Assembly (NCBI RefSeq): GCF_027111295.1
Contig: NZ_CP114287.1
Coordinates: 3,720,001 to 3,784,000 of the forward strand
Length of the DNA stretch: 64,000 nucleotides
Source: Flavobacterium gelatinilyticum
GTDB lineage: Bacteria > Bacteroidota > Bacteroidia > Flavobacteriales > Flavobacteriaceae
Direction of reading: 5' to 3'
Positions 1-64,000 of the stretch are shown here, piece by piece. Under the pieces are notes generated by a model, which made no database searches, was not told the DNA's origin, and was given only the letters and a program-made list of their open reading frames with translations. Position 1 is the first letter of the stretch, and each line of letters opens with the position of its first letter. The position numbers and the translations under genes were made by a program.

Positions 1-1
1 A

Positions 2-64
2 GGACTTTCGGCGGTTGGCGACGGACAAGTAACGTTTAAAAATTTTGTTTATCAATCCAACTAA
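2..64 (+). CDS. C-terminal end of a gene cut by the window edge
   Basis: An open frame runs from base 2 to a TAA at 62-64 and encodes 20 residues ending in GQVTFKNFVYQSN. The alternating hydrophobic pattern looks like the last beta-strand of a secreted carbohydrate-binding or lectin-like domain. With an alpha-fucosidase next downstream, a glycoside hydrolase is a reasonable guess, but the fragment is too short to identify. The other two frames are also open for 9-12 codons, so the frame choice is inference. Confidence 0.4.
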   Translation, partial: GLSAVGDGQVTFKNFVYQSN

Positions 65-113
65 TACATAAAATAATTATATTAGGCTCAAAATTATAAC
101 GATGTCGATAATT

Positions 114-231
114 AGGGCGTGACCGCAGCGGGATAAAAAGGCAGACATACTTAACGTAAATACGCCTTCTTATCCCGGTGCGGTCGGGCTATACGCACTA
201 CTTCGGTAGTTTGCTCCTATCCCTCACGCGA
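114..231. repeat. Structured intergenic repeat with 22-bp inverted arms and a UUCG hairpin
   Basis: Bases 121-142 and 164-185 form an inverted repeat with two mismatches in 22 positions. Directly after it, 197-210 is a perfect ACTAC/GTAGT hairpin closed by TTCG. Outer segments GGGCGTGA and CCCTCACG bracket the whole. The layout resembles a family of GGGCG...TCCCT(A/C)ACG intergenic repeats that I recall from Bacteroidota genomes, but I cannot verify copy number here. Confidence 0.55.
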
Positions 232-253
232 GCGTATCCTAATAAAATTTCGT

Positions 254-406
254 ATCCTGACAGGTTTTTAAAACCTGTTAGGTATCAGATGATAAACAGA
301 AATAATTAAAAAGTTCTGTTAGAAAAAATATAAGCAGTAAAGAGATTTCAAACCATTGAAAAAAATCAATGGCAATACCTAACAGGTTTTAAAAACCTGT
401 TAGGAT
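254..406. repeat. MITE-like element with 32-bp terminal inverted repeats
   Basis: Bases 254-285 and 375-406 are inverted copies of each other with one mismatch in 32. Each arm is itself nearly palindromic around ACAGGTTTTTAAAACCTGT. The 89-base interior carries a CCATTGA/TCAATGG hairpin at its right end and no useful open frame. A related palindrome, CCGACAGG...CTGTCGG, lies after the next gene at 2979-3004. I see no transposase and no clear target duplication. Confidence 0.6.
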
Positions 407-540
407 AGAAATATAGATTAATCCGGGATATTCTGTCAGGAACAAAATGTGGGCAGCAACAGTATTTAATCCGTTGAAAATAAATTGGAATTCCAATTAA
501 AGTTTCGCAGTGACGACATATAAAATTAAAACGCAATAAA

Positions 541-2949
541 ATGAATTCAAACAACATCAAAAAAACAATTTTCATTTTACTTTTTGCATCTTTCTGCATC
601 AAAACCACGGCACAATCCGGTCATGTTTTATGGTACAAACAGCCCGCAGAATTCTTTGAAGAAAGTTTGGTTTTAGGAAACGGAAAAATGGGAGCCACCG
701 TTTTTGGCGGTATAAATTCAGATAAAATCCATCTGAACGATATTACCCTTTGGTCAGGAGAACCTGTAAATGCCAATATGAATCCCGAAGCCTACAAAAA
801 CATTCCAGCCATTCGCGAAGCGCTTCAAAACGAAAACTACAAACTGGCCGAAGAACTTAACAAAAAAGTTCAGGGAAAAAATTCCGAGAAATATGCCCCT
901 TTAGGAACTTTGGAAATTAACAATTCCGAGAAAGGCAAAGCAACTAATTACTACAGAGAACTTGATATTTCGAATGCCACATCAAAAGTAACGTACGAAA
1001 TGGACGGTGTAAAATATACCCGTGAATATTTCGTTTCGGCTCCGGATCAAATCATGATTATTAAACTGACCAGCAGTCAGAAAGGCGCTTTAAATTTTGA
1101 TGTTAATTTAAAAAGCCAGCTAAAATCAGAAGTACATACAAGAAACAATACGCTGATCCTAAACGGAACTGCCCCAATCAATGAAAACGCAGGCTATACC
1201 GTTCAACCCAAATTTTTATCAGTAAAAGAAAGAGGCACAAGGTTCACCACTTTAATACAAATCAAGAAAACCGACGGGCAGATTACAAATTCTAATGCGT
1301 CGCTGACTGTAAAAAATGCATCCGAAGTTTATATTTACATTTCAATTGCAACCAGTTTCAACGGCTTTGATAAAAATCCGGCATCCCAAGGTGTAGACGA
1401 TATGGCTATAGCAGCCCAGAATCTCAACAAAGCATTTGCAAAACCATTCGATAAAATCAAAGAATCGCATATTACCGATTATCAGAAATTCTATAATCGT
1501 GTCGATTTAAATCTGGGCAAAACCACCGCTCCGGATTTACCAACAGACGAACGTTTACTACGCTACGCCGACGGAAAAGAAGATAAAAACCTTGAAATCC
1601 TGTATTTCAATTTCGGGCGATATTTATTAATCAGTTCTTCAAGAACACTGGGTGTCCCGGCAAACCTGCAGGGACTTTGGAATCCGCATTTGAGTCCGCC
1701 TTGGAGCAGTAATTATACCATGAATATCAACTTAGAAGAAAACTACTGGCTGGCAGAAAATACCAACCTTTCAGAAATGCATAAATCGCTTTTAAGTTTT
1801 ATAAAAAACCTTTCGGTAACCGGAAAAGTAACCGCAAAGACTTTTTACGGAGTCGACAAAGGCTGGGCTGCCGGACATAATTCTGATATCTGGGCCATGA
1901 CCAATCCTGTTGGACAGTTCGGAAAAGAAGAACCAATGTGGGCCTGCTGGCCAATGGGCGGAGCATGGCTGAGTACGCACATTTGGGAACATTATATTTT
2001 TACTCAGGATGCCGCTTATTTAAAGAAAGAAGGATATCCGTTAATGAAAGGCGCAGCCGAGTTTTGTTTGGGCTGGCTGGTAACGGATAAAAACGGAAAT
2101 TTTATTACTTCGCCATCAACTTCACCGGAAAATCAATATAAACTGGCAGATGGTTTTGTAGGCGCAACGCTTTACGGAGGAACAGCAGATCTGGCTATGA
2201 TCCGCGAGTGTTTTGACAAAACCATAAAAGCATCAAAAGTGCTCAATACAGATGCCGCTTTCAGGGAAAAACTCGAAAAAACACTTGCAAAACTTCACCC
2301 TTACCAAATTGGAAAAAAAGGAAATCTGCAGGAATGGTATTTCGACTGGGAAGATCAGGACCCAAAACACCGCCACCAGTCACAGTTGTTCGGACTTTTC
2401 CCGGGAGATCATATCACACCTTTAAAAACGCCGGACTTAGCCGAAGCTTCAAAGAAAACTTTAGAAATTAAAGGAGATGAAACTACCGGCTGGTCAAAAG
2501 GATGGAGAATTAATCTCTGGGCAAGACTTTGGGACGGAAATCGTGCTTATAAAATGTACCGTGAATTATTACGCTACGTAGATCCTGACGGTAAAAAAAC
2601 AGAAAAACCAAGAAGAGGAGGCGGAACATATCCAAATTTATTCGACGCCCATCCGCCATTTCAAATTGACGGGAATTTTGGAGGCGCAGCTGCCGTTGCT
2701 GAAATGCTGGTGCAATCTAATGAAAACGAAATCAGATTACTTCCTGCATTAGCAGACGCCTGGGAAGAAGGTTCTGTAAAAGGAATCTGTGCACGAGGCG
2801 GTTTCGAAATCGAAATGACCTGGAGAAACAAGAAGCCTGAAAAAGTGATTCTTTCTTCTACGAAAGGAGGAAAAACCACTTTGATATTTGGTGATAAAAA
2901 ACAGGAAATTGTTTTGGGCAAAGGAGAGAAAAAAGAAATTAACTGGTAA
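541..2949 (+). CDS. Secreted glycoside hydrolase family 95, alpha-L-fucosidase type
   Basis: The 802-residue product is predicted to hydrolyse alpha-1,2-linked fucose (some GH95 members act on L-galactose) from host or plant glycans, probably in the periplasm. A signal peptide covers about residues 1-24, ending TTAQS. The GH95 N-terminal motif LWYKQPAEFFEESLVLGNGKM (shortened here: LVLGNGKMGATVFGG, 43-57) is clear. The catalytic set of the family is visible: N395 and N397 in NYTMNINLEENYW, the general acid E530 in SPSTSPEN, and D710 in FQIDGNFGG. Length is normal and no key residue is missing. No SusC/D pair lies beside it, so it is not in an obvious polysaccharide utilisation locus within this window. 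The ATG at 541 directly precedes the signal peptide. Confidence 0.93.
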   Translation: MNSNNIKKTIFILLFASFCIKTTAQSGHVLWYKQPAEFFEESLVLGNGKMGATVFGGINSDKIHLNDITLWSGEPVNANMNPEAYKNIPAIREALQNENYKLAEELNKKVQGKNSEKYAPLGTLEINNSEKGKATNYYRELDISNATSKVTYEMDGVKYTREYFVSAPDQIMIIKLTSSQKGALNFDVNLKSQLKSEVHTRNNTLILNGTAPINENAGYTVQPKFLSVKERGTRFTTLIQIKKTDGQITNSNASLTVKNASEVYIYISIATSFNGFDKNPASQGVDDMAIAAQNLNKAFAKPFDKIKESHITDYQKFYNRVDLNLGKTTAPDLPTDERLLRYADGKEDKNLEILYFNFGRYLLISSSRTLGVPANLQGLWNPHLSPPWSSNYTMNINLEENYWLAENTNLSEMHKSLLSFIKNLSVTGKVTAKTFYGVDKGWAAGHNSDIWAMTNPVGQFGKEEPMWACWPMGGAWLSTHIWEHYIFTQDAAYLKKEGYPLMKGAAEFCLGWLVTDKNGNFITSPSTSPENQYKLADGFVGATLYGGTADLAMIRECFDKTIKASKVLNTDAAFREKLEKTLAKLHPYQIGKKGNLQEWYFDWEDQDPKHRHQSQLFGLFPGDHITPLKTPDLAEASKKTLEIKGDETTGWSKGWRINLWARLWDGNRAYKMYRELLRYVDPDGKKTEKPRRGGGTYPNLFDAHPPFQIDGNFGGAAAVAEMLVQSNENEIRLLPALADAWEEGSVKGICARGGFEIEMTWRNKKPEKVILSSTKGGKTTLIFGDKKQEIVLGKGEKKEINW

Positions 2950-2970
2950 AACAGTTTTTAAATTTTAAAC

Positions 2971-3010
2971 AGCAAACCCGACAGGTTCTTAAGAATCTGT
3001 CGGATTTGCT
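2971..3010. terminator. 40-bp palindrome after the GH95 gene
   Basis: AGCAAACCCGACAGG... at 2971 pairs with ...CTGTCGGATTTGCT ending at 3010, with only two mismatched pairs around a CTTAAG centre. It starts 21 bases after the GH95 stop and can act as a terminator in either direction, although no long T-run follows. Its core matches the ACAGGTT palindromes at 254-406, so it may equally be a dispersed repeat. Confidence 0.5.
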
Positions 3011-3102
3011 TGTAGAATAGGCACAGCTATGTGTGAAAATATGATTTTCATTAAACTCTTCGCACTAAATTTAAAACGATGTTCTTATTAGTATTTAGAA
3101 GA

Positions 3103-3777
3103 TCAATCCAATTTACAATTATACCCCAATTGTAAATAAAACGGAATTAAAGGTGCTGTTTTAAAATCTTCGGTTATCACTTTTCCGGCTCTTAAAATCA
3201 AATCACTTTTGCGAAATGAATAACCGCCCTGAATACCGAAGTTAAAATTTCCTCCTGTTGTGGGTTCGTACCAGCCGTTTCTGACTTCAGGAAAAACCTC
3301 TTTATAAATACGGGTATGTTCAAAATGCGTTACGATTGCTTTGTCAAAACCAAATTCACCTGCCAAAAACCATTTCGGTTTATAATAGCCGATGGTTGTC
3401 GAAGCATCGGCACCAAAATTTTGTAAAGTCACGAGCGGATTTCCATAACGTCTGTAAATTCCATGAATCGCTGCGTTAAAACGAAAATTATCGATTTTAT
3501 AAACATTAATTTGTCCACCGATTTTAGTTTTAAAATCATCAAAAATAACTTCGCCTGATGCAAACGAAATCGAACTTTCCAGAACAATCGGTATTTTGGA
3601 ATTTAAATGATAACCGTAACTCAGACCATAAACAAAACTGTAGTCCCAGCCCGCATTTATATTTAAGATATGTTTTTCTTCTTTTTTTAGATTTTCCCAG
3701 TTTAAAGTTTGTGCCTGCGAATGGTGAGAGGTAAACAGAGAAAGAAGAAATGTGATTACCAGTAATATTGCTTTCAT
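3103..3777 (-). CDS. Secreted outer-membrane beta-barrel-like protein, unknown function
   Basis: The 224-residue product has a signal peptide (residues 1-22, cut after SQAQ). The rest alternates polar and hydrophobic residues with many Gly and Tyr, as in small outer-membrane barrels, and ends LQLGYNCKLD. I do not recognise a named family. It follows the alpha/beta hydrolase gene by 7 bases on the same strand, so the two are probably co-transcribed. Confidence 0.6.
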   Translation of the reverse strand: MKAILLVITFLLSLFTSHHSQAQTLNWENLKKEEKHILNINAGWDYSFVYGLSYGYHLNSKIPIVLESSISFASGEVIFDDFKTKIGGQINVYKIDNFRFNAAIHGIYRRYGNPLVTLQNFGADASTTIGYYKPKWFLAGEFGFDKAIVTHFEHTRIYKEVFPEVRNGWYEPTTGGNFNFGIQGGYSFRKSDLILRAGKVITEDFKTAPLIPFYLQLGYNCKLD

Positions 3778-3784
3778 ATCCGGA

Positions 3785-4774
3785 TTATTTTAAATCGTTT
3801 AAATAATTCAACACGATTGGTTCTACATTTTCCCACTTAAAATAAATCATTTCATGTCCGGTTCCTTTTACTTCGGCAATTTCCGAAGCAGGAAAATAAG
3901 CGGCTTCTTTAAGGGCAAAATGTAAACCGTACGACTGATTCAGTTCTCCGTATAAAAACAGCACTTTTGGATCGTATTGTTTTAGATTTGTTGTAAAATC
4001 AAAACCCTCATTTTCAGAAATATCAATGAAACTTTCCAGAACCGATGTACCGATTCTCCAAAATGGCGACGGCCCGGGAATACCTTCTGTATTTCCTTTT
4101 GCATACGAAAAACTGGAAGAAATACCATATTTATAATCCAGGATGGCGTGTTCGTTTTCTTTTCCCGTCAAAAACTGATCTACATATAAAAGATTGCTTG
4201 TCACTTCAGAAAAAATGTTGATTTTACGGCTCATTTCGCCATAATCATCCAGAAGTTTTTTATTGAGTCCGCCCGGTTCTGCCAGAATTAATCCGTCGAT
4301 TCTATCAGGATACGAATTGACATAAGCCGTTCCCAGCATTGCGCCCCAGGAATGCCCAAAGAGAAAAACCTTTTGATTGGGAGAAGTTCTGTAATATTCG
4401 ATTACTTCGGTTAAATCATCCAAAACTAATTGAATCGAATAACTTTTTTTGTCATGTCTTTTGGATAATCCTGATCCGCGCTGATCATAAAAAACGACAT
4501 AATACCCCTTGTCAGCCAGTTGCTGCACATTTAGTCCGTTGCGGTAATCAGAACCCGGACCGCCGTGCAGAAAAACCAGCATGGGATTGTTTGGATTTCC
4601 AAAGGTTTCAGAATGTAACTGCGTTTCGTTTACAAAAATTGAGGGAAGCGAAGGATCCTCATCTACAGTTTTTGGAACTAAGTATCCGGATTCGTTACTG
4701 TCGTTTTCGTTTTCGCAGCTAAGAAAAAAGAAAATCGAAATGGCTGCCGTCCAATATAACACCTTGTTTTTCAT
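3785..4774 (-). CDS. Alpha/beta-hydrolase lipoprotein, proline iminopeptidase-like
   Basis: This 329-residue enzyme has a lipoprotein signal (FFFLSC, Cys20). The alpha/beta-hydrolase core shows the oxyanion motif HGGPGSD (70-76), DQRGSG (97-102) and the nucleophile elbow GHSWG with Ser142. A C-terminal His lies in KGTGHEM. These are the marks of the proline iminopeptidase and related family, so it may release N-terminal residues from peptides or act as an esterase at the cell surface. The usual acid position after the sixth strand reads LYGELNQSYG, so Glu may replace Asp. It is the first gene of a likely two-gene unit with 3103-3777. Confidence 0.82.
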   Translation of the reverse strand: MKNKVLYWTAAISIFFFLSCENENDSNESGYLVPKTVDEDPSLPSIFVNETQLHSETFGNPNNPMLVFLHGGPGSDYRNGLNVQQLADKGYYVVFYDQRGSGLSKRHDKKSYSIQLVLDDLTEVIEYYRTSPNQKVFLFGHSWGAMLGTAYVNSYPDRIDGLILAEPGGLNKKLLDDYGEMSRKINIFSEVTSNLLYVDQFLTGKENEHAILDYKYGISSSFSYAKGNTEGIPGPSPFWRIGTSVLESFIDISENEGFDFTTNLKQYDPKVLFLYGELNQSYGLHFALKEAAYFPASEIAEVKGTGHEMIYFKWENVEPIVLNYLNDLK

Positions 4775-4927
4775 TGCATAGTTTTTAAAAGTTTATGCAA
4801 AGATGTTGTTCAGATGTATATGGGTCGCCCCAACTTGTAAGGTGGTTCTTTTTTTTAGAGATGCTAAGTTACTAAGGGACTCAGGTGCTAAGTTTTTTTC
4901 TTGTTGAAAATTGCGAGATTAAAAAAA

Positions 4928-6064
4928 TTACTTCAAATACTCAGAAGGAGAAAGACCTGTTACTTTTTTAAAATTTCGGTTAAAAGCCGTTTTCGAATTA
5001 AAGCCGCATTCAAAAGCAACAGAGAGCAAAGTAAATTTTTGGTTGTCGGGCAGAAGAATCATTTTTTTAAATTCCTCTACTCGCTGTGAATTGATGTAAT
5101 CGTAAAAGTTTTTATTTTCTGCCGAATTAATTACCTGCGAAAGCACATTAGGATGCACGTTTAATTTTTGAGATAAATCGGCTAAGGTCAAGTCCGGATT
5201 TTTGTACAGCTTTTCATCCATCATAATCTGATTCAATTTTTGATGAAGGAACAAAAGTTCATCGGCGGTCAGGGCTGATTTCTCGTATTTTATTTTTTCA
5301 GAGGTTCTTTCGGGTTCCGGATTTTCAGATGAAAGAACACTTTCAGCAGTATTTTGATTGGTAAAAATTCCAACCTGCTTGATCCCGAAATACCCAATAA
5401 ACATCAGATAAAATACAACAACCGAAAAAATGTATTCGTCTTCATAAAAAATCACAACCAGCCAGATAATAGCAGAACCTAAAATCAAATACTGCAGCCA
5501 GCGAAGATTGATTTTTTCACTTGAAGAAAATTGATCGGATATGTTTTTACGGTGTTTTGAAAGTTTTTGAAGCGAAAGCAGCGCATAGACAATTCCGGAA
5601 AGTAAAACAAAGCCGTATAAGATCATAATCAGATTTTCATATCCTTTTCCTTCATTTTGAAAAACTTGTAATTTTTCGGAAAAAGGCAGCATAAAAAAAG
5701 GCATTAAAACCAGAACTGCGATTAGAAAAGGCAGAAAGTGGAGTACATTATATTTTTTGTTCTGATTTTGATTCGTCAGAGCCGAAGTGTACAAATATAA
5801 AAACGGTCCCTGAAGCAACGGCATCGGTAGTTCGAAACCCAGTAGAAACGGAAATGAAGCAAAATCTTTTTTATAATGCAGGTAATATAAAAACAAATGA
5901 AATCCGGTAAAAAACAGCCAAAGCGCCAGAATTTTATCGGCTTCACTTTTATTCTTTTTACTTGTAAGAATCACAACCAGAAAAAAAGTAATGATAATGC
6001 CCGCTAAATACAACATGGCCGGTTTAGGTTTTGGGTTAAACAGGTTTTTGAAAATACGAGGCAA
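4928..6064 (-). CDS. Membrane-anchored AraC-family transcriptional regulator
   Basis: The 378-residue protein has an N-terminal half with about seven hydrophobic helices (for example LYLAGIIITFFLVVIL and IIWLVVIFY), a polar linker, and a C-terminal AraC helix-turn-helix pair. LADLSQKLNVHPNVLSQVIN is the first helix-turn-helix; VAFECGFNSKTAFNRNFKK plus TGLSPSEYLK is the second. This layout is common in Flavobacteria for regulators that sense a signal through the membrane. Translation may instead start at an internal Met (position 6016), just before the first helix. The target is unknown; the divergent Panacea pair starts 153 bases away. Confidence 0.85.
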   Translation of the reverse strand: MPRIFKNLFNPKPKPAMLYLAGIIITFFLVVILTSKKNKSEADKILALWLFFTGFHLFLYYLHYKKDFASFPFLLGFELPMPLLQGPFLYLYTSALTNQNQNKKYNVLHFLPFLIAVLVLMPFFMLPFSEKLQVFQNEGKGYENLIMILYGFVLLSGIVYALLSLQKLSKHRKNISDQFSSSEKINLRWLQYLILGSAIIWLVVIFYEDEYIFSVVVFYLMFIGYFGIKQVGIFTNQNTAESVLSSENPEPERTSEKIKYEKSALTADELLFLHQKLNQIMMDEKLYKNPDLTLADLSQKLNVHPNVLSQVINSAENKNFYDYINSQRVEEFKKMILLPDNQKFTLLSVAFECGFNSKTAFNRNFKKVTGLSPSEYLK

Positions 6065-6166
6065 GATACTTTATTTTGCTTAGATTTTTATAATTGGTTT
6101 ATTGCCAAAAAGTGAAGTTTTTAAAGTAAAATCATTCATTTATATTGTAATAACTTTTCTGAAATT

Positions 6167-6195
6167 TTGCAGGGAACTTATTTTAAGTAACTTTG
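6167..6195 (+). promoter_or_regulatory. Bacteroidota-type promoter for the Panacea pair
   Basis: TTG at 6167-6169 and TAACTTTG at 6188-6195 are separated by 18 bases. This matches the Bacteroidota sigma consensus TTG / TAnnTTTG at its usual spacing. The start codon of the next gene lies 22 bases beyond the -7 box, giving a short leader. Confidence 0.7.
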
Positions 6196-6217
6196 AAAAA
6201 ACAATAATTCTAAGAAA

Positions 6218-6679
6218 ATGGCTTATAATCCAACAACAGTAGCCAATTATTTTATAGGTAAATATTCCAAAACCGGAAACCTTACACCTATGAAAATAAT
6301 TAAACTGACTTATATTGCCTATGGCTGGTATCTGGCCTTAACAGATAAAAAAGACAGATTAATTGATGAAAAACCAATTGCCTGGGATTTTGGACCTGTT
6401 TTTCCTTCTTTATATTACAGTATTAAGCAATACAAGAAAAATATTATTACAGAGAAGATTCCAAACTCTGTGAATAATGACAAGATTTCGAGTGAAGATG
6501 AAAAATTCCTGGATAAGATATGGGAACTCTACGGAAGATTTGACGGAATTTATCTGAGCGCTTTAACACATACTGAGGACAGTCCGTGGACAAAGGTGTA
6601 CCGAAAGGACATGAATGCAGTTATCTCAGACGATGATATTTTTGATCACTATAAAACGAAACTAAAACCAATACTGTAA
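6218..6679 (+). CDS. Panacea (DUF4065, SocA/GepA-like) domain protein, candidate antitoxin
   Basis: The 153-residue product matches the Panacea/DUF4065 pattern: an N-terminal VANYFIGKYSKTGNLTPMK, the helix IIKLTYIAYGWYLAL, and PIAWDFGPVFPSLYYSIK. In known systems this domain is the antitoxin half of many unrelated toxin-antitoxin pairs. The domain fills the whole protein. It has its own promoter and is followed after two bases by a small membrane protein, which is the expected operon form. The antitoxin role is inferred from family and context; Panacea proteins also occur as proteolysis adaptors (SocA). Confidence 0.8.
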   Translation: MAYNPTTVANYFIGKYSKTGNLTPMKIIKLTYIAYGWYLALTDKKDRLIDEKPIAWDFGPVFPSLYYSIKQYKKNIITEKIPNSVNNDKISSEDEKFLDKIWELYGRFDGIYLSALTHTEDSPWTKVYRKDMNAVISDDDIFDHYKTKLKPIL

Positions 6680-6681
6680 AG

Positions 6682-7041
6682 ATGGCCCTGGATCTAAATC
6701 GTATTTCAATTGACAGCTACTCCTCCTTAACATCAGAAGATTTAACCTATGCCAGAACACAGAACCAGATTCTGGAAGATCGTTTAGGCAGTGCCAAAGT
6801 AGGAAGGTTTTTAGAAGATACAAAGCTGAGAAGACATTTAACCTACATTTTCTCGTTTATCATTTTTATGTGGCTGGGTTCTGTAATTTCAATTTTGTAT
6901 TTTAATGATAATTTATTGAAATTGAATCTTTCAGAAAACGTATTAATCACTCTGCTTACTACCTCATGTGTAAATGTGATTGGCATGATGCTGATTATCC
7001 TTAAAAATTTATTCCCAAAGCCAATTGGTGATCCGGAATAG
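6682..7041 (+). CDS. Small two-helix membrane protein, candidate toxin partner of the Panacea protein
   Basis: The 119-residue protein has a soluble N-terminal part of about 50 residues (QNQILEDRLGSAKVGRFLED) and two hydrophobic segments, about residues 55-74 (YIFSFIIFMWLGSVISILYF) and 85-107 (VLITLLTTSCVNVIGMMLII). I recognise no named domain. It begins two bases after the Panacea gene. Panacea antitoxins are known to pair with diverse toxins, including membrane-acting ones, so a membrane-disrupting toxin is plausible but unproven. Its stop lies one base from the stop of the convergent cvpA gene. Confidence 0.6.
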   Translation: MALDLNRISIDSYSSLTSEDLTYARTQNQILEDRLGSAKVGRFLEDTKLRRHLTYIFSFIIFMWLGSVISILYFNDNLLKLNLSENVLITLLTTSCVNVIGMMLIILKNLFPKPIGDPE

Positions 7042-7042
7042 T

Positions 7043-7588
7043 TTATTCTTTTTCGGTTTCAGAAGCTTCTTTTGGTTTTTCGGAATGTTTTTCTTTAAAA
7101 GTCTCGTACCATTTTTCGATTGAGGGATACACAAAAGCAGCGACTTTTTTTATCGGATTATAAAAAATGAAATTATCCAGAGTTTCTTTTTTGGCAAAAG
7201 TATTGTTGAAATTTATTTTTTCGAACAAAGCAATAAAAATACTCAGGATCAGGATCGTTTTTAAGATTCTGAAAAAACCGCCTCCCAGTTTATTAAGCCA
7301 TCCAAGCTGTGCAAAATCGGCAATTCCGGTCAGCATTTTTGCCAGTAAATAAACCCCGATTACAACCAGAATAAAGGTTAAGATAAAAGCCGTAATCTGA
7401 ATATTAGTCGGATTCCAGGAAACATGTTTTGAAATCATCTCTGTCATTAAGGACGAAAACTTAATAGCCAGGTAAATTCCTAAAAGCAAAGAAATAAAAG
7501 AAGCAATTTCTACAAAAAGTCCGTTTTTAATGCCTTTGTATAAACTGTAACACAAAAGTGCGCCAACGATAATATCAAAAAAACTCAT
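7043..7588 (-). CDS. cvpA: CvpA family inner-membrane protein
   Basis: This 181-residue protein begins FFDIIVGALLCYSLYKGIKN and has four hydrophobic helices, with the Gly-rich GWLNKLGGGFFRILK segment between helices three and four. These are typical of the CvpA (colicin V production) family. The charged C-terminal tail (EKHSEKPKEASETEKE) is cytoplasmic-like. In other bacteria CvpA supports envelope homeostasis. In Flavobacteria cvpA often precedes pheS, and here pheS is about 1.4 kb away in divergent orientation. Confidence 0.85.
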   Translation of the reverse strand: MSFFDIIVGALLCYSLYKGIKNGLFVEIASFISLLLGIYLAIKFSSLMTEMISKHVSWNPTNIQITAFILTFILVVIGVYLLAKMLTGIADFAQLGWLNKLGGGFFRILKTILILSIFIALFEKINFNNTFAKKETLDNFIFYNPIKKVAAFVYPSIEKWYETFKEKHSEKPKEASETEKE

Positions 7589-7744
7589 GTTTTCTGTTTG
7601 TGTTTAATGAGGCGCAAAGATAGATTTTTTTTTGAGGGACAAAGACTCAGAGAGACAAAGTAACAAAGGTTTTTGGGGTTAAAAACAACTACAAATCTTC
7701 TGTTATATATTTTATGTAAAGAGTATGTATCTTTGCCAATTCAT

Positions 7745-7821
7745 ATTTTAGACTTTAGACTGCGGTTTCGAGGCATCGAAATAGATTTTAATCTGCATTC
7801 TAAAAATCTAAAATCTAAAAT
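7745..7821. repeat. Iterated-word inverted repeat
   Basis: ATTTTAGACTTTAGA (7745-7759) and TCTAAAATCTAAAAT (7807-7821) are inverted copies with one mismatch in 15. Both are built of two iterations of a TTTAGA word. The right arm lies directly before the next start codon. The same build occurs in many other gaps of this window. Confidence 0.6.
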
Positions 7822-7832
7822 TACAAATAAAA

Positions 7833-8189
7833 ATGTCCAGAGATACACAATTAAAAGAGCGTTGGGAAAAGCTCGTCGATATACTTTCAAATCAATTTTC
7901 GCAGGGCGAAGACTTAGATTTGGATGCCATAATTTACCTGATTGGTGTTCAGGAATTCGGTAAAGTGCACCGTCAATTCAAAAAAGATGAAAAACTGAAC
8001 CTGATGCACATTGCAATCTGCCGACTGCTGGAACCGTACGGATTTTACGAATTTGAATATTTTGATGAAGACGGATGGCCGCATTATAAAATAAAAGAAC
8101 AGCTGCCATCGTTAAAAGCAGGAGAACAATCGGTTTTAATGAAAGAAGCCATTGTGAATTATTTTTTAGAAAGAAAACTTATTGAATAG
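7833..8189 (+). CDS. Conserved hypothetical protein of Bacteroidota
   Basis: This 118-residue soluble, acidic protein has no signal peptide or membrane segment. It includes LDAIIYLIGVQEFGKVHRQFKKDEKLNLMH and CRLLEPYGFYEFEYFDEDGWPHY. I recall similar short hypotheticals in Flavobacteria but no assigned function. The start at 7833 follows the repeat at 7745-7821. Confidence 0.75.
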   Translation: MSRDTQLKERWEKLVDILSNQFSQGEDLDLDAIIYLIGVQEFGKVHRQFKKDEKLNLMHIAICRLLEPYGFYEFEYFDEDGWPHYKIKEQLPSLKAGEQSVLMKEAIVNYFLERKLIE

Positions 8190-8259
8190 TTTTTGTGGTA
8201 AGTCGCAGTCTCGGTTTGCTGTACAGAGACTAAAAACCGTGATTGAAAACTTAAAAAAG

Positions 8260-8787
8260 ATGTGTAGATACGCAATGACATCCTATAAACCTCACTATGC
8301 TTGTTTTAAGTGTCGAAAAACATTTAAAAGAAGATTGATGGGCGATATAAAAAAAGGAGAAAAATCGGTTTTTGAAGCGAAATGTCCGGAATGCTGTGAA
8401 TTAATGGCGAATATGGGACTCGATTTTGAATCGCCTAAGAAAGACGATTTGAAGAAATGGGAACATCTGAAAAGCTTATATTCTGTTGGCATTACGTTTC
8501 ATTCCTGCGGCTGCAGCGGGCCGGGCTATATTCCAAATTCTAAAGAAGCAATAATTCAATATTTTGAAGAGATAAAAAGTACCTATCTTAAAAATATGGA
8601 ATTTTGGCGTAATAGGGTTGAACCTTCAACTAAAAAAGAAATAGAGCGCGATGCCAATAAAAACTGGTATGAATTAGGACGGATTTCTTCTAATTATAAA
8701 AAAGAAATAGTTCTAAATCAGGAAGGTTTAGATTATTGGCATGAAAAGGTTAAGAAAATAGAAGAAAAGCTAAGTCTGATAAATTAG
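8260..8787 (+). CDS. Zinc-ribbon conserved hypothetical protein
   Basis: From the ATG at 8260 the product is 175 residues, beginning MCRYAMTSYKPHYACFKC. The frame stays open upstream, but that part is intergenic in character. Two CxxC pairs (CFKC and CPEC) suggest a zinc ribbon, and HSCGCSGPGYIP adds more Cys. The C-terminal half is a charged, mostly helical region (about residues 90-175). I know similar Bacteroidota hypotheticals starting MCRYAM, without function. Confidence 0.7.
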   Translation: MCRYAMTSYKPHYACFKCRKTFKRRLMGDIKKGEKSVFEAKCPECCELMANMGLDFESPKKDDLKKWEHLKSLYSVGITFHSCGCSGPGYIPNSKEAIIQYFEEIKSTYLKNMEFWRNRVEPSTKKEIERDANKNWYELGRISSNYKKEIVLNQEGLDYWHEKVKKIEEKLSLIN

Positions 8788-8943
8788 TTTTAAAAAGACT
8801 TAGAAACAGATAAATTTTACAGATTTAACGAGTTGTATGGTAATTTAAAGATTCTGTTTTTTAGTTGTGAAGGAAACTTTGAACTTTAAACATTAAACTT
8901 TGAACAAAATACTTAAATTTGTATTCTCAAGAACTGAATGAAA

Positions 8944-9963
8944 ATGATAGATAAGATAAAAGAATATATTGGGGAAGCCCAATCTTTTTCAACAGAAAAC
9001 AAAGAAGAACTAGAAGCATTCCGTATAAAATTCTTAGGAAAAAAGGGTATTTTAAATGACTTTTTTGCTGAGTTTAAAAACGTTCCAAACGATCAGAAAA
9101 AGGAATTTGGCCAGTTTACAAACGCATTGAAAAATGCGGCCGAAGAAAAAGTGAAGTCAATTGTAGAAACTTTAGAAAGCAAAGAAGAAACAAAAGGCGT
9201 TTTTGGCGATTTAACTCGTGCTGCAGAACCGGTTCTTATTGGTTCTCGTCATCCAATTTCGATTGTTAAAAATCAGATCATCGATATTTTTGCTAATATC
9301 GGATTCAATGTTTCCGAAGGTCCGGAAATCGAAGACGACTGGCATAACTTTACCGCATTGAACTTACCGGAATACCATCCGGCACGTGATATGCAGGATA
9401 CATTTTTCATTCAGACAAACCCAGATGTGTTATTGCGTACGCATACATCATCTGTTCAGGTGCGTTATATGGAAAATCACAAACCGCCAATTCGTACGAT
9501 TTCTCCGGGACGTGTTTTCCGTAATGAAGCAATTTCGTCACGTTCGCACTGTATTTTCCATCAGGTTGAAGGATTGTACATTGACAAGGACGTTTCTTTT
9601 GCCGATTTGAAACAAACATTGCTTTATTTCACAAAAGAAATGTTTGGGAAATCTAAGATTCGTCTTCGTCCGTCGTATTTCCCATTTACAGAGCCAAGTG
9701 CTGAGATTGATATCTATTGGGGATTAAAAACCGAAACGGATTATAGAATTACAAAAGGAACCGGCTGGCTGGAAATTGGTGGCTGCGGAATGGTAGATCC
9801 AAACGTTTTGAAAAACTGCGATATCAACCCGGATGAATACAACGGATTTGCTTTTGGAATGGGAGTAGAGCGTATTGCAATGCTTTTATATCAAATTGGT
9901 GATATCCGTATGTTCTACGAAAATGATGTTCGTTTCCTAGAGCAGTTTAAAGCAAATATATAA
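8944..9963 (+). CDS. pheS: Phenylalanine--tRNA ligase alpha subunit
   Basis: PheS charges tRNA-Phe as the catalytic half of the PheS2PheT2 tetramer. The N-terminal coiled coil (about residues 1-90) includes the [13 protein letters not shown] turn. The class II core shows motif 2 ([22 protein letters not shown]) in pieces and motif 3 [15 protein letters not shown] near the C-terminus. Starting at 8944 (MIDKIKEYI) gives 339 residues, the usual length; an ATG at 8938 adds two residues. TAAATTTG at 8914-8921 fits a -7 box. pheT is not adjacent, which is common in Flavobacteria. Confidence 0.96.
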
Positions 9964-9968
9964 TTTAA

Positions 9969-10046
9969 GTCATAAAGTCGTAAAGTCGAAAGTTGAAAGT
10001 CTCAGAGGGGGTTTTGACTTTCGACTTTATGACTTTCAAACTTTCG
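9969..10046. repeat. Iterated-word inverted repeat (AAAGTCG words)
   Basis: The left part (9969-10001) repeats TAAAGTCG and GAAAGT words. The right part (10015-10046) carries GACTTTCGACTTTATGACTTT, the inverted copy. It fills the gap between pheS and the next gene and can fold into a long hairpin. Confidence 0.6.
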
Positions 10047-10052
10047 ATTCAT

Positions 10053-10460
10053 ATGAAAAAAGATATAATAATTCCAGAGGTTGAAAACGTGTTTCTTGCT
10101 GCAGTGCAGGAATGGAGCGACGATTTTATGGAAAAAGTGTGGTACGCGTATTTAGTAAACGACAGCGATTTTAACTTAGACAGCGTAATGGTGGTTTCAA
10201 AAGCATTTGGAACTATTGATGGCGAAATGAAAAAAACATCAATTCTGCGTCATGCTTTTGTTGAGGTGCCTTCTGTTTCTGTTGTAAAAATAGAATTGGT
10301 AGAAAAAAGTCTTTTAGCCCTTAATAACGAGTTTATGGTAACTTTCTTTATCGGGAATACTTTGTATGATAAGAAATTCATCTTCAAAGCCAATTCAATC
10401 AATGAAAATGATACGGAAGAAGTGCCTATTTTATTTGTTGAGGGAATTATGGTGAAATAA
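10053..10460 (+). CDS. Hypothetical protein of about 135 residues
   Basis: The ATG at 10053 (MKKDIIIPEVENVFLA) is preferred because upstream codons lie in a repeat. The 135-residue soluble protein has a beta-rich pattern and two segments of note: VQEWSDDFMEKVWYAYLVND and GEMKKTSILRHAFVEVP. I recognise no domain, though I recall similar conserved hypotheticals in Flavobacteria. A hairpin terminator follows 22 bases after the stop. Confidence 0.7.
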   Translation: MKKDIIIPEVENVFLAAVQEWSDDFMEKVWYAYLVNDSDFNLDSVMVVSKAFGTIDGEMKKTSILRHAFVEVPSVSVVKIELVEKSLLALNNEFMVTFFIGNTLYDKKFIFKANSINENDTEEVPILFVEGIMVK

Positions 10461-10482
10461 GAAATTTAAAAGAATATATTAT

Positions 10483-10516
10483 AAATCACGATCTGTTTAC
10501 GATCGTGATTTTTTAT
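10483..10516 (+). terminator. Rho-independent terminator
   Basis: AAATCACGATC (10483-10493) pairs perfectly with GATCGTGATTT (10501-10511) around a 7-base loop, followed by TTTT. Confidence 0.8.
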
Positions 10517-10598
10517 TTCAAAAAAATAGTTGTCAATTTTTCGGTTGCAGAAGGTTTCGTCTCAAAAGTACCTTTGTCAAAACGAAACGTGATAAAGT

Positions 10599-11375
10599 AT
10601 GACAACAAAATTTGAAGAATTTAAAAAAGGGCACCACAACGAAACGCCGTTGTTACTTGGAAATGTATGGAATGTTCAGAGTGCCCTGCAATACGAAAAA
10701 TTAGGATTTAAAGCTCTTGGAACTTCAAGTGCTGCAATTGCTTCTGATTTAGGATATGAAGATGGAGAAAACATGCCGTTTGAAGATTATTTTTTTATGA
10801 TTCAAAGAATTAAATCAGCCGTAAAAATTCCGTTAAGTGTAGATTTGGAAGCCGGTTATGGAAATACTGTTGAAGAAATAACAGCTAATATTTCAAGATT
10901 GCATGAAATTGGGATAGTTGGAATTAATATTGAAGATTCGATTGTTGTTAATTCTAAAAGAGAAATAACAGATGCAGAAAGTTTTACATCGAAACTAAAA
11001 GCGATTACAGAAAGTTTAGCAAAGAACAACATCGATATGTTTATAAACGTACGTTCTGATGTGTTTCTTTTGGATCTGCCTAATAAAATTGAAGAATCTA
11101 AACGAAGATTAAAACAATATGAAACGACTGGTGTCGATGGTATTTTTCTTCCCTGTATTACAAATGAAGAAGATATAAAGGAAATTACTGCAGCGATAAA
11201 ACTTCCTCTTAATGTAATGTGCATGCCTAATCTTCCTAATTTTGAAAGATTGAATGCCTTAGGAGTAAAGCGCGTTAGTATGGGAAATTTTGTAAATGCT
11301 TTTTTAAACAAACAATTGGAAAAAGTTACTTTACAAATACTAGAGAGTAAAAGTTTTTCTCCTGTTTTTGAATAA
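10599..11375 (+). CDS. Isocitrate lyase / PEP mutase family enzyme
   Basis: The 258-residue protein has the PEP-mutase/isocitrate-lyase TIM-barrel pattern: LLGNVWNVQSALQYEKLGFKA shortened as GNVWNVQSA near residue 21, AIGTSS-like ALGTSSAAIA, SVDLEAGYG (Asp-Glu metal-binding loop), GINIEDS, and INVRSDVF. Members cleave or form C-C or P-C bonds in 2-oxo acids (oxaloacetate, methylisocitrate, carboxyPEP). The classical KKCGH catalytic loop is not present, so the substrate is unknown. A -7-like TACCTTTG lies at 10569-10576 with TTG 21 bases upstream. It is followed after six bases by ada and is probably co-transcribed with it. Confidence 0.85.
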   Translation: MTTKFEEFKKGHHNETPLLLGNVWNVQSALQYEKLGFKALGTSSAAIASDLGYEDGENMPFEDYFFMIQRIKSAVKIPLSVDLEAGYGNTVEEITANISRLHEIGIVGINIEDSIVVNSKREITDAESFTSKLKAITESLAKNNIDMFINVRSDVFLLDLPNKIEESKRRLKQYETTGVDGIFLPCITNEEDIKEITAAIKLPLNVMCMPNLPNFERLNALGVKRVSMGNFVNAFLNKQLEKVTLQILESKSFSPVFE

Positions 11376-11381
11376 TTGGTT

Positions 11382-12422
11382 ATGGAACTTACAGACGATA
11401 TAATGTATCAGGCAGCAGTAAACAAGGATACTTCTTTTGAAGGAGTATTTTTTACTGCGGTTAAAACAACCGGGATTTTCTGCCGGCCGACTTGTACTGC
11501 GAGAAAACCTAAAAGAGAAAATGTAGAATTTTTTACCAGCTCAAAAGAAGCTGTTTTAAAAGGATACCGACCTTGTAAAGTCTGCTTTCCATTAGAAAAG
11601 TATAACGAAACACCCGATTTTATAAAGGAGATTTTAAAAGAACTTTCAGAAAATCCATCCCTGAAATTTAAAGATTCTGATTTAATCCAACGCGGAATTG
11701 AACCTAGTAAAATGAGACGCTGGTTTTTAAAGAACCATAAAATTACTTTTCAGGCGTATCAAAGAATGTTTCGTATTAACAGTGCTTTTAAAAAGATAAA
11801 AGAAGGAGAAAGTATTACTTCAACAGCTTTTGATACGGGTTATGAATCTTTGAGTGGTTTTAATGATTCTTTTAAATCGATATTCGGCGTTTCTCCTAAA
11901 AACAGCAAAGCACAAAGTATAATTGATCTTAAAAGAATCGAAACGCCATTAGGCACAATGTATGTCTGCGCTGTAAAAGAAGGAATTTGTCTGCTTGAAT
12001 TTACCGACAGGAAAATGCTGGAAACGGAATTTAAGACATTAGCAAAAACGTTGAATGCCACAATTATTCAGGGAGATAATCCGCATTTTGAAATTTTGGA
12101 GCAACAGTTAAAAGAATATTTTGAAGGCAAAAGAAAAGATTTTACAGTACCGCTTTTTTCTCCCGGATCTGATTTTCAGAATAAAGTCTGGACTGCCTTA
12201 CGAAATATACCTTATGGGGCTGTACGATCTTATAAAGAACAATCTCTTGCAATTAATAAACCAGAAGCCATTAGGGCTGTAGCCAATGCAAATGGAGCAA
12301 ACAGAATTTCGATACTTATTCCGTGTCATCGTGTGGTAGGTTCAAATGGAGAACTCACAGGATATGGAGGCGGATTATGGCGGAAGAAATGGCTTTTGGA
12401 GTTGGAGAAAAAGAATACTTAG
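11382..12422 (+). CDS. ada: Ada-type bifunctional DNA repair methyltransferase and AraC regulator
   Basis: The 346-residue protein repairs alkylated DNA and is expected to activate the alkylation response once methylated. The N-terminal Ada domain has the zinc tetrad C34, C38, C65 and C68 (FCRPTC and CKVC), C34 being the methyl-phosphotriester acceptor. An AraC helix-turn-helix follows (about 85-180, AFDTGYESLSGFNDSFK). The C-terminal O6-methylguanine methyltransferase domain has the active-site PCHRV with C315. All parts are intact. ATG at 11382 is chosen over a TTG at 11376. It sits just after the PEP-mutase-like gene. Confidence 0.95.
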   Translation: MELTDDIMYQAAVNKDTSFEGVFFTAVKTTGIFCRPTCTARKPKRENVEFFTSSKEAVLKGYRPCKVCFPLEKYNETPDFIKEILKELSENPSLKFKDSDLIQRGIEPSKMRRWFLKNHKITFQAYQRMFRINSAFKKIKEGESITSTAFDTGYESLSGFNDSFKSIFGVSPKNSKAQSIIDLKRIETPLGTMYVCAVKEGICLLEFTDRKMLETEFKTLAKTLNATIIQGDNPHFEILEQQLKEYFEGKRKDFTVPLFSPGSDFQNKVWTALRNIPYGAVRSYKEQSLAINKPEAIRAVANANGANRISILIPCHRVVGSNGELTGYGGGLWRKKWLLELEKKNT

Positions 12423-12429
12423 TGGCGTG

Positions 12430-12576
12430 TAGAGGAAGCAAGAGGAAAGACTGGGCGCTTTTGAGAAAAATAGAAGCAAAAAGCAAGAGAAAAGACTTTT
12501 TCTGTTGTACTGAAATAAAAAAAGAGCCAAACTGAAATTCCTCTTTCCTCTTTCTTCTTTCTTCTTTCCTCTTCTT
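12430..12576. repeat. Purine/pyrimidine-rich iterated-word inverted repeat
   Basis: AGAGGAAGCAAGAGGAAAGA words (12431-12450) on the left face CTCTTTCCTC/TCTTTCCTCTTCT words (12541-12576) on the right, inverted. It fills the convergent gap between ada and the di-haem peroxidase gene. A frame reading into it from ada is Lys/Arg-rich and I do not regard it as coding. Confidence 0.5.
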
Positions 12577-12580
12577 AAAA

Positions 12581-13720
12581 CTACTGCGGTAAAACAGGCG
12601 GTCTCATTTTATACCCTGCCGTTGACAAACTCATAATAAAATCTTCTAAAGCGATTAGTTCTGATTGGCTTAAATCTAATTTTTTTATCAGTTTTGATGT
12701 TGTTGGAAACAAAGTATCGTTTAGCTGATTTTCTTTTCTTTTTGGCCTTGCCATTCCTGCATTATAGATGTTTAAAACCCCGCGTAAATTGGGGAATAAA
12801 CCGTTGTGCATATAGGGCGCATTTTGAGCAGCGCCTCGTAATGACTGTGTTTTAAACTCGCCAACATTTTCTGCTTTTCCGGTTACATTGTATCTTCCTA
12901 AATCTTCGTATTGTCTTCCGTAATAGGTTAATCCGATGTTGTGGAATTTATTATCTGAAAAATTCGCACCATTATGACAATTAATGCAGCGTGCTTTGGT
13001 GCGAAACAAATGCAGACCTTCAACTTGTTTGTTGGTTAATTGTGTAGAATCTCCTTCGATGAATTTATCGAATTTACTTTTCGGACTAATTAAAGTTCTT
13101 TCAAAAGTAGCAATTGCTTTTAGGATTTCTTCCTGAGTGAGTTTCTCTTTACCGAAAGCTTTTTTGAAATACGGTTTGTAGCCTTTTATTTTGTTTAAAC
13201 GTTTTGTTGCCAAGTCAATATGAAAGTTCATTTCTTTAGCATCCTGAATAGGAAAACTCGCCTGATCTTCCAGAGTTGCGGCTCTTCCGTCCCAAAAGAA
13301 AACTTTAGAATACGCGATATTCATCAAACTTGGCGAATTTCGATTTCCCTGTTGTCTGCTTTCTCCATATGAAACTCTTCTGGCATCGCCCCAGTTCAAT
13401 TCGGGATCATGGCAGTTGGCACACGAAATTTGTCCGGATTTTGACAATCTCGGATCAAAGAAGAGTACTTTGCCTAATTCTGCTTTTTCTTCGGTATACG
13501 GATTGTTTTCCGGAAATTCAGGTTTGCCCAGAATTCCAATGTCTTCAAAACCTTGTGCGTATACAAGTGAATCTACTTCCGGTTTTGGCCATTTGGTGTA
13601 ATCGCCGCCACTGTAAAGTCTTTTTAATTCAGAAATTGAAAGGTTTGGTTCAACCTTGTTATAAGAAAGTATAAGTAGTGAAAATACCATTGCCCCAAAG
13701 GCAATTAACTTCGTTTTCAT
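12581..13720 (-). CDS. Di-haem cytochrome c peroxidase / MauG family protein
   Basis: The 379-residue exported protein has two c-type haem sites: C100-A-N-C103-H104 and C245-I-N-C248-H249. Flanking motifs of bacterial cytochrome c peroxidase / MauG proteins are present (GKVLFFDPRLS, FFWDGRAATLEDQA, SLRGAAQNAPYMHNGLFP). An N-terminal hydrophobic segment (about 5-20) serves as signal or anchor. It would reduce peroxide or oxidise a partner in the periplasm. It is the last gene of the minus-strand operon that begins with a TonB receptor, three bases after the beta-barrel gene, which suggests a role in handling the imported or surface-bound substrate. Confidence 0.88.
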   Translation of the reverse strand: MKTKLIAFGAMVFSLLILSYNKVEPNLSISELKRLYSGGDYTKWPKPEVDSLVYAQGFEDIGILGKPEFPENNPYTEEKAELGKVLFFDPRLSKSGQISCANCHDPELNWGDARRVSYGESRQQGNRNSPSLMNIAYSKVFFWDGRAATLEDQASFPIQDAKEMNFHIDLATKRLNKIKGYKPYFKKAFGKEKLTQEEILKAIATFERTLISPKSKFDKFIEGDSTQLTNKQVEGLHLFRTKARCINCHNGANFSDNKFHNIGLTYYGRQYEDLGRYNVTGKAENVGEFKTQSLRGAAQNAPYMHNGLFPNLRGVLNIYNAGMARPKRKENQLNDTLFPTTSKLIKKLDLSQSELIALEDFIMSLSTAGYKMRPPVLPQ

Positions 13721-13723
13721 TTT

Positions 13724-15319
13724 TTAATAATTTAATTGTACACCCATTTGAACCCAATAGGTGGTATTGGTAGTAATACTAACCGGATAGTCAGTTTGTT
13801 TTTTAAGTGCAATTTTCTCTTTTAGATTGGTAAAGAAAACTACTGTTTTGTTGTTTTTTGTTGGATAACTGTATTGTAAACGCAATGCCGGAGCAAAATA
13901 ATTAGTTGTACTTACGGTGTAATCATGTAAAATGACTTCATCAAAAAATCTAATATTTGTTCCACCCGAAGTATCATAATATTCGAGTTTTGACGGAAGT
14001 GGAAAATACATATTGAAATTTACAGTTGTATTTAATTTACTTTTATTAAAAGCAAAATCTTTACTTGCATAAATTCCCGTATTTAATGAATTTAGTTCGA
14101 TATGTGTTGTGGCCAGAACATCATTGTATTCATTTTGCTGGTAAAGCAAATTCAAACCAAATAAATAATCGATTTTAGAATCTGTTTTTTTAGAAATTGA
14201 GGTTGTCCAGTTTATTTTATGTAAAGAATTGGTATAGTTGTAACCGTTACTTTGTTTGTCAAAATTTTTTGCATCGCTTTGATCGAATTGTAAAGTCGAC
14301 TGAATTTCTTTTTTATTCCATTTGTACATACCAAATATCTCAGCATGATTTGAAGCTGTTTTAAGTTTTAATCTTTCAGTTTCTTTTAATTCATATAAGC
14401 TCGGATAAAATATGTTATTGGAGTTTTGCTTGTAATACAAAGCGGTTAAAATTGTTTTTTTATTTGAAAAAGTATACCCTAAACCTATTTTGTCAATAAG
14501 ATCTTTGTACAAATAACTTCTGCCTTGTTCAATCGATTTAAAATAATTCAGAATTCTTCCGTAACCCGCATTAAAACGAAGATAAGTGTCGGGATAGGCT
14601 TCAGCGTTTAAATTGTTGTTGCTATAACTGAAGTTAAAATCCTTTTTGTTTTCGGCATAAGCGCCCAAAATAAATGCTTTGTGATTTTCTGATATTTGAT
14701 AGCCAATCTGCGCTTCTCCTCCCAATTTTCGGTTCGTGATCTGCGCTCTTGGATCTAAAACCCTGCTGTATTTTTCGGCACCGTAATTGGCTTTTACAGC
14801 AATAGATACATGATTGGTAATGTCTTTAGAGAAACCACCGCTTAAATTGTAAACCTGATTATCCCAGTTGGCTTTTCTGGGAACAAAAAAATAATGCGGC
14901 GTAATAACTTCCTGTTCTTCCGCACGATCATCGGAGAGCACCCATCCGAGATTTTTTTCAAGCATTTTTTTAATTGCCAGATCACCAAATAACTTCCATT
15001 TGGATTTTGTTGTAAAATAGCCTTGCGCTAAAAATTGATACGTGTTGATTTCTTCAGCAATCTGTTTTCGGGCAAATTTATTCTGCTGATTTTCATACGA
15101 AACTTCAGTAAAGGTAAAATCTTTAATGTTCGGGCTTGTGTAGGCAATCGGATAGTTGAAAATTTGATTTTTAATCTGATTATCAATAAGATGATTTTGC
15201 ACCTTTATGGTGTCTTGTGCATTCACACTAAAAGCGAAAGAAAACAACAAAAGAAGTAATGCCCGGTTTTTCCAGACATTACTTTTAATGTTATTTATTA
15301 TAATTTTATTGATTTTCAT
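13724..15319 (-). CDS. Outer-membrane beta-barrel-like protein, probably DUF6850
   Basis: The 531-residue product has a long N-terminus and signal peptide (hydrophobic about 19-34, ending SVNAQ). The rest shows amphipathic strands rich in Tyr, Asn and Lys and a C-terminal strand ending YWVQMGVQLNY, as in outer-membrane barrels. From memory the DUF4876-TonB neighbours in Bacteroidota are often annotated DUF6850, and I tentatively use that name. It lies 11 bases after the DUF4876 gene and 3 bases before the di-haem peroxidase. Confidence 0.6.
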   Translation of the reverse strand: MKINKIIINNIKSNVWKNRALLLLLFSFAFSVNAQDTIKVQNHLIDNQIKNQIFNYPIAYTSPNIKDFTFTEVSYENQQNKFARKQIAEEINTYQFLAQGYFTTKSKWKLFGDLAIKKMLEKNLGWVLSDDRAEEQEVITPHYFFVPRKANWDNQVYNLSGGFSKDITNHVSIAVKANYGAEKYSRVLDPRAQITNRKLGGEAQIGYQISENHKAFILGAYAENKKDFNFSYSNNNLNAEAYPDTYLRFNAGYGRILNYFKSIEQGRSYLYKDLIDKIGLGYTFSNKKTILTALYYKQNSNNIFYPSLYELKETERLKLKTASNHAEIFGMYKWNKKEIQSTLQFDQSDAKNFDKQSNGYNYTNSLHKINWTTSISKKTDSKIDYLFGLNLLYQQNEYNDVLATTHIELNSLNTGIYASKDFAFNKSKLNTTVNFNMYFPLPSKLEYYDTSGGTNIRFFDEVILHDYTVSTTNYFAPALRLQYSYPTKNNKTVVFFTNLKEKIALKKQTDYPVSITTNTTYWVQMGVQLNY

Positions 15320-15330
15320 TAAAGAAAATT

Positions 15331-16641
15331 TTAGTTGAATCCTCTTGGATTTGCTGTTACTTCTACAAAGTCATTAGTAGAATTGTTTGTGTCCTGAAGA
15401 ATAATTCTTCCTGCAATTGTGGTTTTGGTTTTTCTCATTACCGATTTTGAAGAATAAGCTCCGGATGGTAAGTAGGTGTTTCCTCCGTCAATTTCAGATG
15501 GCAGTTTTTTAGGAATTAAATTTGAACCTAAATCTTTTGTTGTATCAACACCATCAATAAGAACCGAGTTAGGAATTTGAAGGAATACATTTTTGTCTCC
15601 TTTTGGGTTTTTGTATTTTTTCAGTGCTTCAAATTCTCCTGCTTCCATTTTAAAAATAACATAAGCCTGTCTTCCGTTTGCATCTAAAATCATGTCATTG
15701 TTGCTGTTTCCCCAATATGCAATATCTACATCCGGAACAGCAGGATTTTGAATGTCATATTGATAAAGATCGCCTGAGTAAGTTCCTAAAAACGATTCGA
15801 AGTCGGCTGTACTTAAATCTACAGTCAATTCCGGACTTAAAATAGTAACCGCTTTACCGTTATTGTCAAAATAATTGGCTTTATGATTAAGTGCATTTTG
15901 TGCAATAACAATACTTGTACCCGGTTGTACAGGATATTGTGTGCCTGTTCCAGGAATTTTAATAATGTTTATTCCGTACACAAAATTAGTATTTGCATCG
16001 TTTCCTATCGTCATTCCTTCAGATTTGCTCCAGTCAAACTGCCCGTTTGGCAAAGAGTAAGCTAAAACATTGGTTGAAGTAGACCCGGTCAGCTGTGCCA
16101 TGTATAGGCCATCTGCATACTGAACGGTGTTAGAGTTATTATAAATTTCGATAAACTGATCTCTAAATATGGCTCCTTTTTTAGTGTCAGATCCGCCATA
16201 GTAAATTTGTTTAATTACAAAATCACCTACTTTAGAAGTTTTCATTTCGATGTTTTTTACAGCAGTTGCCGCATTTACAACAACATTGCTTTCGGCACCA
16301 TTAAAATTAATTTCAGCTTCAGTGGGCGTGTAACCAAAAGTCTCTGTAAACTCAGCAGACTGCATTACTTTAGTTGCCGTAATAGAATAATTTCCGGGTA
16401 AAATTTGTTTGAAAACCGCAATACCGCTTTCGTCAGATTCTACAGTATATTTATTTGCAGTCTCGGTATTCACAATCGTTACACTTGCCTTTTTAGCACC
16501 CAGGCTGTTAAAAGCAGCATCATATTTAAGCGAAACGCTGAAGTCTACAGGCTGTAAAGCTTCGTTTTCGTTATCATCATTGCTGCACGACTGGATGAGT
16601 AATCCAAAGAGTATTATAAAAATAGAGAGAGTTTTTTTCAT
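15331..16641 (-). CDS. DUF4876 surface lipoprotein
   Basis: The 436-residue protein carries a lipoprotein signal (LLIQSCSNDD; Cys19). Residues about 30-125 form an Ig-like/carboxypeptidase-regulatory fold (ITATKVMQS, IKNIEMKT). The rest resembles a lamin-tail-like or DUF4876 domain with DQFIEIYNNSNTVQYADGLY near 165-185. It lies between the TonB receptor (11 bases) and the barrel protein (11 bases). By position it may be the surface substrate-binding partner of the receptor, in the way SusD serves SusC; this is inference. Confidence 0.72.
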   Translation of the reverse strand: MKKTLSIFIILFGLLIQSCSNDDNENEALQPVDFSVSLKYDAAFNSLGAKKASVTIVNTETANKYTVESDESGIAVFKQILPGNYSITATKVMQSAEFTETFGYTPTEAEINFNGAESNVVVNAATAVKNIEMKTSKVGDFVIKQIYYGGSDTKKGAIFRDQFIEIYNNSNTVQYADGLYMAQLTGSTSTNVLAYSLPNGQFDWSKSEGMTIGNDANTNFVYGINIIKIPGTGTQYPVQPGTSIVIAQNALNHKANYFDNNGKAVTILSPELTVDLSTADFESFLGTYSGDLYQYDIQNPAVPDVDIAYWGNSNNDMILDANGRQAYVIFKMEAGEFEALKKYKNPKGDKNVFLQIPNSVLIDGVDTTKDLGSNLIPKKLPSEIDGGNTYLPSGAYSSKSVMRKTKTTIAGRIILQDTNNSTNDFVEVTANPRGFN

Positions 16642-16652
16642 TATATATAGAT

Positions 16653-19319
16653 TTAAAATTGATAATTAAGCCGGGTTCCAAAAGAAAAATTTGCGATGTC
16701 TGACTGATACCTTTCGCCGTATTTATAGTAATACGGTTTTAGATTTAAGAAATTGGAAGAATAGAAGGAAACACTAAATCCGTTTTTAAAATCTTTAGAA
16801 ACACGCAGATGGAAATTATGAAGCACACGCTCAAGCTCAGATTGCGAAGCGCTTCGATCTCGAATAATGTGACCGTATTTTTGTATGTCTGTACGCTCTT
16901 CTTCCGGAATTTCATGGTAAACCAATTGATTGTCCAAATACCCATTTGGAAAATAACTGTGAGGAGAATTTGAATCCTGCAGTATAATATGCTCACTTCT
17001 CAATGACAATAACAAACCTGCTTTTGGAATATGATAACTAAAGTTAAAACTTGCAGTAAACCGGTCGTTTGCCATCGGAATGGAAGGATAAACACCGTAT
17101 CTTTCAGCCGATGTTAAACTCGAAGAAGACTCATACGTTATCGTTTTACTGTTGTCTTTAGACCTGACATAAGATGCATTCATGCTTACATCGAGATTAA
17201 GTGCTTTGATTTTGCGAAAATTAATTATCGTTTCAATACCTGTATCTGTAGAGTTTGTATTGTTTTCAATGCTGTTTGTGAGATAATATAATTTCTCTGT
17301 TCCAATAACCTCATAAGTCGGGATTTCCTTTCCGTTAGTAATTACGTTTAATTTTGGAATGTCTTTCGAAACCGGAATCTGCTGGCCGGTAAAACCATCA
17401 AACAATCTATTATAATATCCGGTTAGGTTTATATTCGCAAAAGGAAGGTTTATATCGATTCCGCCTTCTGTTCTGTACGATTTAGAAGGTTTTAAATTCA
17501 GGTTGTCGCCGGGAGTTACCACGGTCATAATCCATGCTTTTTGATAAACCTCAGGATACGAATAAATTCCGTTGCCCAATAATCTATCTAAATAGCGTTC
17601 TCCGGTATATAATTGATTAAGCGAAGGAGCTTTGGACGATAATCCAAATCCGCCGCGGACTCTAAAAGTTTTATTCATAGAATAAGAGGAATTGATACGC
17701 GGCTGAATTAACATATTGCCTGATTGATTTTCAAGGCGCATTCCGTAATCAATATTCAGGATCTTGTTAGCTGCAAATTTCTTATATACCCTGTCTTCCA
17801 GATAAGCAGAAAATTGGTTTTCTGTCCTGGCTCTTTTAAAATCGTAATCTCTGTAACCCAGTTTACTGTCACCTCCATTATCCAGAACATAAAAATTTAG
17901 TAAACCCGTAGCACTGCTTTTTCTCCCTTCTCCTTTGTTAGAGCTGGATCTTCCGGAGACTCCAAATACCAGACTGTGAACCCAGCCGGCTTTATTGGTT
18001 ATCGTTTTGGTGAGATCAAGATTTACAAATGTAGAAATCGGAATACCTTCAACCGTACTTACGCTGGTATATTGTGAGGGAAGAATATAAGCATCATGAA
18101 TTCCTTCTTCTTTACTGTCTGTTGCGGCAGTTAAAGAGCGGTTTATCCATCTTTCTTTTCTGGAAAACTGCCTGTCGTAAGAGAAACCGCTGTTTATGTT
18201 TATACCGTCAAGCCATAGATTAGAAGGTTTCCACATCAAATTGTTGGAAATAGAAAACCCTTGTTTTTCATTTTTAACGACCGCCGCTGTAATATCATCA
18301 GGATCATGTTTTGCATCATCAAGATTTGATCTGAAAGATACATTTAGAGTGTTTTTTACTTTAGAAAATTTATCTGTGGTTTTCCATGCCAGATTTCCGC
18401 TGAGACGCTGATAGTTTAAGAGATTATTTCTTGGATCGGCTTTAGAATCCAGAAAGTTGATTCCAAAATTCATTGAATTGTTAGAATTAAGTTTAAGCCC
18501 TTTGGTCAAATTCAATTCAGTTGTAGCATCTCTTATCGAAGCAGAAACCCTGTAAGGACTGTTTCCAACTTTGGTTGTTATTAAAACAAGTCCCGAAGTC
18601 AAATCTCCATACTTTGCAGAAGGAATTCCCTGAATAACCTTTATTTCTTCGATATTATTTGTTGAAATTTCCCTAAGATCGACACCCACATTTGGATTTG
18701 TGAAAGTTCTTTGAGGTACACTATAATCATTGCCGGCTGAGGTAGGGGTATTAGGATTTAAAGCCTGCATGTTTTCGTTGTTTGAAATGGGAATATCATT
18801 GATCATAAATGAGGTTCCAAAAGCCTTAGCGTCTGATAACACCGATGCTGTTCTGAAAACAATATTTTTATACTCATTCAGACTAAAATCGGTGGTTATC
18901 TGTCCCGGAAGCTGCTGCAGTACATCATCAAGAGAAAAAGCCTGAACATTATTGATGGCATTTGTTCCCAGAGTCAGTTCAGAATATTTACGTTCTTTAT
19001 TGGCTGTAACCATTACTTCTTTAAGATGAAGCGTATTATCTTCCAAATAAACGGTAATCGAAGTCTGGTCGTTTTTTAAAACCTGATTAGTATCTTTTTT
19101 TCCAAGAATAGAAAAATTCAGTTCGATATCCTGAAAATAGGGTAAAGTGATGCTGAAGTTACCGTCTTTATCAGAAATGGTCCAGTTATCTGTTTTCGTA
19201 TCACGAACAAAAACGCCGGACAAAGCAGTAGAAGTTTCCTTAGAAAAAACTTTACCTGAAATTGTTTTTTGCGAAAAAAGTACCTGAGTAAATAAAAGAA
19301 GAATTATAATAAAACGCAT
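16653..19319 (-). CDS. TonB-dependent receptor with carboxypeptidase-regulatory N-terminal domain
   Basis: The 888-residue outer-membrane transporter has a signal peptide (1-16), a CarboxypepD_reg-like domain (about 18-100, ISGKVFSKETSTALSGVFV), a plug domain (about 110-230) with the LDDVLQQLPGQ and IQGIPSAKYGDLTSGLV motifs, and a 22-strand-type barrel ending in aromatic NYQF. It is the first gene of the operon and has a well-matched promoter. The substrate is not evident; iron, haem or another redox-active ligand is a guess from the di-haem enzyme at the end of the operon. Confidence 0.9.
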   Translation of the reverse strand: MRFIIILLLFTQVLFSQKTISGKVFSKETSTALSGVFVRDTKTDNWTISDKDGNFSITLPYFQDIELNFSILGKKDTNQVLKNDQTSITVYLEDNTLHLKEVMVTANKERKYSELTLGTNAINNVQAFSLDDVLQQLPGQITTDFSLNEYKNIVFRTASVLSDAKAFGTSFMINDIPISNNENMQALNPNTPTSAGNDYSVPQRTFTNPNVGVDLREISTNNIEEIKVIQGIPSAKYGDLTSGLVLITTKVGNSPYRVSASIRDATTELNLTKGLKLNSNNSMNFGINFLDSKADPRNNLLNYQRLSGNLAWKTTDKFSKVKNTLNVSFRSNLDDAKHDPDDITAAVVKNEKQGFSISNNLMWKPSNLWLDGININSGFSYDRQFSRKERWINRSLTAATDSKEEGIHDAYILPSQYTSVSTVEGIPISTFVNLDLTKTITNKAGWVHSLVFGVSGRSSSNKGEGRKSSATGLLNFYVLDNGGDSKLGYRDYDFKRARTENQFSAYLEDRVYKKFAANKILNIDYGMRLENQSGNMLIQPRINSSYSMNKTFRVRGGFGLSSKAPSLNQLYTGERYLDRLLGNGIYSYPEVYQKAWIMTVVTPGDNLNLKPSKSYRTEGGIDINLPFANINLTGYYNRLFDGFTGQQIPVSKDIPKLNVITNGKEIPTYEVIGTEKLYYLTNSIENNTNSTDTGIETIINFRKIKALNLDVSMNASYVRSKDNSKTITYESSSSLTSAERYGVYPSIPMANDRFTASFNFSYHIPKAGLLLSLRSEHIILQDSNSPHSYFPNGYLDNQLVYHEIPEEERTDIQKYGHIIRDRSASQSELERVLHNFHLRVSKDFKNGFSVSFYSSNFLNLKPYYYKYGERYQSDIANFSFGTRLNYQF

Positions 19320-19353
19320 CTGTGTTTAATTAGAACGAATAAAAATAATGATG

Positions 19354-19383
19354 CAAATTTATCGATAATTCTTCGGGAAGCAA
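19354..19383 (-). promoter_or_regulatory. Bacteroidota-type promoter of the TonB/DUF4876/di-haem operon
   Basis: Read on the minus strand, TTG (19383-19381) and TAAATTTG (19361-19354) are 19 bases apart, an exact consensus match. The receptor start codon is 34 bases beyond. Confidence 0.7.
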
Positions 19384-19650
19384 GAAAAAATAAGGACTTG
19401 TGAAATTGTGAAAGGATGACTTTGTGAGAAAAACAAAGTCAATTGGTTTTTAAATTATAAGTTTATGTTGTTGATAAACAGTAAAATGCAGTCCGGTTGA
19501 TTTTGTAAGAGTTATTGGCTGGCTTTTTTTTGACGCGATGTAGGTTTGATGTATTCTGGGTAAAGTTATTTCTTGTTAATCGGATTGTTTAGTTTCATTT
19601 TTCAATGGTAATTTCATTTTTCAGTCTTACTTTTTAGTTGAAATGCGCAT
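19384..19650. other. Intergenic region between gpsA and the TonB operon
   Basis: This part of a 400-base gap holds a short GACTTTG/CAAAGTC inverted repeat near 19411-19432 and otherwise AT-rich sequence. I see no conserved riboswitch core, tRNA or credible small gene. Confidence 0.4.
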
Positions 19651-19690
19651 AAAAAAAAGAGTCAGAATAAGTAATTTATCCTAACTCTTT
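19651..19690 (-). terminator. Rho-independent terminator of gpsA
   Basis: On the minus strand AAAGAGTTAGGATAA pairs with TTATTCTGACTCTTT (one mismatch and G-T wobbles), followed by a run of eight T. It lies about 30 bases after the gpsA stop. Confidence 0.75.
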
Positions 19691-19719
19691 AAAATTTTAA
19701 TATCTAAAAAAGTTTACTA

Positions 19720-20715
19720 CTAATCCAAAGATTCCGTTAATTTCCTGAAAACAGATTTTGCATCTTTTCCTTCGTATAAAACCGCATAAACCGCATCGAT
19801 AATTGGCGTTTTGGCACCATAACCCTGATTTAATTTGTAAGCACTTTTTGTAGCGTAATAACCTTCGGCAACCATGCTCATTTCCATCATGGCACTTTTT
19901 ACCGTATATCCTTTACCAATCATGTTTCCGAACATTCTGTTTCGTGAGAAAACCGAATAGCCTGTAACCAATAAATCGCCCAGATAAGCCGAGTCGTTAA
20001 TGTTACGTTTCATTCGGTGTACTTTTCTAATGAATTTCTTCATTTCGCGAATGGCATTACTCATTAAAACCGACTGGAAATTGTCGCCATAACCTAAGCC
20101 ATGTGCAATTCCGGCAGCGATAGAGTAGATATTTTTCAGCATTGCGGCATATTCGGTACCGATAATATCATCAGAAATTTTAGCTTTAATATAATTGCCC
20201 GAAAGTGTTTTGGCAACCGTTTTTGCTTTATCAGGATCACCGCAGGCGATGGTTAGGTAAGAAAGTCTTTCTAAAGCCACCTCTTCGGCGTGGCACGGAC
20301 CTGTAATTACTCCAATGTTGTAGTATGGAATATCGTATTGAATATGGAAATGTTCGCCCACGATCAGGCTTGTTTCCGGAACAATTCCTTTAATGGCTGA
20401 GAAAATAATTTTGTCAGACAAAGAAACCGTCATATTTTGTAATTCTGCATCAAGAAAAGCCGACGGAATAGCGAAGATGATATAATCAGCATATTCGATT
20501 GCTTCGTTGATATTGCTCGTTAACTTAAGTTTACTGGTGTCAAATTCAACCGAACTTAAATAATTTGGATTGTGTTTGTACTTCTGTATATGTTCGATTG
20601 CAGATTCATTACGCATGTACCATGCAATTTCGGAAAGATTAACGCATAACATTTTTGCAATTGCCGTTGCCCAGCTTCCTCCACCAATTACTGCAAATTT
20701 TAATTTTTCACTCAT
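19720..20715 (-). CDS. gpsA: Glycerol-3-phosphate dehydrogenase [NAD(P)+]
   Basis: GpsA makes sn-glycerol 3-phosphate from dihydroxyacetone phosphate for phospholipid synthesis. From ATG 20715 the protein is 331 residues. It shows the Rossmann motif GGGSWATAIA near the start, the catalytic-lysine region AMLKNIYSIAAGIAHGLGYGDN, and VTGPCHAEEV. A frame start eight codons upstream gives an extra MFQIGKI that is not expected. A -7-like box (TACTTTTG on minus, 20741-20734) with TTG 21 bases upstream fits a leader of about 13 bases. Confidence 0.95.
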   Translation of the reverse strand: MSEKLKFAVIGGGSWATAIAKMLCVNLSEIAWYMRNESAIEHIQKYKHNPNYLSSVEFDTSKLKLTSNINEAIEYADYIIFAIPSAFLDAELQNMTVSLSDKIIFSAIKGIVPETSLIVGEHFHIQYDIPYYNIGVITGPCHAEEVALERLSYLTIACGDPDKAKTVAKTLSGNYIKAKISDDIIGTEYAAMLKNIYSIAAGIAHGLGYGDNFQSVLMSNAIREMKKFIRKVHRMKRNINDSAYLGDLLVTGYSVFSRNRMFGNMIGKGYTVKSAMMEMSMVAEGYYATKSAYKLNQGYGAKTPIIDAVYAVLYEGKDAKSVFRKLTESLD

Positions 20716-20903
20716 TATTTTACCAATTTGAAACAAAAGTACTTAATAATGTGCTAATAAAGCAAAATCTGATTTAAGAAATTTGCCAAAGCCTCTCTGG
20801 ATCGTTTCTTTTTAAATTAAAAAGGTTCTGTATTTGAGAATATACTCAGCTTTAAAACTCATTTTAAATAAAAAACAGTATTTTTGAGAAATTTCTTTCA
20901 ATT

Positions 20904-23372
20904 ATGATAAATAAATTTTTGACCTTTATTTTTGTTTTTACATCACTATTTTCTTTTTCCCAGAGTATGGAACCACTTTATTTCGACGCGAACTGGAAAA
21001 CAACAACTAAAGAAAACGCTTCTTTTTACAGAATCAACCCTTCAAAAAAATCAGGTAATTTGGTTTTAATTGAAGATTTCTACAGTAATAAAACACCTCA
21101 ATTTCAGGCATACTCTCTTGAAGATAATGAACATGATTATGTAGGCGATGTTATTTGGTTTGATGCAAATGGTTTTGATTCTTCTTTTTACCAATTTTAT
21201 AATTTCTCAGCCGTTTCCAGTTTGGTTTATTATTATCCAAGCGGCAAAAAGCGGAAGACAATTCAATATAAAAACGGAAGAAAAGACGGTGAAACAATCA
21301 TTTACCATGAGGATGGAACCGTATTAATGAAGGGGAAATATGATGCCGGAAAACCTGTAGATGGTGATTTTGATGAAGTTGTAAAATGGGATGATTATCG
21401 CCTAAACCGATCCGATAATGCTATAGGAAAAAAAGAACCAATTAAAACGATAGAAGGCGTAATTATTAGGGATTACGATGACACCGCGAAAAAAAGACAA
21501 GTAGTAAAAAAGAAGATATTCTGGATAAACTCCAAACAGCCTGCTCAGGAAATTTGGTATGATATTGTAAACGATTATACAGAACCGTTTAAACAGATAG
21601 ATTACGATAAGTCTGGAAAAATTTTACAGACCATTAACGAAAAAGATTTTGCGCAATACGGACGTGAGGTTTCAAATGGAATTATTTTCGATTATTACTC
21701 TCAGAATAAATTTGCTGTTGCTCTCAAATCCAAAACGAATTACAGAAACGGACAGAAAAACGGTGAAGAAATTCAATATTATCCAAATGGAAAAGTTTTA
21801 AAAATTGTACAATATTCCGATGGAAAACCAGAAGGTAATGAAATTGAATACTATCCTGACGGAGCTGTAAAAGTAAAGAGAACTTATAAAAACGGACAGC
21901 CTTTTGAAGGTAATTTTGATCAGAAATTTACAAGGGATCTTATTATAAATCTAAACTATAAAAATGGTTTAAAAGAAGGTGAGGTTATTGTAATAGATGA
22001 GTTCGGAAATATTGCTGCAAAAGGAATTTATAAAGACAATAAACCTTTTAACGGGACATTTGTTATCAAAAATGAAAATGAACAGAACGAATTAATTAAT
22101 GTTACCGAATATAAGAAAAACGGCGTACAGAAAATCTTTAATTATTATCTCGATGATCCTGTTATGACTTATACCGTTGTAAACGGCATAAAAAATGGGG
22201 AGACTATTTTTTATGATAATAAGGAAGTAACCGGAAAACTCGAATACAAAAATGATTTGCCGTATGAAGGTACATTGACAGAAAAAAAACAAAGCACCAT
22301 CTATGCAAAAGGAGTTGTAACAGAAGAGATTTATTATAGAAGTGAATATGATAAAAAAGAGAAAAGCAATGTTGCAAAAACAATATATTTTGAAAACGAA
22401 AAAAGGATAAAAATTGTCAATAGATCTTTTTTAATTACTTCAGATAAACAGGATTCTTATACTGGGATTTATAAAAAAGATAAACCTTATTCGGGTTATT
22501 TTTCAACAGATTTCAACGAATTTAATCATGTCGATTATTATGAAAATGGAATTATCAAATACCAATATTCTAATAATTATTTAGAAAATCTGGAAAAGTA
22601 TGAGTATCCAAATTACAATATAAAATCAACTTATAAAGACGGGAAAATAGTTGACGGCCCTGAGTACATCAAATTAGACCGACAGTTTATTACCAAAAAT
22701 TGGAAAAACGGAGTTCTGCAAAGCTTTGATTTTGATGTTTTTGCTATGCATTATTTTAACCGTTATCATTTTGAATTAAAAAACAATGCTATTGAATTTG
22801 AAGAGTTTGATAAGAAAGTAAAAGGGAAAATTGTTTTAGAAAAAGAAAACAATAAAACAATTGGTAAGCTTAGTATTGGTAATAAAGTACTTTTTACAAG
22901 CTCATTATTAAAAATTAATGAAATTGTTCCTTCAGAGCCTGGCAGTGTTTTGTATTATGAAACAGATAATACAATTGAGGCAAAATTATTTAAATCAATT
23001 GGTAATGAAGAACTAAGAATAGATTCTGAAATTTTTAGTACTGTATTTAGTTCGTATTTAGATCCTGATAAAACTATTCAGGAAAATTTTAATCAGATTG
23101 CCGCAAGAATCTCCTTAGAAAAAGATGTGGAGTTATTATTTGGAAAAGGAAATAAAAGAAGTCCAATTGCCGGACTAAGAATAAATGAAGCAAAAAAGCC
23201 TGAAATAGGAACTTTGATTCTTAAAAACAAAAGCAATTCGTATGATTTGAAATTGTTTTTAAAAGAAAAGATTTTAGAAGAAAAAAAGAATGTTGATTTA
23301 AAAAATGTGAAGACAGAACTTGAAATTCTGACCCAGATATTAGAAAAGAAAATGAATGATGACTTTAAATAA
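20904..23372 (+). CDS. Large secreted MORN-like repeat protein (YwqK type)
   Basis: The 822-residue protein has a signal peptide (about 1-19, LFSFSQ). From about residue 100 to 560 it carries many short repeats of the MORN_2/YwqK kind, such as YKNGRKDGETIIYHEDG, YRNGQKNGEEIQYYPNG and YKNGLKEGEVIVIDEFG. The last 250 residues lack clear repeats. Such proteins form beta-hairpin ladders with binding roles; the 'YwqK antitoxin' name in databases is only one member. No toxin-like partner lies beside it: gpsA is divergent and the next gene is convergent. Function unknown. Confidence 0.8.
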   Translation: MINKFLTFIFVFTSLFSFSQSMEPLYFDANWKTTTKENASFYRINPSKKSGNLVLIEDFYSNKTPQFQAYSLEDNEHDYVGDVIWFDANGFDSSFYQFYNFSAVSSLVYYYPSGKKRKTIQYKNGRKDGETIIYHEDGTVLMKGKYDAGKPVDGDFDEVVKWDDYRLNRSDNAIGKKEPIKTIEGVIIRDYDDTAKKRQVVKKKIFWINSKQPAQEIWYDIVNDYTEPFKQIDYDKSGKILQTINEKDFAQYGREVSNGIIFDYYSQNKFAVALKSKTNYRNGQKNGEEIQYYPNGKVLKIVQYSDGKPEGNEIEYYPDGAVKVKRTYKNGQPFEGNFDQKFTRDLIINLNYKNGLKEGEVIVIDEFGNIAAKGIYKDNKPFNGTFVIKNENEQNELINVTEYKKNGVQKIFNYYLDDPVMTYTVVNGIKNGETIFYDNKEVTGKLEYKNDLPYEGTLTEKKQSTIYAKGVVTEEIYYRSEYDKKEKSNVAKTIYFENEKRIKIVNRSFLITSDKQDSYTGIYKKDKPYSGYFSTDFNEFNHVDYYENGIIKYQYSNNYLENLEKYEYPNYNIKSTYKDGKIVDGPEYIKLDRQFITKNWKNGVLQSFDFDVFAMHYFNRYHFELKNNAIEFEEFDKKVKGKIVLEKENNKTIGKLSIGNKVLFTSSLLKINEIVPSEPGSVLYYETDNTIEAKLFKSIGNEELRIDSEIFSTVFSSYLDPDKTIQENFNQIAARISLEKDVELLFGKGNKRSPIAGLRINEAKKPEIGTLILKNKSNSYDLKLFLKEKILEEKKNVDLKNVKTELEILTQILEKKMNDDFK

Positions 23373-23522
23373 ATTAAGCTTCAGCTGCATTTCAATTTAA
23401 TTTTTAAAAATATTTTGCACTTTATACAATAAAACAAAACCTCTTGCGTTTAACTGATTGTAAATTAGAATTTTAATGAATTTATCAAGATTTGAGTTAG
23501 TTAGTTTTGTTTTAGTAATTTG

Positions 23523-23557
23523 AAAAGGCGTTCCTAAACTTGTTAAGAACGCCTTTT
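23523..23557. terminator. Bidirectional terminator
   Basis: AAAAGGCGTTC (23523-23533) pairs perfectly with GAACGCCTTTT (23547-23557) between the convergent MORN-like and alcohol dehydrogenase genes. Both ends carry T-rich or A-rich flanks. Confidence 0.8.
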
Positions 23558-23616
23558 CTATTTAGTGTGCAGGCTTTATTTAGTATTCAGCCGCAATTAC
23601 AGTTTTCAGTCTGTTA

Positions 23617-24774
23617 TTAGTAACTAAGTTCAACAATAGACTTCACTTTGTCTAAAGTTACCAGTTGGTTTTCTCCTAAACCTTTCCAGCCTCTTTCGTC
23701 AAAACGTTTTACGATAAAATCTGCTGTGTTTGAGTAGTCATTTGTGTATTGCGACAGTTTAGTATCCATTCCCATTGTGTGGAAAAATTCAACTGTTTTA
23801 TTGATTGCCTCTTTTGCCGCTTCATCATCAGAACCTGTTAAATTGAAGATTCTTCTTCCGTATTGTGCCAGTTTTGCTTTTTTAGATTCAAACATTACAG
23901 TATACAAACTTGGTCCGATAATCGCCAGAGTTCTAGCATGGTCAATTTCGTAAAGCGCTGTTAATTCATGGCCGATCATGTGCGTTGCCCAGTCGCTTGG
24001 AACACCTTTTTGAATCAATCCGTTTAATGCCATTGTACAGCTCCACATAAAGTTTGAAGCCAGAGTATAATCGTTTGGATTTTCAACAATTCCGGGACCA
24101 ACTTCAATTAACGTTTGCAAAATACCTTCTGCAATTCTATCCTGAAGAAAAGCATCAGCCGGGTACGTTAAATATTGTTCCATTACATGCGTGTACGCAT
24201 CTACGACACCATTCTCGATTTGTCTTTTTGGTAAAGATGAAATCACTGTCGGGTCGCAGATAGAGAATTGAGGAAACAAAGCGCTTCCTCCCGAAGATAA
24301 TTTTTCCTGAGTCGCTTCGATAGTAACCACATAACCTGAATTCATTTCGCTTCCTGTTGCCGGAAGAGTCAGGATAGTTCCAAAAGGCATGGCATTTTCT
24401 TTAATCAGGATTCTTTTTTGAAGAATGTCAATTGGATTTCCTTCAAAATTAACCGCTGCCGAAATGAATTTCACACCATCGATAACAGATCCGCCGCCAA
24501 CAGCCAGAATAAAATCGATTTTTTCTGCTTTTATCACATCAACCGCTTTCATTAAAGTTTCAAATCTTGGATTTGGCTCAATACCGCCAAATTCTACCAC
24601 TTCAAAACCTTTTAAGCCAGCCGTTACCTGATCGTAAATTCCGTTTTTAAAGATACTACCCCCGCCGTAAGCCAAAAGAACTTTAGCATTTTTTGGAACT
24701 AAAGTCGAAAGTTTTTCAATTTGTCCTTTTCCGAAGATTAAATTCGTCGGATTGTATAATTCAAAGTTTAGCAT
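23617..24774 (-). CDS. Iron-containing alcohol dehydrogenase (YqhD/butanol dehydrogenase type)
   Basis: The 385-residue enzyme should reduce aldehydes to alcohols with NAD(P)H. Family marks include LLAYGGGSI and FILAVGGGSVIDGVKFI (nucleotide binding), LPATGSEMN, and the metal ligands in ENGVVDAYTHVMEQYLTY (Asp) and THMIGHELTALYEIDHARTLAI (His residues). Length is normal. It is monocistronic by position, with an iterated-word repeat just upstream. Confidence 0.92.
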   Translation of the reverse strand: MLNFELYNPTNLIFGKGQIEKLSTLVPKNAKVLLAYGGGSIFKNGIYDQVTAGLKGFEVVEFGGIEPNPRFETLMKAVDVIKAEKIDFILAVGGGSVIDGVKFISAAVNFEGNPIDILQKRILIKENAMPFGTILTLPATGSEMNSGYVVTIEATQEKLSSGGSALFPQFSICDPTVISSLPKRQIENGVVDAYTHVMEQYLTYPADAFLQDRIAEGILQTLIEVGPGIVENPNDYTLASNFMWSCTMALNGLIQKGVPSDWATHMIGHELTALYEIDHARTLAIIGPSLYTVMFESKKAKLAQYGRRIFNLTGSDDEAAKEAINKTVEFFHTMGMDTKLSQYTNDYSNTADFIVKRFDERGWKGLGENQLVTLDKVKSIVELSY

Positions 24775-24782
24775 TTTTTTTT

Positions 24783-24860
24783 AAGATTCTAAGATTCTAA
24801 GATACTAAGGTTCTGAGGTTCTAAGTTTTTTATTAGAACGTAAAAAAATCAGAACCTTAG
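24783..24860. repeat. Iterated-word inverted repeat (CTAAG words)
   Basis: Three to five tandem AAGATTCTAAGATACTAAGG-type words are followed by a perfect 12-bp inverted pair, CTAAGGTTCTGA (24805-24816) with TCAGAACCTTAG (24849-24860). A similar string of CTAAG words lies at 4861-4892. Confidence 0.6.
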
Positions 24861-24932
24861 CAATGTTTATTTATTTAATTTTTTTATTGACAGTGTATAA
24901 AGAGTAAGCTTTTAAGTTTCTCAGCACCTTTT

Positions 24933-25694
24933 TTACTTCAATTCCTGAAGCAATTTCCCTGCTACCAGTTTAGACGATGCCGGATTTTGACCTGTAATTA
25001 AAAGACCATCGGCTACTGCGTAAGGCTGCCAGTTTGGACCTTTAGAAAAAATTCCTCCGTTTGCAGATAAGGCATCTTCTAATAAAAAAGGTACTACTTT
25101 AGTTAATCCAACCGCTTCTTCCTCATCATTTGTAAATCCGGTTACTTTTTTGCCTTTTACCAGATATTCACCTTTTACTTTTACGTTTTTCAAAACCGCA
25201 GGAGCGTGACATACAAAAGCGACCGGTTTTTTGTTGGTGTAAAAAGCTTCGATCAGGGCAATCGAATTTTTATCTTCAACTAAATCCCAAAGCGGACCGT
25301 GTCCTCCTGGATAAAAAACAGCATCATAATCTTTCTGATTCACTGTAGAAAGCTTCAAAGTATTTTTTAATTTTTCCTGTAAAGCGGTATCGGCATCAAA
25401 ACGTTTTGTGTCTTCTGTTGCAGATGCCGGATCAGCACTTTTAGGATCAATTGGCGGCTGGCCTCCAAGCGGAGATGCAATTGTAATATCAACTCCCTGA
25501 TCTAATAATTCATAATAAGGTGCTGCAAATTCTTCTGACCAGAATCCGGTTTTCTCTCCTGTATTGCCCAGTTTATCATTGCTGGTAACAACAAATAATA
25601 CTTTTTTCATACCTTTTTTATTTGATTTTTGAGCCGCAGCTGAAAGGCTTACGACTGTAAATGCAATTATTGCGAATAGCGCTGTTTTTCTCAT
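24933..25694 (-). CDS. Exported DJ-1/PfpI (Hsp31-like) family protein
   Basis: The 253-residue product has a signal peptide (1-21, ending SAAAQ). The class I glutamine-amidotransferase-like fold is clear: GFWSEEFAAPYYEL, PGGHGPLWDL, and the nucleophile elbow VCHAPAVL with Cys162 next to His163. Hsp31-like members act as glyoxalases or deglycases or chaperones; an exported form may detoxify aldehydes in the periplasm. It is divergent from a LysR regulator 86 bases away, a layout that suggests control by that regulator. Confidence 0.87.
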   Translation of the reverse strand: MRKTALFAIIAFTVVSLSAAAQKSNKKGMKKVLFVVTSNDKLGNTGEKTGFWSEEFAAPYYELLDQGVDITIASPLGGQPPIDPKSADPASATEDTKRFDADTALQEKLKNTLKLSTVNQKDYDAVFYPGGHGPLWDLVEDKNSIALIEAFYTNKKPVAFVCHAPAVLKNVKVKGEYLVKGKKVTGFTNDEEEAVGLTKVVPFLLEDALSANGGIFSKGPNWQPYAVADGLLITGQNPASSKLVAGKLLQELK

Positions 25695-25780
25695 GTTGTT
25701 AAAATTTTGAACAAATTTACGTCGATTGTGATATTTGTAAAAATAAAATAAACTATGTTTGTTATAAATAAATTTATGTC

Positions 25781-26686
25781 ATGGTCAATTTAGAATGGTA
25801 CAGAACATTTAAGGCAGTTTATAAAAACGGAAATTTTTCGGTGGCGGCAAAAGAGCTTTTTATGAGTCAGCCTGCCGTTAGTCAGCAGATTTCTATGCTC
25901 GAAGCTCATGTGGGAAATAAACTATTTAACAGGAAATCAAAAGGGGTAGAACCCACCGAGTATGCTAAGTTACTGAATAATTTGATAATAGATGCGCTGG
26001 ACCGTCTCGAAAATGTCGAAACCACTTTCAGGACAAAAGCCGAAGATGCTAACCGCTTAATTTCTGTCGGCATATCGCAGCATCTTTTTAGCTGTATTGG
26101 CAATCTTTTGATTTCAAAGTTTGATTTAATCGATTTTACTTTTGCCGAAAATGATGCGCTTTTTGAATTGGTCGACTCGAAGAAACTTGATTTTGCCATC
26201 GTAACAAAAGGGTACGAAACATTTGATACGGTTTATGAAATTGTGGGTAAAATCAAATTGATCATGGTCGCACCAACAAGTCTTGACATAACCGAATTCC
26301 GCCAGAAATTAAAAGCCGATAATTATACCGAAATTGAACAATGGCTCAATGAACAAAAATGGTACAGCCATGACGCAAGAATTCCGCACATAAAATTATT
26401 CTGGCTCCATGCTTTTAATAAAAAAAGGCCATCGATGGTGCCCAATTATATTATTCCATCAGAATCTGAAATGCTGCGCCTATTATCAAAAAATGAAGGA
26501 GTGGCCGTAACCTGGAACTGTAATGCCAGAAAACTGATTAAGGAAAATAAATTGCAGCTGATGTGGAACAGTTTTCATGTACCCGAACAATTTGTTTATC
26601 TGTTAACTTCAAAAAACAATAATGCCAATTCGTTTTTTGATACGATTTCTAAAGAACTTAAATTGTTTTTCGGTAATAGATTGTAG
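25781..26686 (+). CDS. LysR-family transcriptional regulator
   Basis: The 301-residue regulator begins with the LysR winged helix-turn-helix (WYRTFKAVYKNGNFSVAAKE, MSQPAVSQQISMLE), followed by a substrate-binding domain (about 90-300). A -7-like TATGTTTG (25754-25761) lies upstream, with TTG 16 bases before it. It is divergent from the DJ-1/PfpI gene, the usual position of a LysR protein relative to its target; the inducer is unknown. Confidence 0.9.
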   Translation: MVNLEWYRTFKAVYKNGNFSVAAKELFMSQPAVSQQISMLEAHVGNKLFNRKSKGVEPTEYAKLLNNLIIDALDRLENVETTFRTKAEDANRLISVGISQHLFSCIGNLLISKFDLIDFTFAENDALFELVDSKKLDFAIVTKGYETFDTVYEIVGKIKLIMVAPTSLDITEFRQKLKADNYTEIEQWLNEQKWYSHDARIPHIKLFWLHAFNKKRPSMVPNYIIPSESEMLRLLSKNEGVAVTWNCNARKLIKENKLQLMWNSFHVPEQFVYLLTSKNNNANSFFDTISKELKLFFGNRL

Positions 26687-26733
26687 TAATTTTTCCCTAT
26701 TTTTGGTTGTACAAACCGCTAAAAATTCCAATT

Positions 26734-27096
26734 ATGAAAAAGATTACTATTACTTTAATGTTTGCTATGACATTTTTCATCATTACTTCTTGTAGCAAAA
26801 GTGAAGAGGAGCATATAGTGGATTGTGTAGGCGACTCTTTATTTATGGAGCTGAAACATCCTGTTGATGCATCCAATTCAAAGAAAATTAATTTTTCACT
26901 GGAATACAGCGGAAGCACCAGAACATTAAGTAATGTAAAATGGAATTTTGGCGACGGACAATCTGCAATCGGTATCTCAGTTTCCCATACTTATAGTACA
27001 GCAGATACTTTTGTAGTCACGGCCGAAGTTACAACTACAGAAGGAAATTCTTCTGAATGTACTAATACTAAAAAAAGAACCATTACGGTCAATTAG
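26734..27096 (+). CDS. Small PKD-domain lipoprotein
   Basis: From ATG 26734 (MKKITITLMF) the product is 120 residues with a lipoprotein signal (FFIITSCSK). The mature part is one PKD/Ig-like domain with the signature NVKWNFGDGQSAIGISVSHTY, then FVVTAEVTTTEG. PKD domains usually mediate extracellular binding. It stands alone, with a strong terminator 24 bases after the stop. Confidence 0.82.
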   Translation: MKKITITLMFAMTFFIITSCSKSEEEHIVDCVGDSLFMELKHPVDASNSKKINFSLEYSGSTRTLSNVKWNFGDGQSAIGISVSHTYSTADTFVVTAEVTTTEGNSSECTNTKKRTITVN

Positions 27097-27120
27097 AAAA
27101 ACCAAAAAAGATATTTCTTA

Positions 27121-27167
27121 AGAGCCAGTTTTATAATCAAAAAACATTCGATTATAAAATTGGCTCT
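27121..27167 (+). terminator. Long hairpin terminator before the NAD island
   Basis: AGAGCCAGTTTTATAATC (27121-27138) pairs with GATTATAAAATTGGCTCT (27150-27167) with one G-T wobble. It separates the lipoprotein gene from nrtR. Confidence 0.75.
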
Positions 27168-27201
27168 CATTATTTATATTTGTTAAACAGGATTATGAAT
27201 T

Positions 27202-27894
27202 ATGGAAAAATTACAAAATATTAGAATAGCCGTTGATGCGATTGTTTTTGGTTATAAAAACAACGGATTGTATGTATTATTGATTGAACAAAAGTTTGGT
27301 TCTGCCGATAAATACTGGGCATTGCCGGGCGGTTTGGTGCAGAATGATGAATCATTGAGTGATGCCGTTATCCGCGAACTGCACGAAGAAACCAATGTAC
27401 AGCTTAATTTCATGGAACAATTATACACTTTTGGAGATGATATTTTCAGGGATTCCAGAAACCGTGTAATTTCTGTTGCTTATTATGCTTTGGTTGACGC
27501 TTCCAATTTAGAAATTAGAGCCGATACAGATGCCGAAAGAGTACAATGGTTTAAAATTGATGAAATTCCGTCTTTGGCATTCGATCATAATTTGATTCTT
27601 AAAAAAGCCATTACGCGATTGAAAGCAAAACTGACGTATGAACCAATTGGTTTCGATTTGCTTCCGGATGAGTTTCTATTTTCGGATCTCGAAAACTTGT
27701 ATTGCACCATTCTGGAAAAAGAAATCGACCGAAGAAACTTTAGGAAAAAAATACTGAGTTACGGTATTTTAGAACAAACAGAAAAAATTGCACCGGTAAA
27801 AAACGGAAGACCAGCAAAGCTTTTTAGGTTTAATAAGCTGAAATATAATTCATTAGTGAAAGAAGGCTTTCACTTCGAAATAAAGTTTGCGTAA
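27202..27894 (+). CDS. nrtR: Nudix-domain transcriptional regulator of NAD metabolism (NrtR family)
   Basis: The 230-residue protein has a Nudix domain (about 8-140) and a C-terminal winged helix (about 150-230, RRNFRKKILSYGILEQTEK, GRPAKLFRFN). NrtR proteins bind ADP-ribose or NAD-derived ligands and repress NAD salvage genes. The Nudix box is nearly complete: G44, E50, R58, E59, L60, E62, E63, with Asn65 in place of the final Gly. It could therefore still hydrolyse ADP-ribose, unlike many degenerate NrtRs. A -7-like TATATTTG lies at 27175-27182. It is followed by two palindromes and the prs-like gene, so it likely controls the whole island. Confidence 0.88.
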   Translation: MEKLQNIRIAVDAIVFGYKNNGLYVLLIEQKFGSADKYWALPGGLVQNDESLSDAVIRELHEETNVQLNFMEQLYTFGDDIFRDSRNRVISVAYYALVDASNLEIRADTDAERVQWFKIDEIPSLAFDHNLILKKAITRLKAKLTYEPIGFDLLPDEFLFSDLENLYCTILEKEIDRRNFRKKILSYGILEQTEKIAPVKNGRPAKLFRFNKLKYNSLVKEGFHFEIKFA

Positions 27895-27906
27895 TTTTTA
27901 CACAAA
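27886..27906. promoter_or_regulatory. Upstream palindrome, candidate NrtR operator 1
   Basis: TTTGCGTAA (27886-27894) and TTACACAAA (27898-27906) form a 21-bp palindrome with one mismatched pair. The left arm includes the nrtR stop codon. It shares the TTTGCGTAA half-site with the second palindrome. Confidence 0.5.
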
Positions 27907-27911
27907 ATAAA

Positions 27912-27941
27912 TTGTTTATTTAAAAATAAATTCTACATTTG
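27912..27941 (+). promoter_or_regulatory. Promoter of the NAD/ADP-ribose island
   Basis: TTG at 27912-27914 and TACATTTG at 27934-27941 are 19 bases apart, an exact Bacteroidota promoter. The last four bases of the -7 box belong to the adjacent palindrome, so a bound repressor would block RNA polymerase. Confidence 0.75.
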
Positions 27942-27958
27942 CGTATAATTAACGCAAA
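27938..27958. promoter_or_regulatory. Promoter-overlapping palindrome, candidate NrtR operator 2
   Basis: TTTGCGT (27938-27944) and ACGCAAA (27952-27958) are perfect 7-bp inverted arms around ATAATTA. The site covers the -7 box and the expected transcription start of the prs-like gene. Confidence 0.6.
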
Positions 27959-27968
27959 CCTAAATGCT

Positions 27969-28796
27969 ATGATACTAAATCTCGACCCAAAATTCGCTCC
28001 TTTTCAAAATCAGGACGAAATTAAATTTCAAAGTTTTACTTTTTCAGGAGGAGAACCGCACATCAAAATTGTTCCGGATTTTGATACCAACAGAAAAGTA
28101 ACGATTACACACAGATTAAACTCATTCAACGATTTAGGTTTGTTGTGTATTACAGTCGATGCTTTACGCAGAATGGACGTTAAAATTATAGATCTTTTTA
28201 TTCCGTATTTTCCGGCTGCGAGACAAGATCGTGTTATGATTCCGGGCGAACCGTTGTCTGTAAAAGTATATGCCGATATTATAAATGCGATGCAGTTGAA
28301 CAAAGTATTTGTTTTTGATGCACATTCTGAAGTAACTCCGGCTTTATTGAACAATTGTACCGTAATTCCGAACTATAGTTTCATTAAAGATGTTTTAAAC
28401 AGAATAGGCGAAAATGTAAAACTGATTTCTCCGGATGGCGGTGCTTTAAAGAAAATCTACAAAGTATCTGAGTTTTTAGGAGGTGTTGAGGTTGTAGAAT
28501 GCAGTAAAAGCCGAGATGTAAAAACCGGAAAATTATCTGGTTTTAAAGTTTACAATGACGATTTGCAGGGAATAGATTGTTTAATAGTAGATGATATCTG
28601 CGACGGAGGAGGAACTTTCGTAGGATTAGCAGAAGAATTAAAAAAGAAAAATGCCGGAAAATTATACTTAGCTGTAAGCCACGGTATTTTTAATAAAGGA
28701 TTTGAGGTTTTAGATTGTTTCGACAAAATATTTACCACGAATTCTTTTAAAGACTTTGATGACGAAAACGTCGAAGTCATAAAATTTGAATTATGA
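27969..28796 (+). CDS. Ribose-phosphate pyrophosphokinase-like enzyme (Prs paralogue)
   Basis: From ATG 27969 (MILNLDPKFAPF) the protein is 275 residues, shorter than housekeeping Prs (about 310). Family features: LFIPYFPAARQDRVMIPGEP in two pieces (PYFPAARQDR; the catalytic flexible loop region), VFDAHSEVTPALL, SPDGGALKK, and the PRPP loop LIVDDICDGGGTFVGLA. It would transfer pyrophosphate from ATP to ribose 5-phosphate, giving PRPP for NadV. Phage NAD-reconstitution pairs use a Prs-like kinase acting on ADP-ribose, so that substrate is an alternative. It overlaps the next gene by four bases (ATGA). Confidence 0.9.
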   Translation: MILNLDPKFAPFQNQDEIKFQSFTFSGGEPHIKIVPDFDTNRKVTITHRLNSFNDLGLLCITVDALRRMDVKIIDLFIPYFPAARQDRVMIPGEPLSVKVYADIINAMQLNKVFVFDAHSEVTPALLNNCTVIPNYSFIKDVLNRIGENVKLISPDGGALKKIYKVSEFLGGVEVVECSKSRDVKTGKLSGFKVYNDDLQGIDCLIVDDICDGGGTFVGLAEELKKKNAGKLYLAVSHGIFNKGFEVLDCFDKIFTTNSFKDFDDENVEVIKFEL

Positions 28797-29611
28797 ATAA
28801 AAATAACAGAATAGAAATAGCAGATAAGACCTTAGAAATCATAAAAAATGGTTTTTATGAATACAAAGGAAACAAGATTACACTAGAAAAAGAACTCAAA
28901 GAATCTAAAGAAAATACATTTACAATTGCACCGGACGATTGGGACACAATTTTAAAAGCACCAATTGAAAATAAGTTTGAAACAGAAATTGTTGTAAAAA
29001 ATTGTTCGACAATTGAAGCAGTTGTTCAGGAGAAAAACGGAAAAATCTGTGTTTTGAACTTCGCTTCTGCAAAAAATCCCGGAGGCGGATTTTTAGGCGG
29101 CGCTTCGGCTCAGGAAGAAAGTCTGGCCAGATCTTCAAACCTTTATGAAACACAGATCAAAGATAAAACGATGTACGATTTTAACAAAAACCAATCTTCG
29201 TTTTTGTATTCAGATTACATGATTTATAGTCCGAATGTTTTGTTTTGGAATGATGATAACGGACATTATTTTGAAAAACCACTTATCGCAGATGTGATTA
29301 CGGCACCTGCACCCAACAAAGGCGCAATGCTGCAGCACAACAGAAAAGAAGAAATTGCCAAAGCAGACGAGATTTTAAAAGCAAGAATAGATAAAGTATT
29401 CGCAATTGCGCTAAAACAAAAAAGTGATACATTGATTTTGGGAGCCTGGGGCTGCGGTGTTTTTAGAAATGAACCCAAAGATGTGGCTCGTTTGTTCAAA
29501 AAAGTTATCGACGAAAAATATGCAGGCGCCTTTAAAAAAATAGTGTTTGCCATATTTAGCAATTCTGAAAAGAAATCGAATTTAAAAGATTTCGAAGACG
29601 TATTTCAATAA
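28793..29611 (+). CDS. PARG-like ADP-ribose glycohydrolase (TIGR02452/DUF2263 family)
   Basis: The 272-residue protein has the poly(ADP-ribose) glycohydrolase signature: NPGGGFLGGASAQEESLARS-type core with GGG at 97-99 and catalytic QEE at 107-109. The C-terminal part ends the macro-like fold with TLILGAWGCGVFRNEPKDVA. Bacterial members release ADP-ribose from modified macromolecules. It is translationally coupled to the prs-like gene. An antisense open frame over it is a shadow. Confidence 0.88.
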   Translation: MNKNNRIEIADKTLEIIKNGFYEYKGNKITLEKELKESKENTFTIAPDDWDTILKAPIENKFETEIVVKNCSTIEAVVQEKNGKICVLNFASAKNPGGGFLGGASAQEESLARSSNLYETQIKDKTMYDFNKNQSSFLYSDYMIYSPNVLFWNDDNGHYFEKPLIADVITAPAPNKGAMLQHNRKEEIAKADEILKARIDKVFAIALKQKSDTLILGAWGCGVFRNEPKDVARLFKKVIDEKYAGAFKKIVFAIFSNSEKKSNLKDFEDVFQ

Positions 29612-29865
29612 GTTGAAATGTTTCAGGTTTCAGGTTTCAAGTTACTGTAATGAACCGGAAACAGAGAAAACCTGAAAAAAAAACTATTAACCGTTTCAAG
29701 TTTAAAACCAAATTTCAAGTTCAGTAAACAACCTGAAACTTGAAACAAGAAAAACCTGAAACAAAAATCTATTAACTGTTTCAAGTTTAAAGTTCCAGGT
29801 TTCAAGTTTGTGCACAACCTGAAACGTGAAACAAAGAAAAACGTGAAACAAAATAAACCAAAATT
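29612..29865. repeat. Two ~84-bp tandem units of iterated words inside the operon
   Basis: Units start at 29669 and 29753 with AACCTGAAA and run about 84 bases each, followed by a partial third. Within each, GTTTCAAGTTTAAA and CAGGTTTCAAGTT words face inverted AACCTGAAACTTGAAAC copies, so each unit folds back on itself. No gene is present. Confidence 0.65.
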
Positions 29866-30201
29866 ATGAGCGACGATTTAAAACCAAGATTTATTGAATC
29901 TTTAAAAAGAAACAATGATCAGATAAGAGAAGACAGAGCCAAAGTAATTGGTGAAGATTCTGAATTAATTTACAGAAGAAGAGTCGAAGACATCGAATTA
30001 AAAATCAAAAGACTCGAAAGAGAACAAGAAGGATTAATTGATATTAGTCCGCTGGATAAAAACAGTTTGACTTTTGCCGATTTTCAGCCGGAAGCTTTTG
30101 TTCAAAAAGACATGGAACTTTCGCTGACCATCAGAAATTTAAACATCCAGTTTGAGGTTACAAAAAAGAGATTTGAATATTTATTTGGTAAAAAATATTA
30201 A
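29866..30201 (+). CDS. Small coiled-coil protein paired with the vWA protein
   Basis: The 111-residue, charged, helical protein has a probable coiled coil at about 35-55 (RRRVEDIELKIKRLEREQEG). It has no signal peptide, membrane segment or recognisable domain. It begins the second block of the island and ends two bases before the vWA gene, so the two probably form one functional pair. Function unknown. Confidence 0.7.
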   Translation: MSDDLKPRFIESLKRNNDQIREDRAKVIGEDSELIYRRRVEDIELKIKRLEREQEGLIDISPLDKNSLTFADFQPEAFVQKDMELSLTIRNLNIQFEVTKKRFEYLFGKKY

Positions 30202-30203
30202 TC

Positions 30204-31073
30204 ATGGGAGGTACAAGATATGATTTCGGAGCTCGCGAAAGCAGAGCAAAAAAAGTAGGTTATGCCAGCAAATCAGCTGGTGAGATTTTTACACAGAATG
30301 CATTACGGATGGCACATGAATCTATGAATCCAAACGGAGTGCTTTTTAGAGAAGCAAGAGATTCAGATGTTCATCCAAACACCGTTCCGATTATTCTAGG
30401 ACTGGACGTTACAGGAAGTATGGGGCATATTCCACACGAATTGATAAAAGACGGACTTCCAAAATTAATGGGCGGCATTATTCAGGGAGGCGTTCCGGAT
30501 CCGGCACTTTTATTCTTAGGAATCGGCGATCACGAATGCGACAGATATCCGCTTCAGGTAGGCCAGTTTGAATCTGGCGACGAAGAACTGGATATGTGGT
30601 TAACAAGAACCTACATCGAAGGCGGAGGCGGAGGAAACGCAGGCGAAAGTTATCTTTTAGCGTGGTATTTTGCAGCTTTTCATACCAGAACCGATGCATT
30701 TGAAAAAAGAGGACAAAAAGGATTGTTGTTTACAGTGGGCGATGAACCAGGTTTAAAAACACTTCCAGCTTCGGCAATTAAAGAAATTATGGGTCAGGGA
30801 CAACAGACTTATACGCATCTTGAATTATTAGCAGAAGCGCAAAAAAGATACGATGTATATCATATCAGTGTATTGCATTCAGGACAAGCAATCAATGCTG
30901 ATGTTGAGTGGAAAGAATTACTAGGACAAAACTGTTTGTCTATCGAAGATCACAGAGAAATTCCAAACGTAATTAAAAAGATCATCTGCGATAAACATAA
31001 AGGTTCTGGTTTAGGGACAATACCAGTTTCTGGTGCAAGTGACAGCAGTTTGGATAATATAGAAATGCTTTAA
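30204..31073 (+). CDS. von Willebrand factor A-like protein with variant MIDAS
   Basis: The 289-residue cytoplasmic protein has a vWA-like fold. The MIDAS site reads GLDVTGSMG (near residue 70), DxTxS in place of the usual DxSxS; a Gly-rich loop, YIEGGGGGNAGESY, follows near 137-150. vWA domains bind metal and partner proteins. No signal or membrane segment is seen. Its place among ADP-ribose enzymes suggests a scaffold or sensor, but this is inference. It lies two bases after the coiled-coil gene. Confidence 0.75.
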   Translation: MGGTRYDFGARESRAKKVGYASKSAGEIFTQNALRMAHESMNPNGVLFREARDSDVHPNTVPIILGLDVTGSMGHIPHELIKDGLPKLMGGIIQGGVPDPALLFLGIGDHECDRYPLQVGQFESGDEELDMWLTRTYIEGGGGGNAGESYLLAWYFAAFHTRTDAFEKRGQKGLLFTVGDEPGLKTLPASAIKEIMGQGQQTYTHLELLAEAQKRYDVYHISVLHSGQAINADVEWKELLGQNCLSIEDHREIPNVIKKIICDKHKGSGLGTIPVSGASDSSLDNIEML

Positions 31074-31079
31074 TTTTTA

Positions 31080-31215
31080 AACACATAGAGACATAGATTT
31101 TTCTTTTGATTCTGAAAGAATAAAGAAAGAAACCAGTTTCTAACACATAGTTATGTGAATTGAAACAAGTGAAACGCCTTTTTCAAGATTCCAATAAGCT
31201 ATGATTCTATGTGTT
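31080..31215. repeat. Iterated-word inverted repeat (ACACATAG words)
   Basis: AACACATAGA (31080-31089) and TCTATGTGTT (31206-31215) are perfect inverted ends. ACATAG occurs again at 31091-31098 and AACACATAG at 31142-31150. It fills the gap between the vWA gene and the PurA paralogue. Confidence 0.6.
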
Positions 31216-31243
31216 AAAAATAATTGACCAACAATTTAGTAAA

Positions 31244-32326
31244 ATGAAAACAGCGAAAATAGTTATAGGTTTAGGATTTGGTGATGAAGGAAAAGGCATA
31301 ACAACAGATTTTCTGGCAAAACAAAACCCTGAATCTATAGTTATTCGCTTTTCGGGAGGACAACAAGCAGCGCACACCGTTATGATCGGCGATAGAAAAC
31401 ACGTGCATTCAAGTTTTGCAAGCGGTGCACTTCGTGGACTTCCGTCGTATTACAGCGAGCATTGTACGATTCATCCGCTTTTTCTTTATAACGAAAGAGA
31501 AGAATTAAAAGAAAAAGAAGCTAATCTGGATTTGTATATTCATCCTTTAGCAAAAGTTACCACTCCTTTTGATGTCTGGCACAACAGAGGAAATGTGCGA
31601 AACATTGAAAACGGAACCTGCGGAAAAGGCATTGGTTCAACTATGAAAAGAAATGAAGGTCCGTATAAATTGTTTGCCATCGATTTGATTGCGCCCCGCG
31701 AAATGCTTTTAGAAAAACTAAACCAAATCGCCTATTATTATGGTTTTTTAAACGAAAACGGAATCGACGAAGAAGTAAATCTATATCTGGAAGCAATCGA
31801 CAAACTAAAATGGAATATTGTCGATTATACGTTTCTTTTAAAATACGAAAATCTCATTTTTGAAGGCAGTCAGGGAATTCTGCTCGATATGGATCACGGC
31901 GTTTTCCCGAATGTTACGTATGCTAATACCACTTCAAAAAATGCGATTGAAATTTGTAATAAACTAAAGATTGAAGATGTAGCCGTTTATTACGTAACCC
32001 GAAGTTATTCAACCCGCCACGGACACGGCTGGATGGCAAACGAAGGAGAAATTAAATTAAAAAACAACGAAGAAGAAACCTGTGTTTTTAACGAATATCA
32101 AAAACATTTACGTTTTGGAAGTCTGAATTACGAGCTTCTTAATTATGCTCTAAAACTCGATGCAGCCTACAGCCCAATGGCAAAACGAAATTTGGTTGTA
32201 ACTTGTATGGATCAGCTGGAGCAGGATTATGAGTTCGAAAGTCTCACAACAGAATTCAATGAAATCTACGGATCATTTTCACCCGATTCAAAAGATTTCA
32301 AAATCATTACTTCTTTGTTTCAATAA
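31244..32326 (+). CDS. Short, divergent adenylosuccinate synthetase (PurA) paralogue
   Basis: From ATG 31244 the product is 360 residues, against about 425-430 for PurA. The catalytic N-terminus is kept: GFGDEGKG (11-18, with Asp14 and Lys17) and AAHT (His44), plus NGTCGKGIG, FEGSQG (206-211), DMDHG and YSTRHGHG. The aspartate-binding loop of PurA (GATTGRRRR-type) is replaced by HLRFGSLNYELL (288-299). The guanine motif TKLD reads TCMD, and the C-terminal SxGPxR part is absent. It may therefore ligate a different amine or use a different nucleotide. It precedes NADAR by eight bases. Confidence 0.85.
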   Translation: MKTAKIVIGLGFGDEGKGITTDFLAKQNPESIVIRFSGGQQAAHTVMIGDRKHVHSSFASGALRGLPSYYSEHCTIHPLFLYNEREELKEKEANLDLYIHPLAKVTTPFDVWHNRGNVRNIENGTCGKGIGSTMKRNEGPYKLFAIDLIAPREMLLEKLNQIAYYYGFLNENGIDEEVNLYLEAIDKLKWNIVDYTFLLKYENLIFEGSQGILLDMDHGVFPNVTYANTTSKNAIEICNKLKIEDVAVYYVTRSYSTRHGHGWMANEGEIKLKNNEEETCVFNEYQKHLRFGSLNYELLNYALKLDAAYSPMAKRNLVVTCMDQLEQDYEFESLTTEFNEIYGSFSPDSKDFKIITSLFQ

Positions 32327-32334
32327 ACAGAAAA

Positions 32335-32862
32335 ATGAAATACAATATAGATACCATAGCTACGGAAAGTAAATTTTTATTTTTCTGGGGACATCAGCCT
32401 GACAAAAGCGGTAAAATTACCAAAACCTGTTTCAGCCAATGGTGGTTAAGTTCTTTTAAAGTTGATAAAGTAACTTATAAAACCGCAGAACATTGGATGA
32501 TGGCGAAGAAAGCAGAATTATTCAACGATCAGGAAATTTTAGAAAAAATCCTCGAAGCCGATTCTCCTGCAGAAGCAAAGAAATTGGGTAGAGAAGTTAA
32601 AAATTACAACGATAAAATCTGGTTAGAAAACCGATACGAAATTGTAAAACAAGGAAACTTTCACAAATTCAGTCAAAATGCTGATTTGAAAACCTTCTTA
32701 CTAAACACGAAAGAACGAGTTATTGTCGAAGCAAGTCCCGTAGATCCAATCTGGGGAATTGGAATGGCGGGCGATCATAAAGATGTTTTAAACCCGGAAG
32801 CCTGGAAAGGATTAAATCTTTTAGGTTTTGCGTTGATGGAAGTTCGGGATGAATTAAGATAA
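32335..32862 (+). CDS. NADAR (YbiA-like) family protein
   Basis: The 175-residue protein has the NADAR motifs: FLFFWGHQP, YKTAEHWMMAKKAELF, DPIWGIGMAGD, and WKGLNLLGFALMEVRDEL. NADAR proteins are N-glycosidases on ADP-ribose-linked substrates; some reverse guanine ADP-ribosylation by DarT1, and YbiA acts on a riboflavin intermediate. The full domain is present and complete. It is directly coupled to the next gene (the stop touches its start codon). Confidence 0.9.
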   Translation: MKYNIDTIATESKFLFFWGHQPDKSGKITKTCFSQWWLSSFKVDKVTYKTAEHWMMAKKAELFNDQEILEKILEADSPAEAKKLGREVKNYNDKIWLENRYEIVKQGNFHKFSQNADLKTFLLNTKERVIVEASPVDPIWGIGMAGDHKDVLNPEAWKGLNLLGFALMEVRDELR

Positions 32863-33282
32863 ATGATTATGGAAACAACAAGATTATACCGTCCGGTTGG
32901 ATTGAAAGAAATGGAATTAATTGCAGATTCCGGTTACAAAGCATTTCCGCCAAGATTAGAATGGCAGCCTATTTTTTATCCGGTAACGAATCAGCAGTAT
33001 GCTGACCAGATTGCTTTTGAATGGAATACCGTTGATGAATTTTCCGGATTTATTGGAATAGTGACGACTTTTGAAGTGAAAACAGATTTTCTTGAAAAAT
33101 ATGAAATTCAAAATGTTGGCGATAAAAACCATAATGAGCTTTGGATTCCTTCAGAAGATTTGTCTGATTTTAATTCTAATATAGTCAACGGAATTGAGAT
33201 TATAAATGTTCACTTTACAGACCATTCTTTGAGAAGTGAAAATAAAGAACTTAATGACAAATTAGATAGTTTTAGAAAATGA
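32863..33282 (+). CDS. 'ADP-ribosylation/crystallin J1'-type small protein, possible ADP-ribosyltransferase
   Basis: The 139-residue protein (or 137 from ATG 32869) begins [17 protein letters not shown] and contains [26 protein letters not shown] and [15 protein letters not shown] recall this family annotated as 'ADP-ribosylation/crystallin J1'. The small size, an early RPVG and a late E-hydrophobic-P-x-E-D-L pattern resemble compact ADP-ribosyltransferase folds, so it could be the writer that the erasers in this island oppose. That role is inference. It starts immediately at the NADAR stop and overlaps the next gene by four bases. Confidence 0.65.
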
Positions 33283-33785
33283 TTTTAGAATTACTAAAAG
33301 CGGATATTACAGAAATTCAGGTTGATGCAATTGTAAATGCAGCGAATACTTCTTTGCTTGGAGGCGGTGGTGTAGATGGAGCGATTCATCGTAAAGGAGG
33401 AAAAGGAATTTTGGACGAATGCATTCAAATCCGCAACAAACAAGGCGGCTGTAAAACAGGAGAAGCTGTTATTACAACAGGCGGATATCTGCCTTCTAAA
33501 TATGTTATTCATACAGTTGGTCCGGTTTGGAATGGTGATAAAAATGAAAAATCGAAACTTCTGGCAGATTGTTATCAAAACAGTTTAAAACTTGCTGTCG
33601 AAAACGGAATAAAAACAATTGCTTTTCCAAATATCAGTACGGGAATTTATCATTTTCCCAAAGACAAAGCAGCAGAGATTGCGGTAAAAGCAGTAAAGGA
33701 GTTTGAAAGAATTTCAGAAATAGAAAAGGTCATATTTGTCTGCTTTGATGATGAAAATTATCAGATTTATAAAAGTATTTTGTAA
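33279..33785 (+). CDS. MacroD/YmdB-type macrodomain ADP-ribose hydrolase
   Basis: The 168-residue protein is one macrodomain. It has the ADP-ribose-binding motifs [20 protein letters not shown] (residues about 16-35) and [12 protein letters not shown]. MacroD/YmdB enzymes remove mono-ADP-ribose from acidic residues and deacetylate O-acetyl-ADP-ribose. The family length is normal. Start overlaps the previous stop (ATGA). Confidence 0.92.
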
Positions 33786-33824
33786 ATATTCCGGAGGAAC
33801 GTTTGAATTAAAACAAATAAAAAA

Positions 33825-34295
33825 ATGAAAGACATTCAATATATAAAAGGCGATGCAACATCTCCTCAAACATTACAAAACAAAATAATAGTTCACGTTT
33901 GCAATGACATTGGCGGATGGGGAAAAGGATTTGTAATGGCAATTTCAAAAAGATGGAAAGAACCAGAAAAGCAATATCGCGAATGGTTCAAATCTAAAAA
34001 TGATTTCGAATTAGGAAAAGTACAGTTTGTTCAGGTTGAAGAAGATTTATGGGTGGCGAATTTAATCGGGCAGCATAAAATCAATAAAGATGAAAACGGC
34101 GGCGCTCCAATTCGTTACAATGCAATTGAAGAAGGACTAAAAGTAGTTTCTGATTTTGCAAAAACAAACAATGCATCCGTTCACATGCCCAGAATTGGAT
34201 GCGGATTAGCCGGCGGAAAATGGGAAATGATCGAGCCGATTATTCTTAAAACCCTGTCTGATCAGGATATAGAAGTTGTGGTTTACGATTTTTAA
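33825..34295 (+). CDS. Second macrodomain, Poa1/TARG1-like
   Basis: The 156-residue macrodomain differs from its neighbour: GDATSPQ, IVHVCNDIGGWGKGFVMAIS, and MPRIGCGLAGGKWEMIEP. This resembles yeast Poa1 (ADP-ribose 1''-phosphate phosphatase) and TARG1/ALC1-type macrodomains. In yeast Poa1 acts on the by-product of Tpt1, and KptA (bacterial Tpt1) is encoded two genes on, so a shared pathway is plausible. The exact activity cannot be read from sequence. Confidence 0.87.
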   Translation: MKDIQYIKGDATSPQTLQNKIIVHVCNDIGGWGKGFVMAISKRWKEPEKQYREWFKSKNDFELGKVQFVQVEEDLWVANLIGQHKINKDENGGAPIRYNAIEEGLKVVSDFAKTNNASVHMPRIGCGLAGGKWEMIEPIILKTLSDQDIEVVVYDF

Positions 34296-34348
34296 ACCAC
34301 AAAGAAACAATTAAAGTAAACACAATCAAGTTGTTGTGTTCTAATAAA

Positions 34349-34984
34349 ATGAAAATAGAATTAAAAAAATATGATGAGCAATTACAAGAATGGCCTCAAA
34401 CGGGTTATCATATAATGGCTCAGTATGACGATGAAAAAATAATAGTATATCAGTCATACCGCAAAGAAATAGGAGAGTTTGCCGTAAAGAACCAGTTTTT
34501 TGGAGGTGCTTTCAGCCTTGACCGAATGACGTGGATAAAACCCAATTTTCTGTGGATGATGTACAGAAATGGCTGGGGAACAAAAGAAGGTCAGGAAGTT
34601 GTTCTGGCAATCCATCTCAAAAGAGAAGCATTCGAAAAATACCTTCAAAATGCCGTTTATTCCTCTTACGCTGCAGAACTGGAAGTGAGTTACGAAGAAT
34701 GGCAGTCGCAGGTAAAATCGTCTTCAGTTCGATTACAATGGGATCCGGATCACGATCCTTACGGAGGAAAACTGGACAGAAGAGCCATTCAGATTGGTTT
34801 ACGCGATGAATTTACAAGATCGTATGCAAAAGAAGATATTCTGTTAATCGAAGATATTTCGGATTTTGTAAAAGAACAATATGAATTTGTTCAAAAGAAA
34901 GAATTGGACAATCTGCTGATTCCGGCGGAGAAGCCTTTTCTTTTTAAAGATGAAAAATTGAATAAAAAATTAAGACTTACATAG
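34349..34984 (+). CDS. DUF4291 protein
   Basis: From ATG 34349 (MKIELKKYDEQ) the product is 211 residues. It shows the DUF4291 pattern: IIVYQSYRKEIGEFAVKNQ, MTWIKPNFLWMMYRNGWG, and LQWDPDHDPYG with IQIGLRDE. The family has no assigned activity. Its repeated association with NAD/ADP-ribose genes, and the conserved Arg, Trp and Asp/His positions, suggest an enzyme. It lies five bases before kptA. A TTG start at 34331 would add six residues. Confidence 0.85.
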   Translation: MKIELKKYDEQLQEWPQTGYHIMAQYDDEKIIVYQSYRKEIGEFAVKNQFFGGAFSLDRMTWIKPNFLWMMYRNGWGTKEGQEVVLAIHLKREAFEKYLQNAVYSSYAAELEVSYEEWQSQVKSSSVRLQWDPDHDPYGGKLDRRAIQIGLRDEFTRSYAKEDILLIEDISDFVKEQYEFVQKKELDNLLIPAEKPFLFKDEKLNKKLRLT

Positions 34985-34989
34985 AAAAG

Positions 34990-35538
34990 ATGAATGAAAA
35001 AACAGCAAAAAGCGTCAGCAAATTTTTGAGTCTGGTGCTTAGACATTCGCCTGAAACTATCGGATTAAAATTAGACGAAAACGGATGGGCAGATGTTGCC
35101 GAATTAATTATAAAATGCAATAAAAAAGGAAGCCAGAATCAAATGACGGCCGAACTTTTGGATTACGTTGTAGAAAATAACGATAAAAAACGTTTTGCTT
35201 ATAATGAAGATAAAAGCAAAATTCGTGCAAGTCAGGGACATTCCATTTCAGTTGAACTGAATCTGGAAGAAACTGAACCTTTAGAATATTTGTACCACGG
35301 AACGGTTGGGAAATTTATGGAAAACATTCGTAAAGAAGGTTTGAAAAAAATGAGCCGTCAGCATGTGCATTTGAGTAAAGACAAAGAAACAGCCGCAAAA
35401 GTAGGAAGCAGAAGAGGAGTGCCTCAAATTTTAACCGTTAGAAGCGGCGCTATGCACAGAGACGGGTATAAATTTTATTTATCCGAAAACAACGTCTGGC
35501 TGACAGATGAGGTTCCGGCGAAATACATTGAATTTTAA
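34990..35538 (+). CDS. kptA: RNA 2'-phosphotransferase (Tpt1/KptA family)
   Basis: KptA transfers an internal RNA 2'-phosphate to NAD, releasing nicotinamide and ADP-ribose 1'',2''-cyclic phosphate. The 182-residue protein shows LRHSPETIGLKLDENGW (R18-H19), IRASQGHS (R79), YHGT (102-105) and HVHLSKD, the Tpt1 signatures. Some KptAs can also ADP-ribosylate nucleic acid ends. The product needs a phosphodiesterase and an ADP-ribose-phosphatase to be recycled, and candidates for both are neighbours. Confidence 0.94.
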   Translation: MNEKTAKSVSKFLSLVLRHSPETIGLKLDENGWADVAELIIKCNKKGSQNQMTAELLDYVVENNDKKRFAYNEDKSKIRASQGHSISVELNLEETEPLEYLYHGTVGKFMENIRKEGLKKMSRQHVHLSKDKETAAKVGSRRGVPQILTVRSGAMHRDGYKFYLSENNVWLTDEVPAKYIEF

Positions 35539-35539
35539 A

Positions 35540-36271
35540 ATGAAAAGAACATTAGTTTTTGGAGATATTCACGGCGGATTAAAAGCTTTGATTCAGTTAC
35601 TTACCCGAGTTACTGTATCCGCAAATGACCGGCTGATTTTTTTAGGCGATTATGTAGACGGCTGGAGCGAATCGGCACAGGTAATTGAGTTTCTTATCGC
35701 GTTATCCCAAAAGCACGAATGCATTTTCATAAAAGGAAATCACGATGCGTGGTGTCAGGAATGGTTAGAAAAAGATGTCATAAACGACATCTGGTTTTTG
35801 CACGGCGGAAAATCGACTATAGAAAGTTATCAGAATATGGAACTTTCGACAAAAGAGAAACATCTGGATTTTTTTAATCAAATGAAAGATTATTTTGTAG
35901 ATGAAAACAATAATCTTTTCATTCACGCCGGATTTTCATCAATGCACGGACCGGAAAAAGAGCATTATCAAACCAATTTTTCGTGGGACAGAACGTTATG
36001 GGAAATGGCGCTGACAATGGATAAGCGAATTCAAAAAGATTCTCTTTTGTATCCAAAAAGATTATTGCTTTATAATGAAGTTTATATCGGGCATACGCCA
36101 ACGCTTCATTACGATGTAGAAATCCCAATGCAGGGCTGTAATATCTGGAATATAGATACCGGAGCGGCTTTTTATGGAAAATTAACCTGTATTGAGATTG
36201 AAACAAAAGAATTCTGGCAGAGCGATGTAGTGCAGACATTGTATCCTAACGAAAATGGAAGAAATAAATGA
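35540..36271 (+). CDS. Calcineurin-like metallophosphoesterase (PPP type)
   Basis: From ATG 35540 the protein is 243 residues. Metal-binding motifs are in order: GDIHG (8-12), GDYVDGWSE, KGNHDAW, and IGHTPT near the C-terminus. The set belongs to the PPP-type phosphatase superfamily (as in ApaH, Pnkp and bacterial PrpA/B). It starts one base after kptA and overlaps the DraG-like gene by four bases, so a role in opening ADP-ribose cyclic phosphate is a fair hypothesis. The upstream MRFRRNTLNF extension overlaps kptA and is not favoured. Confidence 0.88.
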   Translation: MKRTLVFGDIHGGLKALIQLLTRVTVSANDRLIFLGDYVDGWSESAQVIEFLIALSQKHECIFIKGNHDAWCQEWLEKDVINDIWFLHGGKSTIESYQNMELSTKEKHLDFFNQMKDYFVDENNNLFIHAGFSSMHGPEKEHYQTNFSWDRTLWEMALTMDKRIQKDSLLYPKRLLLYNEVYIGHTPTLHYDVEIPMQGCNIWNIDTGAAFYGKLTCIEIETKEFWQSDVVQTLYPNENGRNK

Positions 36272-37206
36272 TGAAGAATAAAATAGAATCAGCTTTGTTT
36301 GGTCTTGCAATTGGTGATGCGTTAGGAGTTCCTGTTGAATTTGAGTCGAGAACTTATTTAAAGCAAAATCCGGTTACTGATATGTTTGGTTTTGGAACAC
36401 ATCATCAGCCAGCAGGAACGTGGAGCGACGATAGTTCACTTGCTTTTTGTCTGGCAGAAAGTTTATGTTCAGGATATGATTTAAATGACATCGCAAGGAA
36501 TTTTGTGAAATGGTACAGCGGTAATTTATGGACACCACACGGAAGAGTTTTTGATATTGGAATCGCAACCCAACATGCTGTTCTTAATATTGCAAAAGGA
36601 CATCAGCCTGATTTATGCGGCGGTTTTTCTGAAAGTGATAACGGAAATGGTTCTTTAATGCGTATTCTGCCTTTACTTTTTTATCTTCAAAATGAAAAAG
36701 ATATTGAAGTGATTTACCAAAAAGTAAAAGAAGTTTCCTCAATAACGCACGCACATTTCAGATCGGTATTTGCCTGTTTTATTTACATGGTATATTGTTT
36801 GGAAATTTTAAAAGATAAGGATAAATTCGAAGCTTATAAAAACATGCAGTTTGTTCTTTCTGAATTTCTGCAAGGTAAAAGTTTTAATCCTCGAGAGATT
36901 GGATTGTTCGATAAGATTCTAAAAAATGATATTTCAAAATATGAAGAAACCGATATTCAATCTTCGGGTTATGTGCTTCATAGTTTAGAAGCGAGTTTTT
37001 GGTGTTTTTTAAATTCTGATTCTTACGAAGAAACCGTTTTAAAAGCAGTTAACTTAGGAGAAGATACAGATACAACCGGAGCAATTGCAGGAGGACTGGC
37101 AGGAATGTATTACGGAATTGATGCTATTCCGAAAAAATGGATTGACAAGTTAGTGAGAACAAATGATATAAAAGATTTGGCAGAACGCCTTTCAAATAGA
37201 ATATAA
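36268..37206 (+). CDS. ADP-ribosylglycohydrolase (DraG/ARH family)
   Basis: The 312-residue all-helical hydrolase removes ADP-ribose from Arg or other acceptors. The two-Mg site is visible in TWSDDSSLAF (SDD at 53-55) and in NLGEDTDTTGAIAGGLAG (about 268-285). DNGNGSLMRILPL is also typical. No activity-defining residue appears lost. It overlaps the metallophosphoesterase by four bases and is followed after ten bases by nadV. Confidence 0.93.
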   Translation: MMKNKIESALFGLAIGDALGVPVEFESRTYLKQNPVTDMFGFGTHHQPAGTWSDDSSLAFCLAESLCSGYDLNDIARNFVKWYSGNLWTPHGRVFDIGIATQHAVLNIAKGHQPDLCGGFSESDNGNGSLMRILPLLFYLQNEKDIEVIYQKVKEVSSITHAHFRSVFACFIYMVYCLEILKDKDKFEAYKNMQFVLSEFLQGKSFNPREIGLFDKILKNDISKYEETDIQSSGYVLHSLEASFWCFLNSDSYEETVLKAVNLGEDTDTTGAIAGGLAGMYYGIDAIPKKWIDKLVRTNDIKDLAERLSNRI

Positions 37207-37216
37207 AAACCTAAAT

Positions 37217-38686
37217 ATGAACCCACTATTATTAACCGATGGTTACAAAGTTGACCACAGAAGACAATATCCGGACGGAACGACTATCGTATATTCTAAC
37301 TGGACACCAAGAAAATCGAGAATTGAAACAGTTGATGAGGTAATCTTTTTTGGGCTGCAGTATTTCATCAAAAAATATATCATTCACGACTTTGAAGAGG
37401 AATTCTTCAAAAAGCCGAAGGAAGAAGTAATAAAAAAATATTCCCGCAGAATCAACAATTATTTAGGTGAAAACCTAGTTGGAACAAAACATATCGAAGA
37501 TTTACACGATTTAGGATATATTCCGATGGTGTTTAAAGCTTTGCCAGAAGGAGCGAGCGTTCCGTTGCGAGTTCCAATGTTTACGATGTACAATACGATT
37601 CCGGAATTTTTCTGGCTGACAAATTATTTTGAAACCTTACTTTCTGCGGTAATCTGGCTCCCATGTAACTCAGCAACCATTGCAAAAGAATATAGAAAAG
37701 TGCTGGATAAGTTCGCAACAGAAACTTCTTCTGTTCCGGAATTCGTAGACTGGCAGGCACACGATTTCTCAATGAGAGGAATGGGCGGAATTGAAGCTTC
37801 TTTAACTTCTGCAGCCGGACATTTATTAAGCTTTACAGGATCAGATACCATTCCGGCAATTGATTTCTTAGAAGAATATTACAATGCCAATTCAGATCAG
37901 GAATTGGTGGCAGGTTCCGTAGCAGCAACAGAACATTCTGTTATGTGCATGGGAACTACAGAAGGCGAGTACGAGACTTTCAAAAGATTAATTACAGAAG
38001 TTTATCCAAAAGGAATCGTTTCTATAGTTTCGGATACTTGGGATTTATGGAAAGTTCTAACGGATTATCTTCCAAGATTAAAAGAAGAAATCGTTTCAAG
38101 AGAAGGTAAAGTGGTAATTCGTCCTGACAGTGGTGACCCTGTAGATATTATTTGCGGAAATCCAAACGGAAAAACAGAGCAGGAGAAAAAAGGTGTTATC
38201 GAATTACTTTGGGATGTTTTCGGTGGAACTACAAATGCTAAAGGGTTTAAAGAATTGGTTCCGCAAATCGGAGCTATTTACGGAGATAGTATTACTGTAG
38301 CAAGAGCAACTCAAATCTGCGAAAGATTAAAAGAAAAAGGATTTGCTTCTACAAACGTTGTTTTAGGAATCGGATCTTTCACATATCAATACAACACCAG
38401 AGATACTTTCGGTTTTGCGATGAAAGCAACATACGGAGAAGTAAACGGAGAGGGAAGAGCCATCTTCAAAGATCCTATTACAGATGACGGAACTAAAAAA
38501 TCGGCTAAAGGATTGATGAAAATTGATTTAATCAACGGGAAGTATCATTTGACAGATAATGTTTCTTGGGAAGAAGAAAAACAAGGCGAATTGAAGGAAG
38601 TTTTCAGAGATGGAAAACTTTTAGTTGATCAATCGCTGAGTGAAATTAGAACAAGAGTAAAAAGCGACGTAAATATCGAAGCTTAA
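37217..38686 (+). CDS. nadV: Nicotinamide phosphoribosyltransferase (NAMPT/NadV)
   Basis: NadV makes NMN from nicotinamide and PRPP. The 489-residue protein is close in length to human NAMPT (491). Active-site equivalents are present: LLTDGYKVDHRRQYP at the start, R187 in MRGMG, D210 in TGSDT, the catalytic His240 in ATEHS, and R302/D304 in IRPDSGDP. It recycles nicotinamide released by KptA, ADP-ribosyltransferases or NADases. Phage ADP-ribose-pyrophosphate-dependent enzymes (Namat) resemble this fold, so the donor could differ. A strong terminator follows. Confidence 0.93.
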   Translation: MNPLLLTDGYKVDHRRQYPDGTTIVYSNWTPRKSRIETVDEVIFFGLQYFIKKYIIHDFEEEFFKKPKEEVIKKYSRRINNYLGENLVGTKHIEDLHDLGYIPMVFKALPEGASVPLRVPMFTMYNTIPEFFWLTNYFETLLSAVIWLPCNSATIAKEYRKVLDKFATETSSVPEFVDWQAHDFSMRGMGGIEASLTSAAGHLLSFTGSDTIPAIDFLEEYYNANSDQELVAGSVAATEHSVMCMGTTEGEYETFKRLITEVYPKGIVSIVSDTWDLWKVLTDYLPRLKEEIVSREGKVVIRPDSGDPVDIICGNPNGKTEQEKKGVIELLWDVFGGTTNAKGFKELVPQIGAIYGDSITVARATQICERLKEKGFASTNVVLGIGSFTYQYNTRDTFGFAMKATYGEVNGEGRAIFKDPITDDGTKKSAKGLMKIDLINGKYHLTDNVSWEEEKQGELKEVFRDGKLLVDQSLSEIRTRVKSDVNIEA

Positions 38687-38696
38687 TTATAAATAG

Positions 38697-38727
38697 AAAG
38701 CCTGAATTTTAAATTCAGGCTTTTTTA
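38697..38727 (+). terminator. Terminator of the NAD/ADP-ribose island
   Basis: AAAGCCTGAATTT (38697-38709) and AAATTCAGGCTTT (38711-38723) are perfect arms followed by TTT. It starts 11 bases after nadV. Confidence 0.85.
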
Positions 38728-38737
38728 TTGGGTTCTT

Positions 38738-38840
38738 TTGTCATTTCGACGAAGGAGAAATCACACTAGGAACTCTATAAAGATTGGAAAATTCCTGTGC
38801 GGAAATTCTAGTGTGATTCCTCGTTCCTCGGAATGACAAG
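38738..38840. repeat. Intergenic inverted repeat of the 'TGTCATTTCGACGAAGGAG' kind
   Basis: TTGTCATTTCGACGAAGGAG... from 38738 pairs with ...CCTCGTTCCTCGGAATGACAA ending near 38839, with TCACACTAG/CTAGTGTGA nested inside. I recall this as a frequent Bacteroidota intergenic repeat. It lies between the convergent nadV and nadD. Confidence 0.6.
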
Positions 38841-38858
38841 ATTGTGTATAATTAGGAT

Positions 38859-38897
38859 GAATTGCCTCCAGTTTTAACTGGAGGCAATTCAATTTTT
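38859..38897. terminator. Bidirectional hairpin between nadV and nadD
   Basis: GAATTGCCTCCAGTT (38859-38873) and AACTGGAGGCAATTC (38876-38890) pair perfectly. The T-run is on the plus side; for nadD on the minus strand it lies just after the stop codon. Confidence 0.75.
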
Positions 38898-39479
38898 TTA
38901 CTTCTTATAAAAATTATTATGATCAATATATTCCCAAACCTTCGGAGGAAGTAATGGCTGAATATTTTTGCCTTCTTTAATATTGTTTCGAATAAAAGTC
39001 GAAGAAATCTCTACAATAGGCGCATCGATCACATGAATTTTTGGATGCGATTTTAACTCTACATTTTCAGGTTCATCAGAAATTCTAGGATATACATAAA
39101 TATCATGATTTTCCAGAATCACTTCGTAGTTTTTCCATTTATGAAGCGTTTTCAGATTGTCTTCGCCCATAATTAACGAAAACTCATGATTTGGATATTT
39201 CTCCTGTAAATGTGCGAGCGTGATAACGGTATAACTCGGCTGAGGTAATTTAAACTCAATATCAGACGGTTTTATCTTCGGGTAATCTTCTGTTGCCAGA
39301 AAAACCATTTGCAGCCGCTGTTGATCGTCTAATAAAGTCGATTTTTTCTTTAACGGATTATGAGGCGTAACCACCATCCAAATCTGATCTAAATCGGCAT
39401 ATTCTGCCATGTGATTGGCAATGATTAAATGACCAACATGTATAGGATTATAAGTTCCGAAATAAAGACCTATTTTCAT
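38898..39479 (-). CDS. nadD: Nicotinate-nucleotide adenylyltransferase
   Basis: NadD adenylates nicotinate mononucleotide (some also NMN) in NAD synthesis. The 193-residue protein has GLYFGTYNPIHVGHLIIA (the GxFxPxHxGH motif, residues 4-17), WMVVTPHNPLK, and ISSTFIRNNIKEG at the C-terminus. It is convergent with nadV but part of the gmk-yicC gene block. NadV makes NMN, so the product of the island needs an adenylyltransferase; whether this NadD accepts NMN cannot be told here. Confidence 0.95.
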   Translation of the reverse strand: MKIGLYFGTYNPIHVGHLIIANHMAEYADLDQIWMVVTPHNPLKKKSTLLDDQQRLQMVFLATEDYPKIKPSDIEFKLPQPSYTVITLAHLQEKYPNHEFSLIMGEDNLKTLHKWKNYEVILENHDIYVYPRISDEPENVELKSHPKIHVIDAPIVEISSTFIRNNIKEGKNIQPLLPPKVWEYIDHNNFYKK

Positions 39480-39487
39480 AGTTTTTG

Positions 39488-39523
39488 GTAACTAGTGATT
39501 GGTGACTAGTGATTGGTTATTAG
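39488..39523. repeat. Left 36-bp inverted repeat of the four-helix-bundle element
   Basis: GTAACTAGTGATTGGTGACT... runs 36 bases and is the inverted match of 39894-39929 with about seven differences. It is made of two iterations of an ACTAGTGATTGGT word. It contains the stop codon of the enclosed gene. Confidence 0.65.
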
Positions 39524-39879
39524 TTTTTTAGTGTTTTTGAAAAAGCGTTAATCATTTTTGATTCTTCTTCAATTTGATTTAAAATTTCTTTATAAAGAGC
39601 TTGATTGTTTATAAAGCCAAGATCATTGGCAATTAGTAATTGTGTCTCGATTTCGAACAATGAACCTCGCGATATGTTTAGAAAATGACTAAAAGATTTA
39701 TCGGTATTTCGTCCATAGCCTTCTGCTATATTCGATGGGATCGAAACAGAAGCTCTTTTTAACTGACTCGTTAAAGCATATAATTCTTCAGGAGGAAATG
39801 ATTTTACTAACTGATAAACTAAAGAAACTATTTTAACTCCTTTTTGCCAAACCAATAAATCTTTATAAGACTTTATCAT
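39520..39879 (-). CDS. Four-helix-bundle protein (S23 / 23S rRNA IVP family)
   Basis: The 119-residue protein begins MIKSYKDLLVWQKGVKIVSL and contains LTSQLKRASVSIPSNIAEGYGR and FLNISRGSLFEIETQLLIA, the pattern of the S23/IVP family (PF05635), which also includes the Avd protein of diversity-generating retroelements. Family members are basic helical bundles that bind nucleic acid; cellular function is unsettled. Here it sits alone between nadD and gmk and is bracketed by 36-bp inverted repeats, one carrying its stop codon and the other the gmk stop codon. No reverse transcriptase is near. Confidence 0.88.
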   Translation of the reverse strand: MIKSYKDLLVWQKGVKIVSLVYQLVKSFPPEELYALTSQLKRASVSIPSNIAEGYGRNTDKSFSHFLNISRGSLFEIETQLLIANDLGFINNQALYKEILNQIEEESKMINAFSKTLKN

Positions 39880-39893
39880 ACTTGCCTTTTAAG

Positions 39894-39929
39894 CTAATGA
39901 CTAATTACTATTCACCAATTACTACTTAG
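39894..39929. repeat. Right 36-bp inverted repeat of the four-helix-bundle element
   Basis: CTAATGACTAATTACTATTC... is the inverted partner of 39488-39523. It includes the last codons and stop of gmk (TAG at 39924-39922 on the minus strand), so the element abuts the gmk gene exactly. Confidence 0.65.
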
Positions 39930-40494
39930 AAATAAAATCTTTTACCAATTGATGAGCTTCTTCAAGGGCAACTTCTAAATCATAATTTTTGATAATTACA
40001 TCAAACTGAGGCGCTGTCGCCAATTCTACAGAAGCTTTTGCGATACGCATATTGATCTTGTCTTCGCTTTCTGTAGAACGTTGTTTTAATCTGCGTTTTA
40101 ATTCGTCAACACTTGGAGGTTTCACGAAAACCGCTAAAGTTTCTTCAGGAAATTTATGTTTAATACGAAGACCGCCAACTACGTCAATATCAAAAATGAC
40201 ATTTTTTCCTAAAGCCCAGATTCTTTCAATCTCTGATTTTAAAGTTCCGTAGAAGTTATCACGATATACTTCTTCCCATTCCAGGAAATCTTCAGCTTTA
40301 ATGTGTTTTTTGAATTCTTCCAACGAAATGAAATAATAATCTTTTCCGTGTACTTCTTCACCACGCGGCGCACGCGATGCTGCCGAAATCGAAAATTCAA
40401 GATTTAAATCTTCCTGACCTAATAAATGTTTTACGATAGTTGTTTTTCCTGATCCGGAAGGTGCTGAAAAAACAATTAATTTTCCTTTGTTCAT
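39922..40494 (-). CDS. gmk: Guanylate kinase
   Basis: Gmk phosphorylates GMP to GDP. The 190-residue protein has the P-loop SAPSGSGKTTIV (residues 9-20), the GMP-binding SAASRAPRGEEVHGKDYYF region, and VIFDIDVVGGLRI. Length and motifs are normal. It lies downstream of yicC on the same strand, as in many Bacteroidota; the stop codon is inside an inverted repeat. Confidence 0.96.
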   Translation of the reverse strand: MNKGKLIVFSAPSGSGKTTIVKHLLGQEDLNLEFSISAASRAPRGEEVHGKDYYFISLEEFKKHIKAEDFLEWEEVYRDNFYGTLKSEIERIWALGKNVIFDIDVVGGLRIKHKFPEETLAVFVKPPSVDELKRRLKQRSTESEDKINMRIAKASVELATAPQFDVIIKNYDLEVALEEAHQLVKDFISK

Positions 40495-40501
40495 TGTGTG
40501 T

Positions 40502-40570
40502 GCTTTAGGCTTTAGGCAATACGCCTTAAGCTTTTATTCGAAGTCTCTTTAATTGCCTATAGCTTAAAGC
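40502..40570. repeat. Iterated-word inverted repeat between yicC and gmk
   Basis: GCTTTAGGCTTTAGGCAAT (40502-40520) and ATTGCCTATAGCTTAAAGC (40552-40570) are inverted with two mismatches in 19. Both are made of two GCTTTAG-type words. No gene lies inside. Confidence 0.65.
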
Positions 40571-40586
40571 TTATTGCTTATAGCTA

Positions 40587-41447
40587 TTACAAGACGTTTA
40601 ATACCTGTTCTTTAATCTTCTCTAATTCATCTTTCATCAAAACCACCAATTTCTGCATTTGAGCATGATTGGATTTTGACCCCATAGTGTTGATTTCGCG
40701 ACCCATTTCCTGAGTGATAAAGCCAAGTTTTCTACCGTTGGCTTCAGAACCCTTTAAAGTTTCTAGGAAATAATCTAAATGATTCGTTAAGCGTACTTTT
40801 TCTTCGGTTATATCCAGTTTTTCTAAATAATAGATCAATTCCTGCTCGAAACGATTTTCATCAACGTTAACTTGTAATTCTGAAATGGCAGTGTGCAGAC
40901 GTTCTTTTATCGCCTGAACTCGTTCCGGATCCAGGGCCAGTGCGTCTGTCATATATTGGCGGATGTTGCCAATTCTTAAATTGAATTCTTTTTCCAGAGA
41001 TTCGCCTTCGTCTTTTCTGAAATTTAAAATATTCTGCAAGGCTTCATCAATAATAACCTGAATCTGCTCCCAGTCATTTTCGTCGATTTCTTCGCGTTCC
41101 GTTTTTAAGGTATCCGGCATGCGAACAGCCATTTTCATTAATTCAGTTTCATCGGCATCTGCGTAAACCTCTCTTAATTGAGCGATGTAGCTTTTTACAA
41201 CAGGTACGTTTACTTTGGTTGAAGTCTGCTCGGCAGTGCTTTCTACGTAAATTGCAAAATCAATTTTTCCTCTTTCGAGTCTGGTAGAAATTTGAGTTCG
41301 TAAACCTAATTCCATTTCGCGGTAAACAGACGGCATTCTTACGTTTAGATCTAAACCTTTACTGTTTAGAGATTTTACTTCAACGGTAATTTTTTTTGTA
41401 GGCAATTGCAAAGAAGCTTTGCCAAACCCTGTCATAGATTGTATCAT
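40587..41447 (-). CDS. yicC: YicC family protein
   Basis: The 286-residue protein begins IQSMTGFGKASLQ and ends with a DUF1732 region, FITQEMGREINTMGSKSNHA, both YicC signatures. YicC proteins are endoribonucleases linked to sRNA turnover in E. coli. The gene precedes gmk with a 92-base gap. A -7-like TATCTTTG lies at 41474-41467 on the minus strand. Confidence 0.94.
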   Translation of the reverse strand: MIQSMTGFGKASLQLPTKKITVEVKSLNSKGLDLNVRMPSVYREMELGLRTQISTRLERGKIDFAIYVESTAEQTSTKVNVPVVKSYIAQLREVYADADETELMKMAVRMPDTLKTEREEIDENDWEQIQVIIDEALQNILNFRKDEGESLEKEFNLRIGNIRQYMTDALALDPERVQAIKERLHTAISELQVNVDENRFEQELIYYLEKLDITEEKVRLTNHLDYFLETLKGSEANGRKLGFITQEMGREINTMGSKSNHAQMQKLVVLMKDELEKIKEQVLNVL

Positions 41448-41546
41448 ATAATTGAGTATAAAGGCGCAAAGATAAATAAAAAGTTGCAGTGTTGCGCTGT
41501 AATTCAGTAATCTGTGAAATCTTGGTTGTTAGAAGTTTTTTTGGCC

Positions 41547-41630
41547 GCGAATTGCACAAATCTGCCTTTACAAAATTGCTTCACAAAGGGTTTCAGTTGA
41601 AGCTGATTGGCAGAAATTCGTGTAATTCGC
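41547..41630. repeat. Intergenic inverted repeat (GCGAATT words)
   Basis: GCGAATTGCACAAATCTGCC (41547-41566) faces GGCAGAAATTCGTGTAATTC... (41609-41630), an inverted copy with small differences. Found in the gap between yicC and the ArsC-like gene. Confidence 0.55.
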
Positions 41631-41640
41631 AGGAAATATA

Positions 41641-41988
41641 TTAACTCAAAGCCTCAATAACTGCTTCAACATTTTTTTGGCTGTTGCCAATGTAAATTTT
41701 TCCGTCGATAATAAAAACTGGACGGCTTAAGAAGGTATAATGTTCTAAAATGTATTTTTTAAAATCAGCTTCGGTTAAAGATTGGTCTTTAAGACCCATT
41801 GACTTATATAATTGTGCTTTTTTACTAAACAAAGCTTCGTAACTTCCAGCTAGTTTATGCATTTCTTCCAGTTCAGCTTCTGTAATAGGATTTTGCTTGA
41901 TGTCGTGTAAAACAAGATTGTTTTCAGGAAGGCTTTTGATGATTTTACGGCAAGTGTCGCAAGACGATAAGTGATATATTTTATTCAT
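41641..41988 (-). CDS. ArsC/Spx-family thioredoxin-fold protein
   Basis: The 115-residue protein has the CxxC site in HLSSCDTCRKIIKSL and the family motifs LHDIKQNPIT and YTFLSRPVFIIDGK. It is annotated as arsenate reductase in most genomes, but the arsenate-binding Arg triad is not evident and Spx-like redox regulation is an alternative. No arsenic genes are near. Confidence 0.85.
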   Translation of the reverse strand: MNKIYHLSSCDTCRKIIKSLPENNLVLHDIKQNPITEAELEEMHKLAGSYEALFSKKAQLYKSMGLKDQSLTEADFKKYILEHYTFLSRPVFIIDGKIYIGNSQKNVEAVIEALS

Positions 41989-42065
41989 TATTTTATCAAT
42001 TTGTTAGAATGCAAAGAAAATCCATTTGAATCTTAAAATTGCCTAATTTTAGAAAAAAATAAATT

Positions 42066-42521
42066 ATGAATTCAGTTTTTGATGTACAGAAAACCATTAG
42101 AGAAATTCTTTTGAAAATTTTAGACAGCCACTCACTAGAACAACTGAACAAAATTCCCGAAGGATTTAATAACAACATTATTTGGAATGCAGCACATTGT
42201 ATTGCGGCACAGCAGTCCTTAGTTTACAAATTATCCGGAATTCCGGCAGTAGTTTCGGATGAATTTATTTCAAAATACCGAAAAGGAACCAAACCGGAAG
42301 CAGATGTTTCGCAGGCTGAGGTTGATGAAATAAAAGAACTTCTTTTATCAACATTAGAAAAAACAGAGAAGGATTTTGAAAGCGGTCTTTTTGTAGAGTA
42401 TAACGAATACACCACAAGTATGGGATTTACACTTCGTAATGTTCAAGATGCCTTAAATTTTAATAATTATCATGAAGGAACCCATACGGGGATTATGATG
42501 GCGCTTAGGAAATTGGTATAA
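42066..42521 (+). CDS. DinB family protein
   Basis: The 151-residue four-helix protein has the DinB metal-ligand pattern: NIIWNAAHCIAAQQ (His), and NNYHEGTHTGIMMALRK (two His). Such proteins are thiol-dependent metalloenzymes, often S-transferases of low-molecular-weight thiols. It stands alone in divergent-convergent context; the stop runs into a terminator hairpin. Confidence 0.85.
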   Translation: MNSVFDVQKTIREILLKILDSHSLEQLNKIPEGFNNNIIWNAAHCIAAQQSLVYKLSGIPAVVSDEFISKYRKGTKPEADVSQAEVDEIKELLLSTLEKTEKDFESGLFVEYNEYTTSMGFTLRNVQDALNFNNYHEGTHTGIMMALRKLV

Positions 42522-42560
42522 AAAAAAGAAATCCCGCTCACAGAGCGGGATTTCTTTTTT
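42522..42560. terminator. Bidirectional terminator between the DinB and RlpA genes
   Basis: AAAAAAGAAATCCCGCTC (42522-42539) pairs perfectly with GAGCGGGATTTCTTTTTT (42543-42560). Both strands show T-runs, and the hairpin touches both stop codons. Confidence 0.88.
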
Positions 42561-43047
42561 ATTCTATTATAGTTTCAATTGTAACTTTCATAGCGCCGGC
42601 ACCTTTATTTTTGGTGATGTCCATAAAAGCTCGTTTTGAAAGATCTATTTCGCGCGTTTTTACGAATGGACCGCGGTCAGTAATTTTTACAATTACAAAT
42701 TTTCCGTTGGCTTCGTTAGTGACTTTAACTCTTGTTCCAAAAGGAAGTTTTTTATGTGCAGCGGTGTATTTACTGTTGTTGAAACGGCTTCCGCTTGCGG
42801 TTTTTCTACCGTTAAATTTATCTGAGTAATACGAGGCGTGTGCGTTTTTTTTGTAAGGTTTTAGTTTTAATCCTTTGTCAGTGAATATTGAATCTTCTAC
42901 AGGTAAAGGTATAATGTTTGGCCTTATGATTTTTGCAGTATCCTGAATTTTAGGTTCAGTGGTAGGTTTGGTTTGGCTTGTAACTGTAAAACAACTAATT
43001 AAAATTGTTGTAAGCGTGTAGAGAATAAGGTGTTTTTTCTTTTTCAT
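42559..43047 (-). CDS. rlpA: RlpA-like septal ring lytic transglycosylase family protein
   Basis: The 162-residue exported protein has a signal peptide (about 6-24) and a C-terminal double-psi beta-barrel: ASYYSDKFNGRKTASGSRF, AAHKKLPFGTRVKVTN and VKITDRGPFVKTREIDLSKR. RlpA enzymes cut denuded glycan strands at the septum. The SPOR domain of longer RlpAs is absent. Confidence 0.9.
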   Translation of the reverse strand: MKKKKHLILYTLTTILISCFTVTSQTKPTTEPKIQDTAKIIRPNIIPLPVEDSIFTDKGLKLKPYKKNAHASYYSDKFNGRKTASGSRFNNSKYTAAHKKLPFGTRVKVTNEANGKFVIVKITDRGPFVKTREIDLSKRAFMDITKNKGAGAMKVTIETIIE

Positions 43048-43098
43048 GGGTTATTTTTTTCAGACTTGGGGAGTTTGTACAAATAATATGCCATTATA

Positions 43099-43128
43099 AA
43101 AAAAGTCCTACAATTTTAGGACTTTTTT
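43099..43128 (-). terminator. Terminator after the cytochrome-b-like gene
   Basis: AAAAAGTCCTA and TAGGACTTTTT form a hairpin with T-runs on both sides, seven bases after the stop of the minus-strand gene. Confidence 0.75.
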
Positions 43129-43134
43129 AGTTTT

Positions 43135-43557
43135 TTAGAACCAAAGGTTCCAAGGAATTCTACTTAAAATAAGTAATAATCCTAATCCGTAAAAAATAGC
43201 GAATGTTTTAAATTTAGCTTCGCTGTTGATTAGTTTTTTATGTTTAGACCATCCAATAGTAATTAAAACGATGGCAATAAGGTTAATAAGCGGGTGCTCT
43301 AAAGAAGTTAATCTTAACGCTGCGTTTGACATTTGTCCTAAAGAATCTTTTCCCAACGGAGAAACAAAATAAAGGATCAAACCAATTAGTAATTGCGTGT
43401 GTGTTCCGATTAAAGCAAACAAAGCTATTTTGCGGTCTTTAGCTGTAAACTCTTTTTTTGAAGTAAAACCGAGAATGGCATTTATAACGGCGAACGCTAA
43501 AAGAAGTAATGCTAAATACGCCCAGCCCGAATGAAACTCTTTTATAAAATTATACAT
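43135..43557 (-). CDS. Four-helix membrane protein, cytochrome-b-like
   Basis: From ATG 43557 (MYNFIKEFHSGWAYLAL) the product is 140 residues with four hydrophobic helices and conserved His in EFHSG, GTHTQLLIG and LEHPLINL, and an ending SRIPWNLWF. The His positions suggest haem b or quinone contact. Related genes are common in Flavobacteria and sometimes carry a misplaced 'ribosomal protein L27' name; nothing here resembles L27. Confidence 0.7.
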   Translation of the reverse strand: MYNFIKEFHSGWAYLALLLLAFAVINAILGFTSKKEFTAKDRKIALFALIGTHTQLLIGLILYFVSPLGKDSLGQMSNAALRLTSLEHPLINLIAIVLITIGWSKHKKLINSEAKFKTFAIFYGLGLLLILSRIPWNLWF

Positions 43558-43605
43558 AAACTGTGTTTTTTTGTTAAAAACAAATATAGCAAAAAGGACC
43601 AAAAA

Positions 43606-43641
43606 AAAACGGCATTGGACTTAAAAGTCAATGCCGTTTTT
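43606..43641 (-). terminator. Terminator of the large TonB receptor gene
   Basis: On the minus strand AAAACGGCATTGACT pairs with AGTCCAATGCCGTTTT (one bulge), followed by more than six T, about 24 bases after the stop. Confidence 0.8.
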
Positions 43642-43664
43642 ACTATTTATTTAGATTCTAAATT

Positions 43665-46397
43665 TTAGAAGTTGAATCTCATGCTGAAATTCCATGTTCT
43701 TCCGAATCCAAAGTATACCTGGTTTCCTGTTGCAATACCACGGTACATTTGTCCGTTTGAAGCATATGTTCCAAGAGCAGGGTTTGCAGCGTTTATATTA
43801 TCATCTGCAAAGATGTTTGTTTTTGATTCAGAGATGTAAACCTCATTTAAAACGTTGTTTACGTTAAGTCTGAAACTTAAAGACGTTTTGTTTGAGTTTC
43901 CAATTAACCATTTGTAAGAAACACCAGCATCCATTAATCCGTAAGATGGAAGCTCTAAAGTTCCTTTGTGGTTTTCAGCTGAGAATCTTCCTGGCTCAAT
44001 TGCAGCATAAAGCTGATCTGTGTATCTGTAGTTTGCATCTACACTGAAACGCTCGATAATTTCGTAAGCAGCACCTAAACTTGCAGTTGTTTGTGCAGCA
44101 TCACCAACTTTTACACCATCAAGATATAAAGTTCCTGATTCTAAAGGAGCATTGTTTTGGTCGAATTTATTGTAAGTAGCATTACCTTCATATTTCCATT
44201 GTCCAACAGAAACCATTGCGTTTAAGCTTAATTGTGGAGTTGGTTTTGCATTTACCTCAAGTTCGATACCTGTATGAAGCTCATTTACTCCTAACGCATC
44301 AAAATATCCATTTCTGTTAGTACTGCTTGGATCTGTAGATCTTTGGTATCTGTCTTTCCAAGATGTGTAGTAAGCATTTAAGTTAGCGTTTACTTTAGCA
44401 GATCTAAATCCGTATCCAGCCTCAAGTCCTAAAACTTTTTCATTTGGAGTATCGAATGCAACTGATTGGTTGTTACGATAAACTGCATTGAAGAATGGTT
44501 GTTTAGAGTAGTATCCAGCGTTTACAAATACATTGTGGTATTCGTTGATGTTGTAGTTTGCACCCCCTTTAACGTTTCCTCCTGTAATGTTTTTAGTATC
44601 TGTTTTGTATAACGGATCTGATTGCAGGTAAAGGAAAGTATCTTGTCTTTGGAAAGCCTGGTTTGAGATTGCTCCCTGAACGAAAGCAGATAAGTTTTCT
44701 CCAGAATACTCTAATTGAGTAAATGCTCCGTACCAGTTAACGTAACCATTGTTATCATATTCAATTTTCTCCTGATCTTTTACGTTAGTGAAAGGGTTGA
44801 AACTTGGACTAGCAGAATATGTTTCGTATAAATATCTTCCGTCTGGTTTGTAAGTAGCACTTTTGTTATCGAAATATACATCAGCACCTAATCTGTCAGT
44901 TACATTTCTAAAGTGGTATCCTGTATATGTTCTTGCATCAATACCAAAATCAAGAGTTAATGTCTTTGATAATTTTTGGTTTAAGTTGATTACAGCACCG
45001 TACCAGTCATGAGAGTTGATAGAAGCTCTTCTTGTAAATCCTGTAGTACTGTTTACTACATATTCACCGTTAGCATTTGGAGTTAATGGTGCTCCAATTG
45101 TGTTTGGTTGTCCTGTATTGTATTTTACGAATTCATCAAAAGGAACTAAACCGTCTTCTGTTTTAAAAGCGAAAGGACTTCTTCCAATGTTTCCTGTTCC
45201 TCCACCTCTTCCCCATGAAGCGTATAATACTGATGATAATTTTGTGTTTTCAGAGATTGTGTAATCGTAGTTAAGAGACATTACAGGTTTGCTGTAGAAG
45301 TTTCTTGCCCAAGAATACTCTTCACCGTTTTTGTACCCCCAGTCTGAGTTGTATTTAATGTTTGGTTTGTTTTCAGCAGGATTACCATACTGAATGTATG
45401 AAGCTAAAGTATTAGCGAAACTTCTTTGGTGGTGCCATTGAGGAGCCCCTGTAAAAGTAAATTGGAAATCGTGTTTGTTATTTTTTGAAGCATAACCAAT
45501 TCCAATAAAGTAGTTTTGACCTGAGAATTTAGTTCCGTCTACATATCCGTCACCAATAGTGTTGCTGAATAAAACAGAAGCAGAAAGACCATTGCTTAAT
45601 TTTCCTGTAGAGTAAGAAACAAGGCTTTTAAAGTAATTGTCATTACCAGTTGTAAGCGCTACTGTTCCTCCTTCTTTCATATCTGCAGATCTTGTAACAA
45701 CGTTAATAGTTCCACCTACAGATGATATAGCTAATTTAGAAGATCCAAGACCTCTTTGAACCTGCATTGCAGAAGTTACGTCTGATAAACCAGCCCAGTT
45801 ACTCCAGTAAACAGAACTGTTTTCCATATCGTTAACAGGAACCCCGTTAATCATTACGGCAATGTTTCTTTGGTCAAATCCTCTAATGTTAATTCTTGAA
45901 TCTCCAAATCCACCACCACCTTTTGTAGCGTATACCGAAGGAGTGTTAGCAAGAATTTCAGGGAATTCCTGAGATCCTAATTTTGCCTGAATTTCAGCTG
46001 CTTTAATAGTTGAAACTGCTACAGGAGTTTTTCTGTCCTTTGCAATATCGACTACTGTACTTTTAACAACTATCTCACTTAATTCATTAGAATTAGAAGA
46101 TAAAGCAATAGTTCCTACGTTTGTAGATGAACCATTTGAAACTGTAAATTTTACAGTTTGGTCTTGATAACCCAAGTAAGAAATAATAATTTCTCCTGAA
46201 TTTGTTGTTGAATTGAGGGTAAATTTACCATCAAAATCGGTAGAAGTTGCCGTAGACGATCCTTTGATGACTACGTTAGCGCCTGGTAGTGCTCCCGTTC
46301 CGTCGGTGATTGTACCAGTCACTTTACCTTGAGAAAATACGGTCGAAACTATCATAAAAAATAGTCCAGTCAGTAACCAATTTTTCATTTTCTTCAT
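43665..46397 (-). CDS. TonB-dependent receptor with carboxypeptidase-regulatory domain
   Basis: The 910-residue outer-membrane protein has a signal peptide (about 1-22, TVFSQ), a CarboxypepD_reg-like domain (GTITDGTGALPGANVVIKG, 27-45), a plug (about 120-230, INIRGFDQRNIAVMINGVPV, SSVGGTINVVT) and a barrel ending MRFNF. No SusD partner is present, so it is probably not a glycan transporter. It is monocistronic with its own terminator. The substrate cannot be read from the sequence. A -7-like TAATTTTG lies at 46431-46424 on the minus strand. Confidence 0.92.
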   Translation of the reverse strand: MKKMKNWLLTGLFFMIVSTVFSQGKVTGTITDGTGALPGANVVIKGSSTATSTDFDGKFTLNSTTNSGEIIISYLGYQDQTVKFTVSNGSSTNVGTIALSSNSNELSEIVVKSTVVDIAKDRKTPVAVSTIKAAEIQAKLGSQEFPEILANTPSVYATKGGGGFGDSRINIRGFDQRNIAVMINGVPVNDMENSSVYWSNWAGLSDVTSAMQVQRGLGSSKLAISSVGGTINVVTRSADMKEGGTVALTTGNDNYFKSLVSYSTGKLSNGLSASVLFSNTIGDGYVDGTKFSGQNYFIGIGYASKNNKHDFQFTFTGAPQWHHQRSFANTLASYIQYGNPAENKPNIKYNSDWGYKNGEEYSWARNFYSKPVMSLNYDYTISENTKLSSVLYASWGRGGGTGNIGRSPFAFKTEDGLVPFDEFVKYNTGQPNTIGAPLTPNANGEYVVNSTTGFTRRASINSHDWYGAVINLNQKLSKTLTLDFGIDARTYTGYHFRNVTDRLGADVYFDNKSATYKPDGRYLYETYSASPSFNPFTNVKDQEKIEYDNNGYVNWYGAFTQLEYSGENLSAFVQGAISNQAFQRQDTFLYLQSDPLYKTDTKNITGGNVKGGANYNINEYHNVFVNAGYYSKQPFFNAVYRNNQSVAFDTPNEKVLGLEAGYGFRSAKVNANLNAYYTSWKDRYQRSTDPSSTNRNGYFDALGVNELHTGIELEVNAKPTPQLSLNAMVSVGQWKYEGNATYNKFDQNNAPLESGTLYLDGVKVGDAAQTTASLGAAYEIIERFSVDANYRYTDQLYAAIEPGRFSAENHKGTLELPSYGLMDAGVSYKWLIGNSNKTSLSFRLNVNNVLNEVYISESKTNIFADDNINAANPALGTYASNGQMYRGIATGNQVYFGFGRTWNFSMRFNF

Positions 46398-46710
46398 TTT
46401 GTTATTAAGTTTATTGTTTTTGGCAAAATTATAACATTAAAATCAGTTAATGTTATCAAAATGTTAAGAATAAATCGTTTTGCGTATAGTATTGAATATT
46501 AAAATGATTATTTGATTTTTTGTTAAACAAAATAGCGATTTGTTGATTTTTTTTGCTTCAAAATTGTTAAATATGTAATTTTATGAATTGATTTGTAGTG
46601 TAAAACCTGCAATTATCGTTAAATTTTGTAATTTTTGAGATGCGTTTATACGAAAAAACGCCTTATTTAAAGTTAAAATAAGGCGTTTTAGTCTGTTACA
46701 GAATTGTAAA
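46398..46710. other. Intergenic region: receptor promoter and pgi terminator
   Basis: The part next to the receptor holds a -7-like box (46424-46431, minus). The part next to pgi holds a hairpin, AAAACGCCTTATTT (46655-46668) with AAATAAGGCGTTTT (46676-46689), which fits a pgi terminator. The AT-rich middle shows no gene or RNA that I recognise. Confidence 0.55.
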
Positions 46711-48354
46711 CTATTTATTATTTAAAAAATGATTAAGTAAAAATGAAGTTGAGCTGTCATGGTTCTTAACCTTTTTAGAATTGATTTCGTCTAAGATTGA
46801 ATTTGCTAACTGCTTACCTAATTCAACTCCCCACTGGTCAAAGCTGAAAATATTCCAGATCACGCCCTGAACAAAAATCTTATGTTCGTACAAAGCAATT
46901 AACGATCCTAAACTTTTTGGAGTTAGTTTTTGGATTAAAATTGTATTGGTTGGTTTGTTTCCTGTAAATACTTTAAAAGGTAATAAATAAGAAGCTTTTT
47001 CTGCAGCAAGACCTTGTTTGTCAAATTCGGCCTGAACCTGTGCAGGTGTTTTTCCGTTCATTAAAGCTTCTGTCTGTGCGAAGAAATTTGACATTAGTTT
47101 ATCATGATGATCTTCGTTTCCGTAAAGAGGTTTTACAAATCCGATAAAATCTGTCGGGATCAATTTTGTTCCCTGGTGAATTAACTGAAAGAAAGCATGT
47201 TGTGAATTCGTTCCCGGCTCTCCCCAGATAATAGTCCCGGTTTGGTAGTTTACCGGCTTCCCGTCACGGCCAACGCTTTTTCCGTTACTTTCCATCGTTG
47301 CCTGCTGTAAGTACGGAGCTAGTTTTGATAAATACTGAGTGTAAGGAATTAAAGCTTCACTTTCGGCACCATAAAAATTATTGTACCAAACACTTAGTAA
47401 AGCTAAAATTACCGGAATGTTCTGGTCAAATTCAGCCGATTTAAAATGCTCGTCCATTTCATTTGCTCCAACTAATAACTGGTTGTAATTGTCAAAACCA
47501 ATTGCAAGAGCAATGCTTAAACCAACGGCGCTCCATAAAGAGAATCTTCCGCCAACCCAGTCCCACATTGGGAAAATGTTGTCAGGATTGATTCCAAATT
47601 CAGTTACTTTTTGAATGTTAGTTGAAACCGCTACGAAATGTTTTGCGATATCTTCCTGAGAAGCTGATTTTAAAAACCATTCTCTGATAGTTTCAGAATT
47701 TGAAAGTGTTTCCTGAGTAGTAAAAGTTTTAGAAACAATTAAAAATAGAGTAGTCTCCGGATTTAATTTTTTGATTATTTCGTTTACGTGATCCCCGTCA
47801 ACATTAGAAACGAAATGTGTATTTAGGTGATTTTTGTAAAATTGTAAAGCTTCAACAGCCATAACCGGACCAAGATCTGAACCTCCAATTCCAATATTTA
47901 CAATATCAGTAAAAGCTTTTCCTGTGTATCCTTTTCTTTCACCCGAAATCACTTCGTTTGTAAAATTCCTGATTTTGTTTTTTACTTCGTAAACTTCTTT
48001 AATTACATTTTCTCCGTCTACATTAATAACTGCCGTTTCCGGAGCACGTAAAGCGGTGTGAAGAACTGCACGGTTTTCTGTCTTGTTGATTAATTCTCCT
48101 CCAAAATAATCAGCAATTGCATTTTTTAATCCAACTGAATTAGCAAGCTCTAGTAATAAAGAAACTGTTTCCTTACTGATATTGTTTTTAGAATAATCAA
48201 CTAAAAAGTCATTCCATTGTAAGTGAAATTTTTCAGCACGTGCATTATCTTGTTGAAATAATTCCTGTATAGTAGTTCCGTGATTTGCGTTAAAATGATT
48301 TTGCAGATTTTTCCACGCTTCAGTCCCGGTTGGGTTTGTAGTGTTTAAAGCCAT
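46711..48354 (-). CDS. pgi: Glucose-6-phosphate isomerase
   Basis: Pgi interconverts glucose 6-phosphate and fructose 6-phosphate. The 547-residue protein has the family signatures [44 protein letters not shown] (pieces) and [13 protein letters not shown]. Length is that of the classical long form. Both the start and the sequence context are unremarkable. Confidence 0.97.
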
Positions 48355-48467
48355 TTTTATTTTAATTATTTGATTGTTGTTTTTAGATACACAAAAATAC
48401 TGAAATAACTTTTTAAAAGCTTACAGGTTCATGATTATATAACAATAAGTTGCGAAAACGATTAAGC

Positions 48468-49130
48468 CTATAAGCCGGATAGATTTAAGATTTTAATTAA
48501 GACAACAAATGGAAAAATAATTGAACCGATGATAAATATAGTCTTGCCATGTTTGCGGTCATTTTCATTGTACGAATAGATGCGTTCTCCATTTGGAAGT
48601 GTTTTTTTAGATTTCCAAAGCGAATATCCTATAACAATTCCAATTCCGCCTCCCAAAAGTGAAAATAGATAACCCGCAATTATCCAAGGTTTCTGATTTT
48701 CTTCTGGTTTAGCCAGAATTTGTAAGCGTTCTTTTTTGAGGGCAGCCAACATTTCAGGATCAATAGCTTTGCCTCGTTCGGTAAGTATTTTTTGAGCTAA
48801 CTTATAATCAAAAACATTCCATTCGTCAGACTTTAAAAGAACTTCGTATAATTCTTCATCTGAAAAACTCAGGAGATAGTAATCTTTGTCTATTTCGTTA
48901 AGGATATTTTCTGTGTCTTTTTCCAGAATGTTTTCGGCTTTTTCAAAATCAGCCGCTTCAATTTTTACTTCATATTGATTTTGTAAGGTGCTTCCTGAAA
49001 AAGTAACGTCAACGGGTGGTAAATTATCGGCTAAGAATGTTTTGATATTGTTTTTGTTTAATAATATTTCAAGTTCTTTTGCCTGATCTAATGTTGGAAA
49101 TTTTCTAAAAGTAGTAAAGTTTTCGGTCAT
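48468..49130 (-). CDS. DUF2007-type protein with membrane segments
   Basis: The 220-residue protein has an N-terminal DUF2007 'signal transducing' domain (LDQAKELEILLNKNNIKTFL, AADFEKAENILEKD; about 5-75), a helical linker, and two hydrophobic helices (about 151-168 and 198-215). Function is unknown. It is separated by 41 bases from the next gene upstream on the same strand. Confidence 0.75.
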   Translation of the reverse strand: MTENFTTFRKFPTLDQAKELEILLNKNNIKTFLADNLPPVDVTFSGSTLQNQYEVKIEAADFEKAENILEKDTENILNEIDKDYYLLSFSDEELYEVLLKSDEWNVFDYKLAQKILTERGKAIDPEMLAALKKERLQILAKPEENQKPWIIAGYLFSLLGGGIGIVIGYSLWKSKKTLPNGERIYSYNENDRKHGKTIFIIGSIIFPFVVLIKILNLSGL

Positions 49131-49171
49131 GTGTTTTTAGAGTTGATCGGTTCAATTGATAGAATTAAGTT

Positions 49172-49789
49172 TTACCAAACCTTCCACCACGGCTTTTTAA
49201 CTTCCTCGGTTTTTCCTGCTTTATTGATTTCTATTCTTTTTAAAGATTCGAATTTTATTTTAGAATCATCAAAAAACAGTTCGCCTGTTTCACTCATCCC
49301 AATTGGCAGATGGGTTCTTTGTTTCCAGTCTTCTGTCTGAAGTTCCGGAATCAAAGCAGCATCGATTTTTTCGCGAAAGCGTTTTTTTGCTTTTTCAATA
49401 ATTTCTTCTTCAATATTTGAAGTTGAGTTCTTAAAAAGAGGAATAGAATTTTCAGGAATATGTAAAAGAAAAATCTGTGTTTTATGGTCATCTTCCCGAA
49501 TGTCCAAAACTTTAAAAAATGTATTTGAAGACAAAAGGTAATGCCCGATTTTTGCCGAGTTAGGATTGAAGACCGATAAATCTTTGGCGTCGGCACTGGC
49601 AATTAAGTATCTCAAATTACCGGAAATTCCTCCGCCCAAACGCGTCATATCTGTAAAAGCTCTTTCCTTTATTATTTGACCAACTTTGTAATTTGCGATT
49701 AAGTTTTCAGGAAGAGTCGTGTCTCTGTAAAATAATTTTAAGCCTGAAAATGTCTCATTAAAAATTGATTCAATTCTTGAATTTTTCAT
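49172..49789 (-). CDS. Conserved hypothetical protein
   Basis: The 205-residue soluble protein includes FSGLKLFYRDTTLPENLIANY and HYLLSSNTFFKVLDIREDDHKTQIFLLHIP, and ends KKPWWKVW. I do not recognise a domain. It lies 47 bases after the M23 peptidase gene on the same strand and 41 bases before the DUF2007 gene. Confidence 0.7.
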   Translation of the reverse strand: MKNSRIESIFNETFSGLKLFYRDTTLPENLIANYKVGQIIKERAFTDMTRLGGGISGNLRYLIASADAKDLSVFNPNSAKIGHYLLSSNTFFKVLDIREDDHKTQIFLLHIPENSIPLFKNSTSNIEEEIIEKAKKRFREKIDAALIPELQTEDWKQRTHLPIGMSETGELFFDDSKIKFESLKRIEINKAGKTEEVKKPWWKVW

Positions 49790-49836
49790 GACTTCTTAAT
49801 TTTTAAAATTTAAAGTTTACAAATAATCTGATGCAA

Positions 49837-51060
49837 TTAAAGATTTCCAATACTGTCTAACTCTCTTTTTAAAGGCTCCATTTGTTTTAAGAAACGGGTT
49901 TTGTCATTTCCGGTTAAAGATTCTCCGGTTGGTAAATTTAGTCGGAGTGCATCTACCTGAACGCCGTTTTTCCAGAATCGGTAACAAACGTGAGGACCGG
50001 ATGCCAGACCTGTACTGCCGACTAATCCAATAGTTTGTCCTTGTGTAACACGCTGACCGCGCTTTACTAAAATTCTGGACATATGTAGATATTGGGTAGA
50101 GTAGGTTCCGTTGTGTTTTACTTTAACAAAATTTCCGTTTCCTGCCGTATATCCGGTTGTTTCTACAACTCCGGATGCTGTTGTTGAGATTGGAGTTCCT
50201 GTTGGAGCGGCATAATCTGTACCTTTGTGCGCTTTCCAGGTATGCTGCACAGGATGGAATCTGTTCATGGTAAATCTCGAAGTGATTCGGCTGAATTTAA
50301 TAGGTGTTTTTAAGAAGAAATTTTTAAGTGTTTTTCCTTCATCATCATAATATTCTACTTTTCCGGAAAGTGTGTCTTTTTCAAAAGGAAAAGCGTAAAC
50401 TATTTTTCCTTTATATTCAAAAAAGGCGGCTTGCAGGTCTTCAACGCCGTCATACGTTTTTCCATTTATAAACCGTTCCGTGAAAATTAATCCGTAACGA
50501 TCGCCTTTTTTTAGTTTAAAGAAGTCAATAGACCACGAAAATACTTTTGTAATTCGGCTGGCCAATGCGGTTTCGACACTTTCGTTTCCTAAGGTTTCAG
50601 ATAATGAACTTTTTAAAACACCTCCAATAATTTTTCTTTTTAAAGTAACCGGTTTTGTTTTTTTATAAGCTTTCGCAATACTGTCGCGCAAATCGACAAC
50701 GTAATACGTTAAAGCATCCGGCTGATAAATAAAAACCTGAAGTTTATTGGTTTTGTTTTTTGAACGAAGTAAAGTGAAGGGTTTGTTGTAACGAATAGAC
50801 CGAACATTAAAGGAGTCTTTAACCTGTTCTACAATATTGTGCACTTTTTTGTCTCCAATATTCTGGCTTTGTAAAATAGATCCAAATGAATCTCCTTTTG
50901 ATATGGTGTCATTAACAATATTAAAATCAGCGTAATTAAAACCGAACTCTATTTTTTTGGTTTTGGGTTTGGTAATTTTGTTTTCAACTATTTTTTCTTC
51001 CTTTTTATTACATGAGAAAATAGAAAACAAGACTATTAAAATTACGACTGCTTTTTTCAA
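49837..51060 (-). CDS. M23-family peptidase-like lipoprotein with altered zinc motif
   Basis: The 407-residue protein has a lipoprotein signal (LFSIFSCNKK, Cys17), an OapA/LysM-like middle (about 50-250) and a C-terminal LytM/M23 domain. Zinc ligands H278 and D282 (HKGTD), H326 (YLHMS) and the catalytic H357 are present. The usual HxH reads GPHVCYRF, with Cys359 in place of the zinc-binding His. Cys could still bind zinc, or the protein may be a non-catalytic regulator like EnvC/NlpD. It is in a run with TDO and DUF3108 genes, a Flavobacteria-typical order. Confidence 0.87.
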   Translation of the reverse strand: MKKAVVILIVLFSIFSCNKKEEKIVENKITKPKTKKIEFGFNYADFNIVNDTISKGDSFGSILQSQNIGDKKVHNIVEQVKDSFNVRSIRYNKPFTLLRSKNKTNKLQVFIYQPDALTYYVVDLRDSIAKAYKKTKPVTLKRKIIGGVLKSSLSETLGNESVETALASRITKVFSWSIDFFKLKKGDRYGLIFTERFINGKTYDGVEDLQAAFFEYKGKIVYAFPFEKDTLSGKVEYYDDEGKTLKNFFLKTPIKFSRITSRFTMNRFHPVQHTWKAHKGTDYAAPTGTPISTTASGVVETTGYTAGNGNFVKVKHNGTYSTQYLHMSRILVKRGQRVTQGQTIGLVGSTGLASGPHVCYRFWKNGVQVDALRLNLPTGESLTGNDKTRFLKQMEPLKRELDSIGNL

Positions 51061-51093
51061 ACTTTTAATTTTTTTTCTGGGGAATTAAGTGGG

Positions 51094-52026
51094 TTAATCA
51101 TTCCCCCAATTGGACAATTCTTCTTCGGTCCACAATTTAGGAAAAAAGATGCGTCTTTGGTATTTTGGATGCATATATTTTTGCCAGTCGCTTCCGCCGG
51201 TTGCTTCGCCGTTGCCTTTTCCGCTTTCTAAAATGTATTTAATAGCGGTATTCAGGTGCTGCATAACCCATGTAATGTTCACAGTATGATCATAATGGCG
51301 CATAGCTTTGATCAATTCAGGATTTTGCTGGTCTTCAATTGGCAGTTGTGTAAATTTCTGCCAGATATTTTTTGTTTTAAAAGAAGCCATTTGCCGCAAG
51401 AACTGATCTTTGTATTTTTTTTCAAACTCATTTAATAAGTATGATTTTTCGCCGGTGTGATAATCTTTTCCGGCAGCCTGCCAGTACAAATGTTCAAAAC
51501 TGGTTTCAAGATCTGTATTTTCGTCAAAATTTGCTTTGTATCTGCGGTCTGTTAAATTGATGACATCCGTCGAAGCAAATTCGATCATTCTGTATTGTGC
51601 GCTTTGAAATCCGCTTGCAGGTGTAAGGGTGTTTCTGAATTTCATGTATTGCTCAACTTCCATTCCGTTTTCCATAATACTGAATGAATTCGTCAGCATA
51701 TCAAAATAGCGTGTAATTCTTGAAAGTCTTTCGCTGAAAAAATCAACCTGAATATTTTGTGTGTCTGCAATCTGGTCGATTTCCCACAAAATCATTTTAA
51801 AGAGTAATTCATTTACCTGATGATACATAATAAATACCATTTCATCAGGAAGTGTTGTGCGTTGTGTTTGTAAATTTAGAAGAGCATCAGTCTGGATATA
51901 ATCCCAATAGGTAATAGGTTTTGACCAAAGCAATCCTTCTAACTGAACTTCAGTTTTTTGATTTATAGCTTTAAATTTAAGATCAATTTCATTTAAAATT
52001 GATTCTGAATGATCGGTTAGATTCAT
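51094..52026 (-). CDS. Tryptophan 2,3-dioxygenase
   Basis: TDO is a haem enzyme that opens the indole ring of tryptophan to N-formylkynurenine. The 310-residue protein has MYHQVNELLFKMILWEIDQI (His in the active-site pocket), ASGFQSAQYRMIE, and EATGGSDWQKYM. The substrate-binding GTGGS of the family reads ATGGS. It is translationally coupled to the DUF3108 gene (4-base overlap, ATGA). Other kynurenine-pathway genes are not in the window. Confidence 0.92.
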   Translation of the reverse strand: MNLTDHSESILNEIDLKFKAINQKTEVQLEGLLWSKPITYWDYIQTDALLNLQTQRTTLPDEMVFIMYHQVNELLFKMILWEIDQIADTQNIQVDFFSERLSRITRYFDMLTNSFSIMENGMEVEQYMKFRNTLTPASGFQSAQYRMIEFASTDVINLTDRRYKANFDENTDLETSFEHLYWQAAGKDYHTGEKSYLLNEFEKKYKDQFLRQMASFKTKNIWQKFTQLPIEDQQNPELIKAMRHYDHTVNITWVMQHLNTAIKYILESGKGNGEATGGSDWQKYMHPKYQRRIFFPKLWTEEELSNWGND

Positions 52027-52796
52027 TTACTTTTAACTTTTAACGGATTTTTCAATCCTTTATATTCATCAAGGTCTGCTTTCAGGGATCCTACGGCAAG
52101 ATCTGCTTTGATTCTAATAGGGACTTTGTTGTCGTCGTCTGTAATCCAAAGCGTTAAACTTTCTTTTTCTTTAAAAACCCTTCCTGTTTGTACAAGTGGT
52201 TTAAAAATCATGGTAGAAACCTTTCCAAATTTAGTTGTAATATCTTCACGACCTACATATTTTAACTTAAATTTTGTGATTTCATCGTCAAAGAACATGT
52301 CGATGGTAATGGATTCTCCTGATTTTAATTTATCGATATTTGGATGATTCCTTAAAAAGTAAAAAGACGAAACGATATCCTGTACATTATCAGTAGTTAC
52401 AATTGTTTTTTCCGTCTTTCGTTTGTAATCCTTAACCAGAACTTTGTTGTCGCTTTGATTAAAAAAGCCTTCCTGATTTTTGGTATAACCGCCTTCGTCA
52501 ATTTTCCTGACGAATCGGTACGGGTTTCCATTTTCTTTGTCAAAATAACTCTCGTAAAGATCTTCTACTTTAAAGAAGAATTTAGACATTCCGGTTGTGT
52601 AGCCTTTACCAACCGCATGATGAACTTTTTTGTTGTTTATAGTGGCGTCTTTAATTTCAAGTGTTGCATATCCTGCATTTACGATCCCGTAATGGATCCT
52701 GAACTTAAAATATTCTCCTGTTCCAAAGGCGTCTTCTTTCTGCGAATCGAAGCCAAAGGCCGTTAAAACTAGTATGATGAGGACAAGCTTTTTCAT
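52023..52796 (-). CDS. DUF3108 protein, exported
   Basis: From ATG 52796 (MKKLVLIILVLTAFGF) the product is 257 residues with a signal peptide and a DUF3108 beta-rich domain: FKFRIHYGIVNAGYATLEIKD, then VEDLYESYFDKENG and IRIKADLAVGSLKADLDEY. The family is of unknown function and periplasmic. The gene overlaps TDO by four bases. The upstream 14 codons of open frame hold no signal feature. Confidence 0.85.
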   Translation of the reverse strand: MKKLVLIILVLTAFGFDSQKEDAFGTGEYFKFRIHYGIVNAGYATLEIKDATINNKKVHHAVGKGYTTGMSKFFFKVEDLYESYFDKENGNPYRFVRKIDEGGYTKNQEGFFNQSDNKVLVKDYKRKTEKTIVTTDNVQDIVSSFYFLRNHPNIDKLKSGESITIDMFFDDEITKFKLKYVGREDITTKFGKVSTMIFKPLVQTGRVFKEKESLTLWITDDDNKVPIRIKADLAVGSLKADLDEYKGLKNPLKVKSK

Positions 52797-52861
52797 AGTA
52801 CAATTTTTACATTTCATTATAAAGGTAAATAAATGCAAATTCTATTCCAAATGTACCTAAA

Positions 52862-52985
52862 CAAAAAAACTCAGTCAAAGATGACTGAGTTTTTATGCTA
52901 TTAACTAACCAAAAAACTATAAATTATGAAATTTATATCAATTCAGAAGGAAACCACCCCTTCTTGATTTGCGAGTGCAAAGATA
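52862..52985 (-). ncRNA. Candidate short transcription unit or small RNA between DUF3108 and hppD
   Basis: On the minus strand a -7-like TATCTTTG (52985-52978) is followed by about 100 bases and then a perfect hairpin, ACTCAGTCA / TGACTGAGT (52890-52869), with a T-run. No gene of useful size lies between. A GAAGGGGTGG segment with a partner CCTTC (52968-52946) may pair. On the opposite strand a 13-codon frame, MKFISIQKETTPS, is open at 52927-52968. I do not recognise a known RNA family. The hairpin also serves as terminator for hppD. Confidence 0.3.
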
Positions 52986-53094
52986 GATAGAAAGTCGAGA
53001 AATAAAATAGCAAATAGTAAGTTTAACATAACATTTGCATATAAATCATCAGTTTACAGAGTTTTTTTTAGCATAATGTAAAAATATCGCATTT

Positions 53095-54255
53095 TTATAA
53101 AGTTCCTCTCAATTCCTGTTCTCTCTCAATTGACTCAAACAGAGCTTTAAAGTTCCCTGCTCCAAATCCTTTTGCCCCCATTCTTTGGATAATTTCAAAA
53201 AATAGAGTAGGTCTGTCCTGAACGGGTTTTGTAAATATTTGTAAAAGATAACCGTCTTCATCGGCATCTACCATAATGGCCAGTTTTTCGATTTCGTTCA
53301 AATCTTCTTTCATCATATCCATATGAACTCCCAGTCTTTCCGGAATTGCTTCATAATAAGTATGCGGAGGAGCAGATAAAAATTCTACGCCGCGTGCTCT
53401 TAGTTGAGAAACTGTTTTAATAATATCATCTGTTGCAATAGCGATATGCTGAATTCCGGGTCCGCCATAGAAATCTAAATATTCTTCGATCTGAGATTTT
53501 TTCTTTCCTTCGGCTGGTTCATTAATTGGGAATTTAATTCTTCCGTTTCCGTTTGACATTACTTTACTCATCAATGCAGAATATTCTGTGGTAATTTGTT
53601 TGTCATCAAAAGATAAAAAGTTTACAAATCCCATAACATCTTCGTAGAATTTTACCCAGGTATTCATTTCATTCCAGCCTACATTTCCAACCATGTGGTC
53701 GATGTATTTTAATCCTGTTGATTCCGGGTTAAAGTCAGATTTCCATTCTCTGTAACCTGGAAGAAAAACACCATTATAGTTTTTTCTTTCTACAAAAATG
53801 TGAACCGTTTCTCCGTAAGTGTAAATTCCGGAACGAACTACCTGACCAAATTCATCTTCCTCAACGGTTGGTTCCATAAAAGATCGTGCCCCGCGTTTCA
53901 TGGTTTCTTCGTAAGACTTTGTTGCGTCTTCAACCCAAAGTGCGGCAACTTTTACTCCGTCACCATGTTTTTTTAAATGTTCGTTGATTGGAGAATCAGC
54001 CGTTAAAGGCGTTGTCAAAACAATTCTTATTTTATCTTGTTTGATAACATAAGACGCTCTGTCTTTTACTCCGGTTTCCAGCCCGGCGTATGCCAATGAC
54101 TGGTATCCAAATGCAGATTTATAATAATGTGCAGCTTGTTTGGCATTACCTACATAAAATTCTACATAATCGGTTCCTAATAACGGAAGGAAATCCTGCG
54201 CTCCTTCGAATATTTTTTCTAATCCGTATTCTACTGATTTTACTTCTTTGCTCAT
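53095..54255 (-). CDS. hppD: 4-hydroxyphenylpyruvate dioxygenase
   Basis: HPPD turns 4-hydroxyphenylpyruvate into homogentisate. The 386-residue protein has the N-terminal VOC domain (DYVEFYVGNAKQAAHYY) and the C-terminal domain with iron ligands in YIDHMVGNV (His), GIQHIAIATDD (His) and PTLFFEIIQRMGAKGFGAGN (Glu). It pairs with hmgA, which acts on its product and lies 560 bases upstream on the same strand. Confidence 0.96.
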   Translation of the reverse strand: MSKEVKSVEYGLEKIFEGAQDFLPLLGTDYVEFYVGNAKQAAHYYKSAFGYQSLAYAGLETGVKDRASYVIKQDKIRIVLTTPLTADSPINEHLKKHGDGVKVAALWVEDATKSYEETMKRGARSFMEPTVEEDEFGQVVRSGIYTYGETVHIFVERKNYNGVFLPGYREWKSDFNPESTGLKYIDHMVGNVGWNEMNTWVKFYEDVMGFVNFLSFDDKQITTEYSALMSKVMSNGNGRIKFPINEPAEGKKKSQIEEYLDFYGGPGIQHIAIATDDIIKTVSQLRARGVEFLSAPPHTYYEAIPERLGVHMDMMKEDLNEIEKLAIMVDADEDGYLLQIFTKPVQDRPTLFFEIIQRMGAKGFGAGNFKALFESIEREQELRGTL

Positions 54256-54261
54256 GATTTT

Positions 54262-54336
54262 TTAATTAGAAAATGTGTCAATTAGATAATTATTTACGCA
54301 ATGTTGAAATTGGTACATTGACAAATTATCTCATTA
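54262..54336. repeat. Left repeat of the second four-helix-bundle locus
   Basis: Words AATTAGATAATT and TTGACAAATTATCTCATTATCTAG occur in this span; the latter is the approximate inverted match of TTAGATAATTTGAGAATGGTGTCAAT at 54703-54728. It encloses the stop codon of the four-helix-bundle frame. Confidence 0.5.
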
Positions 54337-54702
54337 TCTAGTTGAACTCATCTTTGATGTTGATATTATTTTATTTAAAATTTCTGATAACTGTTCTATA
54401 AGTTCTTTGCAATTAGGATATTCTTTATATGCATCATACAAAAACAACCAATATTCAGTTTCGTCTGCTTCTTTAATTGTAATTTTTAATTTATGAATAA
54501 AATCAGCTTTACTTTCTGCATTTTGAGACTCTTTTGAATTTGCTCCAATTGATGTACCGCTTTTTAATAATTGATTCGTAATAACAAACTTTTTTTGTTC
54601 TTGAAGTTCTGTTGTATAATAAATAATGTTTAATGCGAAATTGAAAGTTTTAATTAAAAGAGCGTTGTCTTTATATTTTTCGTTAAAAGTGATTTGGCTT
54701 AA
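54334..54702 (-). pseudogene. Start-less four-helix-bundle (S23/IVP family) frame
   Basis: An open frame of 122 codons ends with TAA at 54336-54334 and is bounded upstream by an in-frame TAA at 54705-54703. It encodes FNEKYKDNALLIKTFNFALN, KFVITNQLLKSGTSIGANSKES and KADFIHKLKITIKEADETEY, the pattern of a four-helix-bundle protein. There is no ATG, GTG or TTG start before the conserved part; ATC in front of TFNEK is the only near-start. It is probably a decayed copy, or it uses a rare start. The flanks are inverted iterated-word repeats. Confidence 0.7.
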
Positions 54703-54815
54703 TTAGATAATTTGAGAATGGTGTCAATGAGATAATTTATTTTGTAAGTTTAAAATCACACATTTAGTTATTTAATTCTCAAATTGGCATATTTTCTAAT
54801 TGACACATTTACTAA
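54703..54815. repeat. Right repeats of the second four-helix-bundle locus
   Basis: AATTAGATAATTTGAGAATG (54701-54720), GTGTCAATGAGATAATTT and, further on, CTAATTGACACATTTACTAATT (54798-54819) are copies and inverted copies of one word set. They reach to the stop of hmgA. Confidence 0.55.
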
Positions 54816-55976
54816 TTAAGACTCAGTCCATGACTTGTAGTATTGACCATCATCCAATCCCATAGCTTCTTCGGTAATCATTAATGGGCGGAACGTATCC
54901 ACCATTACGGCTAATTCCTGAGTTTCTTTGTGACCAATGCTTCGTTCCATTGCTCCCGGTGCTGGTCCGTGAGGAATTCCTTTTGGGTGTAAAGTAATAT
55001 GTCCCTGCTCAATGTTATTACGGCTCATAAAATCGCCATCAACATAATATATGACTTCGTCAGAATCTATATTACTGTGATTGTATGGTGCTGGAATAGC
55101 TTTTGGGTGATAATCATAAAGTCTAGGGCAGAAAGAACAAACAACAAATGTTGCTGTTTCAAATGTTTGATGTACCGGAGGCGGTTGATGAACACGTCCC
55201 GTTATAGGTTCGAAATTATGAATTGAAAATCCGTATGGGAAATTATATCCGTCCCAACCCACAACGTCAAAAGGATGAGTTGCATAAACCACTTCGTGAA
55301 GCATGCCTTCTTTTTTAATTTTCATTAAAAAATCACCTTTTTCATCGTGCGTTTCCAGTTCATTTGGTAAAATAAAATCACGCTCGCAAAACGGAGAATG
55401 TTCTAAATGCTGGCCTGACTGATTTTTATATCGTTTTGGAGTATAAAAAGGAGTGTAAGATTCGACATAAAACAGACGGTTTTCTTCTGTTTCAAATTCT
55501 ATCTGATAAATAATACCGCGTGGAATAATTAAATAATCACCATATTCAAATGGAATATTTCCTAACATGGTTCTTAACTTTCCTTTTCCTTTATGGATGA
55601 AAAGCATTTCATCGGCATCGGCGTTTTTGTAGAAATAACTTCTAAGGGATTCTTTTGGTGCAGCAAGACCAATAATACAGTCTTTATTGACAAGCATGGC
55701 TTTACGGCTGTCCAGAAAATCATTTTCGGGTTTTAATTCGAAACCTTTAAAAAGAAGCGATTTTATGTTTTTGCCAATTGCAATTTTGGGTTCAACCGAA
55801 TATGAGTTTAAAATTTCTTTAACCTGCGTTGGTCTGTGAACGTGATAAGAAAGAGAAGAATGTCCGTGAAAACCTTCTGTCCCAAACAATTGTTCATAGT
55901 AAAATCCGCCGTTTGGTTTTTCGAACTGGGTGTGTCTTTTTTGAGGGAAATCCCCAAGTTTATGATATAGTGGCAT
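54816..55976 (-). CDS. hmgA: Homogentisate 1,2-dioxygenase
   Basis: HmgA opens the homogentisate ring to maleylacetoacetate in tyrosine catabolism. The 386-residue protein has FHGHSSLSYHVHRPT near residue 35, HQPPPVHQTFE, and the iron-binding YYVDGDFMSRNNIEQGHITLHP with HGPAP. Family length is slightly larger in other phyla (about 430); the Bacteroidota form is shorter. hppD is downstream on the same strand. No fumarylacetoacetase gene is in this window. Confidence 0.95.
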   Translation of the reverse strand: MPLYHKLGDFPQKRHTQFEKPNGGFYYEQLFGTEGFHGHSSLSYHVHRPTQVKEILNSYSVEPKIAIGKNIKSLLFKGFELKPENDFLDSRKAMLVNKDCIIGLAAPKESLRSYFYKNADADEMLFIHKGKGKLRTMLGNIPFEYGDYLIIPRGIIYQIEFETEENRLFYVESYTPFYTPKRYKNQSGQHLEHSPFCERDFILPNELETHDEKGDFLMKIKKEGMLHEVVYATHPFDVVGWDGYNFPYGFSIHNFEPITGRVHQPPPVHQTFETATFVVCSFCPRLYDYHPKAIPAPYNHSNIDSDEVIYYVDGDFMSRNNIEQGHITLHPKGIPHGPAPGAMERSIGHKETQELAVMVDTFRPLMITEEAMGLDDGQYYKSWTES

Positions 55977-56298
55977 GGCTTTTCAATTAGATAATTTGTA
56001 AATTAGATAATTCGAAAATTTGAATTGCATAGGCAGACAATCGGTTCAATTTAAATTGACCTATTTATCTCAATTCGATAGAAGCACTATTCCGGATTTC
56101 TCTTAATGAGAAATTGAAGATACTCTAATAAACCTGTCCATTTTGTTTTCATCACAGCAAATATCGTAATTTTTATTAATTAAAATTACATATCGTATTT
56201 TTTTAGCATTAAATTATTTTTAAATACTTTGAGATAAAGCCAATATACTGCGAAAAATAATTCTTTGTAAAAATAGAAAAAGTACGGGAAAGAAAGCG
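55977..56298. other. Intergenic region before the patatin gene and upstream of hmgA
   Basis: The first 90 bases hold iterated words of the AATTAGATAATTTG kind (55985-56070) in direct and inverted copies, as at 54703-54815. The rest is AT-rich, likely with the hmgA promoter, though no exact TTG/TAnnTTTG pair was found. No gene was seen. Confidence 0.5.
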
Positions 56299-58581
56299 TT
56301 AAAATAAAAATCCGATGCTGAACCAGGTAAAACTTTTAGACATTTCCGGCGACCATGACTGCTTAATTTCAATTGGGCCAATTATAGTTTCCAGACCGTA
56401 ACCCACAGCATAACCTGTATATTTAGGCATCGATAACCAGTCTACAGAACTAAAAATATCATCGCCCAGATTGGCAAAATTAGCAGAAAGGTTGATATGG
56501 TTCTTTTTGAAAATTTCGTAATCAAGCGAAATATCGGCTTTAATAAAACTATTTCCTGCAATACTTAAAAAGTCATACCCATAGAAGTAGTTGAAGTTAT
56601 TGATTTTGTTATAACCATAGCCTCCTAATATAAAATCGAAAAACGGTACACTGTCGCTTCCTATATTAAAACCGGCATCGGCACCAAATTTTACTGTTGT
56701 TTTATCAAATATGGTTCTCACAAAACCAAGTTCGGCTTTGGCGATAGAAAAAGGTTTGAATTTATTGGTATAATCAGATGAAGCAAGGTACGTCTGTAGA
56801 TCTGTAGAAAAATATACCCCGGAACTTGGGTAATATTTATCGTCAAACGAGTCGTATTTTAAATAAGCAAAGGCACTCATATAACTGCTTTTATCAATTA
56901 TATTTTCTACGTTAGAAAGTGTAGGGGAGTTTATTTTCAGATACTTATAATCTAAACCACCGCCCATTAAGAACTTCTGAACAAAAATAGTCTGAAAGTA
57001 GGCCTGATTACTTATATCCATAAAGTCAACATTAATTAAATTGAAATTTGGATTCTGTCCGATAAGATTACTCAGACTTGTCGTTACGTTTCGGTTAAAC
57101 TGATTTAATCTGGAACGGAAACCAAAACTGATATTGAAACCATTTTCGACATAATAATTAAAGTCGTATCTAAAATTATCTCCTAAAATAATATCAAGAG
57201 AAGTGACATCGTTTTTTAAAAATGTTTTGTTGTGCGTAAGATTTAGCAAAACAGCACTTTTGTATAGTCCGTCGTAATGAAGGCCCAGTTTTAAATAAGT
57301 CTGCGTTGGATTTTCCTTTAAAACCAGGTCAAGATCGTCCTTACCGCCGTCCGGCTGCAGACAATAGGAGATTGTGCTGAAATTTTTAGTAGCATCCAGA
57401 TTATTAATTCCGGCTTTAAGATCATCATAAGTAATGGTGCTTCCCGGTTTAAAACGAAGTTTACCGCGAATGTATTCTTTAGTATAATTATCTAAACGGT
57501 CTGTGTTTATTTTCTGTATTTGAATCGTATCAGACGCAACTTTTAATTTTGGTTTTTTATAATAATTGTCTTCGTTTACCAGCGTTTTAATTTTTTCGTA
57601 TACAGCAAAAGCGGCTTCTTCTCCTTTTCTGATGATTTCTTCTCCTTTATCAAAAGAAATTACACCGTAATCGCGAATATCCGGTTTAATATAAACATCA
57701 GTATCCTTGATTTTGCTTTTCATTTTATCGATAGACTGCAGGTTGGTAATCTGAACCAGAATTCTTGTCGCGTTTTTTAGATTTTTTCGCTTCATTAAGT
57801 CATCCTGAACGTCTACACCAATGATAATATCGGCACCCAGATTGCGGACTTCTTTTATTGGATAATTGTTTACAACGCCGCCGTCGACCAATAAATTACC
57901 GTCGATTTCAACAGGAGTAAATAAGGATGGAAAAGCGGCACTTGCCATCATGGCCTGAACCAGATTTCCTTTGTTCAGCAAAACTTCTTCGCCGGTTTCA
58001 ATATTAGTTCCAATACATAAAAACGGAGTAGGAAGTTTGTTAAAATCACGAATATGACGAACATTTCGGGTCAGGCTGCTCAATAAGTTATAGTTGTACA
58101 TTCCTTTTGAAAGTGCTTCAGGGATACCAACTCTGAATTTACTGAACGGTAAAACAATTGCATACAATTCGTCATTTTTCTTTCCGTAGAAGTTTTTAGA
58201 CGAACGTGGAATATAATCGTTTATTAAATCGTCGAAATTGGTTTTTTTGAAAATAGAATCAATTTGAGAAGCATTGTAACCGGAAGCGTAAAGGCCGCCA
58301 ATTACAGATCCCATACTTGTACCGCCAATGTAGTCGATTTTGACTCCTGCTTCTTCGAGAACTTTCAAAACCCCAATATGTGCAAAACCTTTCGCACCGC
58401 CGCCACTTAAAACCAAGCCGATTTTAGGTCTTTTTACACTGTCCTGTTTGATTTCCTGACAGAAAGATTTTTCAGGAAAAAGGACCAAAAGAGAAAAAAG
58501 CACAAATGCTTTACCCCAAACGGAACGTAGAAAAAATCCTGTTGAGAGGATATTTGAAATGGAAAGCTTAATCAGGCGCAT
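56299..58581 (-). CDS. Patatin-like phospholipase with outer-membrane barrel (PlpD/BamA-type)
   Basis: The 760-residue protein has a signal region (about 25-41, LFPEKSFCQ), a patatin domain (about 50-250) with GGGAKGFAHIG (60-70), the GxSxG site GGTSMG with Ser89, and DGGVVNNYP (Asp of the dyad). A POTRA-like segment (about 345-410) and a C-terminal barrel ending STWFSIGFLF-type (FTWFSIGFLF) follow, as in PlpD-like type Vd autotransporters and related lipases. It is nine bases downstream of uvrC and possibly co-transcribed. Confidence 0.9.
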   Translation of the reverse strand: MRLIKLSISNILSTGFFLRSVWGKAFVLFSLLVLFPEKSFCQEIKQDSVKRPKIGLVLSGGGAKGFAHIGVLKVLEEAGVKIDYIGGTSMGSVIGGLYASGYNASQIDSIFKKTNFDDLINDYIPRSSKNFYGKKNDELYAIVLPFSKFRVGIPEALSKGMYNYNLLSSLTRNVRHIRDFNKLPTPFLCIGTNIETGEEVLLNKGNLVQAMMASAAFPSLFTPVEIDGNLLVDGGVVNNYPIKEVRNLGADIIIGVDVQDDLMKRKNLKNATRILVQITNLQSIDKMKSKIKDTDVYIKPDIRDYGVISFDKGEEIIRKGEEAAFAVYEKIKTLVNEDNYYKKPKLKVASDTIQIQKINTDRLDNYTKEYIRGKLRFKPGSTITYDDLKAGINNLDATKNFSTISYCLQPDGGKDDLDLVLKENPTQTYLKLGLHYDGLYKSAVLLNLTHNKTFLKNDVTSLDIILGDNFRYDFNYYVENGFNISFGFRSRLNQFNRNVTTSLSNLIGQNPNFNLINVDFMDISNQAYFQTIFVQKFLMGGGLDYKYLKINSPTLSNVENIIDKSSYMSAFAYLKYDSFDDKYYPSSGVYFSTDLQTYLASSDYTNKFKPFSIAKAELGFVRTIFDKTTVKFGADAGFNIGSDSVPFFDFILGGYGYNKINNFNYFYGYDFLSIAGNSFIKADISLDYEIFKKNHINLSANFANLGDDIFSSVDWLSMPKYTGYAVGYGLETIIGPIEIKQSWSPEMSKSFTWFSIGFLF

Positions 58582-58590
58582 AAAAATTTG

Positions 58591-60384
58591 CTAGTTGGTT
58601 TTGTAAAAGTCGACAATTTTTTTGGCTTTTGACACACCAATGACAGCAGATATTTCTTTTTCTGATGCTAATTTCAATCTTTTAACACTTTTAAAATGTT
58701 GTATTAACGTGAGCATGGTTTTTTCGCCTATTCCGGGAATGCTTTCTACAGATGAATTAAGGGCTGCTTTGCTTCGTTTATCACGGTGAAACGTGATCCC
58801 GAAACGGTGCGCTTCATTTCGCAGCTGCTGGATAACTTTAAGGGTTTCGGATTTTTTATCGAGATATAACGGGATTGAATCGCCCGGATAAAAAAGTTCT
58901 TCAAGACGTTTTGCGATTCCTATAATAGCTACTTTACCACGTAAGCCGAGTTCGTCGATGCTTTTTAAAGCAGCAGATAATTGTCCTTTCCCGCCGTCAA
59001 TAATAATTAATTGCGGTAAAGGTTCATTTTCATCCAGTAATCTTTTGTAACGGCGGTATACAATTTCGGTCATCGAAGCAAAATCGTCAGGACCTTCAAC
59101 CGTTTTTACATTAAAATGACGGTAATCTTTTTTGCTGGCTTTTCCGTCTTTAAAAACGACACAGGCCGCAACAGGATTTGTTCCCTGGATATTCGAGTTG
59201 TCAAAACATTCTATATGGCGAGGCTCAGCCGGAAGACGTAAATCTTTCTGCATCTGCGCCATGATTCGGTTAACGTGGCGATCCGGATCTACAATCTGCA
59301 ATTGTTTCAACTGTTCGATTCGGTAGAATTTGGCATTTCGGATGGACAAATCCAATATCTGTTTTTTATCTCCAAGCTGTGGAACGGTTGTTTTTATTTT
59401 TTCGCCCAAATCAATTTCAAACGGAACAATAATTTCTTTTGATAATAAGTGAAAACGCTCGCGAAGTTCTACAATTGCCAGTTCTAATAATTCTTCGTCG
59501 CTTTCGTCCAGTTTTTTCTTCATTTCCAGAGTATGCGAACGAATGATTGAACCATGCGATATTTGTAGAAAGTTTACATAAGCGGCACTTTCATCAGATA
59601 CAATCGAAAATACATCGATATTGGTAATCTTTGGATTTACAATGGTCGATCTTGACTGATAATTTTCAAGTACTTCAATTTTTTCTTTGATTTTTTGTGC
59701 CTCTTCAAAACGTAAATCTTCGGCATATTTTACCATTAAACGCTTGAAATCTTTCATGCTTTCTTTAAAATTTCCTTTCAGGATTTCGCGGATCGCATCA
59801 ACCTGGCGCTGGTATTCTTCCAGTGGTTCCATGCCTTCGCACGGACCTTTGCAGTTGCCGATATGATATTCAAGGCAGACTTTAAATTTGCCCGAGTCTA
59901 TATTCGATTTGCTTAAATCGTAATTGCAGGTTCGTAACGGATATAATTCTTTAATTAAATCCAGTATAGTATGCACGGTTTTGAAACTGGTGTAGGGTCC
60001 AAAATATTCAGAACCGTCTTTGACCATTCTTCGGGTTGAAAATATTCTCGAAAAAGGTTCTTTTTTGATACAAATCCAGGGATAACTTTTGTCATCGCGC
60101 AAAAGCACGTTGTACCTTGGCTGCAAAGTTTTTATTAGATTGTTTTCTAATAAAAGCGCATCACTTTCGGTAGGAACAACAATATGTTTGATGGTCACGA
60201 TTTTTCGAACCAGAACATTCGTTTTTGCCGTATCGTGAATTTTATTGAAGTAGGAGGAAACCCTTTTTTTTAAATTTTTGGCCTTCCCCACATACAAGAT
60301 TTTCCCGTCTTTATCGTAATACTGATATACGCCGGGATTATCCGGTAAGGTGAGAATTTGAAGATCTAAGGACGGTTTTTGCAT
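58591..60384 (-). CDS. uvrC: Excinuclease ABC subunit C
   Basis: UvrC makes both incisions in nucleotide excision repair with UvrA and UvrB. The 597-residue protein has the GIY-YIG domain (PGVYQYYDKDGKILYVGKAKN, residues 12-35 region), a UVR motif (RFEEAQKIKEKIEVLE), the RNase-H-like C-terminal nuclease (IECFDNSNIQGTNPVAACVV) and a helix-hairpin-helix (SIPGIGEKTMLTLIQHF). All parts are intact. Confidence 0.97.
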   Translation of the reverse strand: MQKPSLDLQILTLPDNPGVYQYYDKDGKILYVGKAKNLKKRVSSYFNKIHDTAKTNVLVRKIVTIKHIVVPTESDALLLENNLIKTLQPRYNVLLRDDKSYPWICIKKEPFSRIFSTRRMVKDGSEYFGPYTSFKTVHTILDLIKELYPLRTCNYDLSKSNIDSGKFKVCLEYHIGNCKGPCEGMEPLEEYQRQVDAIREILKGNFKESMKDFKRLMVKYAEDLRFEEAQKIKEKIEVLENYQSRSTIVNPKITNIDVFSIVSDESAAYVNFLQISHGSIIRSHTLEMKKKLDESDEELLELAIVELRERFHLLSKEIIVPFEIDLGEKIKTTVPQLGDKKQILDLSIRNAKFYRIEQLKQLQIVDPDRHVNRIMAQMQKDLRLPAEPRHIECFDNSNIQGTNPVAACVVFKDGKASKKDYRHFNVKTVEGPDDFASMTEIVYRRYKRLLDENEPLPQLIIIDGGKGQLSAALKSIDELGLRGKVAIIGIAKRLEELFYPGDSIPLYLDKKSETLKVIQQLRNEAHRFGITFHRDKRSKAALNSSVESIPGIGEKTMLTLIQHFKSVKRLKLASEKEISAVIGVSKAKKIVDFYKTN

Positions 60385-60523
60385 TCTGTTTTATTTCTGA
60401 AGATAACTTGATAAGCGGTTTCAAAAACCATTCTGATTCCTGAAAAAAAAGCTTAACACTGATTTAGTTTCAAATTTACGAAATCAAAAGAATAATTTCT
60501 ATATTTAGATTTTATAATTCTGC

Positions 60524-61504
60524 ATGAAAAATAGTAAGCCCCTGGTTATTTTCGGCGAATCAATTCTGCCGGGAGAACATAAGACCATAAATGTCGAAAT
60601 TGCCCGATTACACACAACAACCAAACTCAATATTCCGGTCATTGTACGTCGTTCCAAACACGAAGGTCCGGTTGTTTTATTTTCGGCAGGAATTCATGGT
60701 GATGAAATTAATGGTGTCGAAGTTGTCCGCCAGATTATCAGCAAGAAAATCAACCGCCCCGAAAGAGGAACTATTATTTGTATTCCAATTATCAATATGT
60801 ATGGTTTTGTGAATAAATCCAGAGAATTTCCTGACGGTCGTGACTTAAATCGTGTTTTTCCCGGAAGTAAAAAAGGATCGCTGGCAAGCCGCTTTGCCTA
60901 TCATATCGTCGAGCAGATTTTACCAATTATAGATTATGCAGTCGATTTTCATGCCGGAGGCGCCAGCCGTTTTAATGTTCCCCAGATCCGGATTACCGAA
61001 AATAACATGGAATTAAAATTGCTGGCAGATATTTTTAATGCGCCGTTTACTTTATACTCTAAAAATATTGGCGGTTCTTTTCGAAATACCTGCGAAAAAG
61101 CCAACATAAAAATGCTGCTTTTTGAAGGCGGAAAATCATTGGATATAAATGATGCGGTTGCCAATGAAGGTGTAAAAGGAGTAAAGCGGCTGCTGCATTA
61201 CCTGAATATGCTGGATCCAAAACATATTGTTGAGCCTGCTTTAGAAACTTCTATTTATATTAAATATTCAGTCTGGCTTCGCGCAAAATGTTCCGGACTG
61301 CTTCATGATTACAATATGGTTGGTAAATTTGTAACCAAAGGAACTATACTGGCCATTATTACAGATCCGTTTGGAAAGTTTGAACAAAAAGTAAAAGCAC
61401 CGCATGATGGGTATGTTATTAATGCCAATCATTCGCCAATTGTATACGAAGGCGATGCGATTTATCATTTATCTAAAAATTCTCCCATAAATGCCGACGA
61501 ATAA
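60524..61504 (+). CDS. Succinylglutamate desuccinylase/aspartoacylase family (M14) enzyme
   Basis: The 326-residue zinc hydrolase has SAGIHGDEINGVEVV (zinc ligands His and Glu, about residues 55-69), FPDGRDLNRVFPGS and DYAVDFHAGGASRFNVPQ (third ligand His). The C-terminal part is a beta-rich biotinyl-like domain (KVKAPHDGYVINANHSP). Members deacylate N-acyl amino acids or hydrolyse glutamate tails. Its substrate is not fixed by the sequence. It overlaps the next gene by 14 bases. Confidence 0.88.
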   Translation: MKNSKPLVIFGESILPGEHKTINVEIARLHTTTKLNIPVIVRRSKHEGPVVLFSAGIHGDEINGVEVVRQIISKKINRPERGTIICIPIINMYGFVNKSREFPDGRDLNRVFPGSKKGSLASRFAYHIVEQILPIIDYAVDFHAGGASRFNVPQIRITENNMELKLLADIFNAPFTLYSKNIGGSFRNTCEKANIKMLLFEGGKSLDINDAVANEGVKGVKRLLHYLNMLDPKHIVEPALETSIYIKYSVWLRAKCSGLLHDYNMVGKFVTKGTILAIITDPFGKFEQKVKAPHDGYVINANHSPIVYEGDAIYHLSKNSPINADE

Positions 61505-62060
61505 AAAAGAATTACGACTTCATTATAAAAATCTTCGCGCAGCACTTTCTGAAAGTGATATCGAAGAAAAAAGTCTGGCTATTGCCAATAGTCTGATTCA
61601 GCTGCCTATTTGGGACAAAACTTATTACCATGTTTTTCTTCCAATTGTGGAGCATAAAGAAATCGACACCGAATTTATCCTGCATTTACTTTCCGGAAAA
61701 GATAAAGAAATCGTGATTTCGAAAAGCGATTTTGAAACCCGTGAAATGACGCATTTTTTATTGACCGATAATACCAAAATTAAAAAAAACGAGTATAATA
61801 TTCCCGAACCAATAAACGGACTTCAGGTTCCGGTTCAAAATATTGATGTGGTTTTTGTGCCTCTTCTTGCTTTTGATATTTTTGGCAATCGCATTGGCTA
61901 CGGAAAAGGTTTTTACGATAAATTTCTTGCCGGTTGTAAACCCGAAACGATAAAAATTGGACTTTCTTTCTTCGAATCTGTAAAAATGATTGATGACGTC
62001 TTTGAATCTGATGTAAAATTAGATTATTGCATTACGCCCTTGAAAATCTACACCTTCTGA
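61491..62060 (+). CDS. 5-formyltetrahydrofolate cyclo-ligase
   Basis: The 189-residue enzyme converts 5-formyl-THF to 5,10-methenyl-THF with ATP. Motifs: KELRLHYKNLRAALS at the N-terminus, YHVFLPIVEHKEIDTEFI, and the nucleotide-binding VFVPLLAFDIFGNRIGYGKGFYDKFL in pieces. The start lies inside the previous gene (14-base overlap), which suggests coupled translation. Confidence 0.93.
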   Translation: MPTNKKELRLHYKNLRAALSESDIEEKSLAIANSLIQLPIWDKTYYHVFLPIVEHKEIDTEFILHLLSGKDKEIVISKSDFETREMTHFLLTDNTKIKKNEYNIPEPINGLQVPVQNIDVVFVPLLAFDIFGNRIGYGKGFYDKFLAGCKPETIKIGLSFFESVKMIDDVFESDVKLDYCITPLKIYTF

Positions 62061-62397
62061 TTTTCTTTTTTTATAATAAAAATATTCTGATAATCAATAT
62101 TTTATATATGATTCGTAATGTATCTACGCAGCTTTTGTCGATATTAATGACGTAGATGCACTGCGGTGCGTCTGTATATATATTTGCCGGAAAACCCCGT
62201 ATGATATAAATTAACATTTGTGCAAATTTAACAAATGACTTAATTTTACTTATATCACTTAAATGATTCAAAAACGACTTTAAAAATTTTGGCATCAATT
62301 TTGGATTGGCGCAAATCGCAGATAATTTTCTTAGTAAATCCGGAATGCTGATTATTATTTGAGATCAAAACCAATTATTAATCCTAAAATTTTTTAA
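62061..62397. other. Intergenic region with hairpin repeats
   Basis: AGATGCACTGCGGTGCGTCT (62154-62173) is a hairpin with one mismatch and resembles GTAGAGACGCACnGCGTCTAC-type repeats I recall in Flavobacteria. The rest (for example GCAAATTTAACAAATGACTT near 62222) looks like non-coding repeat debris. No promoter match or gene was found before the vWA gene. Confidence 0.5.
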
Positions 62398-63939
62398 ATG
62401 AAAAATACACCTTTTTATTTGCTGGCATTCCTTTTACTTGTTTTAATAAGTTGTAAAAAACAAGATGCGTCTGCCTACGAAACAGTTGATTTAACTGCTG
62501 TAGCTTCGGATGAAATTCCGGAAGAATATGTTTCAGATTCCAATACTGAAAGTTATGCCGGACTCGAAGAAAATCCTTTTGAGTCTCCAAAAAAATCTCC
62601 TCTTTCTACTTTTTCCATAGATGTTGACAATGCTTCTTATACCAATATCCGTCGTTTTATAAACGAAGGCCAGCCGGTTCCTAAAGATGCTGTTCGTGTA
62701 GAAGAAATGATGAACTTCTTTAAATATAAATATCCGCAGCCTAAAGGTGAGAATCCGTTTTCGATAAATACGGAGTTAAGCGACTGTCCGTGGAATAAAA
62801 ATTCGCAGTTACTGAAAATAGGTTTACAGGGAAAGAATATTCCAATGACCAATCTTCCGGCATCTAACCTTGTTTTTTTAATTGATGTTTCGGGTTCGAT
62901 GAATGATTCGAATAAACTGCCTTTGCTGAAGGAATCGATGAAAATTCTAGTGAAAGAATTACGTGCCAAGGATAAAGTTTCAATTGTAGTGTATGCCGGT
63001 TCTGCAGGTGTTGTTTTAGAGCCGACTTCCGGCGACGAAAAAGATGAAATTATGAATGCTTTTAACCAACTGAGCGCAGGCGGAAGTACAGCAGGAGGGG
63101 AAGGAATTGAACTGGCATATAAATTAGCGCAGGAAAATTTTATTAAAGAAGGAAATAACAGAGTAGTTATTGCAACCGATGGTGATTTTAATGTTGGTGC
63201 ATCTTCTGATCTGGATATGGAAAAACTAATCGAAGAAAAAAGAAAATCAGGTGTGTTTTTAACTGTTTTAGGATTTGGAATGGGGAATTACAAAGACAGT
63301 AAAATGGAAATTCTGGCTGATAAAGGAAACGGAAATTATGCTTATATCGATAATATCCAGGAGGCCAATCGTTTTTTAGGAAAAGAATTTAAAGGATCAA
63401 TGTTTGCCATTGCCAAAGATGTAAAAATCCAGATTGAATTTAATCCAAAACACGTTCAGGCGTATCGATTAATTGGTTATGAAAACCGAAAGTTAAAAGA
63501 CGAAGATTTTAAAAATGATGCGGTCGATGCAGGAGAATTAGGAAGCGGCCATACGGTAACAGCTCTTTATGAGATTATTCCGCCGGGTGTCGAAAGTAAT
63601 TATGTTCCGTCAGATTTAAAATATACCAAAGTAAAGACCGATGAAACAGCTTACAGCGATGAACTGGCCACGATTAAATTCCGTTATAAAAAACCGGATG
63701 GCGATAAAAGTATTGAAATCGTGAATACAATTGCAAACAAAAAAACAGCATTGAACAATAGTTCTGAAGATTTTAAATTTACAACTGCTGTTGCCTGGTT
63801 TGGTTTAAAATTGAGAGATTCAAAGTTTATCACAAATTCATCAAGTGCCGATATTAAGAAACTGGCCAAATCAGGATTATCATACGATGATGAAGGTTAC
63901 AGAGCAGAGTTTGTCCGATTGGTAGAGGCTGTGAATTAA
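62398..63939 (+). CDS. YfbK-like vWA-domain lipoprotein
   Basis: The 513-residue protein has a lipoprotein signal (LLVLISCKKQ, Cys19). It then shows the YfbK N-terminal region (TFSIDVDNASYTNIRRFIN, EEMMNFFKYKYPQP), a vWA domain with intact MIDAS (FLIDVSGSMND, about residues 160-170; TAGGEG; VVIATDGDFNVG) and a YfbK C-terminal DUF3520 region ending GYRAEFVRLVEAVN. It probably acts at the periplasmic face of a membrane as a binding or scaffold protein. It is monocistronic in the window. Confidence 0.92.
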   Translation: MKNTPFYLLAFLLLVLISCKKQDASAYETVDLTAVASDEIPEEYVSDSNTESYAGLEENPFESPKKSPLSTFSIDVDNASYTNIRRFINEGQPVPKDAVRVEEMMNFFKYKYPQPKGENPFSINTELSDCPWNKNSQLLKIGLQGKNIPMTNLPASNLVFLIDVSGSMNDSNKLPLLKESMKILVKELRAKDKVSIVVYAGSAGVVLEPTSGDEKDEIMNAFNQLSAGGSTAGGEGIELAYKLAQENFIKEGNNRVVIATDGDFNVGASSDLDMEKLIEEKRKSGVFLTVLGFGMGNYKDSKMEILADKGNGNYAYIDNIQEANRFLGKEFKGSMFAIAKDVKIQIEFNPKHVQAYRLIGYENRKLKDEDFKNDAVDAGELGSGHTVTALYEIIPPGVESNYVPSDLKYTKVKTDETAYSDELATIKFRYKKPDGDKSIEIVNTIANKKTALNNSSEDFKFTTAVAWFGLKLRDSKFITNSSSADIKKLAKSGLSYDDEGYRAEFVRLVEAVN

Positions 63940-64000
63940 TATTAAATTCCAGTATAGAAATTGCTTCGCCTGTTCGCTGTCGTTCAGGTACAAATTTTAA

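Follow-up and report, generated by a model that had tools for sequence, protein, structure and literature searches.

A chromosomal operon of Flavobacterium gelatinilyticum with predicted ADP-ribose erasers between candidate NARP1 genes

Introduction

Why would a bacterium gather in one operon several enzymes that remove ADP-ribose from different acceptors, together with genes for rebuilding NAD? The question is raised by the genome of Flavobacterium gelatinilyticum, in which inspection of open reading frames and family searches identified 15 genes, all on the + strand, at positions 27202-38686 of the window (the whole stretch of 64,000 nucleotides that was analysed). All the genes that an earlier note on this DNA had named were found there, each with family support, and the junctions that it had described were exact to the base: overlaps of 4 bases occur at 28793, 33279 and 36268, and the NADAR gene abuts the next gene at 32862/32863. 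Six genes absent from that note encode a 111-aa protein, a VWA-like protein, a PurA-like protein, a 139-aa protein, a DUF4291 protein and a calcineurin-like phosphatase.

NARP1 is the pathway formed by the enzymes Adps and Namat, by which NAD+ is made directly from ADP-ribose plus nicotinamide, and it is used by phages to rebuild NAD. According to a 2026 paper (PMC12774641), NARP1 of bacteria has enzymatic activity and in E. coli gives relief from an NADase system; the same paper calls for more work on its physiological role.

Results

The island opens with NrtR (27202..27894, + strand), a repressor combining a Nudix sensor and a winged helix (PF00293 and PF21906), whose top NCBIfam match, to the ADPR-responsive repressor NtrR, has 131 bits, under the cut-off of 400. 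Upstream of it, an inverted repeat with 18-base arms and one mismatch (27121..27167, no strand assigned) may be an operator or a terminator. The next gene (27969..28796, +), previously described as a Prs-like kinase, matches phrog_619 with 266 bits and TIGR01251 with 126 bits. Its product is 41-43% identical to those of the Namat-adjacent genes of phages Bas62 and ctKR88 and 32-34% identical to those in Bas63 and a mycobacteriophage, and the stretch DDICDGG is present in the candidate and in all four phage counterparts (5/5). A separate ordinary Prs, encoded elsewhere in the genome, is 28% identical to the candidate and has DDMIDTGG. By sequence, this gene is best read as the Adps of NARP1.

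The last gene of the island (37217..38686, +), formerly taken for NadV, encodes a NAPRTase/NadV-like protein that scored 625 bits against the crystallised phage Namat 9W5X/9W5W and 474 against 9ke8, compared with 241 against human Nampt 6E68 and 209 against 7yqo; its bit scores place it nearer to Namat proteins that have been characterised than to Nampt. It also carries GSFTYQYNTRD, a form of the adenine-clamp SCH motif GSx(T/S)x(Q/N)x(N/V)TRD with an aromatic residue at positions 3 and 7. The clamp motif was found in 116 of 118 Namat-like proteins, the exceptions being both Nampt loci that had been included for control, and the phage Namat proteins that were read (4/4) have GSYTYQ(F/Y/H)NTRD or GSYTYQYMTRD. 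NadV of [Haemophilus] ducreyi pNAD1 belongs to the same superfamily and is 49% identical to the window protein, but its GAQTYQRNTRD lacks both adenine-stacking aromatics and no Adps match was found in the fetched stretch. The gene, which lies on the same strand and in the same island as the Adps candidate, is best read as the Namat of NARP1. Downstream of it, a terminator-like hairpin (38858..38891, +) of 15 pairs, 7 of them G-C, has the longest stem of 8 hits, a number equal to the shuffle mean of 7.8.

The two genes are present as the earlier note had reported, with Adps and Namat as a better fit than its names, and the NAD rebuilding arm that it proposed is supported, although homology and motif point to NARP1 instead of ordinary nicotinamide salvage. 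Salvage under NrtR, accompanied by unrelated passengers, would agree with the NCBIfam naming of the last gene as nicotinate phosphoribosyltransferase (597 bits, above cut-off) and with the NrtR-NadV pairs found on opening two further loci of the phylum (L176, L177). This reading is made highly improbable by the clamp motif and Namat-like similarity of the last gene, by the Adps candidate standing beside a separate genomic Prs and by the non-random distribution of the passengers described below.

Five predicted ADP-ribose erasers lie between the candidate NARP1 genes. A bacterial-type PARG (28793..29611, +; PF10021; TIGR02452, 264 bits) is the sole PF10021 match in the genome and scored 168 bits against solved poly-ADP-ribose glycohydrolases (5zd*) and 145 against 3sig. 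NADAR (32335..32862, +; PF08719, 192 bits) scored 78 bits against the solved NADAR 8bau and 50 against YbiA 2b3w; it also passes, with 180 bits, the cut-off of TIGR02464, a riboflavin-intermediate N-glycosidase family with a different substrate. A MacroD-type macrodomain (33279..33785, +; PF01661, 166 bits) matches NCBIfam models of O-acetyl-ADP-ribose deacetylase and of ADP-ribose binding. The second macrodomain (33825..34295, +), divergent with 18.4 bits in PF01661 for a cut-off of 22, was assigned to the BT1257/5E3B type, distantly DarG-like, from its matches to the solved protein 2fg1 (208 bits), the macrodomain protein 5e3b (188 bits) and DarG models (47 and 53 bits). The fifth is an ADP-ribosylglycohydrolase of the ARH/DraG superfamily (36268..37206, +; PF03747, 259 bits), with 298 bits to 8za7 (Lmo0067), 150 to 6dre and, in the Tri1 model, 190 bits, under the cut-off of 490. 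Up to six ADP-ribose-removing enzymes had been claimed for the island. These five were borne out; the sixth, KptA/Tpt1 (34990..35538, +; PF01885, 173 bits; NF002014, 259 bits, passing the cut-off of 239), is an RNA 2'-phosphotransferase of the ART superfamily, outside the ADP-ribose-removing families. The wider claim, that many erasers for different acceptors stand together with an NAD rebuilding arm, is supported.

To place the island among its relatives, 81 loci were compared, namely the window and the best 80 of 207 relatives; these were picked by Adps similarity, so that Adps is present by construction, and the 80 come from Flavobacterium except for three from Flavobacteriaceae bacterium. 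NrtR was found in 81/81 of these loci, NADAR in 77/81 and a complete Namat in 76/81 (the window and 75 others), the remaining five being incomplete at Namat. NrtR-Adps and Namat bracket variable cargo in the 75 related loci and in the window. At least one ADP-ribose eraser family was present in 75 of the 76 complete loci of this sample, the window having five. Across the 81 loci, 73 cargo sets were distinguished, with ORFs called by a greedy script that may miss small genes. MacroD and ARH proteins clustered together and were separated by length, those of more than 400 aa being counted as both; macrodomain and ARH are fused as one protein in 10 loci, with both domains found by tblastn in 10/10 and checked by Pfam in L036. 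The set of erasers carried changes fast between strains, as if tracking changing attackers, in a turnover tree built by a quick search from two conserved proteins. The island site is syntenic on the chromosome within the genus; in other genera the same frame has non-matching flanks and much of the repertoire in other orders. Up to 19 ORFs of at least 80 aa separate Adps and Namat in loci of this kind.

These genes travel together, which contradicts the possibility, raised in the earlier note, that they are random neighbours. In the Namat-bearing genomes other than that of the window, out of 61 genus genomes surveyed, 30 of the 36 NADAR, ARH, KptA and Macro copies lie within 12 kb of Namat. At the genome level, the size and relatedness of the genomes confound co-occurrence. 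In 32 bounded loci, NAD/ADP-ribose-linked cargo families account for 126 of the 188 ORFs inside and for 1 of the 318 flanking ORFs, a contrast favoured by the fact that cargo families were partly defined from such loci. The additional loci share at least six cases with the 80-locus set. The association is not universal: two genomes without Namat carry such genes, G734 with three ARH hits and a KptA, and G698 with NADAR, ARH and KptA. Five of the 32 bounded loci carry no cargo, nor do the Adps-Namat pairs that were opened in Bacillus, Paenibacillus and an Arthrobacter plasmid; NARP1 without erasers thus exists, and erasers are not required for it. Namat without an Adps match in the fetched stretch was seen in L113, L116, L118, L121, L125, L126 and L129, some of which are truncated where the contig or the stretch ends.

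The absence of an obvious writer, stated in the earlier note, is doubtful. Directly behind NADAR, the 139-aa protein (32863..33282, +) has a predicted ADP-ribosyltransferase (ART) fold and is a candidate writer, in which R10, Y39/Y46 and E92 are invariant, forming the R-Y-E motif reported for RhsP2. The DUF4291 protein (34349..34984, +) matches an ART-like model weakly and has no clear triad. The layout recalls the YbiA-YarT toxin-antitoxin pair, in which likewise the gene directly behind NADAR encodes a small protein with an ART fold that resembles Rhs toxins (PMC11125620); YarT, however, is myxobacterial and H-Y-E, and section 2.2 of that paper does not describe NARP1 with it. The locus could then be a writer-eraser module, similar to toxin-antitoxin pairs, in which ADP-ribosylation is carried out by transferases of the cell itself, namely the 139-aa protein and perhaps DUF4291, with NADAR and the remaining hydrolases acting as antitoxins and NARP1 making good the NAD that is spent. 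We hold this reading to be possible but tentative: besides the differing motif and the weak case for DUF4291, the 139-aa protein occurs in just 17 of the 81 loci compared with 77 for NADAR, and L075 carries it without NADAR. A search of the entire genome for PF14487, the family of DarT in DarTG, gave no match.

KptA opens the way to another alternative, NAD-dependent RNA repair, in which it would remove 2'-phosphates left by RNA cleavage, a macrodomain, NADAR and the phosphatase would clear ADP-ribose by-products, and Adps and Namat would restore NAD. The calcineurin-like phosphatase (35540..36271, +; PF00149, 59 bits; phrog_246, 154 bits) has an inferred start in an ORF that opens at 35507. 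Across the 81 loci, KptA is found in 68, the phosphatase in 54 and the two directly adjacent in 29, which favours repair. Nevertheless, 13 of the 76 complete loci of this sample lack KptA, and such a pathway would have no use for PARG and ARH. RNA ligase, 2H and cREC, the companions of KptA in RNA-repair operons, were matched as domains in none of the 15 genes by Pfam or NCBIfam and were not found among their well-covered profile matches or among the cargo representatives scanned; the sole RNA-ligase-labelled match is a weak phrog_8238 hit of the phosphatase which, like its weak match to a PNKP model, falls within its phosphatase domain. RNA repair is considered unlikely.

Three further genes form a trio that is all-or-none, present together in 41 of the 81 loci and wholly absent in 40: the 111-aa protein (29866..30201, +), with no family above cut-off; the VWA-like protein (30204..31073, +), named by eye from a MIDAS-like DVTGS stretch, with 131 bits to phrog_2971 (unknown function) and no match in Pfam or NCBIfam; and the PurA-like protein with a short C-terminus (31244..32326, +; PF00709, 150 bits; start set at ATG), 28% identical to the genome's own PurA and retaining GDEGKG. 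This trio, as well as the 2OG oxygenase and the M48 peptidase plus helicase seen as cargo, does not simply fit a scheme of erasing ADP-ribose and refunding NAD.

An action against phages, in stress or in repair, as the earlier note had inferred for the island, is conjectural. PADLOC recognised no complete named system in it; NADAR scores 159 bits with the candidate model PDC-M42C and the second macrodomain 53 bits with DarG, and NrtR and the phosphatase match candidate models weakly. Phages often carry NARP1-like genes (1,489 phage records matched the Adps query and 1,938 the Namat query, housekeeping-type relatives included), and Pseudomonas phage PPSC2 has a macro domain gene immediately behind Namat, as could be expected if the island had been domesticated from a phage counter-defence and served to block abortive infection in which the cell depletes its own NAD. 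The syntenic chromosomal site, the control by NrtR and the lack of recognised phage genes around the island speak against this; moreover, four other phage loci that were opened have no annotated eraser, and none of five neighbour genes scanned in three of them is one. Such an origin is judged quite improbable.

Discussion

A 2012 NADAR paper by de Souza and Aravind is said to have described NADAR/KptA/Macro/ARH neighbourhoods, possibly this one included. As in the bacterial NARP1 already published, both enzymes and the Namat clamp motif are found by sequence in one operon; in the pertinent parts of that report Adps lies upstream of Namat and erasers are not mentioned (PMC12774641), whereas in the window erasers stand between the two, under NrtR. 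The closest parallel in phages is RyDEP, a glycosidase encoded within a mycobacteriophage NARP1 operon that, in the portions of a preprint devoted to it, releases ADP-ribose and feeds it into NARP1 (PMC13232231). RyDEP opens cyclic ADP-ribose signals, whereas the families in the window act on macromolecules and are encoded on a bacterial chromosome. The ARG-centred host systems (Iyer 2022; PMC9503650) share with the window an ARH (PF03747), a Nudix-HTH or WYL regulator (here NrtR), a calcineurin phosphatase (PF00149), Macro/NADAR extras and variable modules. They also have a peptide-binding chaperone-like gene such as VWA; the window has a gene that is VWA-like by eye and gave no Pfam match. 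Section 3.8 of that paper mentions neither Adps/Namat nor NAD rebuilding, both predicted here, and it sets out from systems to which no ART or sirtuin is linked, while the window couples KptA and a predicted ART-fold protein that may be an active transferase. No title or abstract retrieved from the open-access literature describes NARP1 genes with ADP-ribose erasers lying between them.

Gene identities, the sequence-based assignment of Adps and Namat, the co-localisation and the turnover of the cargo are observed, and we propose from them that the locus is probably a chromosomal NARP1 operon turned into a dock for ADP-ribose erasers, whose freed ADP-ribose is returned to NAD+. The trigger would be ADP-ribosyltransferases that load ADP-ribose on DNA, RNA and protein, or NADases that cleave NAD+, whether they come from phages, from rival bacteria or, as ART-fold proteins, from the cell itself. 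Free ADP-ribose would relieve the repression by NrtR, an induction that we infer. The five hydrolases would release more of it from acceptors predicted from the activities of related enzymes: RNA 2'-OH and phosphate ends for PARG, guanine for NADAR, thymine or uracil for the 5E3B-type macrodomain, protein and phosphate ends for MacroD and protein side chains for ARH; their substrates in this strain may differ. Adps would pyrophosphorylate ADP-ribose to ADPR-PP and Namat would join nicotinamide to it, yielding NAD+ in two steps that bypass NMN. NARP1 consumes the product of the erasers, free ADP-ribose, and the coupling is therefore tighter than the earlier note had proposed.

The locus offers a concrete and testable answer on the role of bacterial NARP1, which sits here with enzymes predicted to make its substrate. 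In its broadest form, the proposal is of a dedicated bacterial erase-and-refund pathway, in which a rapidly exchanged eraser panel works with a chromosomal NARP1 controlled by a repressor that senses ADP-ribose. Bacterial NARP1 would have this as its native role, and the locus would give broad immunity to toxins that ADP-ribosylate or that cleave NAD and might be the source of the phage NARP1; we regard this broad form as evenly poised. It would join two separate fields, the reversal of macromolecule ADP-ribosylation and immunity by NAD depletion, would provide a candidate writer as well as a collection of erasers shuffled by nature, and would move the question into Flavobacterium species that are amenable to growth and manipulation.

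Gene content and frame of the island

The window is part of a single 5.83-Mb contig, and the gene content of its island is certain: 15 genes, all on the + strand, span 27202-38686 in the order NrtR, Prs-like, PARG, a 111-aa protein, VWA-like (named by eye), PurA-like, NADAR, a 139-aa protein, a MacroD-type macrodomain, a second macrodomain, DUF4291, KptA, a calcineurin-like phosphatase, an ADP-ribosylglycohydrolase (ARH) and a NadV-like enzyme. The coordinates and start/stop overlaps that the earlier note assigned to these genes proved exact. A terminator-like hairpin lies downstream (38858-38891), and hairpins of this kind are no more frequent around the island than in shuffles. The flanks hold ordinary chromosomal genes, DJ-1 and LysR (by Pfam) and NadD and guanylate kinase (named from translations). 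The nadD-like and guanylate-kinase-like genes stand either side of a gene for a 23S rRNA intervening-sequence (four-helix) protein (39520-39879), which some related loci have and others do not.

The last gene, which its NCBIfam model names nicotinate phosphoribosyltransferase, matched the solved structures 9W5X/9W5W at 625 bits, 9ke8 at 474, 6E68 at 241 and 7yqo at 209. The first pair are described as Namat structures from the SPbetaL1 phage, and 6E68 as human Nampt (PMC12774641). The window protein has the Namat clamp motif in the form GSFTYQYNTRD. Of the 118 Namat-like proteins of the collected loci, counted without de-duplication, 116 have the clamp motif; the exceptions come from L176 and L177, NrtR-NadV loci (34-35% identical) taken as Nampt controls. 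The NadV of pNAD1 carries GAQTYQRNTRD, where both aromatics are missing. This protein (L185:2459-3946) is 49% identical to the window Namat, yet without the adenine-stacking aromatics, and could be of use in probing the specificity rule.

The second gene shows 41-43% identity to Namat-adjoining genes of phages Bas62 and ctKR88 and 32-34% to those of Bas63 and a mycobacteriophage. It shares with these phage neighbours the stretch DDICDGG, whose counterpart in the genome's own Prs, 28% identical to it, is DDMIDTGG. Its assignment as Adps rests on homology and linkage, because its PDB matches (31 sequences) are all named ribose-phosphate pyrophosphokinases or relatives and, according to a 2026 paper (PMC12774641), no Adps structure has been solved. 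On these sequence grounds, the frame of the island is very probably NARP1, in which Adps converts ADP-ribose into ADPR-PP and Namat combines the latter with nicotinamide to give NAD+.

A constant frame with variable cargo

The window was compared with 80 loci, the best of 207 relatives by Adps similarity, in which Adps is present by construction and 85-95% identical to that of the window. NrtR was found in all 81 loci and a complete Namat in 76; 75 of these 76 carry at least one eraser family (PARG, NADAR, either macrodomain or ARH), the exception being L070, where a HAD-like gene and an IS200 transposase are found instead. The cargo is variable: NADAR occurs in 77 of the 81 loci, KptA in 68, the phosphatase in 54, ARH in 47, the trio of 111-aa, VWA-like and PurA-like genes in 41, MacroD in 37, a second ARH type in 28, the second macrodomain and DUF4291 in 23 each, a PF15891 protein in 22, PARG in 20, the 139-aa protein in 17, and a helicase-WGR plus M48 peptidase pair and a 2OG oxygenase in 11 each. 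With incomplete loci counted, the cargo falls into 73 distinct sets, and the majority gene order is kept in 1,656 of 1,759 ordered pairs. The trio is all-or-none, complete in 41 loci and wholly absent from 40; its PurA-like member, with a shortened C-terminus, is the constant companion of the VWA-like and 111-aa genes (31244-32326 and 29866-31073). A macrodomain-ARH fusion occurs in 10 of the 80 related loci (for example L036:14816-16276).

In the helicase-peptidase pair, a DUF4011/AAA helicase of 1,800 aa that ends in a WGR domain accompanies an M48-like peptidase (L064:4501-9906 and L014:3304-4506). The 11 loci that have the pair, of the 80, carry it after NrtR and before Adps, and the helicase matches the PADLOC candidate PDC-S37 at 659 bits. 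RES-domain (ART-superfamily) genes stand directly 3′ of NADAR (L053:14696-15676 and L055:13984-14820), the slot taken elsewhere by the 139-aa ART-fold gene.

Presence changes on an Adps+Namat tree of the 76 complete loci were set against shuffled presence. Observed and shuffled changes were about equal for NADAR (4 vs 3.9), KptA (12 vs 12.1), ARH (26 vs 24.8), DUF4291 (16 vs 16.9), the second macrodomain (17 vs 17.6) and the 139-aa gene (12 vs 13.1), so part of the cargo turns over fast at a fixed site. Some or clear tree signal was seen for the trio (12 vs 25.7), helicase (5 vs 10.4), second ARH type (14 vs 20.1), MacroD (19 vs 24.6), phosphatase (17 vs 21.3), PARG (12 vs 16.2), PF15891 protein (15 vs 17.8) and oxygenase (7 vs 8.6).

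Among 61 Flavobacterium genomes, 14 with Namat, 34 of 54 NADAR, ARH, KptA and Macro copies lie <12 kb from Namat (10/12, 10/19, 8/12 and 6/11, respectively). That the genes might be random neighbours, the outcome against which the earlier note had set its proposal, is contradicted: the island genes travel together, 30 of 36 such copies in Namat-bearing genomes other than the window's lying within this distance. NADAR is borne by 10 of 14 Namat genomes vs 2 of 47 without Namat, and the other families are likewise commoner in the former, comparisons confounded by the tendency of Namat genomes to be large. Against the association, one genome (G734) has three ARH hits and KptA, and another (G698) NADAR, ARH and KptA, both without Namat. 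There is a strong case that the association of the cargo with the NARP1 frame is non-random and partly fast-changing.

Distribution beyond the genus

A Namat match was found in 24 of 299 genomes of the family and in 30 of 395 of a phylum-wide draw, the latter splitting clearly into 20 matches of 79-100% identity and 10 of 36-38%. In other genera, NrtR-Adps-Namat occurs in flanks unlike those of the window, with 0-19 ORFs (at least 80 aa) separating Adps and Namat. Two loci of another genus (L172 and L175) show another arrangement of PARG, NADAR, ARH, MacroD, DUF4291, KptA, the phosphatase, a 139-aa relative and the trio, and also contain sirtuin-like, metallo-beta-lactamase-fold and DUF6939 genes. 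In the 32 loci that have Adps at one end and Namat at the other, 126 of the 188 ORFs between the two belong to NAD/ADP-ribose-linked cargo families, 47 to other recurrent cargo and 15 to neither, and 1 of 318 flanking ORFs matches cargo families, a contrast that denotes absence outside and not unbiased enrichment because the reference families partly derive from such loci. About half of the 32 come from the window's genus, six of the fetched loci are also in the 80-locus set, and the count takes in L124, whose Adps and Namat lie at least 14 kb apart with unrelated genes between; five are cargo-free. No Adps match was found within the fetched stretch of seven Namat loci (L113, L116, L118, L121, L125, L126 and L129), and L127 and L128 have an Adps-like gene (34-37%) downstream of Namat.

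Sirtuin or sirtuin-like genes are cargo in divergent loci (L113 and L169, Pfam-checked; L121, L170, L172 and L175, by similarity). In L111, a SIR2-TPR protein like antiphage SIR2 proteins (3275-5188) lies between Adps and a phosphatase-Namat pair; it may be an NADase placed within an operon that rebuilds NAD.

Plasmids of Bacillus, Paenibacillus and Arthrobacter, from outside the phylum, carry Adps adjoining Namat and no erasers, and a Jeotgalibacillus plasmid has an Adps-like gene downstream of Namat. Eraser-loaded NARP1 may be mainly a Bacteroidota matter, but the sample is small and Pseudomonas phage PPSC2 has a macro domain gene immediately 3′ of Namat (L184:5780-6277; the product labels of the record seem one gene off).

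Regulation

The best NCBIfam match of NrtR is an ADPR-responsive repressor, at a score far under the cut-off. In 18 of 22 divergent loci (from L109-L129 and L169-L175) the palindrome TGYGTW-N(3-6)-WACRCA lies near the NrtR start, often adjoined by a TAnnTTTG box, a Bacteroidota promoter element. The palindrome was found neither in the window, where TATATTTG stands at 27175-27182 and an inverted repeat spans 27121-27167, nor in loci with the window-type NrtR. Palindrome and NrtR subtype go together across the 80 loci and, because the former is absent where NrtR is window-type, the putative operator seems to have changed in step with the NrtR subtype.

Predicted roles of the cargo

The NADAR of the window also scores above the cut-off of a riboflavin-intermediate N-glycosidase model. 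For the ARH of the island the closest match is Lmo0067, followed by 6dre, and the second macrodomain matches 5E3B, which we take to be SCO6735, at 188 bits. SCO6735 is described as a thymine- and uracil-ADP-ribose hydrolase (PMC13036486). Bacterial PARG is reported to undo the RNA 2′-OH ADP-ribosylation made by RhsP2 and to act on phosphate ends, where relatives of MacroD and ARH also clear marks (PMC11833690), and NADAR to take ADP-ribose off guanine (PMC11543638; PMC11125620). By analogy, the window erasers probably share these activities: PARG on RNA 2′-OH and phosphate ends, NADAR on guanine, the second macrodomain on thymine and uracil, and MacroD and ARH on phosphate ends. KptA yields phosphorylated ADP-ribose and is not counted as an eraser. 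The PARG, NADAR, macrodomain and ARH reactions would each free ADP-ribose, the substrate of Adps. The macro-domain neighbour in phage PPSC2 and the fused erasers speak for such a coupling, and are roughly balanced by the Namat loci that gave no Adps match and by the match of NADAR to the riboflavin model. We lean, with some reserve, towards a function of the island in which the erasers would free ADP-ribose and NARP1 would turn it back into NAD+.
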